From Ectothiorhodospira sp. BSL-9 (GTDB lineage Bacteria; Pseudomonadota; Gammaproteobacteria; Ectothiorhodospirales; Ectothiorhodospiraceae), in NCBI RefSeq assembly GCF_001632845.1, contig NZ_CP011994.1:2924001-2988000 (forward strand): DNA of 64,000 nucleotides, given 5' to 3'. A model generated the notes under the pieces. It was not told where the DNA came from and searched no databases. It saw only the letters and a list, made by a program, of their open reading frames with translations. Positions 1 through 64,000 of this stretch are shown piece after piece (the first letter of the stretch is position 1; every line of letters starts with the position of its first letter). A program made the translations under genes and the position numbers.

Positions 1-801
1 ATCACGGCGGATGCCAGCAGCGGCCGGCGCCATGCGGACAAGCTGATCAAGGTGCATGCCCGGGATGGGGGCGAGACCTGGGTGTTGATTCATGTGGAGG
101 TGCAGGGTGAGCCGGAGGATGGGTTTGCCCAGCGGATGTATACTTATCAGTACCGCTTGCGGGACCGGTACGGGGTGGATGTAGTGAGCCTGGCGGTGCT
201 GGCGGACACCAGTCCGGGTTTTCGGCCGGACTCCTTTAGGTACTCCCGCTGGGGGTGTGAGTTGAGCTTTGCGTTCCCCATGACCAAGTTGATCGACTGG
301 GAGGCGCGCTGGGCGGATCTGGAGGTCAGCGAGAATGTCTTCGCCCTGGTGGTGATGGCACAGATCAAGGCCAAGCGTCTGGATGATGGTGAGGCGCGTC
401 AGCGGGCCAAGGTGGGCTTGATTCGTCTGCTGTATGAGCGGGGTTACAGTCGGGTTCAGATTCAGCGGCTGTTCCACATCATCGACTGGATGATCCAGCT
501 GCCCAGGGAGCTGGAACGGGGTTTTCTGGAAGTGGTCTATGCCATTGAGGAGGAAAAGCGTATGCCTTACATCAATACGGCGGAGCGGTTGGGGATTGAG
601 AAAGGGATTGAGCAGGGTATTCAGCAGGGCCACAACCTGGGTGTTGCGGATACCCTGCGTAAGCAAATTGCCTTGAAGTTTGGCGAACTGCCCGCCTGGG
701 CCGATGAACGCCTGAGCCAGGCCAGCGATGAGCAATTGGATGAGTGGGTCGTCAAGATCCTGTCCGCCGATAGTCTGGAAGCGTTGCTGGACAAGCACTG
801 A
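1..801 (+). CDS. Rpn/PD-(D/E)XK nuclease-family protein, 5'-truncated by window edge
   Basis: The reading frame is open from base 1, so the true start lies outside the window; an internal GTG at 52 is not needed as the start. The segment HVEVQG fits the E-x-Q half of the PD-(D/E)XK nuclease core found in Rpn-type recombination-promoting nucleases and 'cytosolic' DUF4351-like proteins. It is followed by a helical region and a C-terminal tail with the repeated pattern GIEKGIEQGIQQG, then a helical end (LSQASDEQLDEWVVKILSA), which is typical of this family. Members are thought to be DNA endonucleases that raise recombination; the cellular role is poorly known. It lies on the + strand, convergent with the ATPase/nuclease gene that follows, with a REP palindrome between them. 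Family assignment is fairly safe; activity is inferred. Confidence 0.75.
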   Translation: MTADASSGRRHADKLIKVHARDGGETWVLIHVEVQGEPEDGFAQRMYTYQYRLRDRYGVDVVSLAVLADTSPGFRPDSFRYSRWGCELSFAFPMTKLIDWEARWADLEVSENVFALVVMAQIKAKRLDDGEARQRAKVGLIRLLYERGYSRVQIQRLFHIIDWMIQLPRELERGFLEVVYAIEEEKRMPYINTAERLGIEKGIEQGIQQGHNLGVADTLRKQIALKFGELPAWADERLSQASDEQLDEWVVKILSADSLEALLDKH

Positions 802-844
802 CAGGGTGGGCGGTCAGTGGTGGTGACCGCCCCTGCCCCCCCCC

Positions 845-870
845 GTGGGAGCCGCCCTCGGCGGCGCAAG
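845..870. repeat. REP-like palindrome
   Basis: GTGGGAGCCGCC followed by CTC and GGCGGC gives a six-base-pair GC-rich hairpin headed by the GTGGGAG tetranucleotide-type motif seen in the other REP elements here. It sits between two convergent genes, a usual REP location. Confidence 0.6.
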
Positions 871-924
871 GCGGTGTGTACGAAGCCTGAACCCGGTGCC
901 ATACCCATTCGCGGGCAGGCCCCC

Positions 925-2523
925 TCAAGTGCCCCACACCCGGATGCATCGCCCTTCCACGGTCCGCTCCGTCTCCCAGATGCGCTCTTCCCAGGTCACC
1001 TTAGAATCTCGGTTGAAGATCACCAGGTGGGCCTCATCGGCCCCCACCTGACTGGCATACGATGCCGTCTGGACCAGACCCTGGCTGATGACCCCCTCCA
1101 GGGCGCCGCGCTGCAGCTTGAGTTCGATGACAATACGCTGCATCGGCCCATGAAAACCCCTGGCCGGGTCGGTCGGCCATTCAATGAACAGATCCGTGCG
1201 CTTGCGGCCCAGACCATATTCCCGGCTGATGCGGCCACCGCCATTGACGATACGCTGCAAGAACGCCTGCATCAGCAACTGCGGGCCCGCCTCCTTGTAG
1301 TCAAAGCGCTCCAGCCAGGCATCGGCCTGTTCGCGGAAGAACTGCTGGAAGGCACGCAGCAACTTCGGCATGTCCAGGTGCCCCTTTGGGGTGACGTACC
1401 AGCCCTGCTCCTGGTTGGGGATGCGGGTCTGCATGATCCAGGTGAGGTCCCTGGGGATCACCTCTCGATAGATCCGGTTGCTGATGCGTACCTGGGGCCG
1501 GGTCTCGATCAGACCCAGATCCTCCACGTACTGCTGATCGTCAGGACTGATGTCCTGCAGGTCCTCGTCCTGACCCGACAGCAGGGCACGCATCACCCCC
1601 TGCACACGGGGTTCACGCAGTTTGTCGGTTAGCTGGTCCAGGTGCGTGGTTCGGGACTGGATCAGGGCCTCCCGGGCGGCCCGGTAGTCCTCCAGGGACA
1701 ATGGCCGACTGCGGTCGCGGGCGGGCTTGAAGCGCCAGGTGAGTTCATAGCCCAGGGCGTTCACCAGCCAGGGCTGGCCACGGGTGTCTTCCCATAGCTC
1801 CGGGAAGATGGCCGGATCAAAGGCCTGACCTGTCTCGTCGGTGTGCTGCTGCCAGAGAGACCGGCATTCGTCTTCGATAAAGTTGCCCATGCGCAGCGAC
1901 TCGGCCTTGATGTTGAAGGCACTGCCGCCGGTGATCACCTGGGCCCCTTCCTGGTGCAGGCGATAATCCCGCACGTCGCGCACGCCGCACAGCACGATGC
2001 TCTGGGGGAAGGCATCCGGTCGTTGTGGGTAGCCGGCGCGGATCTGGCGCAACAGCGAGATCAGCGTGTCGCCCACCAGGGCGTCCACTTCGTCCAGAAA
2101 GAGCACTGTGGGGCGCTCACTACGGGTGCTCCAGTGTTCCAGCATCTGTTTGAGCTGGTCCTGAGGTGGCTGTTCACGATGCTGGTTGAACCAGGAGAAT
2201 ACCGTTTTATCTTTCAGGTAGTGCCGGATGGCGCCCGCAATGGCTGCGCACACGGTCGGAATACCTTTTTCCTCGTTCCCACGCGCCGCCTGGGCGCCCT
2301 CGATATTGGCATACGCACAGGCGTAACGACCCTGCGCATTGATCGCCTCCATCATCGCCAGCAGCGTGGTGGTCTTGCCCGTCTGGCGCGGGGCATGGAG
2401 GACAAAATACCGCTTCTGCTCGATCAGCGCCTGCAGATCCTCCCAGTCGATGCGACTCAAGGGATCAATGGCATAGTGGTCAGCGGGAACCGTGGGACCG
2501 GCATTGTTGAAGAAGCGAGGCAT
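925..2523 (-). CDS. AAA ATPase fused to C-terminal PD-(D/E)XK nuclease domain
   Basis: I chose the ATG at 2523 because related ATPases begin with MPRFFNxAGP; the frame stays open to 2724, but the upstream residues look untranslated. The protein has about 532 residues. Walker A is APRQTGKT (residues 44-51) and Walker B is VLFLDEVD (140-147), as in the AAA family of prokaryotic signalling-type ATPases. The C-terminal part carries GRKRTDLF (from about 439) and then IELK (466-469), which together give the D...E-x-K core of a PD-(D/E)XK nuclease. An ATP-driven switch coupled to a nuclease is therefore likely, possibly in defence or recombination; the family has no settled function. It is divergent from the transposase gene at 2771, with a 247-bp spacer showing nothing else recognisable. 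Confidence 0.8.
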   Translation of the reverse strand: MPRFFNNAGPTVPADHYAIDPLSRIDWEDLQALIEQKRYFVLHAPRQTGKTTTLLAMMEAINAQGRYACAYANIEGAQAARGNEEKGIPTVCAAIAGAIRHYLKDKTVFSWFNQHREQPPQDQLKQMLEHWSTRSERPTVLFLDEVDALVGDTLISLLRQIRAGYPQRPDAFPQSIVLCGVRDVRDYRLHQEGAQVITGGSAFNIKAESLRMGNFIEDECRSLWQQHTDETGQAFDPAIFPELWEDTRGQPWLVNALGYELTWRFKPARDRSRPLSLEDYRAAREALIQSRTTHLDQLTDKLREPRVQGVMRALLSGQDEDLQDISPDDQQYVEDLGLIETRPQVRISNRIYREVIPRDLTWIMQTRIPNQEQGWYVTPKGHLDMPKLLRAFQQFFREQADAWLERFDYKEAGPQLLMQAFLQRIVNGGGRISREYGLGRKRTDLFIEWPTDPARGFHGPMQRIVIELKLQRGALEGVISQGLVQTASYASQVGADEAHLVIFNRDSKVTWEERIWETERTVEGRCIRVWGT

Positions 2524-2770
2524 GGCTGCAGTATAGGACGGAAGCCCTCTGGCAGACCAATGTCTAGTCGATAGCTTTCGTATGGTATCAGCTAGCCGGT
2601 GCCTGGAATCCTGCCCGTCTTTCCCATTTTCGGATGCGTGGTCAGTCGGTTGGCTGCGGGTGAAAATCATTTGGGCGGGCCGCGTGGCCGCCAGCTGGTT
2701 GTTGGCCGCCTCACTATAGGACACCCACTTTGTTATTGACTCCCACCCACCATCCCACTAAGCTCACCCC

Positions 2771-3922
2771 ATGACCCAACCCCGCGCCTCGCAAATCTGC
2801 CTTGATGACACGCCCTGGTATCACGTGGTGTCCCGCTGCGTGCGGCGGGCGTTTCTCTGTGGGCAGGATTCGGTCACCGGCAACGACTATGAGCACCGAC
2901 GCGGGTGGATAGAGGACCGCGCCCTGGGGCTGGCTTCCGTGTTTGCCATCGATGTGGCCGCCTACGCGGTCATGAGCAACCACTACCACCTGGTATTGCG
3001 GGTGGATGCCCAGCGGTCGAGGCACTGGAATGACCGGGAGGTGCTGTCCCGCTGGACGCGCCTGTTCAGCGGCCCGGAGGTGGTGCAGCGCTATCTTTCG
3101 GATGCCCGGGAGACGCTTTCAGCGGCGGAGGTGGCTCGTGCCGAAGAATATGCCGACGAGTACCGCGGCCGGTTGCATGATCTTTCCTGGTTCATGCGGG
3201 TCTTGAACGAGTCCATTGCTCGCCGTGCCAACGCGGAGGACAAGGTGCGGGGGCGGTTCTGGGAGGGGCGTTTCAAGAGTCAGGCACTGCTGGACGAGCA
3301 GGCGTTGCTGGCCGCCATGAGCTATGTGGATTTGAATCCGATTCGGGCAGGGGTGTGTGAAGGCCTGGAGGACAGCACGTACACCGCCATCGGCCGCAGG
3401 TTGAGTCAACCTCAGGAAGAGAGCATGGCCACCCGGGTGGGTGATGCGCCGCCCGAGCGCGAGGATGCCCCCCCTCCCCTCCTTCACAAAGCCAATACGA
3501 ACGCCCCCATGAACCCGGCCATCATCAGTGGCATCTTCAATAACGAGGTCCTGCGTGAGGAGAGTGTGCTGCGTGCGTTGCAGCCGGCTCCGCTGATGCC
3601 TTTTGACGGCACGGGGCGATTCGAGGCGGGTATCCCCTTCTCATGGCCGGATTATGTGGAACTGACGCAGACCCTGGGCCGCTGCGTTCACCCCACCAAA
3701 CGGGGACGCATACCGGAAGGCACACCCAAGCTGCTGCAGCGCCTGGGAATGGGAACTGAGGCCTTTATCGCGCACGCTTTCGATCTGTTCCATTCTTTTG
3801 GATCGGCGATCGGGGCACCAGCGAGCCTGGTGGATCTGGCGGCGCGAAGACAGTGTCGGTATCTGCGGGGTATCCGGACTGCTCGAGATATGTTCGGGCG
3901 GGACCTTTCTGTTGCATCGTGA
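2771..3922 (+). CDS. REP-associated tyrosine transposase (Y1/HUH, IS200-like)
   Basis: The 383-residue product opens with PWYHVVSRCVRRAFLC and has the HUH metal-binding motif HYH at residues 71-73 (SNHYHLVLR). It continues with GRFWEGRFKSQ and the YVDLNPIRAG signature of the long Y1 transposases called RAYT/TnpA-REP. These single-strand nucleases bind and cut REP palindromes and are domesticated single-copy genes, not true insertion sequences. Several REP-type hairpins with a GTGGGAG head lie near this gene and elsewhere in the window, which supports the call. There are no insertion-sequence ends or target duplications. The catalytic tyrosine was not pinned down by eye. The gene appears intact. 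Confidence 0.85.
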   Translation: MTQPRASQICLDDTPWYHVVSRCVRRAFLCGQDSVTGNDYEHRRGWIEDRALGLASVFAIDVAAYAVMSNHYHLVLRVDAQRSRHWNDREVLSRWTRLFSGPEVVQRYLSDARETLSAAEVARAEEYADEYRGRLHDLSWFMRVLNESIARRANAEDKVRGRFWEGRFKSQALLDEQALLAAMSYVDLNPIRAGVCEGLEDSTYTAIGRRLSQPQEESMATRVGDAPPEREDAPPPLLHKANTNAPMNPAIISGIFNNEVLREESVLRALQPAPLMPFDGTGRFEAGIPFSWPDYVELTQTLGRCVHPTKRGRIPEGTPKLLQRLGMGTEAFIAHAFDLFHSFGSAIGAPASLVDLAARRQCRYLRGIRTARDMFGRDLSVAS

Positions 3923-3953
3923 AGCAGTTCAACCCTCTATGCCCTCCGATTTT

Positions 3954-3975
3954 CGCGGCCAAGGGCCGCTCCCAC
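3954..3975. repeat. REP palindrome
   Basis: The palindrome CGCGGCCAAGGGCCGC is followed by TCCCAC, the reverse complement of the GTGGGA head. It lies between the convergent ends of the transposase gene and the first AAA-ATPase-like gene and is part of the duplicated unit (its flank GAAGCAGTTCAACCCTCT recurs near 5850, 7780 and 11,365). Confidence 0.8.
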
Positions 3976-3994
3976 GGGGGGGTTCTGGACTTGA

Positions 3995-5557
3995 TCACAG
4001 GGTTTCCACCTCAAACGCCACGATCTGGCGCTGTTCGCTGGAGAATTCCACCCCAATCAGGTGGATGACCTTGCCCTGGCCCTGGTATTTGTCGGCGTAG
4101 CCCTTGTCCTTGATCTGCTGTAGCGCCCTGCCCTCCGGGAGCTGTTCCACCACCTTGAACTCGAACAGATAAATGTGGCCATTGAAGTCCAGGGCCATGT
4201 CCACCCGGCCCATGTGGGTGGAGTCCTCCACCCGGATCAGCAGCCCCAGCGCCGCCAGGTGACTGTAGAACACGCTGGCATAGTGGCCCTCGTATTGGGC
4301 GATGGGGTTGTTGCGGTACCAGTCGTGGGGCAGGCTGGCGAACAGGGATTTGAGATGGGTTTCCAGGGCCTTGAGGTCGTGGGCCTGCAGGGCCCGGAAC
4401 AGGGTGAGGGTTTCCCGGCCTGAACGCGGCAGACCCAGGGCCGGCAGCAGGGCCTGGTTGAGGCTGGATTCCACTTCCCGGTTGGGATAACCCAGGGTGT
4501 ACAGCCAGTAGCCGGTGATGGGTTGTTCCACCTTGTGGATGGTGAGATAGCCGGTCTGGAACAACAGGGCCTCGGTGGCGATGTCGTCCACGTCGAAACG
4601 CCCGAGCAGGCTTGCTTCGGTTTCCATGGCTTCCAGGCGTGGGGTGTACAGGCCCCTTTCCGCCAGCAGATTGACCAGAAAACTGGGGGTGGCGCTCTCG
4701 AACCAGTAAGGGCGGAATTCTCGTTTCTGGAACAACAGCAGGACGTCGAAGGGATTGTAGACCGCCTGGGTGGTCTCATCTCCCCAACGATAGCCGTTGT
4801 ACCACTGGCGGATCTGCTGGCGATCCAATCCAGGCAGCTCCGGGGCGAAGACAGTATCCAGGTCTTCGTCGGTATAGCCACAGATCGGGGCGTAGGGTTT
4901 ATCCAGGGTGATGTCGTTGAGGTTGTTGAGCCCGGAAAACAGACTCACCTTGCTGAACTTGGACACCCCCGTAAGCAGGCAGAAACGCAGGTGGGGGTCA
5001 GCGTCCTTGAGGACGGAATAGAGATTCTTCAGGCCTTCCCTGAGTTGGCGGGCGGTGTCCGGCTCGGTGATATTGTCCAGGATGGGCTTGTCGTATTCAT
5101 CAATGAGGACGACCACACGCTCGCCATGGTGTTCATGGGTGCGACGTATCAGTTCCCCGAAGCGTCCGGCGATACTGTTATTCCTGAGGCAAACCCCAAG
5201 ACGAGCGGCCGCCTCCCGAAGCATTTCCTGAATCCGCTCATCCAGAGCCGCACGACTGCTCATCACCCCATCGCCGAAGCCCAGCCTGATGACAGGATGC
5301 CTGGTCTGCCAGTCCCAACGATCATGGATGTACAGGCCCCGGAACAGCGGCTCATTGGCCTCGAAGAGTTCCTTGAGGGTGTCCAGTAGCAGGCTCTTGC
5401 CGAATCGGCGGGGGCGGGAGAGGAAGTAATAACTACCCTCCTGGGTGAGTTGGTGCAGCCAGGGGGTTTTATCGACGTAGTAATAGCCACCCGTGCGGAT
5501 CTTGGCGAACCCTTGTATGCCTACGGGAAGTTTGCGGCGGGCAGATGAGGTCGTCAT
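3995..5557 (-). CDS. AAA-ATPase-like / PD-(D/E)XK protein, array copy 1
   Basis: I place the start at the ATG at 5557 because AGGA lies about ten bases upstream; the frame extends 12 codons further but lacks a better start. The product is 520 residues. The N-terminal ATPase part (AAA-ATPase_like family) has the P-loop RPRRFGKS (48-55) and Walker B LIDEYD (151-156). The C-terminus has GRVDM (450-454) and FEFKV with E-x-K at 466-468, the PDDEXK_9 nuclease core. These proteins are common, often multicopy, in anaerobes and sulfur bacteria, with unknown function; defence or DNA rearrangement is a guess. Compared with copies 2, 4 and 5 it has a unique N-terminal block (residues about 12-43), shares block 2 (about 99-145) with copy 2, and shares block 3 (about 214-266) with copy 4. 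Confidence 0.85.
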   Translation of the reverse strand: MTTSSARRKLPVGIQGFAKIRTGGYYYVDKTPWLHQLTQEGSYYFLSRPRRFGKSLLLDTLKELFEANEPLFRGLYIHDRWDWQTRHPVIRLGFGDGVMSSRAALDERIQEMLREAAARLGVCLRNNSIAGRFGELIRRTHEHHGERVVVLIDEYDKPILDNITEPDTARQLREGLKNLYSVLKDADPHLRFCLLTGVSKFSKVSLFSGLNNLNDITLDKPYAPICGYTDEDLDTVFAPELPGLDRQQIRQWYNGYRWGDETTQAVYNPFDVLLLFQKREFRPYWFESATPSFLVNLLAERGLYTPRLEAMETEASLLGRFDVDDIATEALLFQTGYLTIHKVEQPITGYWLYTLGYPNREVESSLNQALLPALGLPRSGRETLTLFRALQAHDLKALETHLKSLFASLPHDWYRNNPIAQYEGHYASVFYSHLAALGLLIRVEDSTHMGRVDMALDFNGHIYLFEFKVVEQLPEGRALQQIKDKGYADKYQGQGKVIHLIGVEFSSEQRQIVAFEVETL

Positions 5558-5910
5558 AGGGTCAATTCCTGGGGACAACAAGGGCCATGTCACATGACCG
5601 TGAGTTTACCCCCTTGCAGGCCACCCGTGGTGGTTGGGCCTGGCACAGTCTCCATGGGACACCGGATGATGTACCCAAATGGAAAGGCCCCACCACATTC
5701 CATGTAGCGGGGCCCATGTCGCTCGGCAATGACCCATCCATTGGATCCTCCGTGAAGCACTGCCTTTCATCCTTGACTGCCTTCACTGGCGACGAGAGTT
5801 ATTTTCCACAGTTTCAAAAGGGAAACAACTGCAACATCTCCATAATGTGAAGCAGTTCAACCCTCTGTGCCCTCCGATTTTCGCGGCCAAGGGCCGCTCC
5901 CATGGGGGGG
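5558..5910. repeat. Duplicated upstream leader of array copy 1, ending in a REP
   Basis: This non-coding stretch is nearly the same as those at 7484-7830 and 11,071-11,416. Each begins with the 5' end and ribosome site of an array gene, runs about 290 bases to TCCATAATG or TTCATAATG, then GAAGCAGTTCAACC and a REP palindrome (here 5883-5904). I saw no coding potential that differs from chance. The repeat defines a duplicated unit of about 1.93 kb (gene plus leader plus REP). Promoters must lie here but I could not place a convincing one. Confidence 0.8.
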
Positions 5911-5920
5911 CTGGACTTGA

Positions 5921-7483
5921 TCACAGGGTTTCCACCTCAAACGCCACGATCTGGCGCTGTTCGCTGGAGAATTCCACCCCAATCAGGTGGATGGCCTTGC
6001 CCTGGCCCTGGTATTTGTCGGCGTAGCCCTTGTCCTTGATCTGCTGTAGCGCCCTGCCCTCCGGGAGCTGTTCCACCACCTTGAACTCGAACAGATAAAT
6101 GTGGCCATTGAAGTCCAGGGCCATGTCTACCCGGCCCATGTGGGTGGAGTCCTCCACCCGGATCAGCAGCCCCAGCGCCGCCAGGTGGCTGTAGAACACG
6201 CTGGCATAGTGCCCCTCGTATTGGGCGATGGGGTTGTTGCGGTACCAGTCGTGGGGCAGGCTGGCGAACAGGGATTTGAGATGGGTTTCCAGGGCCTTGA
6301 GGTCGTGGGCCTGCAGGGCCCGGAACAGGGTGAGGGTTTCCCGGCCTGAACGGGGCAGGCCCAGGGCCGGCAGCAGGGCCTGGTTGAGGCTGGACTCCAC
6401 TTCCCGGTTGGGATAACCCAGCGTGTACAGCCAGTAGCCGGTGATGGGTTGTTCCACCTTGTGGATGGTGAGATAGCCGGTCTGGAACAACAGGGCCTCG
6501 GTGGCAATGTCGTCCACGTCGAAACGCCCGAGCAGGCTTGCTTCGGTCTCCATGGCTTCCAGGCGTGGGGTGTACAGGCCCCTTTCCGCCAGCAGCTTGA
6601 CCAGAAAACTGGGGGTGGCGCTCTCGAACCAGTAAGGGCGGAATTCCCGTTCCTGGAACAACAGCAGGACATCGAAGGGGTTATACACCGACGGTTGGCG
6701 CTCATCGCCCCAGCGGTAGCCGTTGTACCACTGGCGGATCTGCTGGCGATCCAGACCGGGGAGTTCTGGGGCAAACACGGTGTCCACGTCCTCGTCGGTG
6801 TAGCCGCAGATGGGGCCGTAATCACTGGAGAGGGTGATGTCGCGCAGGTTATTCAGCCCCGAGAACAGGCTCACCTTGCTGAACTTGGACACCCCCGTAA
6901 GCAGGCAGAAACGCAGGTGGGGGTCAGCATCCTTGAGGACGGAATAGAGGTTCTTCAGGCCTTCCCTGAGTTCGCGAGCGGTGTCCGGCTCGGTGATATT
7001 GTCCAGGATGGGCTTGTCGTATTCGTCAATGAGGACGACCACACGCTCGCCGTGGTGTTCATGGGTGCGACGTATCAGTTCCCCGAAGCGTCCGGCAATA
7101 CTGTTATTCCTGAGGCAAACCCCAAGACGAGCGGCCTCCTCCCGAAGCATTTCCTGAATCCGCTCATCCAGAGCCGCACGACTGCTCATCACTCCATCGC
7201 CGAAGCCCAGCCTGATGACAGGATGCCTGGTCTGCCAATCCCAACGATCATGGATGTACAGGCCCCTAAACAGCGGCTCATTGGCCTCGAAGAGTTCCTT
7301 GAGGGTATCCAGCAGCAGGCTCTTGCCGAAGCGGCGGGGGCGGGAGAGAAAATAGTATTTTCCCTGCTCGATCAAGTGGTCGATGTACGGGGTCTTGTCC
7401 ACATAGTAATAGCCTTCGCGTATGATTCCGGCGAAGGACTGCACACCTATGGGAAGTTTGCGGCGGGCAGATGAGGTCGTCAT
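5921..7483 (-). CDS. AAA-ATPase-like / PD-(D/E)XK protein, array copy 2
   Basis: The start is the ATG at 7483, preceded by the same AGGA ribosome site as copy 1; the product is 520 residues. P-loop, Walker B and the terminal GRVDM...EFK nuclease core are all intact, so it should be functional. It is nearly identical to copies 1, 4 and 5 over the C-terminal 240 residues and over the region between the ATPase motifs. It carries the common N-terminal block (VQSFAGIIREGYYYVDK), block 2 of the copy-1 type (MSSRAALDERIQEML) and block 3 of the copy-5 type (LSSDYGPICGYTDEDVD). Single-residue switches next to block 3 (E at about 171, E at about 278) follow the block type. Confidence 0.85.
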   Translation of the reverse strand: MTTSSARRKLPIGVQSFAGIIREGYYYVDKTPYIDHLIEQGKYYFLSRPRRFGKSLLLDTLKELFEANEPLFRGLYIHDRWDWQTRHPVIRLGFGDGVMSSRAALDERIQEMLREEAARLGVCLRNNSIAGRFGELIRRTHEHHGERVVVLIDEYDKPILDNITEPDTARELREGLKNLYSVLKDADPHLRFCLLTGVSKFSKVSLFSGLNNLRDITLSSDYGPICGYTDEDVDTVFAPELPGLDRQQIRQWYNGYRWGDERQPSVYNPFDVLLLFQEREFRPYWFESATPSFLVKLLAERGLYTPRLEAMETEASLLGRFDVDDIATEALLFQTGYLTIHKVEQPITGYWLYTLGYPNREVESSLNQALLPALGLPRSGRETLTLFRALQAHDLKALETHLKSLFASLPHDWYRNNPIAQYEGHYASVFYSHLAALGLLIRVEDSTHMGRVDMALDFNGHIYLFEFKVVEQLPEGRALQQIKDKGYADKYQGQGKAIHLIGVEFSSEQRQIVAFEVETL

Positions 7484-7830
7484 AGGGTCAATTCCTGGGG
7501 ACAACAAGGGCCTTGTCACATGACCGTGAGTTTACCCCCTTGCAGGCCACCCGTGGTGGTTGGGCCTGGCTCAGTCTCCATGGGGCACCGGATGATGTAC
7601 CCAAAAATGGAAAGGCCCCACCACATTCCATGTAGCGGGGCCCATGTCGCTCGGCAATGACCCATCCGTTGGATCCTCCGTGAAGCACTGCCTTTCATCC
7701 TTGACTGCCTTCACTGGCGACGAGGATTATTTTCCACAGTTTCAAAAGTGAAACAACTGCAGCAGTTTCATAATGTGAAGCAGTTCAACTCTCTGTGCCC
7801 TCCGCTTTCGCGGCCAAGGGCTGCTCCCAC
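7484..7830. repeat. Duplicated upstream leader of array copy 2, ending in a REP
   Basis: The same leader as at 5558, with a few base changes (for example three extra bases near 7603 and TTTCATAATG in place of TCTCCATAATG). The terminal REP (7809-7830) has a base change in its right arm (GGGCTGCTCCCAC). It lies between divergently transcribed copies 2 and 3 and so probably contains the promoters of both. Confidence 0.75.
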
Positions 7831-7910
7831 ATTCAGGGCAGCCCCTTTGCCGGTTGTGGAGGTGTGCTAACCTCCTACCTAATTAGAATTTTTTTGCCCT
7901 GGAGGCCACC

Positions 7911-9485
7911 GTGACCGCCGCCGAACGCCGGATACTGCCCATTGGCATCCAGTCTTTTAGCAAGCTGCGCGAGGGCCACTACTACTACGTGGACAAGACC
8001 CCCCTGATCCACTCCATGGCGAAGATCGGGGGGTACTACTTCCTCTCCCGCCCCCGCCGATTCGGCAAGAGCCTGCTGCTGGATACCTTGAGTTGCCTGT
8101 TCGAAGGCCGAAAGGCCCTGTTCGAAGGGCTGTACATCCATGATAAGTGGGACTGGCGGAAAACCCACCCGGTCATCCGCATCAGCTTTGCCGATGGCGT
8201 GGTCCAAACCCGTGAGGAACTGGATGCCCACATCTGGCACCAACTGAAAACTCAACGTGAAAGGCTGGAACTCACCCAACCACCGGCCGCGATCATCTCC
8301 GGTGAGTTTTCATCACTGATCCGTCAGGCTCACGCCCGCTATGGCCAGGGTGCCGTGGTCCTGATCGATGAATACGACAAGCCCATCCTGGACAATATTC
8401 GCGACCCCGAACGCGCCCGCGAACTGCGCGAGGGCCTCAAGAATCTCTACAGCGTGCTCAAGGACGCTGATCCCCATCTGCATTTCGTACTGCTCACGGG
8501 GGTATCCAAGTTCAGCAAGGTCAGCCTGTTCTCGGGGCTGAATAACCTCAACGACATTACCCTGGATGCCCCCTTCAGCACCCTCTGCGGCTATACCGAC
8601 GGGGACATCGATACGGTGTTTGCCCGGGAGCTGCCTGGCCTTGACCGCGAATCCATCCGCCGATGGTACAACGGCTATCGCTGGGGTGGGCAGGAGGTCA
8701 CGTCCGTTTACAACCCCTTTGACGTGCTGCTGCTGTTCCAGAAACGTGAACTCGGCCCCTACTGGTTCGAGAGCGCCACGCCGACCTTTCTTGTCGATCT
8801 ACTCAAGGAGCGCGGCGTCTTCACCCCTGCACTCACCGCATGGCACAGTCGGCCGGCGCTGCTCAGCCGTTTCGACGTGGATGACATCGCCACCGAGGCC
8901 CTGCTGTTTCAGACAGGCTACCTCACCCTCAAGAACATTCATAAAGAGGTGCCCAACCGACCACTCTACGAACTGGGCCTCCCCAACCAGGAGGTGGAGA
9001 TCAGCCTCAACGAGGCCCTGCTGCCCACGCTGGGACTCAGTGACGCGGTCTTTGATGAACTGGTCATCCGGTTGCCGCGCCTGCTGAAGGCCGCCGACAT
9101 GGCGGGCCTTGAGGCCCACATGAAGGCCCTCTACGCTGGCCTGCCCCACGACTGGTATCGCAACAACCCTATTGCCCAATACGAGGGGCATTATGCCAGC
9201 GTGTTCTACAGCCACTTCGCCGCACTGGGCGTCCAGGTCACGGTGGAAGATGCCAGCCACCATGGGCGCGTGGACATGACCGTCTATTTCGGCGGTCACA
9301 TCTATGTCTTTGAGTTCAAGGTGGTGGAGCAACTGCCCGAAGGCAGAGCCTTGGAGCAAATCAAGGACAAAGGCTATGCCGACAAGTATCGTGCCTCAGG
9401 CAAGCCCATTCACCTGGTCGGCGTGGAGTTTTCGAGCGAACAGCGGCAGATCGTGGCATTCGATGTGGACACTTTGGGGCCATAG
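7911..9485 (+). CDS. AAA-ATPase-like / PD-(D/E)XK protein, divergent inverted copy 3
   Basis: It starts at GTG 7911, with GGAGG five bases upstream (GGAGGCCACC-GTG). The 524-residue product has the same layout as its neighbours: RPRRFGKS P-loop, LIDEYDKP Walker B, and a C-terminal GRVDM...VFEFKV nuclease core. It is clearly a paralogue but much more diverged than copies 1, 2, 4 and 5, and it is transcribed in the opposite direction. Its stop is only 19 bases from the stop of copy 4, and no REP separates them, unlike the other junctions. It may be an older member of the family around which the other units duplicated, or a separate insertion. An 18-base imperfect hairpin (7858-7875, GGAGGT/ACCTCC) lies upstream. 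Confidence 0.85.
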   Translation: MTAAERRILPIGIQSFSKLREGHYYYVDKTPLIHSMAKIGGYYFLSRPRRFGKSLLLDTLSCLFEGRKALFEGLYIHDKWDWRKTHPVIRISFADGVVQTREELDAHIWHQLKTQRERLELTQPPAAIISGEFSSLIRQAHARYGQGAVVLIDEYDKPILDNIRDPERARELREGLKNLYSVLKDADPHLHFVLLTGVSKFSKVSLFSGLNNLNDITLDAPFSTLCGYTDGDIDTVFARELPGLDRESIRRWYNGYRWGGQEVTSVYNPFDVLLLFQKRELGPYWFESATPTFLVDLLKERGVFTPALTAWHSRPALLSRFDVDDIATEALLFQTGYLTLKNIHKEVPNRPLYELGLPNQEVEISLNEALLPTLGLSDAVFDELVIRLPRLLKAADMAGLEAHMKALYAGLPHDWYRNNPIAQYEGHYASVFYSHFAALGVQVTVEDASHHGRVDMTVYFGGHIYVFEFKVVEQLPEGRALEQIKDKGYADKYRASGKPIHLVGVEFSSEQRQIVAFDVDTLGP

Positions 9486-9504
9486 ATGTGTTTTGGGGGC
9501 TTGA

Positions 9505-11070
9505 TCACAGGGTTTCCACATCAAACGCCACGATCTGGCGCTGTTCGCTGGAGAATTCCACCCCAATCAGGTGGATGACCTTGCCCTGGCCCTGGTATTT
9601 GTCGGCGTAGCCCTTGTCCTTGAGCTGCTGTAGCGCCCTGCCCTCCGGGAGTTGTTCCACCACCTTGAACTCGAACAGGTAGACATGGCCATTGAAGTCC
9701 AGGGCCATGTCTACCCGGCCCATGTGGGTGGAGTCCTCCACCCGGATCAGCAGCCCCAGCGCCGCCAGGTGGCTGTAGAACACGCTGGCATAATGCCCTT
9801 CATATTGAGCGATGGGGTTGTTGCGGTACCAGTCGTGGGGCAGGCTGGCGAACAGGGATTTGAGATGGGTTTCCAGGGCCTTGAGGTCGTGGGCCTGCAG
9901 GGCCCGGAACAGGGTGAGGGTTTCCCGGCCTGAACGCGGCAGACCCAGGGCCGGCAGCAGGGCCTGGTTGAGGCTGGACTCCACTTCCCGGTTGGGATAA
10001 CCCAGGGTGTACAGCCAGTAGCCGGTGATGGGTTGTTCCACCTTGTGGATGGTGAGATAGCCGGTCTGGAACAACAGGGCCTCGGTGGCGATGTCGTCCA
10101 CGTCGAAGCGCCCGAGCAGGCTTGCTTCGGTCTCCATGGCTTCCAGGCGTGGGGTGTACAGGCCCCGTTCCGCCAGCAGCTTGACCAGAAAACTGGGTGT
10201 GGCGCTCTCGAACCAGTAAGGGCGGAATTCTCGTTTCTGGAACAACAGCAGGACGTCGAAGGGGTTGTAGACTGCGGCAGTCGTCTCATCTCCCCAACGA
10301 TAGCCGTTGTACCAATCCTTGATCTGCTGGCGATCCAATCCAGGCAGCTCCGGGGCGAAGACAGTATCCAGGTCTTCGTCGGTATAGCCACAGATCGGGG
10401 CGTAGGGTTTATCCAGGGTGATGTCGTTGAGGTTGTTGAGCCCGGAAAACAGACTCACCTTGCTGAACTTGGACACCCCCGTAAGCAGGCAGAAACGCAG
10501 GTGGGGGTCAGCGTCCTTGAGGACGGAATAGAGATTCTTCAGGCCCTCCCTGAGTTGGCGGGCGGTGTCCGGCTCGGTGATATTGTCCAGGATGGGCTTG
10601 TCGTATTCGTCAATGAGGACGACCACTCGCTCGCCGTGCTGCCGATACGCCAGGCGAATCAGGTCGGAAAATTCTCCAGAGATATCCGGGGCTCCACTCT
10701 CCTCCACCCCCAGTCTCTCCCGATTGAGTCGCAGCAGGTGACGGATGCGGGCATCCAGGGCCTCGCGGCTATCCATGACACCATCGCCGAAACTCAGCCG
10801 AATGACAGGATGCCTGGTCTGCCAGTCCCAACGATCATGGATGTACAGGCCCCGGAACAGCGGCTCATTGGCCTCGAAGAGTTCCTTGAGGGTATCCAGC
10901 AGCAGGCTCTTGCCGAAGCGGCGGGGGCGGGAGAGAAAATAGTATTTTCCCTGCTCGATCAAGTGGTCGATGTACGGGGTCTTGTCCACATAGTAATAGC
11001 CTTCGCGTATGATTCCGGTGAAGGACTGCACACCTATAGGGAGTTTGCGGCGGGCAGATGAGGTCGTCAT
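9505..11070 (-). CDS. AAA-ATPase-like / PD-(D/E)XK protein, array copy 4
   Basis: The start is the ATG at 11,070 with the shared AGGA ribosome site; the product is 521 residues. The ATPase and nuclease motifs are intact. It combines the common N-terminal block with block 2 of the second type (MDSREALDARIRHLLRLN, then DISGEFSDLIRLAYRQ) and block 3 of the copy-1 type (LDKPYAPICGYTDEDLD). Thus it differs from copy 1 in blocks 1 and 2, and from copy 5 in block 3. Small private changes (IKDWYNGY in place of IRQWYNGY) show that it is not a fresh duplicate. It is convergent with copy 3. Confidence 0.85.
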   Translation of the reverse strand: MTTSSARRKLPIGVQSFTGIIREGYYYVDKTPYIDHLIEQGKYYFLSRPRRFGKSLLLDTLKELFEANEPLFRGLYIHDRWDWQTRHPVIRLSFGDGVMDSREALDARIRHLLRLNRERLGVEESGAPDISGEFSDLIRLAYRQHGERVVVLIDEYDKPILDNITEPDTARQLREGLKNLYSVLKDADPHLRFCLLTGVSKFSKVSLFSGLNNLNDITLDKPYAPICGYTDEDLDTVFAPELPGLDRQQIKDWYNGYRWGDETTAAVYNPFDVLLLFQKREFRPYWFESATPSFLVKLLAERGLYTPRLEAMETEASLLGRFDVDDIATEALLFQTGYLTIHKVEQPITGYWLYTLGYPNREVESSLNQALLPALGLPRSGRETLTLFRALQAHDLKALETHLKSLFASLPHDWYRNNPIAQYEGHYASVFYSHLAALGLLIRVEDSTHMGRVDMALDFNGHVYLFEFKVVEQLPEGRALQQLKDKGYADKYQGQGKVIHLIGVEFSSEQRQIVAFDVETL

Positions 11071-11416
11071 AGGGTCAATTCCTGGGGACAACAAGGGCCT
11101 TGTCACATGACCGTGAGTTTACCCCCTTGCAGGCCACCCGTGGTGGTTGGGCCTGGCACAGTCTCCATGGGACACCGGATGATGTACCCAAATGGAAAGG
11201 CCCCACCACATTCCATGTAGCGGGGCCCATGTCGCTCGGCAATGACCCATCCATTGGATCCTCCGTGAAGCACTGCCTTTCATCCTTGACTGCCTTCACT
11301 GGCGACGAGAGTTATTTTCCACAGTTTCAAAAGGGAAACAACTGCAACATCTCCATAATGTGAAGCAGTTCAACCCTCTGTGCCCTCCGCTTTTCGCGGC
11401 CCGGGGCCGCTCCCAC
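11071..11416. repeat. Duplicated upstream leader of array copy 4, ending in a REP
   Basis: This leader matches the one at 5558 almost base for base, including TCCATAATG and the GAAGCAGTTCAACCCTCT flank. The REP (11,395-11,416) has the compensated palindrome GCGGCCCGGGGCCGC. It separates copy 4 from copy 5. No gene was found in it. Confidence 0.8.
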
Positions 11417-11435
11417 GGGGATTTCCTGGGCTTGA

Positions 11436-13001
11436 TCACAGGGTTTCCACCTCAAACGCCACGATCTGGCGCTGTTCGCTGGAGAATTCCACCCCAATCA
11501 GGTGGATGGCCTTGCCCTGGCCCTGGTATTTGTCGGCGTAGCCCTTGTCCTTGATCTGCTGTAGCGCCCTGCCCTCCGGGAGCTGTTCCACCACCTTGAA
11601 CTCGAACAGGTAGACATGGCCATTGAAGTCCAGGGCCATGTCTACCCGGCCCATATGGGTGGAGTCCTCCACCCGGATCAGCAGCCCCAGCGCCGCCAGG
11701 TGGCTGTAGAACACGCTGGCATAGTGCCCCTCGTATTGGGCGATGGGGTTGTTGCGGTACCAGTCGTGGGGCAGGCTGGCGAACAGGGATTTGAGATGGG
11801 TTTCCAGGGCCTTGAGGTCGTGGGCCTGCAGGGCCCGGAACAGGGTGAGGGTTTCCCGGCCTGAACGGGGCAGACCCAGGGCCGGCAGCAGGGCCTGGTT
11901 GAGGCTGGACTCCACTTCCCGATTGGGATAACCCAGGGTATACAGCCAGTAGCCGGTGATGGGTTGTTCCACCTTATGGATGGTGAGATAGCCGGTCTGG
12001 AACAACAGGGCCTCGGTGGCAATGTCGTCCACGTCGAAACGCCCGAGCAGGCTTGCTTCGGTCTCCATGGCTTCCAGGCGTGGGGTGTACAGGCCCCTTT
12101 CCGCCAGCAGCTTGACCAGAAAACTGGGGGTGGCGCTCTCGAACCAGTAAGGGCGGAATTCCCGTTCCTGGAACAACAGCAGGACATCGAAGGGGTTATA
12201 CACCGACGGTTGGCGCTCATCGCCCCAGCGGTAGCCGTTGTACCACTGGCGGATCTGCTGGCGATCCAGACCGGGGAGTTCCGGGGCAAACACGGTGTCC
12301 ACGTCCTCGTCGGTGTAGCCACAGATGGGGCCGTAATCACTGGAGAGGGTGATGTCGCGCAGGTTATTCAGCCCCGAGAACAGGCTCACCTTGCTGAACT
12401 TGGACACCCCCGTGAGCAGGCAGAAACGCAGGTGGGGGTCAGCATCCTTGAGGACGGAATAGAGGTTCTTCAGGCCTTCCCTGAGTTCGCGAGCGGTGTC
12501 CGGCTCGGTGATATTGTCCAGGATGGGCTTGTCGTATTCATCAATGAGGACGGCCACTCGCTCACCATGCTGCCGATACGCCAGGCGAATCAGGTCGGAA
12601 AATTCTCCAGAGATATCCGGGGCTCCACTCTCCTCCACCCCCAGTCTCTCCCGATTGAGTCGCAGCAAGTGACGGATGCGGGCATCCAGGGCCTCGCGGC
12701 TATCCATGACACCATCGCCGAAGCTCAGCCGAATGACAGGATGCCTGGTCTGCCAGTCCCAACGATCATGAATGTACAGGCCCCGGAACAGCGGCTCATT
12801 GGCCTCGAAGAGTTCCTTGAGGGTATCCAGCAGCAGGCTCTTGCCGAATCGGCGGGGGCGGGAGAGGAAATAGTATTTTCCCTGCTCGATCAAGTGGTCG
12901 ATGTGCGGGGTCTTGTCCACATAGTAATAGCCCTCGCGTACGATTCCGGCGAAGGACTGCACACCTATGGGAAGTTTGCGGCGGGCAGATGAGGTCGTCA
13001 T
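11436..13001 (-). CDS. AAA-ATPase-like / PD-(D/E)XK protein, array copy 5
   Basis: The start is the ATG at 13,001 with the common AGGA ribosome site; the product is 521 residues with intact P-loop (RPRRFGKS), Walker B (LIDEYDKP) and C-terminal nuclease core. It pairs block 2 of the copy-4 type with block 3 of the copy-2 type, a fourth distinct combination. The upstream region matches the other leaders only to about 13,038 and then becomes unique sequence, so this marks the right edge of the duplicated array. Function is unknown, as for the other copies. Confidence 0.85.
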   Translation of the reverse strand: MTTSSARRKLPIGVQSFAGIVREGYYYVDKTPHIDHLIEQGKYYFLSRPRRFGKSLLLDTLKELFEANEPLFRGLYIHDRWDWQTRHPVIRLSFGDGVMDSREALDARIRHLLRLNRERLGVEESGAPDISGEFSDLIRLAYRQHGERVAVLIDEYDKPILDNITEPDTARELREGLKNLYSVLKDADPHLRFCLLTGVSKFSKVSLFSGLNNLRDITLSSDYGPICGYTDEDVDTVFAPELPGLDRQQIRQWYNGYRWGDERQPSVYNPFDVLLLFQEREFRPYWFESATPSFLVKLLAERGLYTPRLEAMETEASLLGRFDVDDIATEALLFQTGYLTIHKVEQPITGYWLYTLGYPNREVESSLNQALLPALGLPRSGRETLTLFRALQAHDLKALETHLKSLFASLPHDWYRNNPIAQYEGHYASVFYSHLAALGLLIRVEDSTHMGRVDMALDFNGHVYLFEFKVVEQLPEGRALQQIKDKGYADKYQGQGKAIHLIGVEFSSEQRQIVAFEVETL

Positions 13002-13091
13002 AGGGTCAATTCCTGGGGACAATAAGGGCCATGTCACATGATGTTCAGCCTGGGGTGGGAGTTATCCAGCGAGCAAGGGAGTATGCGAGCA

Positions 13092-13511
13092 CTACCGCCC
13101 AAGACAGGTCACCACCACCTCTCGAGCATGCCCACGGGCGCGGTGTTCCCAGAGAAAGATCCCCTGCCAGGTGCCAAGCATGAGCCGCCCCTGACCGAAT
13201 GGCACCGTAAGACCTGCACCCGTGAGAATGCTGCGGATGTGCGCCGACATGTCGTCCGGCCCTTCCATGGCATGAGCATACTTGGGGTCACCATCCGGCA
13301 CGGTGCGGGTCATGTATCCCTCCAGATCCTTGAGCACTGTGGGATCAGCATTTTCCGTGATGGTCAGCGAGGCGCTGGTATGACGACAGAAGATCTGGCA
13401 GATGCCGGCCTGCAAGCCCGACGTGCTCAGCACATCATTCACCGCTGCCGTCATCTCCGACTGCCCCCGGCCCCGGGTATTGATGGTGATGCTCGTTTGA
13501 TGAATGTCCAT
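13092..13511 (-). CDS. yjbQ: YjbQ/UPF0047 family protein
   Basis: I start at the ATG at 13,511 (MDIHQTSITI), giving 139 residues, the usual length for the family; the longer frame reads through the hairpin upstream. The signature CRHTSASLTITENADP and the later LMLGTWQGIFLWEHR...R are typical of YjbQ (UPF0047). The E. coli member was reported to have weak thiamin-phosphate synthase activity, but its main role is unknown. The gene lies downstream of tRNA-Val on the same strand, separated by a strong hairpin, and its 3' end is 90 bases from array copy 5. Confidence 0.9.
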   Translation of the reverse strand: MDIHQTSITINTRGRGQSEMTAAVNDVLSTSGLQAGICQIFCRHTSASLTITENADPTVLKDLEGYMTRTVPDGDPKYAHAMEGPDDMSAHIRSILTGAGLTVPFGQGRLMLGTWQGIFLWEHRARGHAREVVVTCLGR

Positions 13512-13562
13512 GACGCTACCCTCGGCGTGCCCGATTTCAGGATCAGGATAACGGATTCGACA

Positions 13563-13608
13563 CATACGAAAAGGCCCCTTCCAACCAAGGAAGGGGCCTT
13601 TTCGTATG
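13563..13608. terminator. 20-bp perfect hairpin, likely bidirectional terminator
   Basis: Bases 13,563-13,582 are the exact reverse complement of 13,589-13,608, with a six-base loop AACCAA. The stem contains AAAAGGCCCC and GGGGCCTTTT, so either strand has a GC stem running into four T residues. It lies just past the 3' end of tRNA-Val and upstream of yjbQ, and probably ends the tRNA transcript. Confidence 0.8.
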
Positions 13609-13622
13609 TATTCAAAACGATA

Positions 13623-13699
13623 TGGTAGGCGCGATTGGACTCGAACCAACGACCCCTACCATGTCAAGGTAGTGCTCTAACCAGCTGAGCTACGCGCCT
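13623..13699 (-). tRNA. tRNA-Val (anticodon GAC)
   Basis: On the minus strand the sequence starts AGGCGCG and ends CGCGCCT-A-CCA, so the acceptor stem is complete and CCA is encoded. The anticodon stem CTACC/GGTAG encloses the loop TTGACAT, giving anticodon GAC for valine. The D arm (AGCTCAGCTGGTTAGAGC) and T arm (GGTTCGAGTCC) are canonical. It is 77 bases including CCA and closely resembles E. coli tRNA-Val(GAC). Confidence 0.95.
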
Positions 13700-13701
13700 G
13701 T

Positions 13702-14253
13702 CGTGTTCGAGTTGGGCATTATACAGGCTGCCCATTGGGTGTCAACATGAAATTCAAGGAACTGATTTAACTGATAAAAAATGGTGTTCCCTCAGATCAC
13801 GCACCATCTGCTCCGACGCTACCCAGTCAGAGATCCCAAACCTCTCAAGGCACCGGGGGGGAAAGTCCGTGCCCAAATCGTGCCCAAACTGTGCCCGGAT
13901 AATAAAGGCCCTACCCCCTGCCCCAAATAACCATGTGCCGTACCTGAATACCACCCATATCGGGCTGCCCGGAAGGTCACCACCAAGCACCACAGCACGA
14001 GGCCGCAATGGCGACGGATACATGAGTAACTCTCGGTCATCACGACACGGCATGCCCAAGCAATCCCCGCCAGGCTGCTTTTTCACAACAGTTACGAGAG
14101 ACCTTTGCGGTGCGCTGAGCACTGCTCGTCATGCTCCGATCCCCGGCGTCACAAACCAGGATCACTTGGACTGGGGCACTGAAAGACATGGAGATATGCA
14201 AAGTCGGCGGTAAGTCTGCCGCCACCACGCCGCAGACAAACGCAGACGGTCGG
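13702..14253. other. Non-coding stretch with three tandem 11-bp repeats
   Basis: No convincing gene is present. Bases 13,869-13,901 hold three head-to-tail 11-base repeats, GTGCCCAAATC, GTGCCCAAACT and GTGCCCGGATA. Short tandem sites of this size resemble arm-type binding sites of tyrosine recombinases, and an integrase gene lies 0.9 kb away, but the link is inference. The remaining sequence shows nothing I can name. Confidence 0.4.
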
Positions 14254-14442
14254 TCAACCCTGCTTCGGGGGGCACTTGCCAAGGCCGGAGAGATATTTCT
14301 CTATGGCCTGCCTTACGACGTCTGATCGAGTAGGGATGTTTCCCTGGGGTGTCCGCTGCTCAGCGCGGCATTCATCAAGCAACGCAAGAGTCTCGTCGTC
14401 TAGTCGTATGTTCACTTGTCGTTGCTGTGTGCGCTTCACCAC
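14254..14442 (-). CDS. Small ribbon-helix-helix (CopG/Arc-like) repressor
   Basis: A 62-residue protein starting at GTG 14,442 with GGGAG six bases upstream. The segment RQVNIRLDDETLALLDECRAEQ followed by TRSDVVRQAIEKYLSG is a textbook ribbon-helix-helix fold: a short beta strand, then two helices. Such proteins bind palindromic operators as dimers. It is divergent from the AlpA-like/integrase operon, and two perfect 15-bp palindromes lie in the 149-bp spacer, so it probably represses that operon and perhaps itself. No toxin gene follows it, so a toxin-antitoxin role is not supported. Confidence 0.75.
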   Translation of the reverse strand: MVKRTQQRQVNIRLDDETLALLDECRAEQRTPQGNIPTRSDVVRQAIEKYLSGLGKCPPKQG

Positions 14443-14513
14443 AGGGGGCTCCCGTCCTCGTTCTCTTGTTTGACCACCTTGAGTCTACCGTCTCCCCCCT
14501 TGCTTGTGTAGCT

Positions 14514-14577
14514 GTATAGCCACTTGACAATACGTATAGCGGCTATACAATAAGTGTTGAATGTATAGCCGCTATAC
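14514..14577 (+). promoter_or_regulatory. Promoter with two palindromic operators
   Basis: A promoter is visible: TTGACA (14,524-14,529), a 16-base spacer, and TACAAT (14,546-14,551). Two perfect 15-base palindromes of the form GTATAGC-N-GCTATAC lie at 14,534-14,548 (covering the -10 side) and 14,563-14,577 (just before the ribosome site). A half site GTATAGC starts at 14,514. The arrangement fits cooperative repression by the divergently encoded ribbon-helix-helix protein. Confidence 0.75.
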
Positions 14578-14591
14578 GAAGGAGGTGGCAA

Positions 14592-14813
14592 ATGACGTAC
14601 CTGACGACCGAAGAACTGGCCAAGCGCCTCAGCTACAACCCCCGTTACATCAATAACGTGCTGCGACCGAAACACCTGGATGAAGGCAGGCACTACGTGC
14701 GGCCGTTTGGTGGGCGCAAGGTGCTCTACATCTGGGAAAACATTGAGGAGGACATGTTCTGCGACCAGCCCGTGGGCATCCCCATGGCAAACGGGGGGGT
14801 GTGCAATGGCTAA
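14592..14813 (+). CDS. AlpA/excisionase-like helix-turn-helix protein
   Basis: The start is fixed by GGAGGT (14,581-14,586) before ATG 14,592. The 73-residue product begins MTYLTTEELAKRLSYNPRYI, the winged-helix opening of AlpA/Xis-type DNA-binding proteins, followed by GRHYVRPFGGRKVLYIWENIEE, the usual wing region. Its 3' end overlaps the integrase start by eight bases, so the two are probably translationally coupled. It may act as recombination directionality factor or as regulator of the integrase. Confidence 0.7.
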   Translation: MTYLTTEELAKRLSYNPRYINNVLRPKHLDEGRHYVRPFGGRKVLYIWENIEEDMFCDQPVGIPMANGGVCNG

Positions 14814-16017
14814 GGTGCGAGCTCGCCCAGATAGCGGGAAGCTTTTCATTGACTTCCGCTACCAAAACAAGCGCTGTCGCGAATTGACCGCCCTGGACGA
14901 CACGGGCGTTAATCGGAAACGACTGGAGAAACTTGCAAAGCGAATTGATGCCGAGATCGCGGCGGGGATTTTTGACTACTCCAAGTTCTTCCCGAACAGC
15001 AAGCGCGCCCAGCAGCTCCAGCAACCGCAGACCGATGGTGGCACGAGGTCCCACCAGGGAGATGTGGAAACTTCCGACTCACCGCAGCTCAAGGAATTCG
15101 CCGAAACCTGGTTCGCCGAAAACGACCTTCGCTGGAAGCGCTCCTACCGCAAGAAGCTGCACGACATCTGGGAGAAGAAACTGCACCCGCAGTTCGGAGA
15201 GAAAAAGGTCAGCGACATCTCCAAACCCGAGATCCTCCAGTTCCGCGCAGAACTCGCCAAAGTACGCCGCGGAAAGGAGGAAGGCCTTTCACCCTCTCGG
15301 ATCAACCAGATCATGAATCTGCTTGAACAATTGCTGGAGGAAGCCGCCGACCGATTCGACTTTAACACGCCCTTCAAGGGAATCAAGCCACTGCGGATCC
15401 CCCGCACCCAGGTCGATCCCTTTTCCCTCGAAGAGGTTCAGCAGTTCCTGGCAACCGTGCCTGCCGAGTGGCGCCCCTACTGGTTGGTGCGCTTTTTCAC
15501 CGGCATGCGCACGAGCGAGGTCGATGGCTTGAAGTGGAAGTACGTGGACTTCGAGCGGCGGGAAATCATGGTGATGGAAACCCGTGTCGAAGGCGAAGAG
15601 GACACGCCAAAGACTGACGGGTCTCATCGCGCGATCCAGATGTCGGACATCGTCCATCAGGCGCTCCAGGAACAACACGCGACCAGCGCCGAGCGCAGCG
15701 AATATGTGTTCTGCACCCGCTACGGATATCCACTGACCTACCGCAACGTCAATAACCGGGTCTGGTATCCCACATTGGCCAAGGCGGGCCTCAAGCGCCG
15801 CAATCCTTACCAGACCCGCCATACCGCCGCGACCCTGTGGCTGGCCGCCGGCGAAAGCCCCGAGTGGATCGCGCGCCAGATGGGCCATTCCAACACCAAG
15901 ATGCTGTTCACCACGTACTCCCGGTACGTGCCCAACCTCACGCGTCAGGACGGGTCCGCCATGGACCGCCTGCTCAAGTCCCGTTTCACCGACCACGCAT
16001 GGAGGGCACAGGAATGA
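14806..16017 (+). CDS. Phage-type tyrosine recombinase (integrase)
   Basis: I take ATG 14,806 (MAKVRARPDSGK), which overlaps the preceding gene by eight bases; the frame is open further upstream but that part is out of place. The 403-residue protein has an N-terminal arm-binding region (about 1-70), a SAM-like core-binding domain (about 95-195) and the catalytic domain. Catalytic residues are R235 (TGMRTSEV), R338 in YQTRHTAAT (tyrosine at 335 replaces the usual histidine, as in many phage integrases), H361 (MGHSN) and nucleophile Y371 (TTYSRY). It should catalyse site-specific integration. tRNA-Val is 1.1 kb away, but I found no duplicated att core. Confidence 0.9.
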   Translation: MAKVRARPDSGKLFIDFRYQNKRCRELTALDDTGVNRKRLEKLAKRIDAEIAAGIFDYSKFFPNSKRAQQLQQPQTDGGTRSHQGDVETSDSPQLKEFAETWFAENDLRWKRSYRKKLHDIWEKKLHPQFGEKKVSDISKPEILQFRAELAKVRRGKEEGLSPSRINQIMNLLEQLLEEAADRFDFNTPFKGIKPLRIPRTQVDPFSLEEVQQFLATVPAEWRPYWLVRFFTGMRTSEVDGLKWKYVDFERREIMVMETRVEGEEDTPKTDGSHRAIQMSDIVHQALQEQHATSAERSEYVFCTRYGYPLTYRNVNNRVWYPTLAKAGLKRRNPYQTRHTAATLWLAAGESPEWIARQMGHSNTKMLFTTYSRYVPNLTRQDGSAMDRLLKSRFTDHAWRAQE

Positions 16018-16295
16018 CATACCTTGAACACACCAAGCCATTTCCACAGCAACCCGACCGCCTGGTGCTGAGAATGGCCTCCGCCCTCCACACCGCCTTT
16101 CAGATTCCCGAGGGTGTGGGTCTGTGTCAGCCCCTCGGGGCCCCGGACTGCGACAACAACCGGGAAGCCCTGGTGCACTGGGTTGAACAGCAGGTGGATC
16201 AACTGGACCCCGCAGTCTGGACCGCGATCATGAGCCAGTTGGTCCAGGAACTGGACGAGGTGCTCAGACGCGAGGAGAAACGGTCATGGCTATGA
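16014..16295 (+). CDS. Small hypothetical protein in integrase operon
   Basis: The ATG at 16,014 overlaps the integrase stop as ATGA, so the 93-residue product (MTYLEHTKPFPQQPDRLVLR...) is likely translationally coupled. It is helical and acidic at the C-terminus (WTAIMSQLVQELDEVLRREEKRSWL). I do not recognise the family. Its 3' end overlaps the next gene by ten bases, which supports a real operon. Confidence 0.6.
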   Translation: MTYLEHTKPFPQQPDRLVLRMASALHTAFQIPEGVGLCQPLGAPDCDNNREALVHWVEQQVDQLDPAVWTAIMSQLVQELDEVLRREEKRSWL

Positions 16296-17260
16296 AAGTG
16301 AAAGACTTGATCCCGGTGCTCCAGCACCCGGACACGGACGTGGACGCCAGGTTCACCGGGCAGTTCGGGCTGGAAATCGTCAAGACATCCTTCGCGCAGA
16401 ACGGCGAACTGTATGGTGCGGCCAACATGTACGACTTCACCGGCTCCGTCAGGGTCTATGCATTCGCCGAACACTGGGGTGGCAAGCTACCCCAGCCGCC
16501 GACGGAATCATTTCTGGCCATCCAGTTCAAGTTCGACCGGCACTTCAACATGGTGCCCGTGGCCTTGCCCATGAAATCGGAGACCATGCCGGCGCGTTCC
16601 AGCCTTGAACTGCTCCCGGCTCATCATGCCCCCAGCCCAGATGACCTTCCCAGACTGGTCGCCCTGGGAGAAGGTTTATCCTGCGAGGCCTATCGGGATT
16701 TCCTGGCATGCGTATTTTCCGATCCAGACTTCGCCCATGCGTTCCTCACGCTCCCCGCCGGGCACCGCTGCCACCATACAGAACCGGGTGGTTTGCTCAG
16801 GCACAGCCTGGAGGTAGCGGAAGGAATCCAGGGACTGAAACTCCAGATGCACCCCCTCAAGCGGGATGCGGGCATTCTGCTCGGCCTGTTCCACGATGTG
16901 GGCAAGGTACTTCTGGCCCAGGACCAGGCGCGGAAGCTCCCATGCCGGTTTAGCGATCATGAGGATCTGATCGAAGTTGTCCTGGACAATAGCCTGTCCA
17001 TGCTCCGATGTCTGGATCCTGACGCCTACTGGGCCCTCTGGCAAGTGGTGCATGCCTACCAGACCAAAAGCCACTACGAGGCTCCACTGGCTAAAATGGT
17101 GGCCGCGCTGGATGGCGTCAGCGCCCAGCAGGATGCCGAAACCCGGGGGCGCGGCCGGTCCTCAGCTTGTAGTTACTGGGTGCCAGCGGGGCGTCGATAT
17201 GATGGACGTGTCAGGTGGCACTGGTCGCCACCGTATGGCGATAATGTCATCGCTCCGTGA
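16286..17260 (+). CDS. HD-domain, TraI-like (MobH-type) protein
   Basis: GAGGAG lies eight bases before the ATG at 16,286. The product is 324 residues. The middle part reads GHRCHHTEPGGLLRHSLEVAE and then LLGLFHDVGKVLL, with the HD pair at 203-204, which matches HD phosphohydrolases and the N-terminal domain of MobH-type TraI proteins of integrative conjugative elements. The first about 110 residues are unique. After about residue 290 (DAETRGRGRSSACSYW) the sequence turns low-complexity and unlike a folded domain, so the 3' end may have been replaced by a deletion joint with the decayed sequence that follows. It probably belonged to a mobile element; activity is uncertain. Confidence 0.65.
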   Translation: MAMKVKDLIPVLQHPDTDVDARFTGQFGLEIVKTSFAQNGELYGAANMYDFTGSVRVYAFAEHWGGKLPQPPTESFLAIQFKFDRHFNMVPVALPMKSETMPARSSLELLPAHHAPSPDDLPRLVALGEGLSCEAYRDFLACVFSDPDFAHAFLTLPAGHRCHHTEPGGLLRHSLEVAEGIQGLKLQMHPLKRDAGILLGLFHDVGKVLLAQDQARKLPCRFSDHEDLIEVVLDNSLSMLRCLDPDAYWALWQVVHAYQTKSHYEAPLAKMVAALDGVSAQQDAETRGRGRSSACSYWVPAGRRYDGRVRWHWSPPYGDNVIAP

Positions 17261-17300
17261 TCAGAAATTCAGGGCGCACTGGTATGTGCGCCTGCCGCCT

Positions 17301-17342
17301 GATAGGCCTTGCCGCCATTAATTTTGTTTGGCAGGGCCTATC
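17301..17342. terminator. Stem-loop after the integrase operon
   Basis: GATAGGCCTTGCC (17,301-17,313) pairs with GGCAGGGCCTATC (17,330-17,342) with one mismatch and a 16-base loop. No T tract follows, so termination is only possible. Confidence 0.4.
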
Positions 17343-17394
17343 CCCTACCCTCCTCGCCGGCCCAGCCCGGACTCGATCAACCTCATGAGGGTCA

Positions 17395-17718
17395 GAGACG
17401 GTCTACCGGCCCGTCCATGAAGGCATGCGCACACTCACCGATACCACGGATGGCGAGGCGGTGCGCGCGCATCCCGTCCTGGGCGAAGACATGGGCCGCT
17501 CCGACGTGCGCAAGTACCTGCCCGGCAGACGCCGACGCAACCGATGATGAAGTCTCCTGGGACAAGCTCAAGTCCAATGACGAGATAAAGCCCCTGCGCG
17601 ACAGGGATATTTCCTGGACCTGTGGCAATGGCGCGCCCATCGCAGCAACCCGGTGGTCTCGATATTCTTTACCTCTAAAACATATCAGTCCTTGAGCACT
17701 TCATGGACCTATCCATAA
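17395..17718 (+). pseudogene. Decayed fragment of ethylbenzene dehydrogenase-like haem-binding protein
   Basis: Three stretches in two frames read like pieces of one protein. Frame A from 17,395 gives ETVYRPVHEGMRTLTDTTDG, then HPVLGEDMGRSDVRKYLP, before a stop at 17,545. A second frame gives DATDDEVSWDKLKSND. Frame A resumes at about 17,599 with QGYFLDLWQWRAHRSNPV, a phrase typical of the EB_dh (ethylbenzene dehydrogenase-related, b-type haem) family. Both ends and the middle are broken, so it cannot encode a working protein. It lies at the right edge of the mobile-element remnant and was probably disrupted by it. Family recognition is from memory of the motif only. Confidence 0.5.
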
Positions 17719-17935
17719 TGGATGCATAAACGTTAAATCATGCATCACCTAAAGCCACCCATGATCACCCTATTGCGGGTTAAAACAGGCCATAAATCAC
17801 ATAAATAAATCCAACCTGAAAAGAATACGCAGCAACATTCATTAATTCACCCATCAAGGAAAACCCGGTACCTTTTCATCTGGCCAATGAACTGGCAGGA
17901 TGAGGCCTCATAGGGAAAAGGACTGGAGGACTATA

Positions 17936-18631
17936 ATGTTAAATCATTTTTTTCGTAAGAAAAGTTTAGTGCTCGCATTGAGCCTGTCAGGTGGCTTTCT
18001 GGCAGTCCCACATAGCGTTCATGCCCAGAGCATTTTCTCGGGGCCTTATCTTGGGGGATCGGCCGGGCTATTCTCGGATTTCAATGCAGACTTCGAGGAG
18101 TCCGACTCTTCTTCACAAGACACTATTCGCTTCGGCGCAGATGACATGCTTTCACGCTTCGACGTTCGCGCGGGATTCGGTCATGTGGTACCCGGCAGTC
18201 AGGTCTATTTTGGCGCGGAAGTCAGCTATACCGTCGCCAATGCGTTCGACGAGGAGATATTGTCAGCATCCGATAGCGAAGGGCGGACAACATTGGACCT
18301 TGAGGGAGATAAAGGCTTTGCCGTGAAGGCGAAACTGGGCTACGTGGCCACCCCCAGAACCCTGCTGTACTGGACGATGGGCTACCAGCAAAGAAACTAT
18401 GAACTCACGGTGATAGGCCCAGATGGGAGAGGTTCTGACGATGAAGACTTCAGCGGAGTTGGATATGGTTTTGGAGCCCGATTTGCCTTATCCGACAATG
18501 TTCATCTGAGCGCTGAGGCCTTTCGCATCGATTACGGTTCCGAGTCCTGGATGGACGGCGACACGCGTCTGAAGATCGACCCCACCGAGACCCAGTTCGA
18601 TGTGGGCCTGATCTATCGATTTGATCTATAG
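17936..18631 (+). CDS. Outer-membrane beta-barrel protein
   Basis: GGAGG (17,926-17,930) precedes ATG 17,936. The 231-residue product has a clear signal peptide: basic FFRKK, hydrophobic LVLALSLSGGFLAV, cleavage after VHA (30). The mature part alternates beta strands (YLGGSAGLF, DVRAGFGHVV, VYFGAEVSYTV, FAVKAKLGYVA, YWTMGYQQRNYEL, GFGARFAL, LSAEAFRIDYG) and ends in GLIYRFDL, a terminal aromatic strand as required for BAM insertion. It belongs to the OmpA-like/opacity-type porin folds; ligand and role are unknown. The 230 bases upstream are AT-rich compared with the neighbourhood and probably carry its promoter. Confidence 0.8.
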   Translation: MLNHFFRKKSLVLALSLSGGFLAVPHSVHAQSIFSGPYLGGSAGLFSDFNADFEESDSSSQDTIRFGADDMLSRFDVRAGFGHVVPGSQVYFGAEVSYTVANAFDEEILSASDSEGRTTLDLEGDKGFAVKAKLGYVATPRTLLYWTMGYQQRNYELTVIGPDGRGSDDEDFSGVGYGFGARFALSDNVHLSAEAFRIDYGSESWMDGDTRLKIDPTETQFDVGLIYRFDL

Positions 18632-18668
18632 ACGAAGCGGCGGAGCCAAAATCGCGGCTATCGGATGC

Positions 18669-18815
18669 GTGGGAGCTGGCCTGCCGGCGATTTCTGCGGT
18701 AACAGCGCCCTGGCCATGCTATGTGCACACCGCTTTCGCGGGCGAGGCCCGCTCCCACAAGGGCCAACCACCTGACCTCAATGCCCGGCACCGTGGGAGC
18801 TGGCCTTGCCGGCGA
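18669..18815. repeat. Cluster of three REP palindromes in alternating orientation (BIME-like)
   Basis: REP units lie at 18,669-18,690 (GTGGGAGCTGGCCTGCCGGCGA), 18,737-18,758 (opposite orientation, CGCGGGCGAGGCCCGC-TCCCAC) and 18,793-18,815. Alternation is the mark of bacterial interspersed mosaic elements. They fill the gap between the barrel gene and the GGDEF/EAL gene and are likely substrates of the REP-associated transposase at 2771. Confidence 0.8.
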
Positions 18816-18949
18816 TGCGCTGCGACAGCAGCATCCAGGCCATGCTTCCGATACCATCCAGAACACCGGTCTCGTAACAAAGGCTTTGGCTATTTCAATC
18901 AACTTGAATTCAGTTTAGTCTGGGAGAGGCTTTCAACTAGGCAGCCAGC

Positions 18950-21900
18950 ATGGACAAGAATCGGTTACGCGAGCGTGCCCGGGCCATACTACGCGACAAT
19001 GTATGGAAGGATATCGACGTGGAGATCGAGCGGGGCGAAGTCAATCTGGGCCACCTCATGGAAGAATTGCATACCTACCACGCTGAACTTCTCCTGCAGT
19101 CTGAAGCCCTGGAAGAAGGGGAACGAGTTACTCAACGTGCGCTGACGCGGTTCAATCGCCTCTATCAGGGCCTCCCATACCCCACCTTTGTGATCAACCA
19201 ACGTGGCCATGTACGAGAGGCCAATGGCGCCGCACTGACGTTGCTGGCGATGGATCAGCAACTATTTCAGCATCTGGCACTACCCGATCATCGCAGTGAA
19301 CTGGAAAAGGCGCTGGACGAGGCTGCCCGCGAAGGGTCCGCTGAACGCCGTGAGATCCCACTGCGCGGTGCCGGCGGGCGGCGGCTGATCGCCGACCTCA
19401 AGCTCATCCGCATCCCGGGTACCTACGATGAAGACACAGAGTTCGTCTGCAGTGTGGTGGACCAGACCGCCGCCGTGGAGCAGCGGCAGGCCCTGGAGGA
19501 TCTGAACCAGCGGCTGCGTGAAGAGCAGGAGCGCTATCGGATCCTGGCGCAGTTCTCACCCGACTGGGATTACTGGCTGGGTGAGGACAACCGTTACTGC
19601 TATGTGTCACCCGCCTGCGAACAGATCACCGGTTATCCCGCGCAGGCCTTTCTGGACGATCCGGACCTCATGTTGCGCATCATCCATCCGGATGATCGGG
19701 CGGTGTATGAAGGACATCTGCACGCGGGCAGTGAGGACAGCCACGCGCTACTGCATTTTCGCATCATCACGCCGTCAGACGATGTCCGTTGGATCGAGCA
19801 CGACTGCCGCGCCGTCCGGGATGCGTCGGGCCGCTACCGGGGGCACCGCGGCACCAATCGGGACATCACCGCGCGCCACGAGGCGGAGGAGGCGCTGCAG
19901 CGCAATGAAGCGGCCCTGACTCAGCTACTGGATAACGTGCCCGAGATTGCCATCCAGGGGTACCGGCCAGATGGGACGGTAACCTACTGGAATCCCGCCA
20001 GTGAGCACCTCTATGGCTATTCCATCGATGAGGCGCTGGGCGCCAACCTGGCCGATCTCATCATTGCTCCGGAGGATCACGAGGCCTTTTTCCAGGGCAT
20101 GCGGGACGTGCGCGAGGGGGAGCACCTACCCACCTCGGAGATGCTGATCCTGCGGCATCGAGAAGGGCACACCCTCAAGGTACTCACCTGCCATGTGGTC
20201 GTGCAGCATGCTGAGGACAATCTGAGTCTGTACGCCATGGATGTGGATCTCACGACCCGACTCAGGGACCAGGAATGGCTATGGGAGGCGGTTCAGGGCG
20301 GCAACGTGGGCTTGTTCGAGTGGCGGCCAGATGGGGATGTTTTTCTCTCGCCCGAACTCAAGGCGCAACTGGGCTACCAGGATCATGAACTGGAGGATGA
20401 CCTGGAAGTTTGGCGATCCTTGATCCACCCGCACGAGCGCGATGAGGCCATTCGCCGGTTCGAGCAGTACACTCGCCAACCCCAAGGGCGATTCCACCTT
20501 GAAGTGCGCATGCATCATCAGACGGGCCAGTGGCGATGGATCCTGCATCAAGCCTCCCCCGTCCATGGCCCGGGGGGACATCTGCGCAAGATCCTGGGTT
20601 CCACCCTGGACGTCACGGAGCGCAAGCTGGCCGAGGAACAAAGCGAGCGACTGGCCTACGCCGTAGAGCAAAGCCCCGGTGTCGCGATGCTCACCGACAC
20701 CGATGGCGTGGTCGAGTACGTGAACCAGCGTTTCTGTGACATCACCGGGTTCTCCCGCGAGGAGGTGCTCGGACAGCGACCCGGCATGCTGCGTTACGGC
20801 GAAAAGAACGTCGAGAGGTACGAAGCACTCTGGGCAACGATCCGCAGCGGCAAAACCTGGGAGGGCGAGTTCAACAATCGCACCCGCTCGGGCGAGCCTT
20901 ACTGGGAGCAGGCGCGGATTTCACCAATCCGCAATGCCCGTGAGGAGGTCACGCATTACATCAAGCTGGCGGAGGACATCTCCGACAAGCGCGCCCTGAC
21001 CAAGCGCCTGGAGTATCTGGCCTTCCATGACCCGCTGACAGGCTTGCCCAATCGCAACGTCATGCTGGACAGGATCGGTCAGGCCATTGCCCAGGCCCGA
21101 CGGGATCGGCATACCGTGGCCGTGGTGTTTATTGACCTGGATGACTTCAAGGTGGTCAACGATTCACTGGGCCATGCCCAGGGCGATCAACTGCTGATTC
21201 ACATCGCGGAGCGTCTGCGCACCCTGGTGCGCGAGGAAGACACCGTGGCCCGCTTCGGCGGTGATGAGTTCATCCTGCTGCTGTCCAGCCTCACGCATGC
21301 GGAGGATGTGATCCCGGTAATCGACAAGCTCCAGGCAAAACTAAGCCAGCCCATATCACTACTTTCCAACCAGATCTGTATGACCGTGAGCATGGGTGTT
21401 GCCGTCTTTCCTGGTGATAGTGATCGCCCCGAAGAATTGGTACGTCATGCCGACGCGGCCATGTATCGCGCCAAGGCCGAGGGGCGACGCTGCTACCACT
21501 TTTACACCCAGGAAATGGACGCGGCACTGCAGGAACGCATGGAACTGGACCAGGCCATGCGCCAGGCGCTGGAGCGAGACGAATTCCATCTGGTGTATCA
21601 ACCCCGGGTGGAACTGGTCACCGGGCGCACCCTCAGCCTGGAAGCCCTGGTGCGTTGGCATCACCCCCAATGGGGCATCATCTCACCAGGTCGTTTCATT
21701 CCCCTGGCGGAGGAGACAGGATTCATCCTCTCGCTGGGGCCGACGATCCTGCGGCAGGTGTGCGAGCAGATTCGCCACTGGAAGGTCCGGGGTGTTCCGA
21801 CGGTGCCCGTGGCGGTCAACCTGTCGGCGCGTGAGTTCCGGGAGCCCGGCGTTGTCGAACGCATCCTCACCGTGTTGGCCGAAACCGGCCTGGACGCCAA

Positions 21901-22336
21901 CGATCTTGAAATCGAGGTCACCGAAAGCGCGGCCATGAGTTCCATTGAGCAAACCATACACACACTCACCGAACTCAATGCTCGTGGGGTGCGCATATCC
22001 ATTGACGACTTTGGCACCGCCTACTCTTCCTTGAACTACCTCAAGCGCCTGCCCGTGTACGCCATCAAGATCGATCGGTCCTTCGTCTCCGACATGGAGG
22101 AAGACCCCGCCCATCACCCCGAGGATGCCGCCATCATCCGGGCCATCATCGGACTGGGCGAGACCCTGGGCATGAACGTCATTGCCGAAGGTATTGAAAA
22201 CATCGTGCAACGGGACTTCCTGCTCGACCATGGCTGCATGCAGGGACAGGGCTATCTGTTCAGCCGACCGATGCCAGCCGAAGACATGGAGCGCTCCCTG
22301 ATTGTTAAAAAAATATTCGACGCCGGCGCCTCCTGA
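18950..22336 (+). CDS. Multi-PAS GGDEF/EAL cyclic-di-GMP protein
   Basis: The 1128-residue protein has about five PAS domains (roughly 60-170, 195-315, 320-435, 440-560, 565-690, several with the PAC ending HRGTNRDIT-like), then GGDEF and EAL domains. The cyclase motif GGDEF (770-774) is intact, and an RxxD inhibitory site (REED, 762-765) stands five residues before it. The phosphodiesterase motif EALVRW (from 898), DDFGTAYSSL and KIDRSFV are also intact, so both activities are possible. No membrane segment or signal peptide is apparent, so it is probably a cytoplasmic sensor of redox, light or small ligands. It would link an input signal to c-di-GMP, which commonly governs adhesins and exopolysaccharide such as those encoded downstream. 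Confidence 0.92.
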   Translation: MDKNRLRERARAILRDNVWKDIDVEIERGEVNLGHLMEELHTYHAELLLQSEALEEGERVTQRALTRFNRLYQGLPYPTFVINQRGHVREANGAALTLLAMDQQLFQHLALPDHRSELEKALDEAAREGSAERREIPLRGAGGRRLIADLKLIRIPGTYDEDTEFVCSVVDQTAAVEQRQALEDLNQRLREEQERYRILAQFSPDWDYWLGEDNRYCYVSPACEQITGYPAQAFLDDPDLMLRIIHPDDRAVYEGHLHAGSEDSHALLHFRIITPSDDVRWIEHDCRAVRDASGRYRGHRGTNRDITARHEAEEALQRNEAALTQLLDNVPEIAIQGYRPDGTVTYWNPASEHLYGYSIDEALGANLADLIIAPEDHEAFFQGMRDVREGEHLPTSEMLILRHREGHTLKVLTCHVVVQHAEDNLSLYAMDVDLTTRLRDQEWLWEAVQGGNVGLFEWRPDGDVFLSPELKAQLGYQDHELEDDLEVWRSLIHPHERDEAIRRFEQYTRQPQGRFHLEVRMHHQTGQWRWILHQASPVHGPGGHLRKILGSTLDVTERKLAEEQSERLAYAVEQSPGVAMLTDTDGVVEYVNQRFCDITGFSREEVLGQRPGMLRYGEKNVERYEALWATIRSGKTWEGEFNNRTRSGEPYWEQARISPIRNAREEVTHYIKLAEDISDKRALTKRLEYLAFHDPLTGLPNRNVMLDRIGQAIAQARRDRHTVAVVFIDLDDFKVVNDSLGHAQGDQLLIHIAERLRTLVREEDTVARFGGDEFILLLSSLTHAEDVIPVIDKLQAKLSQPISLLSNQICMTVSMGVAVFPGDSDRPEELVRHADAAMYRAKAEGRRCYHFYTQEMDAALQERMELDQAMRQALERDEFHLVYQPRVELVTGRTLSLEALVRWHHPQWGIISPGRFIPLAEETGFILSLGPTILRQVCEQIRHWKVRGVPTVPVAVNLSAREFREPGVVERILTVLAETGLDANDLEIEVTESAAMSSIEQTIHTLTELNARGVRISIDDFGTAYSSLNYLKRLPVYAIKIDRSFVSDMEEDPAHHPEDAAIIRAIIGLGETLGMNVIAEGIENIVQRDFLLDHGCMQGQGYLFSRPMPAEDMERSLIVKKIFDAGAS

Positions 22337-22551
22337 ACCAGAGTGCCTGTGCATCGATCCATATTGGAGATAAAAGGCTCGAGCCCTGGGGTACCTGCTA
22401 CGGATCATCCACCCACATCAATCCCTGCGAAGCCAGCCAGTGCTCACTGACAACGGGCGTGTCATCAGAGATCTCCACCCACTGAGCATCCACAGCAATG
22501 GTATGACGGTCCGCCATGATCAACAGCAGGCCACCATCATCTTGAGCGACC

Positions 22552-23934
22552 GAGTTATTGTCAAATCTGGTGTACGGCGGTCAGGCGGCCTTCCTGTCTG
22601 ACTGATCGATTACTTGCTCTCCGTCCTGGAACTTGACGTTGTTGACGACCAGTTCCAGTTTCTGGAAATGCTTGATGCGTCTCCAGCGCTTCTGGGCACT
22701 CTGGAGCAGCTTGAATACCATCGCCAATGTCGTCGCCCGGGATCCGCAGCTCCGGCTGCGCTTGGTCCGCAGGCGAACCGTGGAGAAGGTCGATTCCACC
22801 GGGTTGGTGGTTCGGATGTGCACCCAATGCTCCGCAGGGTAATCGTAAAATGCCAGCAGCTCATCCCGATCCTTTGCCAGGCAGGCCATCGCCTTGGGGT
22901 ACTTGGCCTCGAAGCATTTCAGGGTGCGATCAAAGGCCTGGTGAGCCATTTCTCGGGTCTGCGCCATCCAGATTTCCTGGAGATCGGACTTGACCTTGGG
23001 CTGCACCGACTTGGGCAGCTTGTTGAGCACATTCGCTGTCTTGTGGACCCAGCAGCGCTGATGGTCCGTCTGTGGATAGATCTTGCTCAGCGCTGCCCAG
23101 AAACCCATGGCACCGTCGCCCACAGCCAACTTGGGGCCGGTGGTGAGGCCGCGCTCCCGCAAGTGGGTCAGCAGCGCCTCCCAGCTATCCGCCGACTCAC
23201 GGAAGCCATCCTCGACAGCCACCAGCTCCTTGCGGCCATGCTCCGTGACCCCGATGATCACCAGCAGGCACAAGCGGTCATCCATGCGCACCTTGCTGTA
23301 GATGCCGTCAGCCCACCAGTAGACGTAGCGGCGGTCTGACAGGTCCTGCTGCCGCCACGCTGTGTGCTCATCCTCCCACTGCTTCTTGAGCCGTGAAACC
23401 GTGTTGGCCGAGAGCCCCTTGGCCTTCTCACCCAGCAATGCCCTCAGGGCCTCCTGGTAGTCCCCGGTGGAGACCCCCTTCAGGTAGAGCCAGGGGATCA
23501 ACTCCTCAACGCTGCGAGCCCGCTTCAGGTAGGGCGGCAGCAGACTGCTGTTGAAGCAGGCGCCACCGCCACTGCGGTCACGCACCTTGGGCACCTGGAC
23601 GCTGACATCACCGATCCCGGTCTGCACCGTGCGCTCGGGCAGGTAGCCATTGCGAACCACCGCCTGGCGCCCATCGTCGAGGCGCTGCTCGGCATACTGC
23701 GCCAGGAAAGTGGCCAGTTCGGCCTCGACCGCCTGGGCAATCAGGTCGCGGGCACCCTGGCGCAGCAGCTCGTGCAGCGGATCCGTGGCCTGCGGTTCTG
23801 GTTGTGAAACAGCTTGAAGGGTAGACTTGGTCATGGCGTATCCGCTTTTGTTGATTGAGATCTTGGTCGTGATCAATCAACAGGATACGCCACCTTCACT
23901 TCCTCCCCCCATACACCAGATCTGAGCTTAACTC
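22552..23934. mobile_element. IS256-family insertion sequence, complete, 1383 bp
   Basis: The ends are imperfect inverted repeats of about 26 bases: 22,552 begins GAGTTATTGTCAAATCTGG and the complement of the right end begins GAGTTAAGCTCAGATCTGG, with ATCTGGTGTA shared. The element is flanked on both sides by TGAGCGACC (22,543-22,551 and 23,935-23,943), a perfect nine-base target duplication, the size expected for this family. One copy of TGAGCGACC restores the reading frame of the interrupted gene. Confidence 0.92.
22581..23834 (-). CDS. IS256/Mutator-type transposase
   Basis: I prefer ATG 23,834 (MTKSTLQAV); a TTG 14 codons upstream is possible. The 417-residue protein has the family signature through the DDE core: [12 protein letters not shown] (first Asp), [12 protein letters not shown] (second Asp) and [17 protein letters not shown] (Glu), plus [13 protein letters not shown] with the C...H motif. 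The N-terminal part ([14 protein letters not shown]...[12 protein letters not shown]) is also standard. It appears intact and, with well-preserved ends and target duplication, the insertion looks recent. Confidence 0.93.
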
Positions 23935-24180
23935 TGAGCGACCACACCCAGCACCTGATTCACCCACCAGACGGGCACCATACCCTCGGGCGGCGGCTCA
24001 GCGGCCTGTGCCAGCGAAAGCACAAGCAACACGCCACAAACCCCGGTTGCCAACCTGCCCCGACGGTGCCATTGCAGCCATGAGCGCACCAGATGACGTC
24101 GATGATCCGGCACACCCCCCCCATGCGCGCGCTGCAAATGGGCGTTGAGACAAACCTGTGCCACACGATATCTCCTGAGA

Positions 24181-25164
24181 TCAGTGATACAACGCCAGCC
24201 GGGTCAGGCGGCGCAAGGGCGATCGTTCCAGAACATTGAAAGCGAATTTCTTGCACATGGCATTGCACATATCCGGATGGCCTGCGTACCAGGCCTGAAA
24301 AGCCGGCAAGACCACCCGATGGATGAACTGCGCCCAGCGCTCCCCCACCCATGCGGCGTCGCAACGTTCGAGCTGCCGCTCACCAGCCTGAACCAGGCAG
24401 TGGTATCGATAGGGATTGAGCTTGAGTGTCCATAGCGCATGCTTCAGGCCTGCCTCGTCGGCCACGCGCAAGTAATCCCGATCCGGTTCACCGAGTTCCG
24501 AATAGGCCGCCTCGAAGCCGCCAATGAAGGGAATCCGGGCCTGCCAGGCCGTCTGCAATGGTCGCGAGGACCAGCGGGGATGATCGCGCCCATCCAGGCC
24601 ATGAACGCCGAGCAGCACGTCCACACACCCCAGATCGTGACCATGCTCCGACTGCGACCGATCGGCCAGTCTCAGGCCCATATCCCCGAGGATGCACCGC
24701 AAGCGGTCAATGGGAATGCCGTTCTCTTCAGCGGGCAGCGCCAGGCCCACGTTAAACACCTGAGCGCGCCCCCTCTCGCGCGGCCCCACCCCAGGCGGGG
24801 TAAACGGCAGGATCACATGCGCGCCCTGCCCTCCTTGAGCAGCGTGATGCACCACCTCCAGTTGCGCATAGGGGAAGGCGACATCCTCACCCCTCACCGC
24901 CACCACGAACCACTGCCCGGGCACATAACCGCGCCACTGGCGCAAGCGACGCGCAGTCATCACATTGATGGCATCCTGGCGAGGCTCATTGGATAGGTTC
25001 ACCGTGTAGAGACTGCGGCCCATCCAGTAATAGGCAGGCCAGATCCAGGGATCCCTGGACATGATCGCGTCCCCCTGATCCCAGGAAAGATGCCGCCATT
25101 GCGCCAGCTCACCAGGTGGCAGGGGCGCGTCCGTCACGAAGTTGATCAGGGGCTCACCGGTCAC
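24181..25164 (-). CDS. Putative GT-B-type glycosyltransferase
   Basis: A 327-residue soluble protein; the start is taken at GTG 25,164, but the ribosome site is weak and the start uncertain. The C-terminal half contains SSRPLQTAWQARIPFIGG then ELGEPDRDYLRV, which resembles the donor-binding stretch of GT-B glycosyltransferases (a K/R-P-x-K-L...A-x-P-x-I-G-G-x-D pattern). The N-terminal half has INFVTDAPLPPGELAQWRHL and alternating strand/helix segments. I cannot name the donor or acceptor. It is upstream of and in operon with the truncated surface-protein gene. Its place in an exopolysaccharide region fits polymer or protein glycosylation. Confidence 0.5.
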   Translation of the reverse strand: MTGEPLINFVTDAPLPPGELAQWRHLSWDQGDAIMSRDPWIWPAYYWMGRSLYTVNLSNEPRQDAINVMTARRLRQWRGYVPGQWFVVAVRGEDVAFPYAQLEVVHHAAQGGQGAHVILPFTPPGVGPRERGRAQVFNVGLALPAEENGIPIDRLRCILGDMGLRLADRSQSEHGHDLGCVDVLLGVHGLDGRDHPRWSSRPLQTAWQARIPFIGGFEAAYSELGEPDRDYLRVADEAGLKHALWTLKLNPYRYHCLVQAGERQLERCDAAWVGERWAQFIHRVVLPAFQAWYAGHPDMCNAMCKKFAFNVLERSPLRRLTRLALYH

Positions 25165-25320
25165 GTCACAACACCGGACTGTGTAGGTTGGTTTCGCTCA
25201 CGCATACCTCCCAAGACAGGGAGCGATGCCATGATGACCTCGATCGCAACGGCCATGCAGGACAATGCTGTCGTGAATATTTAACGCTTCTCTAAAATTT
25301 ACCCCGGTTTTCGGGCCGAG

Positions 25321-25387
25321 ATGGAAGGAAAGAAACCACATTGAACCAATACAGGCGCCACAAGCGCGCCTCCCCTCCATTTCGGAT
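25321..25387 (+). repeat. Leader duplicate A (copy of 34,778-34,846)
   Basis: The first 36 bases (ATGGAAGGAAAGAAACCACA and on to ACAGGC) are identical to 34,778-34,813, and both copies carry TCCATTTCGGAT about 20 bases later. The other copy lies directly upstream of the Wza-like gene. Here it lies between two minus-strand genes with no plus-strand gene behind it, so it looks like the orphan leader of a duplicated, then deleted, locus. Confidence 0.8.
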
Positions 25388-25420
25388 ATTTACAATATCG
25401 GATATTGGCAAAGTGGCGGG

Positions 25421-25921
25421 TCAAACAGCTATGGCGTGGCGGTCCACCTGGGTGCGGGTGCCCCGGCCCAGGCAGTTGAGCAGCACGATCACTCGCTCCT
25501 CACTGTTCTGGGCCTGGAAGATTGCCTCCATGCCAGCCAGAGGGCCTGCAGTGATCATCACCCTCTGTCCCGGTTGCAAGGGGGCAAGGTTCAAATGATG
25601 GCAGCCAGTTTGCGGGTCTTCTCGCTTACGCAGTGCTTCGATCAACTCCCCAGCCACAGGTACGCATTCCCCGCCAAAACGCACCAGGTGGCTCACTCCT
25701 CGCGTGGAACGAACAGGGGCCAGAGACTGTTCACCGTAACTGGGGGACACAAATAGATATCGCGGGAACAGCGGCTCCTCCAGCTCAGAGATGCGCCGCG
25801 ATCGGCGGGCCCGACGTCTCAGCCGTGGCAGGTAGACGGCATACTCCTGTTCCTCCAGGCCTTTCGCAGCCTGCATCTCTTTTCTTGGCTTGCAAAACAC
25901 CAAATACCAATGATCACGCAT
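25421..25921 (-). CDS. rfaH: Transcription antitermination protein RfaH
   Basis: I start at ATG 25,921 (MRDHWYLVFCKPRKE), which gives 166 residues, close to E. coli RfaH (162). The N-terminal NGN domain shows WYLVFCKPRKEMQAAKGLEEQ and LFPRYLFV, and the C-terminal part has the KOW pattern PGQRVMITAGPLAGMEA. RfaH binds paused RNA polymerase at ops elements and couples transcription to translation of long surface operons such as capsule and LPS. Location inside a polysaccharide/surface locus suggests a dedicated paralogue. I did not see a canonical ops site (GGCGGTAG) in the neighbouring leaders. Confidence 0.88.
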   Translation of the reverse strand: MRDHWYLVFCKPRKEMQAAKGLEEQEYAVYLPRLRRRARRSRRISELEEPLFPRYLFVSPSYGEQSLAPVRSTRGVSHLVRFGGECVPVAGELIEALRKREDPQTGCHHLNLAPLQPGQRVMITAGPLAGMEAIFQAQNSEERVIVLLNCLGRGTRTQVDRHAIAV

Positions 25922-25964
25922 GATTGAATTCTCGACTGCAAGAAATCCCACCAAAGGGGTGCCA

Positions 25965-26588
25965 CTACATACCCAGGCAGGACGGTGAGGCCCGATCCTC
26001 AAAGGCTCGCAACACTTGCGAGAGATTTTTTTTCGGCACCACCGGCCGCAGGCCCTCGTGAAGATCCATCTCCTGCATGCGCAAGTTGATATGCGACAGT
26101 CTTTGGATGGCACGGGAAGACAGCAACTCGCGCCGCAGGCGAGTCAGCGCAGCTCCCCGCATGAAGGCTTCGAGCACCGCATCACTGTCGGATGGATGCA
26201 GCAGCAAATCATCAACGTGCTTGGCGAACAGACGTTTGAGAGCGGCCAGGTCAGTGGCCCCAGTCATCCCGATGATGGCCGGCGGTACCGAGCCTTTTCG
26301 CTTGACGGCCTGCCTCACCGCATCGACGAAGCAGAAGCCTCCGGACTCATCATGCGTGGTATCGATCAGGATGCAGTCCACCGACATACGAGCCTCTATC
26401 TGCTTCCGTGCCGTGGCAGGATCGGAATCCTGCCACACGGTTACACCACGTTTCCTCAGGGTGCCCGATATCCGGGAGTCAGATGACTGCCCCAGCATCA
26501 CCATCCAGCACTGGAGGGGCGCCACTGCGCCACGCGGTGATGAGCAACGGGGCGATGAATGGATTGCATCTGGGGCGTGTCGTTTCAT
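25965..26588 (-). CDS. Pseudo-receiver (CheY-like) protein
   Basis: AAGGA stands seven bases before ATG 26,588, giving 207 residues; the frame extends upstream without a better start. Residues about 28-135 have the receiver fold order, with the phosphoacceptor-like D76 (DCILID) and T109 (IIGMTG). The acidic pair after the first strand is missing (MLGQSSD), and the switch lysine is replaced by histidine (LLLHP, 131). It is therefore probably not phosphorylated normally. A C-terminal helical tail (about 145-207) follows, with no DNA-binding domain recognised. It is upstream of rfaH on the same strand (43-base gap), so the two may form a regulatory operon. Confidence 0.6.
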   Translation of the reverse strand: MKRHAPDAIHSSPRCSSPRGAVAPLQCWMVMLGQSSDSRISGTLRKRGVTVWQDSDPATARKQIEARMSVDCILIDTTHDESGGFCFVDAVRQAVKRKGSVPPAIIGMTGATDLAALKRLFAKHVDDLLLHPSDSDAVLEAFMRGAALTRLRRELLSSRAIQRLSHINLRMQEMDLHEGLRPVVPKKNLSQVLRAFEDRASPSCLGM

Positions 26589-26839
26589 GGTCCAATCCTT
26601 GTCATGACCCCATCCGCACATCTCAACGCCACGGACAGGCATCGCATGGGTGATGTGGGTCGCGTTCGATGGCTTATCCACTTCACACCTTAACTGCATA
26701 TGAGCTGGCTTCAGAGGCATCAGGCGATCTGACTGATCCGTTTTGGATGCAGTTTACCTTCAATTCGGACAATGCCCCGGTACAACAACACCATGGATCA
26801 GGACAACATGCAGATTCACACCAACAGAGTGCATGCTGC

Positions 26840-27700
26840 ATGAACTCACCGCTTTTGCTTCGTCGCCCCGGCCTGGCCCGGCTGCTGCTCTGGTCGCTGT
26901 GTGCCGCCCTGGTAGCCACCCCTACCTGGGCGCAAGCGTCTTCCACGCAAGGCACCATCACCGATCAGCAATTTCTGGATTACCTCAGACAACTGGCGAT
27001 AGCCTCCCCTGCAGCGACCCCGCAAGCTGCACAGTTTGGCGTCATTTCCGGCTTTGGCCTGCCCCACGGTACGGCCTTTGCCTCGGGGGTACTCACCGAC
27101 CGACGTGAGCGTCGCGCGCAACGGGATTACGATGGCTCGGCGAGCTTGGGCGTGGGCTTTGGCAATGCACGCGAAGCCGTGGGGGTCGATATCACCCTGG
27201 GGATCATCAGCACCACCCCCTCCGAATTCGCCGAGGATGGCAACCTCAACCTGAAGATGCATCGGCAACTGCCGGGCCTCATGCCGGGCGGCGTGTCCTC
27301 TGTGGCCGTGGGTGTGGGCAACCTGGTGCGCTGGGGCGATGCCCAAGAGGTAGACCAGAACCGTTACGTATCCGGTAGCACACTGTTACCCCTGACCACG
27401 AGCGGGGGTCGAGCTCTGCCCGTGATGCTGAGCGCAGGGCATGGCACGGCTATCAGCGATCTGGGGCGGGAAGCCGACAGCTTTTTCGGAGCGGGTGTGG
27501 GGCTCACGACCCGCTTCTCCGCCTCAGCTTCGTGGGCGGGAGATGAGTGGATCACGGGAGTGACCTGGCTGGAGAGGGACCTGAACATGCAGGTCACCCT
27601 GGCCATGGGGGATGCCACCGATCGTCTGGGCGAGGGTCGTCGTTATATCCTGGCCGTGGCTTTCGTATTCGACGACGTCTTCTCCCGCTGGGGGCGCTGA
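26840..27700 (+). CDS. Exported protein of unknown function, possible outer-membrane barrel
   Basis: I choose ATG 26,840 because it places a signal peptide (LLLRRPGLARLLLWSLCAAL, cleavage after TWA at 31) at the N-terminus; the frame is open upstream. The 286-residue product is rich in alternating strands with Gly (DYDGSASLGVGFGN, VGVDITLGIIST, SVAVGVGNLVRWG, FFGAGVGLTTRFSASASW) and ends ILAVAFVFDDVFSRWGR. This suggests a beta-rich envelope protein, but I do not recognise the family. It is divergent from the pseudo-receiver gene and convergent with the small Pro-rich gene. Confidence 0.6.
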   Translation: MNSPLLLRRPGLARLLLWSLCAALVATPTWAQASSTQGTITDQQFLDYLRQLAIASPAATPQAAQFGVISGFGLPHGTAFASGVLTDRRERRAQRDYDGSASLGVGFGNAREAVGVDITLGIISTTPSEFAEDGNLNLKMHRQLPGLMPGGVSSVAVGVGNLVRWGDAQEVDQNRYVSGSTLLPLTTSGGRALPVMLSAGHGTAISDLGREADSFFGAGVGLTTRFSASASWAGDEWITGVTWLERDLNMQVTLAMGDATDRLGEGRRYILAVAFVFDDVFSRWGR

Positions 27701-27709
27701 GCCCCCATG

Positions 27710-27732
27710 GGGCACCCGATCAACGGGTGCCC
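27710..27732. terminator. Hairpin between convergent genes
   Basis: GGGCACCCG (27,710-27,718) and CGGGTGCCC (27,724-27,732) form a perfect nine-base stem with a five-base loop, overlapping the 3' end of the minus-strand gene. There is no T tract, so it is a possible shared terminator only. Confidence 0.5.
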
Positions 27733-28178
27733 TGAGCGGATTCAATATCAGTAAGCAGACTTTCCAGCGACTGGTGTAGCTCACTGCCATGGTGTGGCTG
27801 ACCCAGCGCCTGTTCCACCCAGTGTGCCGCTTGCTCGAGTTGCACACTGTCCAGCTGTTCCAGTGAGAAGTTGCGTATCACCGGAGGCAGCCCCACAGAA
27901 GCACCCTCCACCGTCTCAGCGTCACCCGCAGGGTCGGATGTGGCATCCGGCGGGGTCGGAGCAGGCGGCCCCATGACATCAGGCGTCACCAAAGGGGGCG
28001 GCGCCGGCGGGCCTGGAACCACGATGGACTCCGGTGGAACCACCGGAACCTGCCCACTCCAGGCTGGACCGCCGGAGAGTATGGCCAGCGCGCCCAGCGC
28101 AGCCCAAGGCAGACGTCCACGCCCGGTGGCCACCGCTGCCAGGATACCGTTCTCCGCATTGTCATCACTATATCGCAT
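27720..28178 (-). CDS. Small Pro-rich exported or membrane-anchored protein
   Basis: A 152-residue protein that starts three bases after the stop of the 2001-residue surface protein, so it is almost certainly in the same operon. Residues 23-40 (LPWAALGALAILSGGPAW) are hydrophobic and probably form a signal sequence or anchor. A Pro/Val-rich linker follows (PVVPPESIVVPGPPAPPPLV). The C-terminal third is a helical segment (LEQLDSVQLEQAAHWVEQAL). I do not recognise the family. Its tight linkage suggests a helper or accessory for the surface protein. Confidence 0.6.
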   Translation of the reverse strand: MRYSDDNAENGILAAVATGRGRLPWAALGALAILSGGPAWSGQVPVVPPESIVVPGPPAPPPLVTPDVMGPPAPTPPDATSDPAGDAETVEGASVGLPPVIRNFSLEQLDSVQLEQAAHWVEQALGQPHHGSELHQSLESLLTDIESAQGTR

Positions 28179-28181
28179 GAC

Positions 28182-31100
28182 TCAAAGCACCTCGGATGGC
28201 GTAACCACCTCATCCCACAAGCAGACACCACCAACACACTGATTGGCGCTGTCCATCGCATCGGCGCCCCCCCCGCCGCTGGACAGATCCAGCTCGTGGA
28301 ACTGCCCATCTTCGCCCTCAACCAGTAACGGTTCTGCCTCGGGAGACTCCATGGTATCCATCAAGGCCGCCATGAAGGCCTCGCCACCCATTGGCGATGT
28401 CAGAAGGAATCCGATACCCTCACCCAGCTCGATGTTGAGTCCACCCTCCTCAAAATCGCGGGCGACCACATCCATATCCCAACCAGCAAATGTATTGCCT
28501 TCGGGGACCCTGACCGCAGCATCGAACTCACCGTAGCCATCCAGGAAGTCGCGGCGAATATCCAGACCCAGTTGCTGAATACCCTCACCAGCATCGGCCC
28601 AGGCAGTGAGCAGGTTCTCCGACAGATTCACCTCCCCTGACAGACCGCCAGACAAGGCGATGCCCTGGATCACACCATCGTATTCACTACTCATGGCGCC
28701 AAGCCCGGCCAGCTGATCCCGCACCGCCTGGCTCGATCCGGACCAGGTGAGCTGATTGCCTTCCAGCACCAGGTCTTCAAGATTGCCACGCACTTCCACC
28801 AGGGAGACAATATCGCGAACGGAGTAAACCTGATCGACGGCACCAACGATCTGGTTATCCTTGATCACCAGATTCGTCGCGCTGTGCCCACCGTCCTCGT
28901 TGATGGAAACAGCAATGGCCCCGTTAAGGCCCGACTGGGCCCGCCCGGCCCCCAGGACCCCATCGGGGTCGGCGTTGACAAAGTCGCTGAACTGGTTGCC
29001 CTCGATCACGAAATTATCGAATCGGTAGGCGGTGTCGCCTTCGCCGTAGAGCTGGATACCACCGCTGTTGAAGGCACCCTCGTTGTTGACGATGCGCACA
29101 TCCTCGTTCTGACCCTTGATCTCCATCCAGAAGTTACGACCGAAGAACAGGGCGTCCCCGCCCTCACCGCCGTAGCCATTATCCATATCCAGAAATTCAG
29201 CCAGCCCGTCAAAGTTGGCGCCGCCGGCATGGAGACCGTGATAAAAATAGTTATCCTCGATGTCCACGTCCTTCAGGGATGACAGATACAGATGCCCCGC
29301 ACCCGGTCGCCAGAAGACATTGTCGGCGATGGCCGATTCCTCCAGACCGCCCAGATAGAGCGCCCCCCCCGTACCGCCCACCACGCCACCGAAAAGGTTC
29401 CCGGAAAGATTCCACCCGGAGGCCACCGGATCGCCGTTATAACTGCCCCCCATGAAGCTGGGAGCCTTATCGCCCGTGTAGCCAGTGACGTAGCTGTTGA
29501 GCAGACTGAAGTCATTCAGCCCAGCACCTTCACCTCCCAGCACCGCAGTATCCCAGGTGAGCGGACCATCGACATGATGCAGACGCAGCCCGTCCAGGGT
29601 GACATCCGGCGCGGCAATGGTCACCTTGCCGTTGATCCAGGCCTCCGACTCTCCACGAACACCATCCTCCACATCCACCAGGGGGTTACCCTCGGCATCG
29701 CGCGTGGACACACCCTGGTTGGGACCGAGCAGGGTGAGAGGCTTGTCGATGCGGACATCGCCGGTGTATTCACCCGACTGCAGTTGCAGTACGTCCCCAG
29801 CCTCGGCTGCGGCAATGGCCTCGGCCAGGTCCATGAAACCGGTACCCTGAGTTTCATTCACGATCAGGGCAATAGGATTCGGGCCAGTCACTTGACCGAA
29901 GTCGATCTTGTCCAACAGGCCCTGCAGCAGGCGCAGTTGAGCCTCAACAAGACCTTGCGTGTCGAAAGCCACGGAGCCCGCCTCCACGGCGTCGCTGCTC
30001 AGCAGGGCCTCGATAGTCTCCACAGTGTCCTCAGCGGTCAGTGACAGATTCACCAGGCTGTCGAGATTGCCCACCTGGTCCGCCAGTACCTGACGCTGGG
30101 CGGCATCCATGTTGGAAGCGTCTGCAAGGATGGTTGCATCCGGGTTGGTCTGCTCTCCCAGTAGCCTGCTCAGCTGGTCGGGCGTTTGATCGGCAGTCAC
30201 CCGCAGGGCCGCATCGGGGCCCAGTTCCAGACGTGCATCGGCAATGACCGCCTCAGCGGCCAGGCTGACAATCCCGGTTCCGGAAACCACAACCACGGCC
30301 GAACCCAGATTGCCCGTCCACTGCGGATTATCGCTGGAATCCAGCTCAGCCGTCACCGTGCTGCTATTCAACAGGGTGAGATCAGCGTCCAGGGCATCTT
30401 CCAGAGCCGTGACTCGGGTATGCCCCTCACCAAGGGTGCCCGCCCCTGGGATCTGGACGGTCGAGAGCACCACTGTCGTGCCGGCAGCGATGGAGAACCC
30501 GCCCTCTCCCAGAGATTGGGCCTCGCGCAGATCCAGTTCACTGTCCTGGCCCGTCACGCGCACCCGACCGGTTCCCGGCAGACTGCCAGTGAAGGCCACC
30601 GATGTGTCATCACCCAGGGCCAGACGCAGGGTACTATCGATCGTGGACAGGTCCGCCGCAGCCGCCTGTGCCAATGCCCCCACCTGCACCACGCCGCCCT
30701 GGATCTCGCGCCCATCGGCCTGATCCGCGGTCAGACTCAATTCCTGTCCATCAGCCACACCCAGAGTCAGGGCACCCAACTGACTGTCCGGCGAAATCAC
30801 GACTGTGCCAATATTTTGGGCGGTGAACGTCTCCACCTGCACGCCGGTGAGATCCAGGGGCTCGCTGCTCAAACGGGACAGCGTCACGGTGGTATCTTGC
30901 CCTCCTTCGATCGCGCGACCATTGGCTTGCTGGCTGCCCAGGATCAGGGTCTGACCAGTCTCCAGAGACACAGCGGCCGGCCCCAGCAGGGTGGCCGAGT
31001 CGAGGCTCACCGTATCGGTGGCCAGGGTGGCAACCACCGTCGAACCGGACTCGACCTGAATGGCCTCAAAGTCCACTTCACTGCCGTCCAGTACCTGAAT

Positions 31101-34100
31101 CTCCAGCCGACCACCCGCGTCCACCTCAATGTACCGTTCATCCGCCTGGGCCGCCGTGATCACCAGAGTGGCATCGTCTTCAACCCCCAGGCGCAGCGCC
31201 GTACCCAGATCGGCACCGGCCAAATCCAGACGATCCCCCTCCTCCACGTTGATCGAGAGGTTTTCCACAGAAATGGCCGACAGATCAGCCGTTAATGTTC
31301 CTCGGGCCCCGGTCAGCTCAGCCTCACCGGGGCCTGCGATCCGGGCAGCGTCAGCCAGTTCAACTGGCAGATCCAGACTGACACCCTCGTTCACCCAAAG
31401 GTAGAAGTCACCAGTCTCCAGCGACGTCACGTTACCCAGGCCTCCCAAGGAGAGCCCTTCGCGAAGGTGGATGGCATCGCCCAGGCGCAGCGTGGTCACC
31501 TGGTCACTGCCATCCCATTCGTCGCGAATGGCACCAACCAACTCCTGGAGTTGCCCAAAGGTAAAGACCGTCATCTCCGGGCTGAACTCGGCCTCCTGAT
31601 CAAAGCCTTCCACCAGCGTTTCGCCAAGCTGTATCCGAACGGGTGAGCCTTCCTTGGGCAGGGTAAGGCGCCCGTTGTCCACATCTTCTGTGGTGAGATC
31701 CGTGAACTCAATGGTAGGAGGACGCAATCCACCCGGCTGGAAATTATCACCGAATGCCTGCAGGTCGATCCTTGTGTCGTCGGTCGACTCACCCACCACG
31801 CGCAGAGTGCCCGACCCAGACAGGCTACCGAGAAGCTCATCATCCCGCTGGTTTAGACGGGCTTCAAAGTCATCCAGAGAAAACTCCAGGGCCGAGTTGA
31901 TATTAAAGCGGCTGAGTGAACCCCCGTCCTCCTCATTCACCACCAAGTCGGCATCATTCAGGGAGACCTCCCCACCACGGGCCTCAATGGTGTTGTCACC
32001 CGCACCAAAATTGATAACGCTGCCTTCAGTCAGGCTCAACCGGGCACCGTCGGGGGCGTCGTCACCAAACTCGAAAATCACACGGTCCGGTTCATTGCCC
32101 AAGGTGATATCAACAGCGAGTTCTGCCTCGAGATTGTCCGCGTCCACCCACTGTGATAGATCAATGATCAACGTTGTCGCTTCATCGGTGGCGCCCTTGA
32201 AGCCTTCGCCTTCGCTGAGTTGAGCCATCTGGGATGCACTCAGCACAAACCTGATCCCGCCCGGCAGCGACAGCTGGCTCACATCATCTGCCAACTCGGC
32301 CGAGCGTATATCCACCGTGGCGATCTCGATGGCGAGCTGCTGCAGCGCATCCTCTGTCAGATCATCGGCGGAGAGCGTGCCGGTCAGGCTCAAAGTACCC
32401 TCACCCGCGATGGTCACTTCCGGGGACATCTGATCGAATGCCAAGATCAGAGTCTGGCCATCCGCCACGGTGATATCAGCCACCTTGGCAAACCGCACCT
32501 GGATTGCCATCAAACTCGCGGATCCCATGCCCATCGTGTTGATGATGACACTCGAGTCGGCCACGGCATCGCTGGACAACAAGGAGCTGATCAAATCGGC
32601 AGTGCTGTTGGCTTGAGTCAAGCTAAGGTTGGTGATGCCCGCGGCTTCCACCTTGTCCAGATGCTGAGCCAAGGCTTCCAGGCGGCCAAGATTCATGCTG
32701 GCGGCATCCACTGTGACGCTCTCAGCGGCCACCGATTCACTAGCCAGCAGGGTATTGATCAGAGTGGATGTGCTATTGGCCTGGGTCAGCGCCAGGTTAT
32801 CAAGACTCTCCACCCGAGCCAGCTCACCTGCCAAGGTATCCAGCTGATCCCTGTCCATGCCGGTGGCATCGATCTGGACCTGCGCCTGATCACCAGCACG
32901 GGCCAACAGTGACTGCATCTGACCCGCTGACTGTTCCTGAGTCAACGTCAGCGTGCCACTGATGCCCGCATCCACCACCCTGGCAATAGCATCCGCCACA
33001 GCGTTGAGCTGTTCGGCGCCCATGTCGCTGGCGTTCACCACCACCGAGCTTTCAGCCACAGCGTCGCTGCCCAGCAGGGCCTCAATGTCTCCGGCTGCGT
33101 CATCAGCACTCAAGGAGAGGTTGTCCACGCTGTTCAGCTTCGCAGCCTGATCGGCCAGCACCTGGCGCTGGCCAGCCTCCATACCCTGTGCATCCACGTC
33201 GACCAGGGCATCCGCCGCCAGGGCCTCACCGAGCAGGGCACTGAGCTGCGTCGCATCCTGGGCAGTGCCCAACGTCAGCGTGCCACTGATGCCCGCATCC
33301 ACCACCTTGGCAATGCGATCCGCCACGGCGTTCAACTGATCGGCGTCCATGCCGGTCGCGTCCACCGTGAACGTGCCATCCTCCGCCGCTTCCAGGCGTG
33401 ACCTGATGGTGTCCGCGTCGTCTGCTGCGGTCAGCTTCAGATCCGGTTCCGGGGCCGGATCACGGCTGCTTGAAGAACTGGACTTAACCGCCGCAATACC
33501 CGCCACCGCGCCCAGCACACCCAAGGCCACATAAGCAGGGTCAATCTCATCCGGTTGCCATGCGGTGCCCGGCTCCGGCCACAGGCCCAGGGCTTCCAGC
33601 CCCGCCTGACCCACAAGGGGCTCCCCATCCGCCCACTCCACCTGATCGGGCATCAGGGTGTAAAAATCACCATCTTCCATGATCACGCTCACCGAACCGT
33701 CCGGATGAGTCACGAAATTCTGCACCCCCGGCAGATCACCCAACGCCACCGGCTCCTCTGCCAACGCGCCCTCGTCCACAACCTCCGCTGCCGAGTCATC
33801 CACCCAAATCAATCCCTGCGACGCCAGCCAGTGCTCGCTCACAAAGGGCATGTCATCGGAGATATCCACCCACTGCGCATCAACCACAATGGTACTGCGG
33901 TCCTCCATGAGCAGCAGCAGCCCCCCATCCTCGCGGGCCACCACATCCAGTAAGTCCTTCAGCCGCCAGGCAGGCACCATGCTCTCGGGCGACGACTCAG
34001 CGGCTTGGGCCAGCAACGGTGCCAGCAGCACGCCATGCATCCCGGCCGCCAATGCACCCTGACGGTGTCGCCGCAACCACTGGCGCACAAGGCGAAGGCG

Positions 34101-34187
34101 ATGATCGGACACACCCTCCCCGGATACCCCCTGATCAGACCCGGTGTGCAGATTCTGCAACATAGCGTTACGACAAGTGGGTGCCAT
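28182..34187 (-). CDS. Large repeat/beta-helix surface protein (2001 residues)
   Basis: GGAGATAT precedes ATG 34,187. A long basic N-region then a hydrophobic core (GALAAGMHGVLLAPLLAQAA, about 44-63) look like an extended Sec signal peptide. Residues 70-230 repeat a motif also found in the truncated paralogue. A hydrophobic YVALGVLGAVAGIAAV and Ser run (about 217-240) follow. Residues about 250-600, and again about 1340-1440, hold helix/strand repeats of about 75 residues with VDATGMDADQLNAVADRIAKV-type phrases (shown partly). Residues about 1440-1830 are a right-handed parallel beta-helix of pectate-lyase/NosD type (NSYVTGY, DNVFWRP, EDNYFYHG, GNQFSDF). The C-terminus ends with a Cys pair, C1984 and C1989. 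No autotransporter barrel or RTX repeats are seen. An adhesin or polysaccharide-acting surface protein is likely. Confidence 0.75.
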   Translation of the reverse strand: MAPTCRNAMLQNLHTGSDQGVSGEGVSDHRLRLVRQWLRRHRQGALAAGMHGVLLAPLLAQAAESSPESMVPAWRLKDLLDVVAREDGGLLLLMEDRSTIVVDAQWVDISDDMPFVSEHWLASQGLIWVDDSAAEVVDEGALAEEPVALGDLPGVQNFVTHPDGSVSVIMEDGDFYTLMPDQVEWADGEPLVGQAGLEALGLWPEPGTAWQPDEIDPAYVALGVLGAVAGIAAVKSSSSSSRDPAPEPDLKLTAADDADTIRSRLEAAEDGTFTVDATGMDADQLNAVADRIAKVVDAGISGTLTLGTAQDATQLSALLGEALAADALVDVDAQGMEAGQRQVLADQAAKLNSVDNLSLSADDAAGDIEALLGSDAVAESSVVVNASDMGAEQLNAVADAIARVVDAGISGTLTLTQEQSAGQMQSLLARAGDQAQVQIDATGMDRDQLDTLAGELARVESLDNLALTQANSTSTLINTLLASESVAAESVTVDAASMNLGRLEALAQHLDKVEAAGITNLSLTQANSTADLISSLLSSDAVADSSVIINTMGMGSASLMAIQVRFAKVADITVADGQTLILAFDQMSPEVTIAGEGTLSLTGTLSADDLTEDALQQLAIEIATVDIRSAELADDVSQLSLPGGIRFVLSASQMAQLSEGEGFKGATDEATTLIIDLSQWVDADNLEAELAVDITLGNEPDRVIFEFGDDAPDGARLSLTEGSVINFGAGDNTIEARGGEVSLNDADLVVNEEDGGSLSRFNINSALEFSLDDFEARLNQRDDELLGSLSGSGTLRVVGESTDDTRIDLQAFGDNFQPGGLRPPTIEFTDLTTEDVDNGRLTLPKEGSPVRIQLGETLVEGFDQEAEFSPEMTVFTFGQLQELVGAIRDEWDGSDQVTTLRLGDAIHLREGLSLGGLGNVTSLETGDFYLWVNEGVSLDLPVELADAARIAGPGEAELTGARGTLTADLSAISVENLSINVEEGDRLDLAGADLGTALRLGVEDDATLVITAAQADERYIEVDAGGRLEIQVLDGSEVDFEAIQVESGSTVVATLATDTVSLDSATLLGPAAVSLETGQTLILGSQQANGRAIEGGQDTTVTLSRLSSEPLDLTGVQVETFTAQNIGTVVISPDSQLGALTLGVADGQELSLTADQADGREIQGGVVQVGALAQAAAADLSTIDSTLRLALGDDTSVAFTGSLPGTGRVRVTGQDSELDLREAQSLGEGGFSIAAGTTVVLSTVQIPGAGTLGEGHTRVTALEDALDADLTLLNSSTVTAELDSSDNPQWTGNLGSAVVVVSGTGIVSLAAEAVIADARLELGPDAALRVTADQTPDQLSRLLGEQTNPDATILADASNMDAAQRQVLADQVGNLDSLVNLSLTAEDTVETIEALLSSDAVEAGSVAFDTQGLVEAQLRLLQGLLDKIDFGQVTGPNPIALIVNETQGTGFMDLAEAIAAAEAGDVLQLQSGEYTGDVRIDKPLTLLGPNQGVSTRDAEGNPLVDVEDGVRGESEAWINGKVTIAAPDVTLDGLRLHHVDGPLTWDTAVLGGEGAGLNDFSLLNSYVTGYTGDKAPSFMGGSYNGDPVASGWNLSGNLFGGVVGGTGGALYLGGLEESAIADNVFWRPGAGHLYLSSLKDVDIEDNYFYHGLHAGGANFDGLAEFLDMDNGYGGEGGDALFFGRNFWMEIKGQNEDVRIVNNEGAFNSGGIQLYGEGDTAYRFDNFVIEGNQFSDFVNADPDGVLGAGRAQSGLNGAIAVSINEDGGHSATNLVIKDNQIVGAVDQVYSVRDIVSLVEVRGNLEDLVLEGNQLTWSGSSQAVRDQLAGLGAMSSEYDGVIQGIALSGGLSGEVNLSENLLTAWADAGEGIQQLGLDIRRDFLDGYGEFDAAVRVPEGNTFAGWDMDVVARDFEEGGLNIELGEGIGFLLTSPMGGEAFMAALMDTMESPEAEPLLVEGEDGQFHELDLSSGGGGADAMDSANQCVGGVCLWDEVVTPSEVL

Positions 34188-34237
34188 GGGATATCTCCTT
34201 TAATCTGTGATGCAGGGGCGCGCGGATCGCGTCACCG

Positions 34238-34660
34238 TCATGATCCGGGCGGGCGCGCATCCGGTGGCGGTGTGCCCCCCCGTTGCTGTGTCCGGGAACG
34301 CCAGAGCCATTCGGAAAGATTGACAAGCCGGTCCTTTTCTTCGGCGGAAAGCCGGCCTTGCCGTCGGTAGGCCTCGATCAGGGCAAACACCTGCTCGAAA
34401 CCATTGACTCGCTCGGGCGAGACCCCGCGCAAGGCAAAAATGGCCTGATCATCAGCCCTGGAATCGAATCGCGCGTGATCAAAGATCACCTGCCACCGTC
34501 CATGGTCACCGGGCAATAGCCGACAAGGCACACGGCTGGACTGCCAATGCTCGAATAGAGACGCAGGGACGAGCCCCGCGCCCACCAATTCCTCACATGT
34601 CCCAATAAACACGGTGTAGGCGCCATACTTCCCCTTCAGCCCACATTTCGTTTCGATCAC
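34238..34660 (-). CDS. Hypothetical protein upstream of the surface-protein gene
   Basis: I start at GTG 34,660 because GGAGG lies just upstream; this gives 140 residues (ETKCGLKGKYGAYTVFIGTC...). The protein is soluble, with a compact beta start, a middle reading VPCRLLPGDHGRWQVIFDHARFDSR (shown in part) and a helical end (VNGFEQVFALIEAYRRQ; RLVNLSEWLWRSR). I do not recognise it. It is followed after 50 bases by the large surface-protein gene in the same direction, so it may be a cytoplasmic partner or regulator. Confidence 0.55.
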   Translation of the reverse strand: MIETKCGLKGKYGAYTVFIGTCEELVGAGLVPASLFEHWQSSRVPCRLLPGDHGRWQVIFDHARFDSRADDQAIFALRGVSPERVNGFEQVFALIEAYRRQGRLSAEEKDRLVNLSEWLWRSRTQQRGGTPPPDARPPGS

Positions 34661-34777
34661 ACACGCCTCCCGCAACAAGAGCAACGTCACGCTGACATTA
34701 ATGCACCGACTATGGCTGGCGACGCTGTCCAAGATTTTTGTTTGATGATCGAAATTTACCTCTCATCAAAGGTCGAC

Positions 34778-34846
34778 ATGGAAGGAAAGAAACCACATTG
34801 AACCAATACAGGCTCGACAAGCCCACCTACAAAGTCCATTTCGGAT
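34778..34846 (+). repeat. Leader duplicate B, upstream of the Wza-like gene
   Basis: This is the counterpart of 25,321-25,387, with a 36-base identical core. It lies about 90 bases upstream of the chosen start of the exporter gene and so within its 5' untranslated leader or promoter. Conservation of a non-coding stretch in two places suggests a regulatory role, such as a promoter, RNA leader or antitermination site. Confidence 0.75.
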
Positions 34847-34932
34847 GCTTCCCCCCTACCTCAGGAGACTCCAGGTCTCAAAGGGGAGATACAATTCACA
34901 CTTCTTTTGTGTGTCTCCGTCAAAGGCTAACT

Positions 34933-36066
34933 GTGTCCTCCCATGCAATTTGCAGAATCGCGGGTCTGTTGACCCTGTTCATGCTTCCGATATTCCTATC
35001 GGGCTGCACTGTCATACCTGGCATGTCGATGCCCACACCGGACCAGTTGGAACGCTCAAGTGGGCCCGAGGGCATTTACCAGACCCGAACCGGGCTGGAC
35101 GTCAAGCTCATCGCCATCACCCCCAAGCTCACCACGCGCCAGAGTCAGGATCTGACGGATCACCCCATGGCTCCACTGCCCCTGGCGTCGTCCGCGGCGC
35201 TGCGTGGTGACTATCGCATCGCCCCGCGCGATGAGCTGGAGATCACCGTCTGGGGGCACGAGGAATTACAGCTGATCGATCGCGAACATCAGCCACGCCA
35301 TGTGGTCGCCGATGATGGCACAATCTTTTTCCCCTATGCCGGGCGTGTGGAGGTGGGTGGTTTAACCGCACGGGACGCACAGCAAAGGCTCACCAAAGAG
35401 CTCTCCCAAGTCTTCGCCCAACCCCAGGTGGATGTACGAATAGTCCGCTTCCGCGGCCGTTCGGTGCAGGTGCTGGGGGAAGTGGAAACTCCGGGCAAGG
35501 TCTTTATTGCTGATCAACCCCTCACCGTGGTGGACGCCATTAGTCAAGCCGGCGGACCCTCCGATAACGCGGATCTTCGCCGCGTTCTGCTATCCCGTGA
35601 TGATGGCAACCACACCATTGATATTCTGGCCAGCGTGGGGCGTGCAAAACTCATCAACAGCCTGGTGCTGGAGGAGTCGGACCTCGTTTATGTGCCGGAT
35701 AACAGGGGCTCGCGTGTCTACGTGCTTGGTGAATCGGCCCGCGCCGCCAGCCTGCCCATGCCCCGTGCAGGCCTCACCCTCACCCAGGCCCTTGCCGAAG
35801 CCAGCGGTCTGAACCCATCCACGGCCCAGGCCCGCAGCGTGTACGTTCTGCGCGGCAATACAAACCAGCCCAAGGTCTACTACCTGGATCTGCGCCGGGC
35901 CGACGGTCTGCTGCTGGGCGACCGCTTTGCCCTGGCGGAACGTGATGTGGTTTACGTGGATGCAGCACCGATCACCCGCTGGAACCGCTTTATCAACCAG
36001 TTGCTGCCCTCGCTCGTCATTCTGCGCGAAGCCGACAGAGGCCCCCTCAATTTGGGCACCAACTAG
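34933..36066 (+). CDS. Wza-type outer-membrane polysaccharide export lipoprotein
   Basis: I choose GTG 34,933 because AAAGG lies six bases upstream and it gives a 24-residue lipoprotein signal ending in LSGC (Cys 25); the frame is open to 34,738. The 377-residue product matches the Wza length. After the lipobox come the polysaccharide export domain (GDYRIAPRDELEITVWGHEEL, shown in part, then ADDGTIFFPYAGRVEVGGLT) and two SLBB-type domains (VQVLGEVETPGKVFI; VYVLGESARAASLPM). Wza-like proteins form the outer-membrane channel for capsule or exopolysaccharide. The Wzc-like kinase follows after 32 bases, as in export operons; no polymerase, flippase or other assembly genes follow. Confidence 0.88.
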   Translation: MSSHAICRIAGLLTLFMLPIFLSGCTVIPGMSMPTPDQLERSSGPEGIYQTRTGLDVKLIAITPKLTTRQSQDLTDHPMAPLPLASSAALRGDYRIAPRDELEITVWGHEELQLIDREHQPRHVVADDGTIFFPYAGRVEVGGLTARDAQQRLTKELSQVFAQPQVDVRIVRFRGRSVQVLGEVETPGKVFIADQPLTVVDAISQAGGPSDNADLRRVLLSRDDGNHTIDILASVGRAKLINSLVLEESDLVYVPDNRGSRVYVLGESARAASLPMPRAGLTLTQALAEASGLNPSTAQARSVYVLRGNTNQPKVYYLDLRRADGLLLGDRFALAERDVVYVDAAPITRWNRFINQLLPSLVILREADRGPLNLGTN

Positions 36067-36098
36067 TGCCTGCCCATCATCGAGCCCACTAGCACACC

Positions 36099-38399
36099 AT
36101 GCCCTTTCAAATGGATGATTCGTCACAGCCCCAGGAAAACCGGGGCGCGGTCAACGCAACGGCCGCAAGCCACACTAACGATGACGGCGATACCATCGAC
36201 CTGAGCCAGATTGGGGATTTTCTGCTCCGAGGAAAGTGGCTCATCCTCGGTGGCCTCCTGGCTGGCGTCCTGGTGGGTGGTTTCATGTCGTGGCAAAGCC
36301 TGCCCCGCTACGAGTCCAGCACCTTACTGCAGGTGGAACTCAAGTCCCCCATGTTCGCGCTCCAGATGGATACGGAATTCGTATCCGAGTCCCGGGGCAT
36401 CCCCACCGAGGTGGAAATCATGCAGTCGCGCATGGTGCTGGGCCGTGTGGTGCGCGAACTTCAGCTAGAGGTGGTCACCCGCCCACTCCCGGCGCCACTT
36501 CTGGGACGCCCGCTGGCTGCCGAGAGCCCACTGGTGTCAATGCCGGGCCTGGGCCCATGGCTTGCGCCCTACGCAGGTTACAAAGCCTCGGTGGAGGTGG
36601 CCACCCTCGAATTTGAAGGCTTCTGGAGTGAGCAGGCCGTGATCATTGAAAACCTCGGTGACCAGCGCTTCGCCGTATGGACGGCCGACGGCGAAACCCG
36701 GCTCGGAGAGGGTCAGGTGGATGAACGCCTGATCCTGCATCATGAGGATGGCCAACTCAGCCTGCGCCTGCATGAACTGCAGGCCACGCCGGGGGCGCGG
36801 TTTCAGTTACGACGCCGATCCGAACTGGCCGCCATCTCTGACCTGCGCAGTCGCATGAGCGCGGGAGAGCAAGGGCGCCAGACGGGCCTTGTCAGGCTCT
36901 CAATGAGCGCCGAATCTCCGCAAGCAGCGGCGCAAATGGCCAATGCCATCGCCAACGCCTATCAGCGTCAGCATGTGGAACGGCGCTCGGAGCAGGCGCG
37001 CGCCACCCTCGCCTTTCTGGAGCAGCAGATTCCCGGCCTGCGCCAGGACGTGGAACAGTCTGAACAGTCTCTGGTCGATTTCTTGCGTAAAGAGGGCACG
37101 GTGGACCTGGACCGGGATGCCTCCCGCGTGCTGAACCGGCTGGTGGAACTGGACACCCGCCTCACGGAATTGAGCGCCGAACGGGAAGAGTTGCTGTTGC
37201 GTCTCACGCCCGAGCATCCCCAGGCGCAGGCCCTGGACAGGCAGATGCAGCGCCTGCGGGAAGAACGGGACCGGATCGAACGGGATGTGGGCCGCATGCC
37301 GGCCACGCAACAGGAGCTGCTGGCCTTGCGCCGTGAAAACCAGGCGGCCACCGAAATCTACGTGAATTTCCTCAATACTGCCCAGGAACTGGAGATCGCC
37401 CAGGCGGGCATCGTCGGCTCCGTGCGCATCATTGACCCAGCCGTGGCGGAAAACCGCACGGTGGGGGCAGGTGCCCAGCGCACCAGCTTGATTGCCGGGA
37501 TACTGGGCGGGATACTCGGCGTGGGCCTGGCATTCTGGTTCCATGCGGCAGGCCGCCGCGTGTACGAGCCCGACTCCCTGGAGCACCACACCGGGTTACC
37601 GGTGCACGGTGTGGTGCCCTTCAGCCCATTGCAGCGGCGGCTGAGCCGCGAGGCCCGCGGCGGCGGAAAGATCCCCGTATTGATTGAGGTCAGCGACGAC
37701 GACGCGGCCGCGGAGGCCATGCGCAGTCTGAGCACCAGTCTGCGCATGGCCCGCCAGCCGGACGCTCAAAGCCACGTCATCCTGGTGACCGGCCCCAGGC
37801 CTGCCGTAGGCAAATCCTTCATTGCCATCAACCTGGGAGCCGTGCTGTCACAGGGCGGGGCGCGGGTGCTGGTGATCGATGCGGACATCCGTCGCCAATC
37901 ACTGGATCCCTACCTGCCCGAAGATCACCGCGCCGTGGGTCTCACGGAGTATCTCTCCGGGAGTGCGTCCTCCGATGAAACCATCATCAACCTGGGAGAC
38001 ACTCAAGGACTGCTGCATGTCATGGGCGCAGGCCACCTGCGCACCCGGGCCTTCACCATGATGTCGAGTCCCCGTTTCGATACCCTGATGGAAGAATGTC
38101 GGGGGCGCTACGACTACGTGCTCATCGACACCCCCCCTGCCCTCATGTTCGCCGATGCAGCAAGCCTGGCACGGCGCGGACTGGATACACTGATCGTGCT
38201 GGAAAGCAGTGGTCACAAGATGGCCGAGGTGGAGGAAACCGTCAGGCGCCTGCGGCGAGCTGGCGGTCGTGTGCTCGGTTTCGTGCTCAATCAATACGTC
38301 CCGGCCTCCCTGGGCGCCGGTTACCACGGTTACCATGGCTATTCCAGTTATCGTTACCGGTACCGCTATGGAAAGCATTACGCCAAGCGCCCTGGGTGA
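36099..38399 (+). CDS. Wzc-like polysaccharide co-polymerase / tyrosine autokinase
   Basis: The 766-residue protein has an N-terminal Wzz domain framed by two membrane segments (about 47-66, WLILGGLLAGVLVGGF; about 465-483, LIAGILGGILGVGLAFWF), with a periplasmic coiled-coil region between. The cytoplasmic BY-kinase domain has Walker A GPRPAVGKS (565-573), Walker A' VLVIDADIRR (about 590-600) and Walker B YDYVLIDTPP (about 671-680). The tail is a tyrosine cluster (GYHGYHGYSSYRYRYRYGK) for autophosphorylation. All elements are present, so it should work with the Wza-like protein to control polymer length and export. Confidence 0.92.
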   Translation: MPFQMDDSSQPQENRGAVNATAASHTNDDGDTIDLSQIGDFLLRGKWLILGGLLAGVLVGGFMSWQSLPRYESSTLLQVELKSPMFALQMDTEFVSESRGIPTEVEIMQSRMVLGRVVRELQLEVVTRPLPAPLLGRPLAAESPLVSMPGLGPWLAPYAGYKASVEVATLEFEGFWSEQAVIIENLGDQRFAVWTADGETRLGEGQVDERLILHHEDGQLSLRLHELQATPGARFQLRRRSELAAISDLRSRMSAGEQGRQTGLVRLSMSAESPQAAAQMANAIANAYQRQHVERRSEQARATLAFLEQQIPGLRQDVEQSEQSLVDFLRKEGTVDLDRDASRVLNRLVELDTRLTELSAEREELLLRLTPEHPQAQALDRQMQRLREERDRIERDVGRMPATQQELLALRRENQAATEIYVNFLNTAQELEIAQAGIVGSVRIIDPAVAENRTVGAGAQRTSLIAGILGGILGVGLAFWFHAAGRRVYEPDSLEHHTGLPVHGVVPFSPLQRRLSREARGGGKIPVLIEVSDDDAAAEAMRSLSTSLRMARQPDAQSHVILVTGPRPAVGKSFIAINLGAVLSQGGARVLVIDADIRRQSLDPYLPEDHRAVGLTEYLSGSASSDETIINLGDTQGLLHVMGAGHLRTRAFTMMSSPRFDTLMEECRGRYDYVLIDTPPALMFADAASLARRGLDTLIVLESSGHKMAEVEETVRRLRRAGGRVLGFVLNQYVPASLGAGYHGYHGYSSYRYRYRYGKHYAKRPG

Positions 38400-38483
38400 C
38401 GGTGACGCCCTAGTACTACAGCCGTAACTGCAGCAGAGAATTCGTTACTGGCATGGACGACGCTGACCCTGTTTCCGAACACG

Positions 38484-39281
38484 CTACCTCATGCCATCCA
38501 GTTCCGCGGCCATGGCGGCCACCAGGTTGCTGGCTTCATCCGCGGGATCCACCTCCTGTGGCGCATGGCGGGATGGCCACACAATACGCCGGGCCAGCGT
38601 CTTGAAACGTGTGGCATGATGAGGGCTATCCAGGTGAGCATAGAGCCAGCCCAGCGACTGCCAGCGGCGTAGCGTCAGCCAGTCCGCATCGCTTAGCGCA
38701 TTGAACGCCCGCTCATCGAGCTGATAGAGCCCCTCGAGCGCATGCTCGGGCTGGGGGTGGTCGATATCCGGCACCTGCCAGGGCGAGAGCAGCTGCCGCT
38801 CTTCGAGATAGGCCAGCGTCGGGTGAACCGACGCGATACCCCGCGCCAGCGTATGCAGAAACGCCTGGGTCTTGACCAGGGGCTCACTGTAGGCACCGCC
38901 GTCGAAGAAAGGGGTCACCTGGTCCCCCAGCGCCTCGTCTCCCTCGCTGCCGACAGGCACCACCGCCGCCCCCTCCCACAGCGCCAGCCCCTGCTCCGCT
39001 TCGTCGAGGCAGAACGGATAGACCCGCAGCGCCGCCGGCACATAGGGCGCCTGCCAGCGGCCATCGCGTGCCACATAAACGTTCACCTCCGCGATGGGCC
39101 CCATCACTGCCACCGCCTGCCAGCACTCATCGACTCGGCGAAACATCACCGGCATGCCCTGCGCGACCCGGCGGATCTCATCCAGGGCCAGCGGCTGCAG
39201 CGCCAGGTGCCGGGCGAAACCGAAGCCGGCGGCGCGGCGCCAGCCCAGGTGGCCGTGTGTCTCCAGTACGAGTGGTGTCAT
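38484..39281 (-). CDS. SapC-family protein
   Basis: AAGGAG stands eight bases before ATG 39,281; the product is 265 residues. The segments GWRRAAGFGFARHLALQPL, MPVMFRR and WQAPYVPAALRVYPFCLDE follow the SapC family pattern, and no membrane segment or signal peptide is visible. SapC was named from the Campylobacter fetus S-layer locus (sapCDEF), where its role is unknown. It lies 43 bases downstream of the OGT-like glycosyltransferase gene and may be in one transcription unit with it. Its place behind a giant type I-secreted protein fits the sap theme. Confidence 0.8.
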   Translation of the reverse strand: MTPLVLETHGHLGWRRAAGFGFARHLALQPLALDEIRRVAQGMPVMFRRVDECWQAVAVMGPIAEVNVYVARDGRWQAPYVPAALRVYPFCLDEAEQGLALWEGAAVVPVGSEGDEALGDQVTPFFDGGAYSEPLVKTQAFLHTLARGIASVHPTLAYLEERQLLSPWQVPDIDHPQPEHALEGLYQLDERAFNALSDADWLTLRRWQSLGWLYAHLDSPHHATRFKTLARRIVWPSRHAPQEVDPADEASNLVAAMAAELDGMR

Positions 39282-39324
39282 GGCAGATGCTCCTTGAAAT
39301 ATGATCGGCGGCTGGGGAAAAACC

Positions 39325-42252
39325 CTAGCCGATGTATGGGTGAGATGAAGAGATCGCCGACGGTTCCACCCCGATCTCCTCTACCCACCGTGCCAGACGC
39401 AAGCGAAAGGCCTCCCGCTGCGCGAGAAAGTCGGCGCGCGCTCTGCGTCCCCGCTCGGCACGCGCCGCTTCCGGCATGGCCAGGGCACGATTCACCGCCT
39501 CGCTCAGCCGGTCGCGGCTGGTTTGATACACCTGGCCCAGCGCCTGACGATGTGCCGGCCTGGCCGGCACCAGGATGCCGTTCTTCGGCGTGATCAGTTC
39601 ATTCATCGGCGGCGCGTCCAGGGTGATCACCAGCGCCGCCATCGCCCGCGCCTCGTTGATGTAGTGGCCGAAGCCCTCCACCTGGGAGGTGCACAGCTGG
39701 ATGCCGCCCCGGGCCAGGGCCGGGAAGTAGGCCTCCGGCGCCAGCCAGCCGGAAAAGTGGTGCATATTGCCCTGGCGTTGCCAGCCCGCACCGTTGCCGG
39801 GAACGTCCTGGCCGCGGACCTGCAGCCACAACGTCGGCAGCTCCGGACAGGCCTGCCAGAGTGCCTGAATCTCGCCGGTCATGCGCCGACGCGAGCGGCC
39901 ACGGAAGTGGCTGAAGGCGAGGTAGTCGTTAACGCGCACCCCGGGGTCTTTCGAGGTGAAGCCAACATAGACATGGCGCTGCTCCGGGAAAGCTTCTGTC
40001 AGCGCCGTTATCGCGGCCCGGCTCTTGTGCAGAAAGGTATCGATCCAGTGCGCCGCGGCGGCGGCACTTGGCGGCTCCAGCCACTCCGGGTTCACCAGCA
40101 GCGCCCGATGCCGGTAGCCGGCCAGCCAATCCGCCTCGAACACCCGCTCGATGAAGATCGCCAGCTGGCCCAGCCGGCCCAGGCCGCCAGGAAAGGCCAT
40201 GGGTTCGCGCCCCTCGGACACCGCCAGCGGCACGGGAATGCGCCGGGCCCGCAAGCCGGGGCCGGCGGGTCGGGCCTGCAGCGCCTCTTCCAGCACCTCG
40301 GCATCGTGGGTCAGCCCGTAGGAGTGCGACGGCACATACAGATCGACCACCAGGGGCGCCTGGGCGTTGCGAGAGGCAGCGGCCGTTGCAGCGGCGCCGG
40401 CCGCTACGGCACGCCAACCGCCCTCGGCGCACAGCGCCGCGGCATCGATATCCTGAAACACCTCGCCGTTGAGCCAGGCATCCCGCGCCGCCCGGCAGGC
40501 CGCCTCGAACTGGCGCGCTCGCCCCGCCATATCGAACAGCGGCGACCGGGGCAGCTCCTCGTGCAGGCGCGCCTTGAGCCGTGCCAGTGCACCCGGGTCG
40601 CGCAGCCATTGCACCGCCCGCGCCTCATAAGTGGCGGCATCCGGCGTGACCAGCGCGTCCAGCCCGGCGGCACGCAGCAGGCTGGCACTGACCCGGGCGG
40701 CGAAGTTGCGCCCTTCCAGGGCCAGCACCGGCACGCCGGCGAACAGCGCCTCGGTGGTGGAGGTATGGCCGCCATAGGGCCAGGGGTCCAGCATCAGGTC
40801 GCAAACGCCCAGTCGCGCCAAGTGCTCCGCCCGCGGCAGGGCGGGCGCTCGCCGCAGACGCGCCGGCTCCAGTCCTGCCTCCCGGATAGCGGCCTGCAGG
40901 CGCTGCCAGGCCACCGGGCCGGGGTCCAGCAGCCACAGCACGGTGCCCGGCACCGCCTGTAGAATGCGCATCCAGCAGGCCCATGCATCGGGGGTGATCT
41001 TGTTGACGGCGTTGAACACGCCCAGCACTGGCGACCCGACGGGCAGGCCCAGTGCCTCCCGGGATGGCACCAGGGGCGGTTCCCGGTCGGCGAAGTCATG
41101 GGGCTGATAGCTGGGCGAAAGCCGGATCAGCCGCTCGCTGACATCCACCTCCTGCCCGGGCGGTATGACCCCGGCATCCGCCACCAGAAAGTCCACGCAG
41201 GGGCTGGCGAGGGTGCCTGGCCAGCCCAGCCAGGCCAGCTGCACCGGTGCCGGCCGGTGCACCAGAATGCCCATGCGCTGGGCCCGGGTGGGGCCGTTCA
41301 GCTCCACCAGCACCTCGATGCCCTGTTCCCGGATCTGCTCGGCGGCGCTTCGGTCATCCAGGCCCGACAGCCCATGAAAGCCAACGCAATGGCGTGCCAG
41401 CTCGCGCCGGGTGGCGGATCCATCGTCCCAGCCGCTGCAGAACAGATGCACCTCCACCGCCGCGGGATCGTGCCGACGCAGCAGACCTAAAAGCAGATGG
41501 CCGGTGGGGTGGTCACGAAAATCGCTGGACAGATACCCCAGCCGCAGCGGCCGCCCCGCCGCCGCTGCTCTATCCAGGGGCGGCAGCGGTGTGGCCCTGG
41601 GCAGGGCCCGCGACGACCAGGCGGCCATCACCCGGCCGTTGATGGCCGGATCATCACACCACAGCAGGTGCGAGCGCGGCAGCTCCCGAGCCTCGACCGT
41701 CTGCCCCCGGGCATGGGCCGCGCGCAGCTGTTCGGTCAAACGCGCCTGCCAGGCAAAATCCGCCACCCGCTGGGCGATATAGAGCACCGTCGAGGCCCAC
41801 GCCAAAGGCTCGCCCAGGGCCTCGAAGGCCTTACGGGCCGCGCGGACGGCACTCGTCTGATCGCCCAGCCGCACCAGCGCATTCGCCGCTACCAGCACAT
41901 CGGTGGGCGGCGCCTCGGGGTGAGCCAGCACCCGGCCCAGGGCATCGCGCGCGGCGGCCTGGTCACCCAGCTCTTCGGCCAGCCGACCCGCCACCCGCAG
42001 CGCCCTCAGATGCGTGGGTTGTGCCGCCACGGCGGCCCGGGCCAGGGCCAGCGCCACCGCGGAATCCCGCGCCTGCACCGCCTCGGCGGAACCGCACAGG
42101 CCGCTGGCGAGGTCCGAAGCCGGGATCTGCGCCGCCGCGGCCTCCTGTACCAGCCGCGAGATCACGGCCTGTGCATCGCCGGCCAGCGCCCGGGGCAGCG
42201 CCTGTTGCAAAAGCGGCAGCAGGCGCGGGTTGATCGCTGGTTCAGGCATCAT
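39325..42252 (-). CDS. Bifunctional OGT-like (GT41) plus GT4-like glycosyltransferase with TPR-like N-terminus
   Basis: The 975-residue product starts at 42,252 with GGAG just upstream. Residues about 1-190 are Ala-rich helical repeats of TPR type (VALALARAAVAAQP; DALGRVLAHPEAPP). Residues about 233-600 form a GT41 (O-GlcNAc transferase/SPINDLY) domain: RLGYLSSDFRDHPTGHL with the conserved His at 248, LAWLGWPGT, and PYGGHTSTTEALFAGVPVL. Residues about 640-960 form a second glycosyltransferase (VDLYVPSHSYGL; HFSGWLAPEAYFPALARGG; EGFGHYINEARAM). GT41 enzymes glycosylate Ser/Thr of proteins, and bacterial homologues modify adhesins and surface proteins. It lies directly downstream of the giant surface-protein gene, which is the obvious candidate substrate. 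Confidence 0.8.
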   Translation of the reverse strand: MMPEPAINPRLLPLLQQALPRALAGDAQAVISRLVQEAAAAQIPASDLASGLCGSAEAVQARDSAVALALARAAVAAQPTHLRALRVAGRLAEELGDQAAARDALGRVLAHPEAPPTDVLVAANALVRLGDQTSAVRAARKAFEALGEPLAWASTVLYIAQRVADFAWQARLTEQLRAAHARGQTVEARELPRSHLLWCDDPAINGRVMAAWSSRALPRATPLPPLDRAAAAGRPLRLGYLSSDFRDHPTGHLLLGLLRRHDPAAVEVHLFCSGWDDGSATRRELARHCVGFHGLSGLDDRSAAEQIREQGIEVLVELNGPTRAQRMGILVHRPAPVQLAWLGWPGTLASPCVDFLVADAGVIPPGQEVDVSERLIRLSPSYQPHDFADREPPLVPSREALGLPVGSPVLGVFNAVNKITPDAWACWMRILQAVPGTVLWLLDPGPVAWQRLQAAIREAGLEPARLRRAPALPRAEHLARLGVCDLMLDPWPYGGHTSTTEALFAGVPVLALEGRNFAARVSASLLRAAGLDALVTPDAATYEARAVQWLRDPGALARLKARLHEELPRSPLFDMAGRARQFEAACRAARDAWLNGEVFQDIDAAALCAEGGWRAVAAGAAATAAASRNAQAPLVVDLYVPSHSYGLTHDAEVLEEALQARPAGPGLRARRIPVPLAVSEGREPMAFPGGLGRLGQLAIFIERVFEADWLAGYRHRALLVNPEWLEPPSAAAAAHWIDTFLHKSRAAITALTEAFPEQRHVYVGFTSKDPGVRVNDYLAFSHFRGRSRRRMTGEIQALWQACPELPTLWLQVRGQDVPGNGAGWQRQGNMHHFSGWLAPEAYFPALARGGIQLCTSQVEGFGHYINEARAMAALVITLDAPPMNELITPKNGILVPARPAHRQALGQVYQTSRDRLSEAVNRALAMPEAARAERGRRARADFLAQREAFRLRLARWVEEIGVEPSAISSSHPYIG

Positions 42253-42270
42253 CGTGCTCCATTACCCGTC

Positions 42271-42302
42271 AAAAAAAAAAGGGGCGGCACACGTGCCGCC
42301 CC
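42271..42302 (-). terminator. Intrinsic terminator of the giant gene
   Basis: On the minus strand GGGGCGGCAC pairs with GTGCCGCCCC (10-base stem, two-base loop, 42,281-42,302) and is followed by ten T residues (42,271-42,280). It lies between the giant gene stop and the GT41-type gene start, so those genes need read-through or their own promoter. Confidence 0.9.
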
Positions 42303-42339
42303 TGATGAGTACTGCTACTTTCTGCGACCCGCTATCGGG

Positions 42340-45300
42340 TTAAACGATGTTTTGTTCCTTCTCGTCGGCACCGAAGTTGTCCAGCGAGAACGAGCCACCG
42401 ACCGTGTTAACCAGGGCCAGCTTGTAGAGCTCCGCCGCCTCGACGGTACCGTCATCGGCAGAGGACTGCTCGTGCGCCCAGATGGCAGTCAGGCTGTCGT
42501 CGTCCGAGCCAGTAATAGCGAAGATGGAGGTATTGATCTCTTCACTTTCAGCATTTGAGGAGAAACTGAAGTGGTTATTGAGAAGATCAGCAATCGCACC
42601 GGCATCACCAAGATCCGTGCCGCTGGCAGCGCCGGTGATCAAGCCGAACTCATCATTACTGAGGTCGAATGGGAAGTTATCTGCAAAGGCGAACGTTGAA
42701 ACGACACCTTCAACCTGACCAACCTTCGTGCTGGCCTCGAGCGCCCCCTCCAGCACGATCAGGTCCTGATCCACCTGGAAGTTGTGGATGACGTCAGGCT
42801 CGGCGTTGCCAAGAGACAGCACCGTGACCTCGGCCTCGCCTTCGCCATCGCCCCACTCGAACGGATCGAAGCCTTCCCGGACAGTGTCGACCGACTGATC
42901 GTCGACCTCTGCGTCGGCCCCGGCCGTGACGCTCAGGGCATTGATCAAGGCAGTCAGATCCCGCCCATCACTGTCCTCGGTGTAGAGCGTCTCCGCGCCG
43001 TCTTCCGGACTGCCGGGCTCGGTCACGCCGCTCAGGAAGGTCGTGGTCAGCCCGTCCTCGCTGATCACACCCGGGGCCGAGCCGAACAGCGTGCCGTCGC
43101 CGTCGGTGCTGCCCCCAGCGTTTTCCACGGGCGAGTCAGGAGTGGCCTCATACCCATTCTCCGGGTTGACGAAGCTCTGGCGCACCGCCTGGTCTTCCGC
43201 GTCATCGCCGCGCAGTGTGGCATTACCGTTACCCGTCGTGCCTTCCGCTGCAGAGAAAGCGTCCGCTGTGTAGGAGTCGCCGGGGTTCTCGAATGTTTGT
43301 CGCACGCCATCCAGACCGAAGGCCAGATTGGGCGCGATCAGGAGCAGAAGCTCGGCGACGTTGTTGGAATCATCAACCGGAGTTCCGTAAGCACCTTCTC
43401 CGGCAAGATCGGCCACCGTTTCGCCTGCAGCCGTCGCAGAAATCAGGTCGATGAACTCGATGGACCCGCCACCTTCCAGATTGAGCTTCAGCGAGATGAA
43501 TTCCCGCTTCTGGAAGATATCGGCATAGGCCGTCAGACCTTTCGCAAACTGCACGGACTCAATCTGCGACAGAAGATCTTCATCATCCTTCAGGCCAAGG
43601 AAGCGCACGAGATCGCCCCGCCCGGCATCAGTACCCAGGGTGAACCCGTAGATCTTCAGCGTGTCGCCCGAGCCGAGTGCACTGGCCGAGATCAGCACCT
43701 CATCATTGCCAAATTCGGCAGCGAACGACTCACTGATCGGACTGTCGGGGCTATCGTCAACATCGGATTTGTTCTTGATGACGAACGCATCCTTAGTCGA
43801 ATCCGAGAGATCAGTGATGTCCCCAACGACAAAGTCACCCTCCGAATCTACGTATACCGGCCCCAGAGTCACGATCCCGCCGCCGTCCGGCGCAAAGACA
43901 CGATGATTGCCATCGGGTGCCGCATCTTCCGCATCCGCCACGGGCTTGAATGTCGGCGCATCCCCGAACAATCCGGAATCGTCCGCCGGATTGGTGCGGT
44001 CCGCGTTCTCAGTATCAACCCCCTTGGCAGTCTGATCGATGTTCGGAGTAATGGTGTCCAGCTCGATGAAGTTCGCTCCATCCGTAACAGACGATATCGA
44101 GCCAACATCTGCCGTGCAGTCTGTTGCAGGCTCGAATTTACCCGGGGTGATTTCGCGCGCCGTGAATTCCGGACCAAGCTCGATGCTTGTGCCGTTGTCC
44201 CTGAACGCCCTGACGGTATTGGCCGCACCGCTGGCAACCGTACCCAACACATTCGCGCCCGGAACAGCCGCCGTCACGGTAATGAAATACAGGCCCGCTT
44301 CACCACTGAATGTATCAACGGCAATTTCAATGGCACCCTTGGCTGCCGCATCTTCTGCCAGTTTCTCAATGATGGCGGCAGCAGTGTCATTAGACGCCAC
44401 TGTGTACTCGGCAGAGGTATTGCCAAACTCAACCCGCAGGGTCTCGCCCACAGACAGCCCTTCGACGAAACCACTGTCGAAACCGACCCGAATAACCTGC
44501 TCTGTGGACTCATCTTCGTTGATATCAGCTCGGGTCAACCCCGTGACGTTCAGCGGATCGACTCCGCCAATTTTTGCCGTCAGCGTCAGGGTCGGTGTAT
44601 CGCCCGCACTCAGGCTGATACCTGCAATGTCGAGAACGCTCGATATACCAGTTCCATCGGTATCATTATCAATCGCCGCCTCGAGCTTTGCCTCCAGATC
44701 CTCAAGCAGCTCTAGGCGGGTGTCGCCGTCGATCAGGAACTCCACACCGGCGATCGTCACCGAAACCTCACGGCCGATACCGGCGAAGTAATCATCGTCA
44801 GAGCCGTCGATGCTCAACGACGTGACCTGCTGGACAGCGTCCTTCGACTGGAAGGCAGTGATGTTCAACGGAGCGAAATTGCCTGCATCCCCGGTGATGG
44901 TGAATTGGTTCGACTCCAGACCCCGGCTGGCGCCGAAGCCTGTCCCGGTGGCGAGCTCATCCATCAGTGCATTGAGGGTACCCTCAAGTGTGTCCTGCAT
45001 GTTTACCGTGAAGACCTGTTGACCAACAGAGATGGACACTTTCCCGGTGTCGCTGTTGATGCCCGACTCGAAGTACGCGGCATCACCGGAGGCGAAGGTC
45101 ACCGTGGTTTCTTCGGGCTGGCCATCCAAATCATAGGTGCCGGCGCTGATCGTGAACTGCTCGCGCACAGAGTCGGCCGAAACCAGGGTGATCTCATTCC
45201 CGACCTTGCTGACTGCGCTGATCAGGCCGTCAAGCGACCCGCCCGCGGTACTGGTCGCGCTACCTTCGGTACCAGTGCCGATAACACTTCCGCGATCGCC

Positions 45301-48300
45301 AGACACACGTGCGTTTAGCTCGACCAATTCGGCGCCGACCGGGTTTGCCGTGACAACCAGGCTGCCTTCGTTCACAGCCAGCGTTATCGCATCTTCCTCT
45401 AGAAGCGGGTTGAAGAACGACACAAAATCGGAAAGTGACGTCTCCAACGCCGGACCAGAGACATTCTCGACAATTTCAAAATCTTTCTCCAAGAAGAACC
45501 TTACATCATCATCACTTGGAGCCACGCCCAAAGTGTAATTGGCTTCAGTTCCGTCGACGGTTACTGTCAACGACACCCTGAAATCGGGACCAAAAATTCC
45601 ATCGTCGAAGAACACGTCTTCGGTGCCGGTCAGACCTGACCCGAGTGCGACTCTTGCGGGGCTCACTCCGCCCGTTGCACCACTGATCGCCGTGACCAGA
45701 TCGTCAACAGTCGCCGCCGAGAAGGTTTCGGTCCGCCCCTGCCCTCCGGTTTCAGTGATCGTCAGCGACACCTCGCCACTGGCGAACGGCGTGAACCCGC
45801 TGAAATCCACCGTGGCAGCCTGCTGGGCGCCCTGATAATCCAGCCGGATATCGCTGACAGAGAATGTCTGCTCACCCGGATTGGCGCCTTCAAGGGTGAT
45901 GGTGGTGCCATCCTGCGTTGCCGCGGCAATCAGGTTTTCAAGCGCACCACCGACACCGGTCTGGGCATTGATCGCTTCCACCAGCGCTTCGGCGGTAGAC
46001 ACCTCGCTTGTGTCAACGGGAAGAGAGGAAAACCGAATCTGGGCGGCAATTTCCGTCTCATCCGTCCCTTCACCGATCTTCAGGCTGCGTCCCATCGGTG
46101 AAAAGGCAAACTGGCCAATGCCCGGCATTGCGGTGATTTCGATGCCGCCGTCGATCAGCTTGGCAGTATCAATGATGCTCTGCTGCTCGAGCACGTTCAA
46201 CAGTTCCGATACATCTAGGATGCCGGAGAGACTTACTGACCCTTCCCCGACATTGGAGCCGTCGATCACCTGGTAAAGCTGGAAGGAACTACCGTCCACC
46301 TTGGTCGTGGGTTCAATATCCGGAACGTTGATGATCAGTTTGGCCGGATCGGCGGACAGGACCATGTCCGCACTCACGGTGACCGTCTCCTGCCCGTCCC
46401 CAGATTCAATCTCCAGCCAGACCTTGCCACCCTCGAAATACACCGACGGTGCATCACGACCCGTCAGATTGGTCGCGAAATCGTCCCCTTGCGAGCCCGT
46501 GGTGTAGTTCCCGCTATCGCTCAGGCTCACCGTGGCAAGCTGGGTCACCCCGGCGTAATCCAGGCGCACGTCCTCGACGGTGAAAAGCTGCTTGCCGGGG
46601 GTTGCGGCGGTGAGCATGATCTCCCCGCTCCCGGAAACCTCAGCGTTTTTCAGGACACCGACAAGGGATCCGGCATCAGCGGCATCTACGCCTTGTCCTT
46701 CGAACGTTGTGGTCACTCCACCGAAAAGCGCCGGAAGGGTGATACTCAGATCCAGAGTGTCAACACCATCCGTGGCCGTTATGACGATGTTTCCATTTTC
46801 ATCAATAACGGCGCTGTCAACTATGCTTCCTTGTCTTTGCTCAACAAGATAATCCAGCAGCAGCCCGATGGTGGCAGGCGTGTCCTCGTCGCCGATTTGT
46901 GGTGTTGGCAACAAGGGGTTGGTTGCGATGAAAAATCCATCCTGGCCTGTAGTCTCCACGACAAAGCCACCCACAAAACCAAAACTGTTGATCACCACCG
47001 AAGGGATGGCCGAGGCGGTGGCCTCGGTGACCAGTGGATCATCCTCACTGAAGTTGCCTTCAATGACAATCTGCGCTGGCTGAGCCGACTGGGCCGGCTG
47101 TAGCTCTGACTGGATCGCATTGACCAGCGCCTGAGCCGGGTCGACATTCCCCGCAACGGTCGAAAAGAAGAGAGTGTTAGCGGTGTCCTGCGCGTCGAAC
47201 TTTGGAAAGGTGGTGTCTCCCACCACGAAATCCTCGTTTCCTGTGACCTGAAGAAAAAACTGAACTTTCTCTTCTGTTGCGACAATTCTGATTGCACCAT
47301 CAACAAGTTCTGCCGATGCGACTTGCGGAACGTCTCTCAATGCCGAGAGAAGGTCCGCTACGGTTGTGATATTTTCAATATCCACCGTTTCAGAGAAATT
47401 GGTCTCACTCAAAGGACCCCCAATTTGTTGAAACAAGCGGATCGTATCTCCCGAAACTGTCGAGTCTTCGTCGACGGTGTTTCCCACCTCCAATACGAGT
47501 GTGGCAGGGTCAATCCCCTGCATATTTGCGGAAACCACAACCGGGTTCCCGCCGGCCCCCTGTGCATCCACCGGCGTTATTGTCAGCCAGACCTTGCCGC
47601 CTTCGAAAAACACCGGCGCACCACGGTCGGTTGCGTCGCCGTCACTGAAGACCGCGTAGTCCCCCTCCGGAAACAACGGGATGGTCGCCTGCTGGAACTC
47701 GCCTGCGAAGTCCAGTTCGCCCGTGGCTTGCAACGGATCCGGCCCTTCGGTGGCGGCGGTCAACTGGATACCGAGTTTCCCCGGACCAGCCGCAGTCAAT
47801 GGCAGGTTGTCCTGAGCCGAAGCCAGGAAAGCGCTGCCATCGATGGATTCACCTGGTGTCGTTCCAAGAAACACAGTCGCACTGGAGTCACTGACAGTCA
47901 CTGTATAGGGGAATCCGCTTCCCTGTTCCTGAAGCGGCGCGGACAAGCCGATTATCTCGCCATCCTGCACCGACATAAGTCCCGTCGCCGGCGACTCCAA
48001 CGGAACGGAAACCCCGTCTATCGTCAGAGAGCCATTGCTCAGATTATATGTTGCGAAGCCAGGCGAGCTGCCAAATGGCGGCGTCGGCCCCGTGCCCGTG
48101 TTGAAAAACTCGTAACGCAGTTCCCGACCGTCAGCCAGCGTGACTTCGAAGACCAGCGTCTGCGCCACTGTCGGATCGAACACGCCTGCAACCACAGTGT
48201 CGACACTCTCGATCGCTTCGGGCTTTGCTGCCAGCACAGCCTGCAGTAGGGCCTCGACCGAGCCGCTGGGATCACCGGCCAGCATATCGGCCTCGATCGG

Positions 48301-51300
48301 GTCTGCACCCTCGATCAGAAGGCGCAGTTTGCCCCCTTCGTAATAGTCATCCGCGTCGACGCTGAACGTGACCTCGCTGACTTGCTGCACACCGTTCTGC
48401 TCGACAGCGGCGGCGGTCACGGCAAAGGTGTTCTCGCCAACCTCGTTGGCCGTAAGGGTCAGCACGTTGTCGTCGACCGTCGCCACCAGAGCGGTATTGA
48501 CCCCCGTGTTGTCATTGATCGCAGCCTTCAGGGCTTCGAGGGTCGCATCGATATCCGCGAGGTGGATTTCCAGATCCTGAACATCGCCCAGGCCGAACTT
48601 GTCATCACCCACCGGCTTCAGGATGGGGCCAAGGACAACGCGACCGGCAGTGGGAGCGAGCACTTCCTTGAGGTTTGAATCGACCGTTTCCAAACCAAAA
48701 CCGATGCTCGAACTAATCGCAGCCAAGAGCATTTCTGTTTGACCGTTGTCCGTTACAGGCAAGCCGTAGCCGCCCTCACCGGCCCTTTCGCCGATCAGAT
48801 CGGCCAACTCTCCCGCAGGTATGGCGTCTTCACCGATCAGGTCGACCAGCTCGATGCTGCCGCCATCGGCAAAGTTAAGCCGAACCGAGATGAGGTCCTT
48901 GTCGTCAAAGACCTCGTTATAGTTGGTCAGGCTGCGCGCAAACTCGACGGACGCAATCTTGCCGGCGAATTCCTCGATGGGGTTCACATCGGTATGATCA
49001 ATAAACCGAACGACATCCTGACCGATGGTCAGCCCGTGAATGCTCAGGGTCTGGCCGGCGGCAAGTTCCGTTGTGTCTACCACCACCTCGTGGTCGTCGA
49101 AAAATTCAAGAATAGAGTTTATGTCAACAGGATCGAAGCTGCTTTTTTCAAAACCATCTGTGTCACCGCCTATAAACGCATCGGACACGTTCTTCAGGAC
49201 AAAGCCGCCATTGAACACCACGTCGGACGTCACCGTGGTGGACGTTCCATCGACATCAATCTCGACCGACACGCTGCGGTCGAACGGGGTGTTGTTGCCC
49301 TCGTTCGTGCGCGTCGGCCAGCCGTCGATGGTATCCGGGAAGGTGACCTCCCACTCGGTCTTCTGGCCGTCATTTTCGATCAGTTGGACGCGGCTATCGC
49401 CATCTCCACTGCCCGAACCGACATCCAGGGCCCTGTCCAGTTGCCCCAGTAGCTTCAGCTGATGGATGGGGTCATCATTCTCATCGACCCCAACCGTCAC
49501 GAACGCATCGCGCAGATCGACATCTGCCTCAAGATTGAGATTGATTTCTGCGAGGATCTCATTGAACTGCGGGTCATGAATCGCGTCTCCATAGAAATCC
49601 TCCAGTATAGTGCGCAGGAGTGCCGGCGAGATCGCGATAGCTTCAGGAAAACCCTGAAGTTCATTACCTAAGCTAGCATCTTCGTCAGACAAAATTTCCG
49701 CGAGCTTTTGAACACTGACAAACACCTCATCTGTAAGCGAATAGGTCGCGCCACCCGGGGTGGAAAACAAGGAGGCGAAGAAGAGAAGGGACTCAAAGCC
49801 GGAACCGCCATTCACTTCGGGACCAAGATCGCCCGCGAAGAAACCATCAAGCAACAATGCCGCCGCGCCGATAGGAACAAATATCGAATTCGATGGTACG
49901 ACATATTTGCCATCGGTCATATCTGCCAGTGAAACAGGGGTTTGGGCCTCTGTTAAGGGATTCACGGTCAGCCCAACGATCGCCTCTTCTGGGGCGACGA
50001 CTTTCTGATCAGCCAAGATTTTTTCGGCAAACTCCTTCAAGGCTTGTTCAGCTTGCAGGTTGGTAGTGGTTATCGTGTGCTCGAAGATCTTGCCGTTGAT
50101 GGTGAGCGTCAGCACCGAGCCTTCGCGGTACTCATCACTGTCACTGGAGAAGGTCACCGTCGTGACCGGCAGCGTACGACCGTCAAAGATGGTCTGGTAG
50201 ACAATGGTGTCTTCCGAGCCTTCGTCCTCGGTCAGCCAGATGGTATCGCCACCGAGGCCGCCAACGATGGTGTGCCCACCCGGGCCGGAGAAGATGGTGT
50301 CATCACCGCCCTCCGCCTCGATGCGCAGGTTGATGGAGTCACCGATGGCCATCATGTCGATGCCGTTCGGGTTGTTATTCCCGAAGGCCACCACTTCCTC
50401 GGCACCGGCCAGCGCCGCGTTGGCCTGCGGGTTGGTCAGCGCCGACTGGATGGTGGTGTAAGCATCGCGGATGCTGTAGGTGACGTTATCGCTGTTCACC
50501 GACAGCCCGGCCTGGGCCAGCGCCACTGCCTGCGCGACGGTGAGGTCGCCGGTGACGGTGAGTTCCACCGTTTCGGGCTTAAAGCCGGCGGTATCCGCCT
50601 CGAAGCCCTCGACGAAGCTGTTCAGCACCGTGGTGGAGCCGGTGGTGGTGCCGAAGATCTGCTCTACGGACCTTACCAGCTCCGGCTCGCTGTCGAAGTC
50701 TTCCAGTTCCGGAGGTGTAAGGGCGTCAATCGCCGCCTCCAGCTCACCCAGGCGCGTGTCAACCTCACCGCCCTTACCGGTCAGCGCCTGCAGCGCAGTC
50801 ACCGCCGCGTTCAGGTCGGCCAGTTCGCCGGTCAGGTCCACGATGTCGTCAATAGCCAGACCGTCGATCTGGCCCTGAAGATCAGCAACCTTGCCGTCCA
50901 CATAGGCCACCACCGTGTCGGTGATGCCGTCCAGCTGGCCTTCAAGGGCCACCAGGCGCTGATCAATCGCACCGCCCTCACCGGTCAGCGTCTGCAATGC
51001 AGTCACCGCCGCGTTCAGGTCGGCCAGTTCGCCGGTCAGGTCCGCGATGTCGTCAATCGTCAGACCGTCGATCTGGCCCTGAAGATCAGCAACCTTGCCG
51101 TCCACATAGGCCACCACCGTGTCGGTGATGCCGTCCAGCTGGCCCTGCAGCGCATCCAGCTCAGCGCCTACATTGGAGCCATCGCCCGCCGCGTCGGTGA
51201 TCGTGCCCACCAGCGTGGTCAGCTCACCCAGCGCCGTCACGTTGGCGGAGATGTCGTCGGCGTTGTCATCGATTTGCGCCTGGAGTGCATCGTCCAGGTC

Positions 51301-54300
51301 TTGAATAGAGCCCTCCAGCTCCATAACAGCCTGATTCAATTCACCAGTCAGACGTGTATCCAACTGCTGAAGCAGCAGGAACAGCCCTGTCGGATCCTCA
51401 CTCTCATTCTCACCCACAACCCCCTCAAGCGTCTTGAGGGCATCGCTGAGCGCCTTGAGGGAGTCGTAGTCGCCCGGCAACAGGCCGCCGTCGATGTTGA
51501 CCAGGCCGGAGTAGCTGATGGCGTCGAAGCCGCCGAACACCTGATCGACGATCTCGTCACTCACTCCATCGGCCGCAGCAACATAGTCGGCCAGCGGAGT
51601 GCGGACGATGGTATTGTCCTCGATGGTCAGCACTTCGACACGGATGGTGCTGCCGATCAGCTTGAAGGCACCCGGGTCGTCCAGGAAGGCGATCAGATCG
51701 TCGATCTGGTCCGCGGGAATGCGCAGCGTCACTTCCGCCGCATCCGTGAGGCTGAGAATGCCCCCGGTGTTGATCAGACCGCTCAGGCCAAAGGTGCCAC
51801 CGGAGCTGAAGCTCGGCGAGACGCCGCTGGGCAGGAAGTCGGTCTGAACGATCTGCCCATCGATAATATCGGTTCGCGTGAACTCCACTTCCCCGGCGAA
51901 CACGGTATAGGCATCGAAGCCAAGAATGTTGGTGTCGAGCGTAAAGGTCAGCTCGTCCTTCTCATCAGACACGTCTGTGTTGCGTGAACTGTTCGGGAAG
52001 CGGAATTCCAGCTCGGAGCGGTTGCCTTCCACCCCGCTGAGGTCGAGTCGGATTTCGCGGGTATCGAAAACACCCGGCGTCGGGTCGTCCAGGCGCACCA
52101 CAACCTTGTTGGTGCCAGCGCCCAGGTTGCCGTTGAATTCGATGCTGTTGGCATCGGGCGCCTTGAACACGAACTCGTTGTTGGCGGCCGTGCCGGTGAG
52201 GTTAACGATAAAGTCTTTCGCGGCGGCATCGCCGTCTACCTCCGGATCGGTCTCCAGACGCGCGGTGAAGATATTGGCAGCACTATCGAAGGCCTGAATA
52301 TCGCCGCGCACAAAGCTGGCTTCACCGTTGGCGGCGATATTGACGGTAACGGGGCCGTCGTTGTCACCGGAGAAGGCGATGCTGGCCGGTGAGATGCTGT
52401 CATCGATGGTGACCAGGAAGGCCTGGTCGACCCGCTCAATGTCATCGACCTGCGCTTGGAACTCCAGGCTAACCGCATCGACGGAGGGGTAGCCGCCCTC
52501 GGGGCGCTCGTCGATCACGCCCTGCAGTACCGCCTCCTGGCGCGGCTCGTTAAGGGCATTGAAGCCCTCGACGGACGCACCGGTGGCGTAGACAAAGATG
52601 TCCTCCTGAATGGCGGCCATCTCGGCAACGGTCTCTGCCGCATTGACCGCGTCGAGCGCCACCGAGAGCGCCGCCGGCTCGACGGCCAGCAGCAATTGGG
52701 TGAAGCTGGCGTAATCGCCGCCGTTCAGCGCCTCGAAGATGGCTTCCTGACGCACGTCTGACAACTCTTCGAACTGAGTCAGCGCCGCATCGACCTGTGC
52801 AAAGGTCAGAGGCTCGCCGTTCAAGGTCTTGCCCTCGAGATTTCCCAGGGCGTCCGCAACGTCACGGAAGAGCTCAAGGGTAAGCGCGGAGTCGCCATCG
52901 TTGGCGTTCACTACCACTTCCTGCACCGCGGTGCGGAAGGCTTCCAGCAGGTTCAGGTCAACCGACAGCGCTTCAAAGCTGGTGTAGGGGCCATTGGCGG
53001 CCAAATCCGCCGCCAGCGCCTCGAAGCGGCCCTCGACCAAGGAATCCAGACGGTCTACCCCTGCTTGGGCAGCCTCAAGGCCGGCTTCGGTCACTTCATG
53101 GCCGTTGACCGTCTTGCCCTTCAGGGCAGTCAGGGTGGCAGCCACCGCCTGCAGGTCGTCGACGCTCAGGGTGCCTTCGTTACCATTCTCGACCGCGTCC
53201 TGCACCGCCTCGCGGAAGGTCAGCAACTCATCGAACAGCCCGATCATGGCGGTGAAGCTGCCGTAGTCATTAGCGCTCAGGTCGGTCTGCAGCGCCGCAT
53301 AGCGACCGGCCTCCAGCTCGCCAATCCGCCCGATCAACGCATCGAAGCTTGGGGTCGCGGCGTCTCCATCCACCATCTTGCCATTGACGGTCTTGCCGTC
53401 CAGGGCAGCGAAGGTGTCACGCACCGCCTCCAGTTCAGCCGCCGCCAGCGTGCCGCCTTCGGCTGCCTCGACCGCCTCCTGCACCGCCTCGCGGAAGGTC
53501 AGCAACTCGTCGAAAAGCCCAATCATGGCGGTGAAGCTGCCGTAGTCATTAGCGCTCAGGTCGGTCTGCAGCGCCGCATAGCGACCGGCCTCCAGCTCGC
53601 CAATCCGCCCGATCAACGCATCGAAGCTTGAGGTCGCGGCGTCGCCATCCACCACCGCGCCGTTAACGGTCTTGCCGTCCAGGGCAGCGAGGGTGTCGCG
53701 CACCGCCTCCAGTTCAGCCGCCGCCAGGGTGCCGCCTTCGGCTGCCTCGACTGCCTCTTGCACCGTCTCGCGGAAGGTCAGCAACTCGTCGAACAGCCCG
53801 ATCATGGCGGTGAAGCTGCCGTAGTCGTTGGCGCTCAGGTCGTTCTGAAGCGCCACATAGCGTCCGGCCTCCAGCTCGCCGATCCGGCCGATTAGCGCAT
53901 CGAACCCCGTGGTCGCGGTGTCGGCATCCACCACCGCGCCATTGACGGTCTTGCCGTCCAGGGCAGCGAGGGTGTCGCGCACCGCCTCCAGTTCAGCCGC
54001 CGCCAGGGTGCCGCCTTCGGCTGCCTCGACTGCCTCTTGCACCGTCTCGCGGAAGGTCAGCAACTCATCGAACAGCCCAATCATGGCGGTGAAGCTGCCG
54101 TAGTCGTTGGCGCTCAGGTCGGTCTGAAGCGCCGTATAGCGTCCAGCCTCCAGCTCACCGATCCGGTCGATCAGCGCATCGAAGCTTGAGGTCGCGGCGT
54201 CGCCATCCACCACCGCGCCGTTAACGGTCTTGCCGTCCAGGGCAGCGAGGGTGTCGCGCACCGCCTCCAGTTCAGCCGCCGCCAGGGTGCCGCCTTCGGC

Positions 54301-57300
54301 TGCCTCGACTGCCTCTTGCACCGTCTCGCGGAAGGTCAGCAACTCGTCGAACAGCCCGATCATGGCGGTGAAGCTGCCGTAGTCGTTGGCGCTCAGGTCG
54401 TTCTGAAGCGCCACATAGCGTCCGGCCTCCAGCTCGCCGATCCGGCCGATTAGCGCATCGAACCCCGTGGTCGCGGTGTCGGCATCCACCACCGCGCCAT
54501 TGACGGTCTTGCCGTCCAGGGCAGCGAGGGTGTCGCGCACCGCCTCCAGTTCAGCCGCCGCCAGGGTGCCGCCTTCGGCTGCCTCGACTGCCTCTTGCAC
54601 CGTCTCGCGGAAGGTCAGCAACTCATCGAACAGCCCAATCATGGCGGTGAAGCTGCCGTAGTCGTTGGCGCTCAGGTCGGTCTGAAGCGCCGTATAGCGT
54701 CCAGCCTCCAGCTCACCGATCCGGTCGATCAGCGCATCGAAGCTTGAGGTCGCGGCGTCGCCATCCACCACCGCGCCGTTAACGGTCTTGCCGTCCAGGG
54801 CAGCGAGGGTGTCGCGCACCGCCTCCAGTTCAGCCGCCGCCAGGGTGCCGCCTTCGGCTGCCTCGACTGCCTCTTGCACCGTCTCGCGGAAGGTCAGCAA
54901 CTCGTCGAACAGCCCGATCATGGCGGTGAAGCTGCCGTAGTCGTTGGCGCTCAGATCGTTCTGAAGCGCCGTATAGCGTCCAGCCTCCAACTCGCCGATC
55001 CGGTCGATCAGCGCATCGAAGCTTGAAGTCGCGGCGTCGCCATCCACCACCGCGCCGTTGACGGTCTTGCCATCCAGGGCAGCGAAGGTGTCGCGTACTG
55101 CCTCCAGCTCAGCCGCCGCCAGGGTGCCGCCTTCGGCTGCCTCGACTGCCTCTTGCACCGTCTCGCGGAAGGTCAGCAACTCGTCGAACAGCCCGATCAT
55201 GGCGGTGAAGCTGCCGTAGTCGTTGGCGCTCAGGTCGGTCTGAAGCGCCGCATAGCGACCGTCCGCCAACTCGCCGATCCGATCGATCAGCGCATTGAAG
55301 CTTGTGGTCGCGGCGTCGCCATCCACCACCGCGCCGTTGACGGTCTTGCCGTCCAGGGCAGCGAAGGTGTCGCGCACCGCTGTCAGCTCAGCCGCCGCCA
55401 GCGTGCCGCTTTCGGCTGCCTCGACCGCCTCCTGTACCGCCTCGCGGAAGGTGACCAGCGGCGCGAAGATATCGATGACGGCATCAGCATCGGCATAGCC
55501 GCCTTGCGGACGGTTGGCCAGCAGGTCGTTCAGCAGCGCCTGCTGGCGGCCTTCGACCAGGACTCCGAAGTCGGTCAGGTCGAGATCCACGGCACCTTCG
55601 GCATCGAAGGCCTGGGCGAGGCTTGCCAGCGCGGTCTCGAGTTCGGACGGGGTTTCCGCCTCGTTCACGTCGTCCATCACGAAGCGCAGGTTGGGGGTAA
55701 TGAGGGCCAGAAGGTCGGCCACATCACCCAGCTGGCTGATCGGTGCAGCGTAGGAGCCTTCGCCGATGGCGTCGCCACCCAGCGGGCTGAGCAACTGGGC
55801 GACGGTCTCGCCCTGAGGCCCTACCTGCAGATCCAGCGCAACGATATCCACCAGAGCGATGGAATCGCCGTTGCTCAGGTTGAGCTTGAGCGACAGGAAT
55901 TCCTTGTCATCGAAGGTCTCGCCATAGGCAGAGAGGTTCTTGGCGAGTTCGACCGAGGAAGCGCGCGCATCCAGAGCGGCAAAGTCGGTGAGGTCGGTGA
56001 AACGCAGGGTGTCACCGCGGCCTGCCTGGGTGCCCAGGGTGGCGCCGTGAATGGCAGTGTTGCCCAGGCCGGGCGCCACATCGAGCGCGACGGTGTCGCT
56101 CCCGAAGTCAGCGCTGCCGAGCGCGTCTTCCAGACCGGCAAAGGCTGCCTTCAGTTCACCGTTGATATTCCCACCCACGTAGGCGTCGGCCAGGTTCTTC
56201 AGCACGAAGGCGCGAGGGTCGACGGCCAGGGTGCTCTTCTCGGTGACGTTGCTGACGGAGCCGTCGTCTTCGAGGCGCAGCAGCTTGCCGAGGATCAGCA
56301 GCTCGTCGCCGGTGGTTGCGGTCAGGGTGTCATCGATGCCGAGCGCCGCCTTGTCGGTGTCGAGATCCTTGAGGTTAAAAGTGAGCTTGTCGAACTCTAC
56401 CTGTCCGTTGTGGGTGCCGCCGGCCCCGGTCAGGTTGTTGAGCTGACCGACAGTGACATCGTCGATGATCTCGATGGCGGTGGCGTTGGCGAACGCCTCG
56501 TCGGCCTGGGCCAGCAGGTTGGCGATGGTGTCGCTGACGGTGTAGGTCAGGTCTACCGCAGCCAAGTTGACGTCAGCGTTGTCGACAGCTGCTTCGAGCG
56601 CTGCCGCCTGGGCGGCGTCAACTTCTGCCGTCGTGACGATGATCTTGCCGGCAGCCTCCAGGGCAGCGGCACTCTCCGCCAGCCCATCGGCAACGGCGAG
56701 AGCGGTATCGGTCACGTCGTAGGTGGTATCGCCATCGTTGGCGAGAGCGGCAATGGCGACGGCTTCCGCCACCGTTGCTGCGGTGGTGGCTTCGATGTCG
56801 GTTGCGGCATCACCCGCGGCGCCGGCGTCGGCCAGGTTCTCAGCGGTGTCCTTGAGGTCGAAGTCAAAGTCGAATTCATCACCGCGAGCTTCGAACAGGG
56901 CATTCGACTGGGCGACGCTAATCGGCTCGGCAATCTCCAGCGTTGCGGCCTTGAGCGCCGACAGATCGGCATCGATATCGATGGCGCCTGTGATGATCAC
57001 CTTGCCGGCGCCGGTAACGTCTACCCCGGCCTTGGCCAGGGCATCGGCCTGGGCGGAGGTCAGGGTGAGAACGCCATTAACGCCCAGCACGATGGTCGGG
57101 GTATTGGCCCCCGCCGTCTCATCGATCTGCAGCTCGGAGAGATCGACTTCCTCATCGATGTTGATGATGCCGTCGAAAGTGACCTTGAGCTGGCCTTCGT
57201 CTTCGCCCTGCTCGGTCTCGGGCCTGCGCTCGATGACATTGAGGGTGCGCACCTGCTCGAAGGAGAGTTCGGCGGTGACGTTGTTGCCGATCTCGAGCGT

Positions 57301-60300
57301 CTTGACCCCGGAAACCGTCTTGGTGCTGAGGTTAACGGTTTCGCGGCCTTCGCCATCGGCGCGGCGGACCACTTCCACCACGGTCTCGCCGTCACCCTGA
57401 ATGGATTCGGCGGCCTGCAGCTGCTCGTCGCTGAGGGTAATGCGCGGCGCAGAGCCTGCCTGGCTGATGACGTTGAAGGTACCGCCTGTGGCCTGGACGG
57501 TGGCGGCCGACACATCGACGGTGCCCACCAGCAGCAGGGTATTGCTGCCGCTGCCCAGCTCGATGGTGCTGTCATCCGTCAGGATGCGGCTGTCGTCGGC
57601 GCCGGGGCCACCGTAGAGCACCACGGTGTCGCTGCCTGCGCCCATGTCGATATCAAGCACACCGGGCGCATCGCCGTCGGGTCCTTCCGGCAGGATCAGC
57701 GTCTCGTTGCCGCTGCGGCCGTTGAAGGTGATGTTGGTCTCGATCGGGGTGTGGGTGAGGTCAAGTACGCGCTCGACGAAGGAGCCGGAGACGACCTTGT
57801 CAATGACCACGTCGTTGGCGTCGTACTGCAGCGAGGCCTTCTGGCCGGCATTCACCGACAGTTCCGCGATCTCGGTGGTGCCGCCGTTGCCGGCACGCAT
57901 CAGCACCACGGCATAAGCATACTGGGTGGTGCCGGAGGCAGTGATGTCCGTTGCGCCATTGAGCACCCCGGCATCCAGCTCGGCCAGGTCAGCGCCGGAA
58001 CCGGTGAGGCTGTAGGTGGAGGCAGCAAAGTCCACGCCGCGGGCGGCGAGCTCGTTTACCTCGGTGGCGGTCAGCTCGGCACCGTCGTTGACGATGATGG
58101 CCTTGGCATTGGTGAGCAGATCAGCGCCTTCGGCGACATTGAGGAGGTTCGACGCGCTGTCGACGAGGCGGTAGTTGGAGAGAATCGGGTCGCCTGCTTC
58201 CAGCGCGGTGACTTCGGCGACCGTCTGGGGCAGGCCGGCGCCCTGGAGGGCGTCGGCGAGTTCGGCAAGCCTGGCCTCGAGCGCTTGACTGACTCCATCC
58301 AGGTTAGCCTGCACGGCGTCGATATTCCCCTGCAGCTCGGTCTTGTTGGCGTCGACCGTGGCCGACAGATCGGTCACCACATCCTGCAGGGTAGCCAGGT
58401 CGTTGGCCACCTGGGTGATATCGTCTGCGTTGCCATCGATCAGCCCCTCCAGACGGGCCACCTCGGTGTTCAGGGTGTCGGTCAGCGCGCTGATCGCCGC
58501 GTCCAGGTTGGACTGAACCGTATCGATATTGCCCTGCAGCTCGGTCATATTATCGTCAACCGTGACCGACAGGTCGGTCACCGCACCCTGCAGGGTAGCC
58601 AGGTCGGCGGCCACCTGGGCGATGTCGACCGACAAGTCGGTGTCCAGTTGGGCGATCTCGCTCTCAAGGCGCGTCACCTCGCTGGTCACGCGATCAGACA
58701 GCGCGTCAATCATGCCTTCCAGCGCAGTCTTCGCATCCGCCAGTGCTTGCGTCTGAGCGAGGTCGTTGGCGTCGACAGTGTCGCTCAACGCCGCGACCAG
58801 GCCATCCAGGGCGGCCAGGTCACTGGCTACCTGGGCGATGTCGGCGGTCAGCGCACTATCCAGATCCGCCAGCTCGCCCTCGAGACGGGTCACTTCGTTG
58901 GTCACGCGGTCCGACAGCGCGTCAATCATGCCTTCCAGCGCAGTCTTCGCATCCGCCAGTGCTTGCGTCTGAGCGGCGTCGTTGGCGTCGACAGTGTCGC
59001 TCAACGCCGCGACCACGCCATCCAGGGCGGCCAGGTCACTGGCTACCTGGGTAATATCGGCGGCGTTGTCGCCGATCAGCCCCTCCAGACGGGCTACCTC
59101 GGTGTTCAGGGTCGTGGTCAGATTCCTGATCGCCGCGTCCAGGTTGGACTGAACCGTATCGATATTGCCCTGCAGCTCGGTCATATTATCGTCAACCGTG
59201 ACCGACAGGTCGGTCACCGCACCCTGCAGGGTAGCCAGGTCGGCGGCCACCTGGGCGATGTCGACCGACAAGTCGGTGTCCAGTTGGGCGATCTCGCTCT
59301 CAAGGCGCGTCACCTCGCTGGTCACGCGATCAGACAGCGCGTCAATCATGCCTTCCAGCGCAGTCTTCGCATCCGCCAGTGCTTGCGTCTGAGCGAGGTC
59401 GTTGGCGTCGACAGTGTCGCTCAACGCCGCGACCAGGCCATCCAGGGCGGCCAGGTCACTGGCTACCTGGGCGATGTCGGCGGTCAGCGCACTATCCAGA
59501 TCCGCCAGCTCGCCCTCGAGACGGGTCACTTCGTTGGTCACGCGGTCCGACAGCGCGTCAATCATGCCTTCCAGCGCAGTCTTCGCATCCGCCAGTGCTT
59601 GCGTCTGAGCGGCGTCGTTGGCGTCGACAGTGTCGCTCAACGCCGCGACCACGCCATCCAGGGCGGCCAGGTCACTGGCTACCTGGGTAATATCGGCGGC
59701 GTTGTCGCCGATCAGCCCCTCCAGACGGGCTACCTCGGTGTTCAGGGTGTCGGTCAGGGCGCTGATCGCCGCGTCCAGGTTGGACTGAACCGTATCGATA
59801 TTGCCCTGCAGCTCGGTCTTATTATCGTCAACCGTGGCCGACAGGTCGGTCACCACACCCTGCAGGGTAGCCAGATCAGCGGCCACCTGAGCGATGTCGA
59901 CCGACAGGGCGGTGTCCAGTTGGGCGATCTCGCTCTCAAGGCGCGACACTTCGTTGGTCACGCGGTCCGACAGATCAGCGATCATTGCTTCCAGCGACGC
60001 ACGCGCGGCGTCCAGCGCCGCCGTCTGAGCGACGTCGTTGGCGTCGACGGTGCCGCTCAACGCCGCGACCACGCCATCCAGGGCGGCCAGGTCACTGGCC
60101 ACCTGGGTAATATCGGCGGCGTTGTCGCCGATCAGCCCCTCCAGACGGGCTACCTGGGTGTTCAGGGTCGTGGTCAGATTCCTGATCGCCTCGCCCAGGT
60201 TGCCCCGCACGTCGTCGATATTTTGCTGCAGCTCGGTCTTATTATCGTCAACCGTGGCCGACAGATCGGTCACCGCACCCTGCAGGATAGCCAGGTCGTT

Positions 60301-61920
60301 GGCCACCTGGATGATATCGTCGAAGTTGCCACCGATCAGCCCCTCCAGACGGGCCACCTCGGTGTTCAGGGTGTCGGTCAGCGCGCTGATCGCCGCGTCC
60401 AGGTTGGACTGAACCGTATCGATATTGCCCTGCAGCTCGGTCTTGTTGGCTTCGACCGTACCGGACAGCGTGGTCACCACACCCTGCAAGGCGGCCAGGT
60501 CGCCGGCCACCTCGGCGATGTCGCCTGTAAGCGCTGCGTCCAGGTTGGCGACTCGGGCAACAGCCGCATCGATTTCCGCGTTCAGCTGATCGGTGCGTTT
60601 GGTAAAGAACTCCCTTAGTGAAGCTTCGATATCAGCGATATCAATAGTGGTGTCTTCAAAGGTACCCGTGCTGGAACGCAGCGATACTCTGGGACCATTC
60701 TCGGCGGGGAATAGGGTATTGTTTGCTGCCAGGAATTGATAGGTCGAGTTGGCCTCTACATCGTCATTGACGGTAACGATTAATTCACCCTGACCTGAGA
60801 CCTGGTTGGCTCCCAAGGTTTCAAGCTGCACCCGGGAAAGTTCCAGACTGGAATTCAGGATGATGGTATCGGCCCCTTCGATGCTGACACCTGGCTCAAG
60901 GCGAATGTTGCCATCGCTGACCTCGAGGGTGCCGCCGCCCAGGCTGATTACACTGCCTTCCAGCAGGGTCAACTCGTAGTCATCGTTGGGCATGTCGAAG
61001 GTGAGGGAGCCGCCGCTGAGTTCAATATTCAGTTGAGCGGTAAAATCCTTGACTTCCTGATCATTGATATCGCCCACCAGCAACCAGAGGTTGCCCTCCC
61101 CGCTGATGACAAGATCCTCGTCTGCTTCTTGATTATCAATGAGCGCCTTATTCACAAACAGCGTCAGGCCGTCTTCGATCACCACCGAGGTGACGTCATC
61201 GGTGATGAGCTTGACATCACGATCGTTGCCTTCGGGGAAGACCACTTGGTCGTCGTCGCCATCGCGCTGAATGTTATCCTCGGCCGAGAAGTCGCTCCAG
61301 TTGACGAATCTGGCACCTTCATCAGACTCCTCGACGTAGATATGGCCACCACTCAGGGTGAGCACGCCGTCTTCGAGCACTACGTCGAAGCTACCTGGCT
61401 CACTCTCGGGCTCTAGTGACTCTTCCGGCGCAGCAGGCGATGAGCTGCCACTGCTACCGCTACCCGCCGCAGCAGCAGCTACTCCGCCAGCGGCCAGGGC
61501 ACCGAGCACATAGGGTGTGTAGGAGCCGCCGGCCATCGCAGAGGTGCCGGCCTCGTCCGCGGACCACAGCAGGGAGGCACCGCTGGCATCGCGAGACAGA
61601 ACGGCACTTTCGGCTGTAATAACTGCATCGGCATCTTGGGCCAGGCCCAAATCACCTTCAGGGTAGAAGGCGACGCCTGACGTGGAGAAGAAGTCGGACA
61701 GTGTTGCGACTTCTTCTTCGTCCACCTCGAGAATCAGATCATTGCCCAAGCGCTTGGCAACAAGTGCCTCAGGCGCTTTTCCCGTGACGGAGTCGATAAG
61801 TGTGATACGAGCGCCTTCGGGAAGCTCAATTTCGGAAAGCTCCGCAACGCGCATCATGATCTGCTCACCGCTGGGCAGTTCAATCAAGGCGCTAAGGATC
61901 TTCGTTTCAACGGCAGCCAT
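42340..61920 (-). CDS. Giant repeat surface protein, likely type I secreted (about 6526 residues)
   Basis: I choose ATG 61,920, which has GGAG six bases upstream, over the ATG four codons before it. There is no Sec signal. Residues 1-130 are a compact Bap-like prefix, then YTPYVLGALAAGGVAAAAAG and a Ser-rich linker (about 134-162). Residues about 440-1217 are coiled-coil repeats. An RTX-like patch lies at about 1400-1450 and a clearer one at about 3870-3895 (GGHTIVGGLGGDTIWL). About 2157-2925 are eight 93-residue repeats. A domain of about 170 residues occurs three times (about 1898-2080, 4239-4413, 6047-6204). Beta-rich modules marked by YFEGGKVWL fill about 4400-6000. The C-terminus ends VGGSFSLDNFGADEKEQNIV, a T1SS-like tail. 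HlyD and ABC genes lie upstream. Adhesin or S-layer role is inferred. Confidence 0.85.
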   Translation of the reverse strand: MAAVETKILSALIELPSGEQIMMRVAELSEIELPEGARITLIDSVTGKAPEALVAKRLGNDLILEVDEEEVATLSDFFSTSGVAFYPEGDLGLAQDADAVITAESAVLSRDASGASLLWSADEAGTSAMAGGSYTPYVLGALAAGGVAAAAAGSGSSGSSSPAAPEESLEPESEPGSFDVVLEDGVLTLSGGHIYVEESDEGARFVNWSDFSAEDNIQRDGDDDQVVFPEGNDRDVKLITDDVTSVVIEDGLTLFVNKALIDNQEADEDLVISGEGNLWLLVGDINDQEVKDFTAQLNIELSGGSLTFDMPNDDYELTLLEGSVISLGGGTLEVSDGNIRLEPGVSIEGADTIILNSSLELSRVQLETLGANQVSGQGELIVTVNDDVEANSTYQFLAANNTLFPAENGPRVSLRSSTGTFEDTTIDIADIEASLREFFTKRTDQLNAEIDAAVARVANLDAALTGDIAEVAGDLAALQGVVTTLSGTVEANKTELQGNIDTVQSNLDAAISALTDTLNTEVARLEGLIGGNFDDIIQVANDLAILQGAVTDLSATVDDNKTELQQNIDDVRGNLGEAIRNLTTTLNTQVARLEGLIGDNAADITQVASDLAALDGVVAALSGTVDANDVAQTAALDAARASLEAMIADLSDRVTNEVSRLESEIAQLDTALSVDIAQVAADLATLQGVVTDLSATVDDNKTELQGNIDTVQSNLDAAISALTDTLNTEVARLEGLIGDNAADITQVASDLAALDGVVAALSDTVDANDAAQTQALADAKTALEGMIDALSDRVTNEVTRLEGELADLDSALTADIAQVASDLAALDGLVAALSDTVDANDLAQTQALADAKTALEGMIDALSDRVTSEVTRLESEIAQLDTDLSVDIAQVAADLATLQGAVTDLSVTVDDNMTELQGNIDTVQSNLDAAIRNLTTTLNTEVARLEGLIGDNAADITQVASDLAALDGVVAALSDTVDANDAAQTQALADAKTALEGMIDALSDRVTNEVTRLEGELADLDSALTADIAQVASDLAALDGLVAALSDTVDANDLAQTQALADAKTALEGMIDALSDRVTSEVTRLESEIAQLDTDLSVDIAQVAADLATLQGAVTDLSVTVDDNMTELQGNIDTVQSNLDAAISALTDTLNTEVARLEGLIDGNADDITQVANDLATLQDVVTDLSATVDANKTELQGNIDAVQANLDGVSQALEARLAELADALQGAGLPQTVAEVTALEAGDPILSNYRLVDSASNLLNVAEGADLLTNAKAIIVNDGAELTATEVNELAARGVDFAASTYSLTGSGADLAELDAGVLNGATDITASGTTQYAYAVVLMRAGNGGTTEIAELSVNAGQKASLQYDANDVVIDKVVSGSFVERVLDLTHTPIETNITFNGRSGNETLILPEGPDGDAPGVLDIDMGAGSDTVVLYGGPGADDSRILTDDSTIELGSGSNTLLLVGTVDVSAATVQATGGTFNVISQAGSAPRITLSDEQLQAAESIQGDGETVVEVVRRADGEGRETVNLSTKTVSGVKTLEIGNNVTAELSFEQVRTLNVIERRPETEQGEDEGQLKVTFDGIINIDEEVDLSELQIDETAGANTPTIVLGVNGVLTLTSAQADALAKAGVDVTGAGKVIITGAIDIDADLSALKAATLEIAEPISVAQSNALFEARGDEFDFDFDLKDTAENLADAGAAGDAATDIEATTAATVAEAVAIAALANDGDTTYDVTDTALAVADGLAESAAALEAAGKIIVTTAEVDAAQAAALEAAVDNADVNLAAVDLTYTVSDTIANLLAQADEAFANATAIEIIDDVTVGQLNNLTGAGGTHNGQVEFDKLTFNLKDLDTDKAALGIDDTLTATTGDELLILGKLLRLEDDGSVSNVTEKSTLAVDPRAFVLKNLADAYVGGNINGELKAAFAGLEDALGSADFGSDTVALDVAPGLGNTAIHGATLGTQAGRGDTLRFTDLTDFAALDARASSVELAKNLSAYGETFDDKEFLSLKLNLSNGDSIALVDIVALDLQVGPQGETVAQLLSPLGGDAIGEGSYAAPISQLGDVADLLALITPNLRFVMDDVNEAETPSELETALASLAQAFDAEGAVDLDLTDFGVLVEGRQQALLNDLLANRPQGGYADADAVIDIFAPLVTFREAVQEAVEAAESGTLAAAELTAVRDTFAALDGKTVNGAVVDGDAATTSFNALIDRIGELADGRYAALQTDLSANDYGSFTAMIGLFDELLTFRETVQEAVEAAEGGTLAAAELEAVRDTFAALDGKTVNGAVVDGDAATSSFDALIDRIGELEAGRYTALQNDLSANDYGSFTAMIGLFDELLTFRETVQEAVEAAEGGTLAAAELEAVRDTLAALDGKTVNGAVVDGDAATSSFDALIDRIGELEAGRYTALQTDLSANDYGSFTAMIGLFDELLTFRETVQEAVEAAEGGTLAAAELEAVRDTLAALDGKTVNGAVVDADTATTGFDALIGRIGELEAGRYVALQNDLSANDYGSFTAMIGLFDELLTFRETVQEAVEAAEGGTLAAAELEAVRDTLAALDGKTVNGAVVDGDAATSSFDALIDRIGELEAGRYTALQTDLSANDYGSFTAMIGLFDELLTFRETVQEAVEAAEGGTLAAAELEAVRDTLAALDGKTVNGAVVDADTATTGFDALIGRIGELEAGRYVALQNDLSANDYGSFTAMIGLFDELLTFRETVQEAVEAAEGGTLAAAELEAVRDTLAALDGKTVNGAVVDGDAATSSFDALIGRIGELEAGRYAALQTDLSANDYGSFTAMIGLFDELLTFREAVQEAVEAAEGGTLAAAELEAVRDTFAALDGKTVNGKMVDGDAATPSFDALIGRIGELEAGRYAALQTDLSANDYGSFTAMIGLFDELLTFREAVQDAVENGNEGTLSVDDLQAVAATLTALKGKTVNGHEVTEAGLEAAQAGVDRLDSLVEGRFEALAADLAANGPYTSFEALSVDLNLLEAFRTAVQEVVVNANDGDSALTLELFRDVADALGNLEGKTLNGEPLTFAQVDAALTQFEELSDVRQEAIFEALNGGDYASFTQLLLAVEPAALSVALDAVNAAETVAEMAAIQEDIFVYATGASVEGFNALNEPRQEAVLQGVIDERPEGGYPSVDAVSLEFQAQVDDIERVDQAFLVTIDDSISPASIAFSGDNDGPVTVNIAANGEASFVRGDIQAFDSAANIFTARLETDPEVDGDAAAKDFIVNLTGTAANNEFVFKAPDANSIEFNGNLGAGTNKVVVRLDDPTPGVFDTREIRLDLSGVEGNRSELEFRFPNSSRNTDVSDEKDELTFTLDTNILGFDAYTVFAGEVEFTRTDIIDGQIVQTDFLPSGVSPSFSSGGTFGLSGLINTGGILSLTDAAEVTLRIPADQIDDLIAFLDDPGAFKLIGSTIRVEVLTIEDNTIVRTPLADYVAAADGVSDEIVDQVFGGFDAISYSGLVNIDGGLLPGDYDSLKALSDALKTLEGVVGENESEDPTGLFLLLQQLDTRLTGELNQAVMELEGSIQDLDDALQAQIDDNADDISANVTALGELTTLVGTITDAAGDGSNVGAELDALQGQLDGITDTVVAYVDGKVADLQGQIDGLTIDDIADLTGELADLNAAVTALQTLTGEGGAIDQRLVALEGQLDGITDTVVAYVDGKVADLQGQIDGLAIDDIVDLTGELADLNAAVTALQALTGKGGEVDTRLGELEAAIDALTPPELEDFDSEPELVRSVEQIFGTTTGSTTVLNSFVEGFEADTAGFKPETVELTVTGDLTVAQAVALAQAGLSVNSDNVTYSIRDAYTTIQSALTNPQANAALAGAEEVVAFGNNNPNGIDMMAIGDSINLRIEAEGGDDTIFSGPGGHTIVGGLGGDTIWLTEDEGSEDTIVYQTIFDGRTLPVTTVTFSSDSDEYREGSVLTLTINGKIFEHTITTTNLQAEQALKEFAEKILADQKVVAPEEAIVGLTVNPLTEAQTPVSLADMTDGKYVVPSNSIFVPIGAAALLLDGFFAGDLGPEVNGGSGFESLLFFASLFSTPGGATYSLTDEVFVSVQKLAEILSDEDASLGNELQGFPEAIAISPALLRTILEDFYGDAIHDPQFNEILAEINLNLEADVDLRDAFVTVGVDENDDPIHQLKLLGQLDRALDVGSGSGDGDSRVQLIENDGQKTEWEVTFPDTIDGWPTRTNEGNNTPFDRSVSVEIDVDGTSTTVTSDVVFNGGFVLKNVSDAFIGGDTDGFEKSSFDPVDINSILEFFDDHEVVVDTTELAAGQTLSIHGLTIGQDVVRFIDHTDVNPIEEFAGKIASVEFARSLTNYNEVFDDKDLISVRLNFADGGSIELVDLIGEDAIPAGELADLIGERAGEGGYGLPVTDNGQTEMLLAAISSSIGFGLETVDSNLKEVLAPTAGRVVLGPILKPVGDDKFGLGDVQDLEIHLADIDATLEALKAAINDNTGVNTALVATVDDNVLTLTANEVGENTFAVTAAAVEQNGVQQVSEVTFSVDADDYYEGGKLRLLIEGADPIEADMLAGDPSGSVEALLQAVLAAKPEAIESVDTVVAGVFDPTVAQTLVFEVTLADGRELRYEFFNTGTGPTPPFGSSPGFATYNLSNGSLTIDGVSVPLESPATGLMSVQDGEIIGLSAPLQEQGSGFPYTVTVSDSSATVFLGTTPGESIDGSAFLASAQDNLPLTAAGPGKLGIQLTAATEGPDPLQATGELDFAGEFQQATIPLFPEGDYAVFSDGDATDRGAPVFFEGGKVWLTITPVDAQGAGGNPVVVSANMQGIDPATLVLEVGNTVDEDSTVSGDTIRLFQQIGGPLSETNFSETVDIENITTVADLLSALRDVPQVASAELVDGAIRIVATEEKVQFFLQVTGNEDFVVGDTTFPKFDAQDTANTLFFSTVAGNVDPAQALVNAIQSELQPAQSAQPAQIVIEGNFSEDDPLVTEATASAIPSVVINSFGFVGGFVVETTGQDGFFIATNPLLPTPQIGDEDTPATIGLLLDYLVEQRQGSIVDSAVIDENGNIVITATDGVDTLDLSITLPALFGGVTTTFEGQGVDAADAGSLVGVLKNAEVSGSGEIMLTAATPGKQLFTVEDVRLDYAGVTQLATVSLSDSGNYTTGSQGDDFATNLTGRDAPSVYFEGGKVWLEIESGDGQETVTVSADMVLSADPAKLIINVPDIEPTTKVDGSSFQLYQVIDGSNVGEGSVSLSGILDVSELLNVLEQQSIIDTAKLIDGGIEITAMPGIGQFAFSPMGRSLKIGEGTDETEIAAQIRFSSLPVDTSEVSTAEALVEAINAQTGVGGALENLIAAATQDGTTITLEGANPGEQTFSVSDIRLDYQGAQQAATVDFSGFTPFASGEVSLTITETGGQGRTETFSAATVDDLVTAISGATGGVSPARVALGSGLTGTEDVFFDDGIFGPDFRVSLTVTVDGTEANYTLGVAPSDDDVRFFLEKDFEIVENVSGPALETSLSDFVSFFNPLLEEDAITLAVNEGSLVVTANPVGAELVELNARVSGDRGSVIGTGTEGSATSTAGGSLDGLISAVSKVGNEITLVSADSVREQFTISAGTYDLDGQPEETTVTFASGDAAYFESGINSDTGKVSISVGQQVFTVNMQDTLEGTLNALMDELATGTGFGASRGLESNQFTITGDAGNFAPLNITAFQSKDAVQQVTSLSIDGSDDDYFAGIGREVSVTIAGVEFLIDGDTRLELLEDLEAKLEAAIDNDTDGTGISSVLDIAGISLSAGDTPTLTLTAKIGGVDPLNVTGLTRADINEDESTEQVIRVGFDSGFVEGLSVGETLRVEFGNTSAEYTVASNDTAAAIIEKLAEDAAAKGAIEIAVDTFSGEAGLYFITVTAAVPGANVLGTVASGAANTVRAFRDNGTSIELGPEFTAREITPGKFEPATDCTADVGSISSVTDGANFIELDTITPNIDQTAKGVDTENADRTNPADDSGLFGDAPTFKPVADAEDAAPDGNHRVFAPDGGGIVTLGPVYVDSEGDFVVGDITDLSDSTKDAFVIKNKSDVDDSPDSPISESFAAEFGNDEVLISASALGSGDTLKIYGFTLGTDAGRGDLVRFLGLKDDEDLLSQIESVQFAKGLTAYADIFQKREFISLKLNLEGGGSIEFIDLISATAAGETVADLAGEGAYGTPVDDSNNVAELLLLIAPNLAFGLDGVRQTFENPGDSYTADAFSAAEGTTGNGNATLRGDDAEDQAVRQSFVNPENGYEATPDSPVENAGGSTDGDGTLFGSAPGVISEDGLTTTFLSGVTEPGSPEDGAETLYTEDSDGRDLTALINALSVTAGADAEVDDQSVDTVREGFDPFEWGDGEGEAEVTVLSLGNAEPDVIHNFQVDQDLIVLEGALEASTKVGQVEGVVSTFAFADNFPFDLSNDEFGLITGAASGTDLGDAGAIADLLNNHFSFSSNAESEEINTSIFAITGSDDDSLTAIWAHEQSSADDGTVEAAELYKLALVNTVGGSFSLDNFGADEKEQNIV
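53100..55460 (-). repeat. Array of 279-bp (93-residue) tandem repeats within the giant gene
   Basis: The string ATGGCGGTGAAGCTGCCGTA (plus strand) occurs at 53,246, 53,525, 53,804, 54,083, 54,362, 54,641, 54,920 and 55,199, spaced exactly 279 bases. Each unit encodes LTFRETVQEAVEAAEGGTL ... LDGKTVNGAVVDGDAAT ... LSANDYGSFTAMIGLFDEL. The middle units form identical 558-base doublets (53,804 onward and 54,362 onward), showing recent two-unit expansion. Outer copies are diverged. No frameshift occurs. Confidence 0.95.
58270..60600 (-). repeat. Coiled-coil repeat region with a 636-bp near-perfect direct duplication
   Basis: The sequence from about 58,494 to 59,109 recurs at about 59,130 to 59,745, offset 636 bases (212 residues), and the stretches I compared are identical. 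The units encode helical phrases such as TEVARLEGLIGDNAADITQV, SDLAALDGVVAALSDTVDAN and ALEGMIDALSDRV with heptad-like spacing. More diverged versions extend to about 60,600. This part is probably a long rod. Confidence 0.9.
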
Positions 61921-62365
61921 ATCGCACTCCATTTTGGAAAGACTTGTTGATCGGTTGGCAGCGCCTTGCGCGAACTCACTTAAATTCGATCCGCCAGGCT
62001 AGTGAATTCTCTATCAATAGAGGGCACACAAATTAACGAATGAATAGTCAGCTGCGCACCCCAAAAATGCACACTATTTCACATGTGCTTTCTCAACTTC
62101 CATCAACATAAACTATTGAGGCATTGAGAGTGATATTCACCATACTAGGCTGCCTCGCGGCACCGCAACCGGAGTACGAATTTTATTGCATCCATATCGG
62201 ATTAAGTTTTGTAAAATGTTTCAGGTTTTAAATTCCGATATTGAGACATTTCCCCGGCAGCGGGGACATACCGTCCGAGGATCTCATCATTCAGGGTAGG
62301 CTGACTTCAGCCAGAGAGGGCATATCAGAATCGCGCTTCAGCCGGGCGCCAACGCATGCAGCGCG
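61921..62365. promoter_or_regulatory. AT-rich spacer between giant gene and secretion genes
   Basis: The 445-base gap has no gene. It is markedly AT-richer than the surroundings, especially 62,020-62,250 (GTTTTGTAAAATGTTTCAGG, ATTCCGATATTGAGACATT), and holds a small hairpin CCCCGGCAGCGGGG. It must carry the promoter of the giant gene (minus strand, from 61,920); the HlyD gene ends at 62,366 so its terminator may lie here too. I could not pick one promoter with confidence. Confidence 0.45.
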
Positions 62366-63535
62366 CTAACGCTCACCAAAGGACTGACTGATGCCGCGGG
62401 TAATGGGCTTGGTCAGGAAACCGAGCACGGTATTCTCGCCGGTCTTGATCTCCACCGTTGCCGTCATGCCGGGCTGCACGCGCACCGGATTGGGTCCAAG
62501 GCCGACAAGATCCTTGCCCTCCATGACCACGTGAACCCGATAATGGGGTTCCTCATCGCGAGCTCGGTTGGTCTCGTCTTCCAGTGTGTCGGCGCTGATG
62601 AACTGGACAGTGCCGGGAAAGGCCCCGTAGATCATGAAGTCGTAGGCATCGAGCTTGACGTTGGCCTCGAGTCCCGGGCGTACATAGGCAATATCCATTG
62701 GCCTGACCCGCGCCTCGATCACGAAATCGTCTTCGACGGGTACGATCTGCATGATCTCCTCTCCGGAGCCCACGACGGCTCCACGGGTGGTGATGCGGAC
62801 GTTTCGCACCACGCCATCCATGGGGGCAATGATTTCGGTGTTCTGCAGCACCTCGCGATGCTGCACCAGCAGCTGCTGAAGAGCCTCGAGTTGCTCCTGC
62901 GCCTGGGAGAGCTCCTGCTGGACCTCCTGGAAATACTGGTGGCGGCGGGTCACGATCTTGCCCCGGGTGTCAGCCCGTTGACGCTGCAGGCGCAGGATCT
63001 CGACCTGGCTGACGTCGCCCGTGGCGCGCAGCGGCTCAGTCAGTTCCAGTTCGTCATCGATGATGGCGAGGATGTCCTGCTGCACCTGGATGTCCGTCGC
63101 GAGGCTCTGCTGGCGGCGCTGAAAAAGATGGCGGTGGTTGGCGAGGATCTCCGGGTACTCGGCCAGCCAATCCGGGAAATCAGGCTCTGTGCCCATGATC
63201 TCGGCGCTCAGCCGGGACACGGCGGCAGTCTGCGCGGCAACCTTGGCTCGGGTTTCGAGAAACAGCGCCTCGGTACGAGTGCGATCCAGTCGCACCAGGA
63301 CATCTCCCGCACGCACCAGGTCGCCTTCGCGCACCAGGATCTCGCTCACGCGGGCGGGATCCATGGACTGGATGACCTGATTGCGGGCGCTGGGTATGAC
63401 CGTGCCCTGTACGCGAGTGATCTGGTCGATGGTGGCCCAGGCGGCCCAGGAAAGGAAGGCAACCAGAGTCGCGGCGACCAAGGGAATCAGCAGCCTTGAC
63501 GACCGGCTGGCGGCAGATGTTTCAAGGGGAGTCAT
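62366..63535 (-). CDS. HlyD-family type I secretion adaptor
   Basis: The 389-residue protein has one N-terminal membrane segment (about 15-36, LLIPLVAATLVAFLSWAAW), a biotinyl-lipoyl half (VSEILVREGDLVRAGDVLVRLD), a long coiled-coil hairpin (about 90-240) and the second lipoyl half (NTEIIAPMDGVVRNVRI). The C-terminal beta domain ends PVRVQPGMTATVEIKTGENTVLGFLTKP, close to the LapC/HlyD signature. It bridges the inner-membrane ABC ATPase and a TolC-like pore. Its start overlaps the ABC gene stop by four bases (ATGA), so the pair is translationally coupled. The giant protein encoded next is its probable cargo. Confidence 0.93.
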   Translation of the reverse strand: MTPLETSAASRSSRLLIPLVAATLVAFLSWAAWATIDQITRVQGTVIPSARNQVIQSMDPARVSEILVREGDLVRAGDVLVRLDRTRTEALFLETRAKVAAQTAAVSRLSAEIMGTEPDFPDWLAEYPEILANHRHLFQRRQQSLATDIQVQQDILAIIDDELELTEPLRATGDVSQVEILRLQRQRADTRGKIVTRRHQYFQEVQQELSQAQEQLEALQQLLVQHREVLQNTEIIAPMDGVVRNVRITTRGAVVGSGEEIMQIVPVEDDFVIEARVRPMDIAYVRPGLEANVKLDAYDFMIYGAFPGTVQFISADTLEDETNRARDEEPHYRVHVVMEGKDLVGLGPNPVRVQPGMTATVEIKTGENTVLGFLTKPITRGISQSFGER

Positions 63536-64000
63536 GCGACTTGCCTCTTGCTTGGTGCATCGGACACCTTTTTCTTGCTACTCAGATCAGCCATCACCTG
63601 CTCACGCGGTCCGTCCATCACCAGCCGGCCATTGGCAAACACAAGCAGCCGATCCATCATCGGCAACAGGGCGGTCTTGTGAGTGGAGACCACCAACGTC
63701 CTGCCCTGCTCGCCCAGGCCCTCGATCAGCTTGACGACTCGAGCCTCGCTGATCGTGTCCATGGAGGCAGTGGGCTCATCGAGCAGAAGCACATCAGCGG
63801 GCGTGAGCAGCAAGCGTGTGAGCCCGATCAGCTGGCGCTGGCCACCGGAGGTTCCTCGCCCCCCTTCGCTGATGGGCAGTCCCAGGCCCATGGGGTGGCT
63901 GTTGATCAGCTCGATCAGTCCGGTCTTGCGCGCCGCCTCGAGAATCACCTCGTCGCCAGGATCAGGCAAGCCTCGCAGCACATTCTCCCGCAGAGTGCCC
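63532..64000 (-). CDS. Type I secretion ABC transporter ATPase, 5' part outside window
   Basis: Only the last about 156 codons are present; the frame stays open to the window edge (GTLRENVLRGLPDPGDEVIL). The visible ATPase part has the signature SGGQRQLIGLTRLLL, Walker B VLLLDEPTASMD and the H-loop VVSTHKTALL, followed by RLLVFANGRLVMDGPREQV. These are all intact and match LapB/HlyB-type exporters with a membrane domain upstream. The C-terminal tail is basic (SSKKKVSDAPSKRQVA). Its stop overlaps the start of the HlyD gene. Confidence 0.93.
   Translation of the reverse strand, partial: GTLRENVLRGLPDPGDEVILEAARKTGLIELINSHPMGLGLPISEGGRGTSGGQRQLIGLTRLLLTPADVLLLDEPTASMDTISEARVVKLIEGLGEQGRTLVVSTHKTALLPMMDRLLVFANGRLVMDGPREQVMADLSSKKKVSDAPSKRQVA

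What the first reader, a model, noticed from the sequence alone, without database searches (positions are those of the whole stretch)
3995..13001. Four near-identical ATPase/nuclease paralogues are combinatorial mosaics
Copies 1, 2, 4 and 5 are almost the same over most of their length but differ in three sharp blocks. Block 1 (residues about 12-43) has type A in copy 1 and B in copies 2, 4 and 5. Block 2 (about 99-145) is one type in copies 1 and 2 and another in 4 and 5. Block 3 (about 214-266) is one type in copies 1 and 4 and another in 2 and 5. Each gene therefore has a unique combination (A-a-x, B-a-y, B-b-x, B-b-y). This pattern needs segmental recombination or gene conversion and suggests selected diversity in the variable blocks, as in specificity domains. 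I know of no description of such shuffling for the AAA-ATPase_like/PDDEXK_9 family.
Basis: partly seen in the sequence, partly recalled or inferred. Interest (0 to 1): 0.8.

Follow-up and report, generated by a model that had tools for sequence, protein, structure and literature searches.

The report
Cassette-swapping ATPase-nuclease gene array
A bacterium carries neighbouring copies of an ATPase-nuclease gene that share one backbone but carry different combinations of interchangeable variable segments, and relatives show the same pattern, which hints at a swappable recognition system whose job is still unknown.

Summary
Four of the five AAA-ATPase_like/PDDEXK_9 genes in the window (3995-13037) are mosaics with combinations A-a-x, B-a-y, B-b-x, B-b-y. 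Their 131 informative coding sites fall in 8 runs, against a mean of 69 and a minimum of 47 in 20,000 shuffles. E. haloalkaliphila carries the types in other combinations. B2 and V4 behave as discrete types: median pN 0.030 and 0.015 at pS 0.25-0.4, but 0.36 and 0.27 near saturation; B1 and B3 lack this step. Persicobacter plasmid copies, in another phylum, also vary most in B2. The claim that shuffling is undescribed is partly wrong: Siozios et al. 2019 reported intragenic recombination among DUF1703 (this family) paralogues; I found no report of the cassette architecture. Exchange by homologous recombination is well supported. A recognition function is inferred; a test for defence neighbourhoods gave no excess.

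The parts
3995..5593 (-). Copy 1 (c1): AAA-ATPase_like + PDDEXK_9 gene, combination A-a-x
   Evidence: ORF; PF09820 3e-66 and PF08011 3.6e-22; combination
5921..7519 (-). Copy 2 (c2): same family, combination B-a-y
7911..9485 (+). Copy 3 (c3): divergent, inverted relative (68% identical to c1), its own block types
9505..11106 (-). Copy 4 (c4): same family, combination B-b-x
11436..13037 (-). Copy 5 (c5): same family, combination B-b-y
5426..5524 (-). Block B1, type A, in c1 (aa 24-56); type B is at 7352-7450 (c2), 10939-11037 (c4), 12870-12968 (c5)
5129..5290 (-). Block B2, type a, in c1 (aa 102-155)
7055..7216 (-). Block B2, type a, in c2
10639..10803 (-). Block B2, type b, in c4
12570..12734 (-). 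Block B2, type b, in c5
4721..4945 (-). Block B3, type x, in c1 (aa 217-291)
6647..6871 (-). Block B3, type y, in c2
10231..10455 (-). Block B3, type x, in c4
12162..12386 (-). Block B3, type y, in c5
4364..4639 (-). Fourth cassette V4 (aa 319-410 of c1): one shared type in the four copies, exchanged elsewhere in the family
   Evidence: window coordinates worked out by hand from the aa range
5660..5880 (+). Repeated intergenic element between c2 and c1; copies at 7586-7808 and 11173-11393, remnant at 3919-3952
   Evidence: the stretch 5520-5819 is 99% identical to 11033-11332

Best explanation
The array is a tandem set of DUF1703-family genes (AAA+ ATPase fused to a PD-(D/E)XK nuclease) that evolves as a common backbone plus exchangeable cassettes. 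SHOWN: the four copies carry incompatible block histories; the sequence between blocks is homogenised within the genome; block types are shared with another species and stand there in different sets. INFERRED: exchange is by ordinary homologous recombination (gene conversion or unequal crossing-over between tandem copies and incoming homologues), paired through the near-invariant motifs that bound the cassettes (Walker A, Walker B, the sensor-1 region, the WYNGY and YNPFD motifs, the start of the nuclease domain). INFERRED, less sure: the types, of B2 and V4 above all, are distinct recognition or partner surfaces, so recombination makes new specificities for an ATP-switched nuclease, most likely acting on foreign DNA or another invader cue, as target-recognition domains do in type I restriction enzymes.
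For: Runs test and PHI. In the same genome alternative B2 types differ at 45.1 of 121 nonsynonymous sites (c1/c4), while type b in two species differs at 3 of 122 nonsynonymous and 18 of 43 synonymous sites; x between species 2 of 181 and 21 of 53; A 3 of 77 and 10 of 22. Over 97 complete proteins, identity matrices of the conserved segments K1, K2, K3, NUC correlate at 0.55-0.72, those of the cassettes with one another at 0.04-0.23; B2 makes 47 groups at 80% identity. Of 85 pairs with K1, K2 and NUC all at 93% or more, 31 have B2, 32 have V4, 15 have B3 and 13 have B1 under 65%, none has K3 under 65%, and all 8 same/different combinations of B1, B2, V4 occur. 26 of 121 same-genome pairs, from 10 genomes, are strongly heterogeneous (7 of the 26 in the window's genome), many with matching steps in pS. 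V. boliviensis (L083) and V. arcis (L100), syntenic on both sides of the gene, differ strongly in V4 alone (54% identity, pS 0.80; the rest 84-98%, pS 0.41-0.49); L083 and Halomonas sp. ALS9 (L101), syntenic downstream only, likewise (V4 56%, pS 0.70; the rest 95-100%, pS 0.13-0.36). Eight Persicobacter copies from 7 plasmids vary most in B2. Within-type constraint for B2 and V4: median pN 0.030 and 0.015 at pS 0.25-0.4, against K1 0.074, K2 0.049, NUC 0.058.
Against: No phenotype is known. c1 and c3 match no PADLOC family, and neighbours show no excess of PADLOC matches over random stretches (41 families in 149 proteins against 53 in 129). The window alone needs only two parental genes (A-a-x and B-b-y) and a few crossovers. 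B1 and B3 show no step between within-type and between-type change, and they follow the backbone more than V4 does (B1 0.22-0.45, B3 0.35-0.45, B2 0.18-0.34, V4 0.20-0.23). Type a of B2 is less constrained between species than b (11.8 of 123 nonsynonymous, 18.2 of 39 synonymous). Some heterogeneous pairs have high pS throughout (e.g. L121/L096), as do many Persicobacter pairs. Pairs are not independent, and pS saturates. Heterology itself can shield blocks from conversion without selection.
Confidence: 0.5

Rival explanations
1. Neutral concerted evolution. Two old paralogues were homogenised by gene conversion except where they were already too different to recombine; the blocks are leftovers, without selection for diversity.
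For: Sequence between blocks is homogenised within the genome (pS 0.00-0.32); the four window genes can be derived from two parents; B1 and B3 show no constraint step.
Against: Both types of B2 and of B3 persist in two species, whose same-type copies differ at pS about 0.3-0.6 over most of the gene; many B2 types exist (47 groups at 80% in 97 proteins); within-type constraint of B2 and V4 is stronger than in the conserved segments; V4 replaced at a syntenic locus.
Confidence: 0.2
2. Insulation. The cassettes are oligomer interfaces, and diversity stops paralogues in one cell from mixing in the same AAA+ ring or dimer.
For: Many paralogues per genome (11 matches in this one); AAA+-like fold; in Rpn nucleases the variable C-terminal region is an oligomerisation domain (PMC10327210, passages).
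Against: Cassettes shuffle almost independently of one another, whereas a two-faced interface should keep matched pairs; c1/c2 share B2 and c1/c4 share B3, so neighbours are not kept apart at each cassette.
Confidence: 0.15
3. Selfish or mobile nuclease: the proteins promote their own duplication and recombination, and cassettes change the DNA site or partner they use.
For: Clusters; a repeated intergenic element, near an Rpn-like gene too (the Rpn label is from memory); a neighbouring ORF with an HUH-type transposase motif (motif recognised from memory); plasmid copies in 62 records.
Against: No insertion-site signature was looked for. The genes are intact, with ATPase and nuclease residues invariant in 92 aligned sequences.
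Confidence: 0.1
4. Assembly artefact: collapsed or chimeric repeats.
For: Near-identical repeats are hard to assemble, and an E. haloalkaliphila contig ends inside the element.
Against: The window's genome is a single 3.55-Mb contig; the same types in other combinations, and like mosaics, appear in independent genomes.
Confidence: 0.03

Closest known systems
DUF1703 paralogues of Cardinium cCpun and midge Rickettsia (Siozios et al. 2019, PMC6387759; section 14 read in full, other passages seen)
   Same: Same two Pfam domains (PF09820 + PF08011), large paralogue sets, intragenic recombination detected by RDP4 and PHI
   Different: There paralogues average 39% identity and no homogenisation is reported; here copies are near-identical outside discrete cassettes, and types are shared between species
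DUF1703 family as described by Knizewski et al. 2007 (PMC1913061, passages read)
   Same: RPRRFGKS Walker A, DEYD Walker B, PD-(D/E)XK C-terminal domain, relation to Cdc6-type AAA+ (1fnn), which Foldseek also returned
   Different: No mosaicism in the passages read
HsdS target-recognition domain shuffling in type I restriction systems (PMC3077401, search listing only; otherwise recalled)
   Same: Variable modules between conserved segments, exchanged by recombination
   Different: HsdS is not an ATPase or nuclease (recalled); here one module lies inside the ATPase core, and the target is unknown
Rpn nucleases (PMC10327210, passages read)
   Same: PD-(D/E)XK nucleases, five genes in E. coli, with a strongly variable part; anti-phage activity reported there
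   Different: Variation there is in a C-terminal region with four-residue repeats; c1 to c5 match other Pfam families
STAND/Apaf-1-like and Orc1/Cdc6-like ATPases
   Same: The 8 Foldseek matches with E up to 0.001 are all Apaf-1 or Cdc6/Orc1 entries
   Different: TM-scores are low (0.20-0.27 by query), so only the core arrangement is comparable

Membership tests
DUF1703 family (AAA-ATPase_like + PDDEXK_9) | PF09820 and PF08011 in this order, above curated cut-offs | tested here: met
   All five window copies
DUF1703 family (AAA-ATPase_like + PDDEXK_9) | Walker A GKS, Walker B DEYD, PD-(D/E)XK residues | tested here: met
   G65 K66 S67, D165 E166 Y167 D168, D465, E478, K480 invariant in the 92 sequences of A1; which residues matter follows Knizewski et al. 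and the general motif
Known anti-phage defence system | Match to a curated defence-protein model | tested here: not met
   c1 and c3 match no PADLOC family at 0.001 (c2, c4, c5 not scanned). PF09820 is listed for RdrA, PARIS1 and Old-tin in a review table (PMC10952713, one passage)
Known anti-phage defence system | Lies in defence neighbourhoods more than chance | tested here: inconclusive
   149 of 194 neighbour ORFs against 129 of 271 ORFs of random stretches: 41 against 53 PADLOC families at 1e-10, 25 of each shown. Shown near: Cas8e, Cas1e, Cas7e, Cas11e, one type I specificity subunit, TnsB; shown in random: PD-T4-6, mad3/6/8, AriA, BrxA
Type I restriction HsdS | HsdS domains in the protein | tested here: not met
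   Pfam shows only AAA-ATPase_like and PDDEXK_9 in c1 to c5; partner subunits were not looked for
STAND NTPase | STAND core with winged helix and a repeat sensor | tested here: inconclusive
   Apaf-1 is the top Foldseek hit, E 1e-4, TM about 0.2; no repeat sensor domain in Pfam. The definition is recalled
Any of the above | ATP-dependent nuclease activity on a specific target | not testable with these tools
   needs biochemistry

The most novel reading that the evidence does not exclude
DUF1703 proteins are a widespread, unrecognised conflict system: an ATP-switched nuclease whose recognition is encoded by independently exchangeable cassettes, one of them in the ATPase core between strand 2 and Walker B, which bacteria of more than one phylum recombine among paralogues and strains to make new specificities.
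Probability: 0.3. Interest if true: 0.85.

Novelty: new variant of a known kind. Interest (0 to 1): 0.62.

Why it matters
The role of DUF1703 was called still unclear by Siozios et al. 2019, who found 10 or more copies in 9.8% of the species that carry it. Discrete, shuffled, separately conserved cassettes are what genes that recognise something tend to show, and they say where in the protein to look. The four window genes are a natural set for testing: c1 and c2 share B2 but not B3; c4 and c5 share B1 and B2 and differ mainly in B3; c2 and c5 share B1 and B3 and differ mainly in B2.

Tried and rejected
Rejected: relaxed constraint in B2 and V4 (within-type pN is lower than in conserved segments; this does not hold for B1 and B3); simple vertical divergence. 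Block 1 alone was set aside as evidence for recombination because it separates one copy from three.

Led nowhere: no relatives in IMG/VR by the close-relative search (2 pattern matches, 0 confirmed); no PDB sequence relative of c1 at 0.1; no PHROGs match for c1; no Rfam match in the window except the tRNA. The phage collection gave 33 records, all under 60% identity; the 10 listed carry no annotation, not followed. Pfam scans of neighbours gave no functional theme in the 25 families shown of 119 and 150. The intergenic element folds slightly better than shuffles (z -2.0, 5 of 200 as good), too weak to call. Literature searches touching shuffling or this family; of the papers they listed, only PMC6387759 was seen to report recombination in it (most listed papers were not opened).

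Rows dropped: one search kept the best 80 of 427 relatives, 74 loci. In one search, 103 ORFs matched and 99 were kept (near-complete, non-identical); on checking, 2 of the 99 (L075, L143) lack part of B1 at contig ends, so the counts were repeated on 97, and those numbers are the ones given. In one search ORFs under 380 aa were left out. In one search only copies over 500 aa were used, and G013 was left out. One search compared 11 pairs of loci; several (e.g. L097/L107, L101/L107, L098/L103) shared only the gene itself. Persicobacter: 8 of 15 places in 7 records of one strain were taken. Calditerrivibrio: of 5 genes taken from one plasmid, 2 are near-identical, 1 is diverged and 2 hardly align, so nothing could be judged.
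Full report
WHAT IS THERE. [quoted passage not shown] Four (c1, c2, c4, c5) lie on the minus strand; c3 is inverted and divergent. The genome has 11 PF09820 matches in four clusters. That the host is Ectothiorhodospira sp. BSL-9 is my guess, from a 3.5-Mb, 63% G+C PacBio assembly (PMC5064118, passages); it was not tested.

OBSERVATION. Sites in the four coding sequences were sorted by the split they support. The 131 parsimony-informative sites are 75 of 12|45, 51 of 14|25 and 5 of 15|24. They lie in 8 runs, chiefly 12|45 at nt 306-465 (70 sites) and 14|25 at nt 543-1167 (50 sites). In 20,000 shuffles the mean was 69 runs and the minimum 47. Sites where c1 alone differs cluster at nt 70-168. 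My PHI implementation gave 0 of 500 permutations at or below the observed value for these four, for the 10 full-length copies of the genome and for 8 of G007, and 0 of 300 for 17 copies of other congeners.

HISTORY OF THE ARRAY. The stretch 5520-5819 is 99% identical to 11033-11332, so the pair [c1 c2] and the pair [c4 c5] look like a duplicated unit (inference). Block 3 follows that history (c1 with c4, c2 with c5); block 2 does not and requires transfer inside a pair. The window alone can be explained by two parents, A-a-x and B-b-y, and a few exchanges.

TYPES ARE SHARED BETWEEN SPECIES. In E. haloalkaliphila three tandem copies carry A-a-y, A-b-y and A-b-x. Type b of B2 differs between the species at 3 of 122 nonsynonymous and 18 of 43 synonymous sites, type a at 11.8 of 123 and 18.2 of 39; types a and b within the window differ at 45.1 of 121 nonsynonymous sites. 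The two arrays do not share flanks in the 10 kb before and 1.5 kb after the E. haloalkaliphila array that were compared; the UPF0047/tRNA/integrase side of the window is found elsewhere in G007.

FAMILY-WIDE CASSETTES. From 74 loci of named genomes (best 80 of 427 relatives) and the window's genome I took 99 distinct proteins, of which 97 are complete in all segments. Variable stretches alternate with near-invariant motifs. Four behave as cassettes: B1 (24-56), B2 (106-158), B3 (231-262), V4 (319-410). Identity matrices of K1, K2, K3 and NUC correlate at 0.55-0.72, those of cassettes with each other at 0.04-0.23, and cassettes with backbone at 0.18-0.45, highest for B1 and B3. Of 142 pairs with V4 at 90% or more, 61 have B2 under 62%; of 104 pairs with B2 at 90% or more, 45 have V4 under 62%. 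Of 85 backbone-close pairs, all eight same/different combinations of B1, B2 and V4 occur (29 all same, 1 all different). Of 121 same-genome pairs, 26 pass a strict heterogeneity filter, in 10 genomes, 7 of them in the window's own (all). Synonymous differences step in the same way in many of them; in some, such as L121/L096, pS is high everywhere and the case is weak. Among 11 pairs of loci compared, L083 (V. boliviensis) and L100 (V. arcis) match on both sides of the gene and differ strongly in V4 alone (54%, pS 0.80), with B3 at 84% and the rest at 95-98%; L083 and L101 (Halomonas sp. ALS9) match downstream only and differ in V4 alone (56%, pS 0.70; the rest 95-100%). L100 and L101 share V4 at 98%. 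So V4 seems to have been replaced in place in the L083 line (inference).

OUTSIDE PROTEOBACTERIA. Eight copies from seven Persicobacter psychrovividus plasmids (Bacteroidota) vary most in B2: for pPP6/pPP7 identity is 100% in K2 and 97% in B3, pS 0.02 and 0.00, with B2 at 36%. Many of the 28 pairs have high pS throughout, so only some show a clear step. Calditerrivibrio copies were not informative.

SELECTION. Over all pairs of the 97, B2 and V4 show a step: median pN 0.030 (38 pairs) and 0.015 (55 pairs) at pS 0.25-0.4, lower than K1 0.074, K2 0.049, NUC 0.058; but 0.363 and 0.274 at pS 0.55-0.7, higher than K1 0.116, K2 0.080, NUC 0.105. Relaxed sequence would drift smoothly. B1 (0.070 to 0.232) and B3 (0.110 to 0.193) show no such step. 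Caveats: pairs are not independent, the V4 bin is wide (10-90%: 0.005-0.171), and pS saturates.

STRUCTURE. AlphaFold2 on 92 sequences gave pLDDT 82.8 and pTM 0.81. B2 is a pair of helices (114-132, 141-156) between the strand at 101-105 and the Walker B strand at 160-165. V4 holds helices and a two-stranded hairpin (351-359, 362-368) that resembles a winged-helix part (my reading). The 8 Foldseek matches with E up to 0.001 are Apaf-1 and Cdc6/Orc1 entries, with low TM-scores, in line with the AAA+ assignment of Knizewski et al. (passages).

FUNCTION. Not shown. c1 and c3 have no PADLOC match. Neighbours of Ectothiorhodospira copies (149 of 194 ORFs) matched 41 PADLOC families, random stretches (129 of 271 ORFs) 53; the 25 shown of each include CRISPR I-E genes and one type I specificity gene near the copies, and BrxA, AriA and PD-T4-6 in the random set: no excess. 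ORFs were called by a simple longest-frame rule. The best reading is a recognition function of the cassettes in an ATP-switched nuclease; rivals are neutral remnants, insulation of oligomers, and a mobile role. Near-independent shuffling argues against matched two-faced interfaces.

PRIOR ART. Siozios et al. 2019 (section 14 read in full) report intragenic recombination among DUF1703 paralogues in Cardinium cCpun and a midge Rickettsia. I found no description of discrete exchangeable cassettes in this family in the searches and 88 of an open-licence library; most subscription papers are not in it.

Noticed in passing
window 13623-13730 and 14680-16017: tRNA-Val (13623-13699, minus). A 73-bp stretch (13658-13730) covering its 5' half recurs exactly at genome 3,051,756-3,051,828, next to another cluster of the same family; with the integrase at 14680-16017 this looks like a genomic island of about 114 kb between two DUF1703 clusters.
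   Followed up: partly
window 5660-5880, 7586-7808, 11173-11393, 3919-3952: A repeated intergenic element of about 190-220 bp, also beside DUF1703 genes, an Rpn-like gene (label from memory) and copies of the AAA_22 gene in E. haloalkaliphila (L070, L169, L170); contains a GC-rich hairpin.
   Followed up: partly
window 925-2724 (-): A second kind of AAA ATPase (AAA_22) with a C-terminal part that looks nuclease-like by eye; a copy and fragments lie beside the same element in E. haloalkaliphila.
   Followed up: partly
window 2771-3922 (+): ORF with an HYHLVL motif like REP-associated (HUH) transposases; no Pfam hit, label from memory.
   Followed up: no
L038 5292-6488 and 9656-10306: A truncated family member (398 aa) and a separate C-terminal fragment (216 aa) about 3 kb apart in the 1.68-Mb cluster of the same genome.
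   Followed up: no
window 42340-61932 (-): A single ORF of 6530 aa next to a HlyD-family secretion gene (62366-63535), inside the presumed island.
   Followed up: no
L169 and L170 (G007 contigs C1 and C2): Stretches of 5.2 and 3.7 kb, 99.9% identical, occur in both contigs of E. haloalkaliphila: a segmental duplication or an assembly overlap.
   Followed up: no
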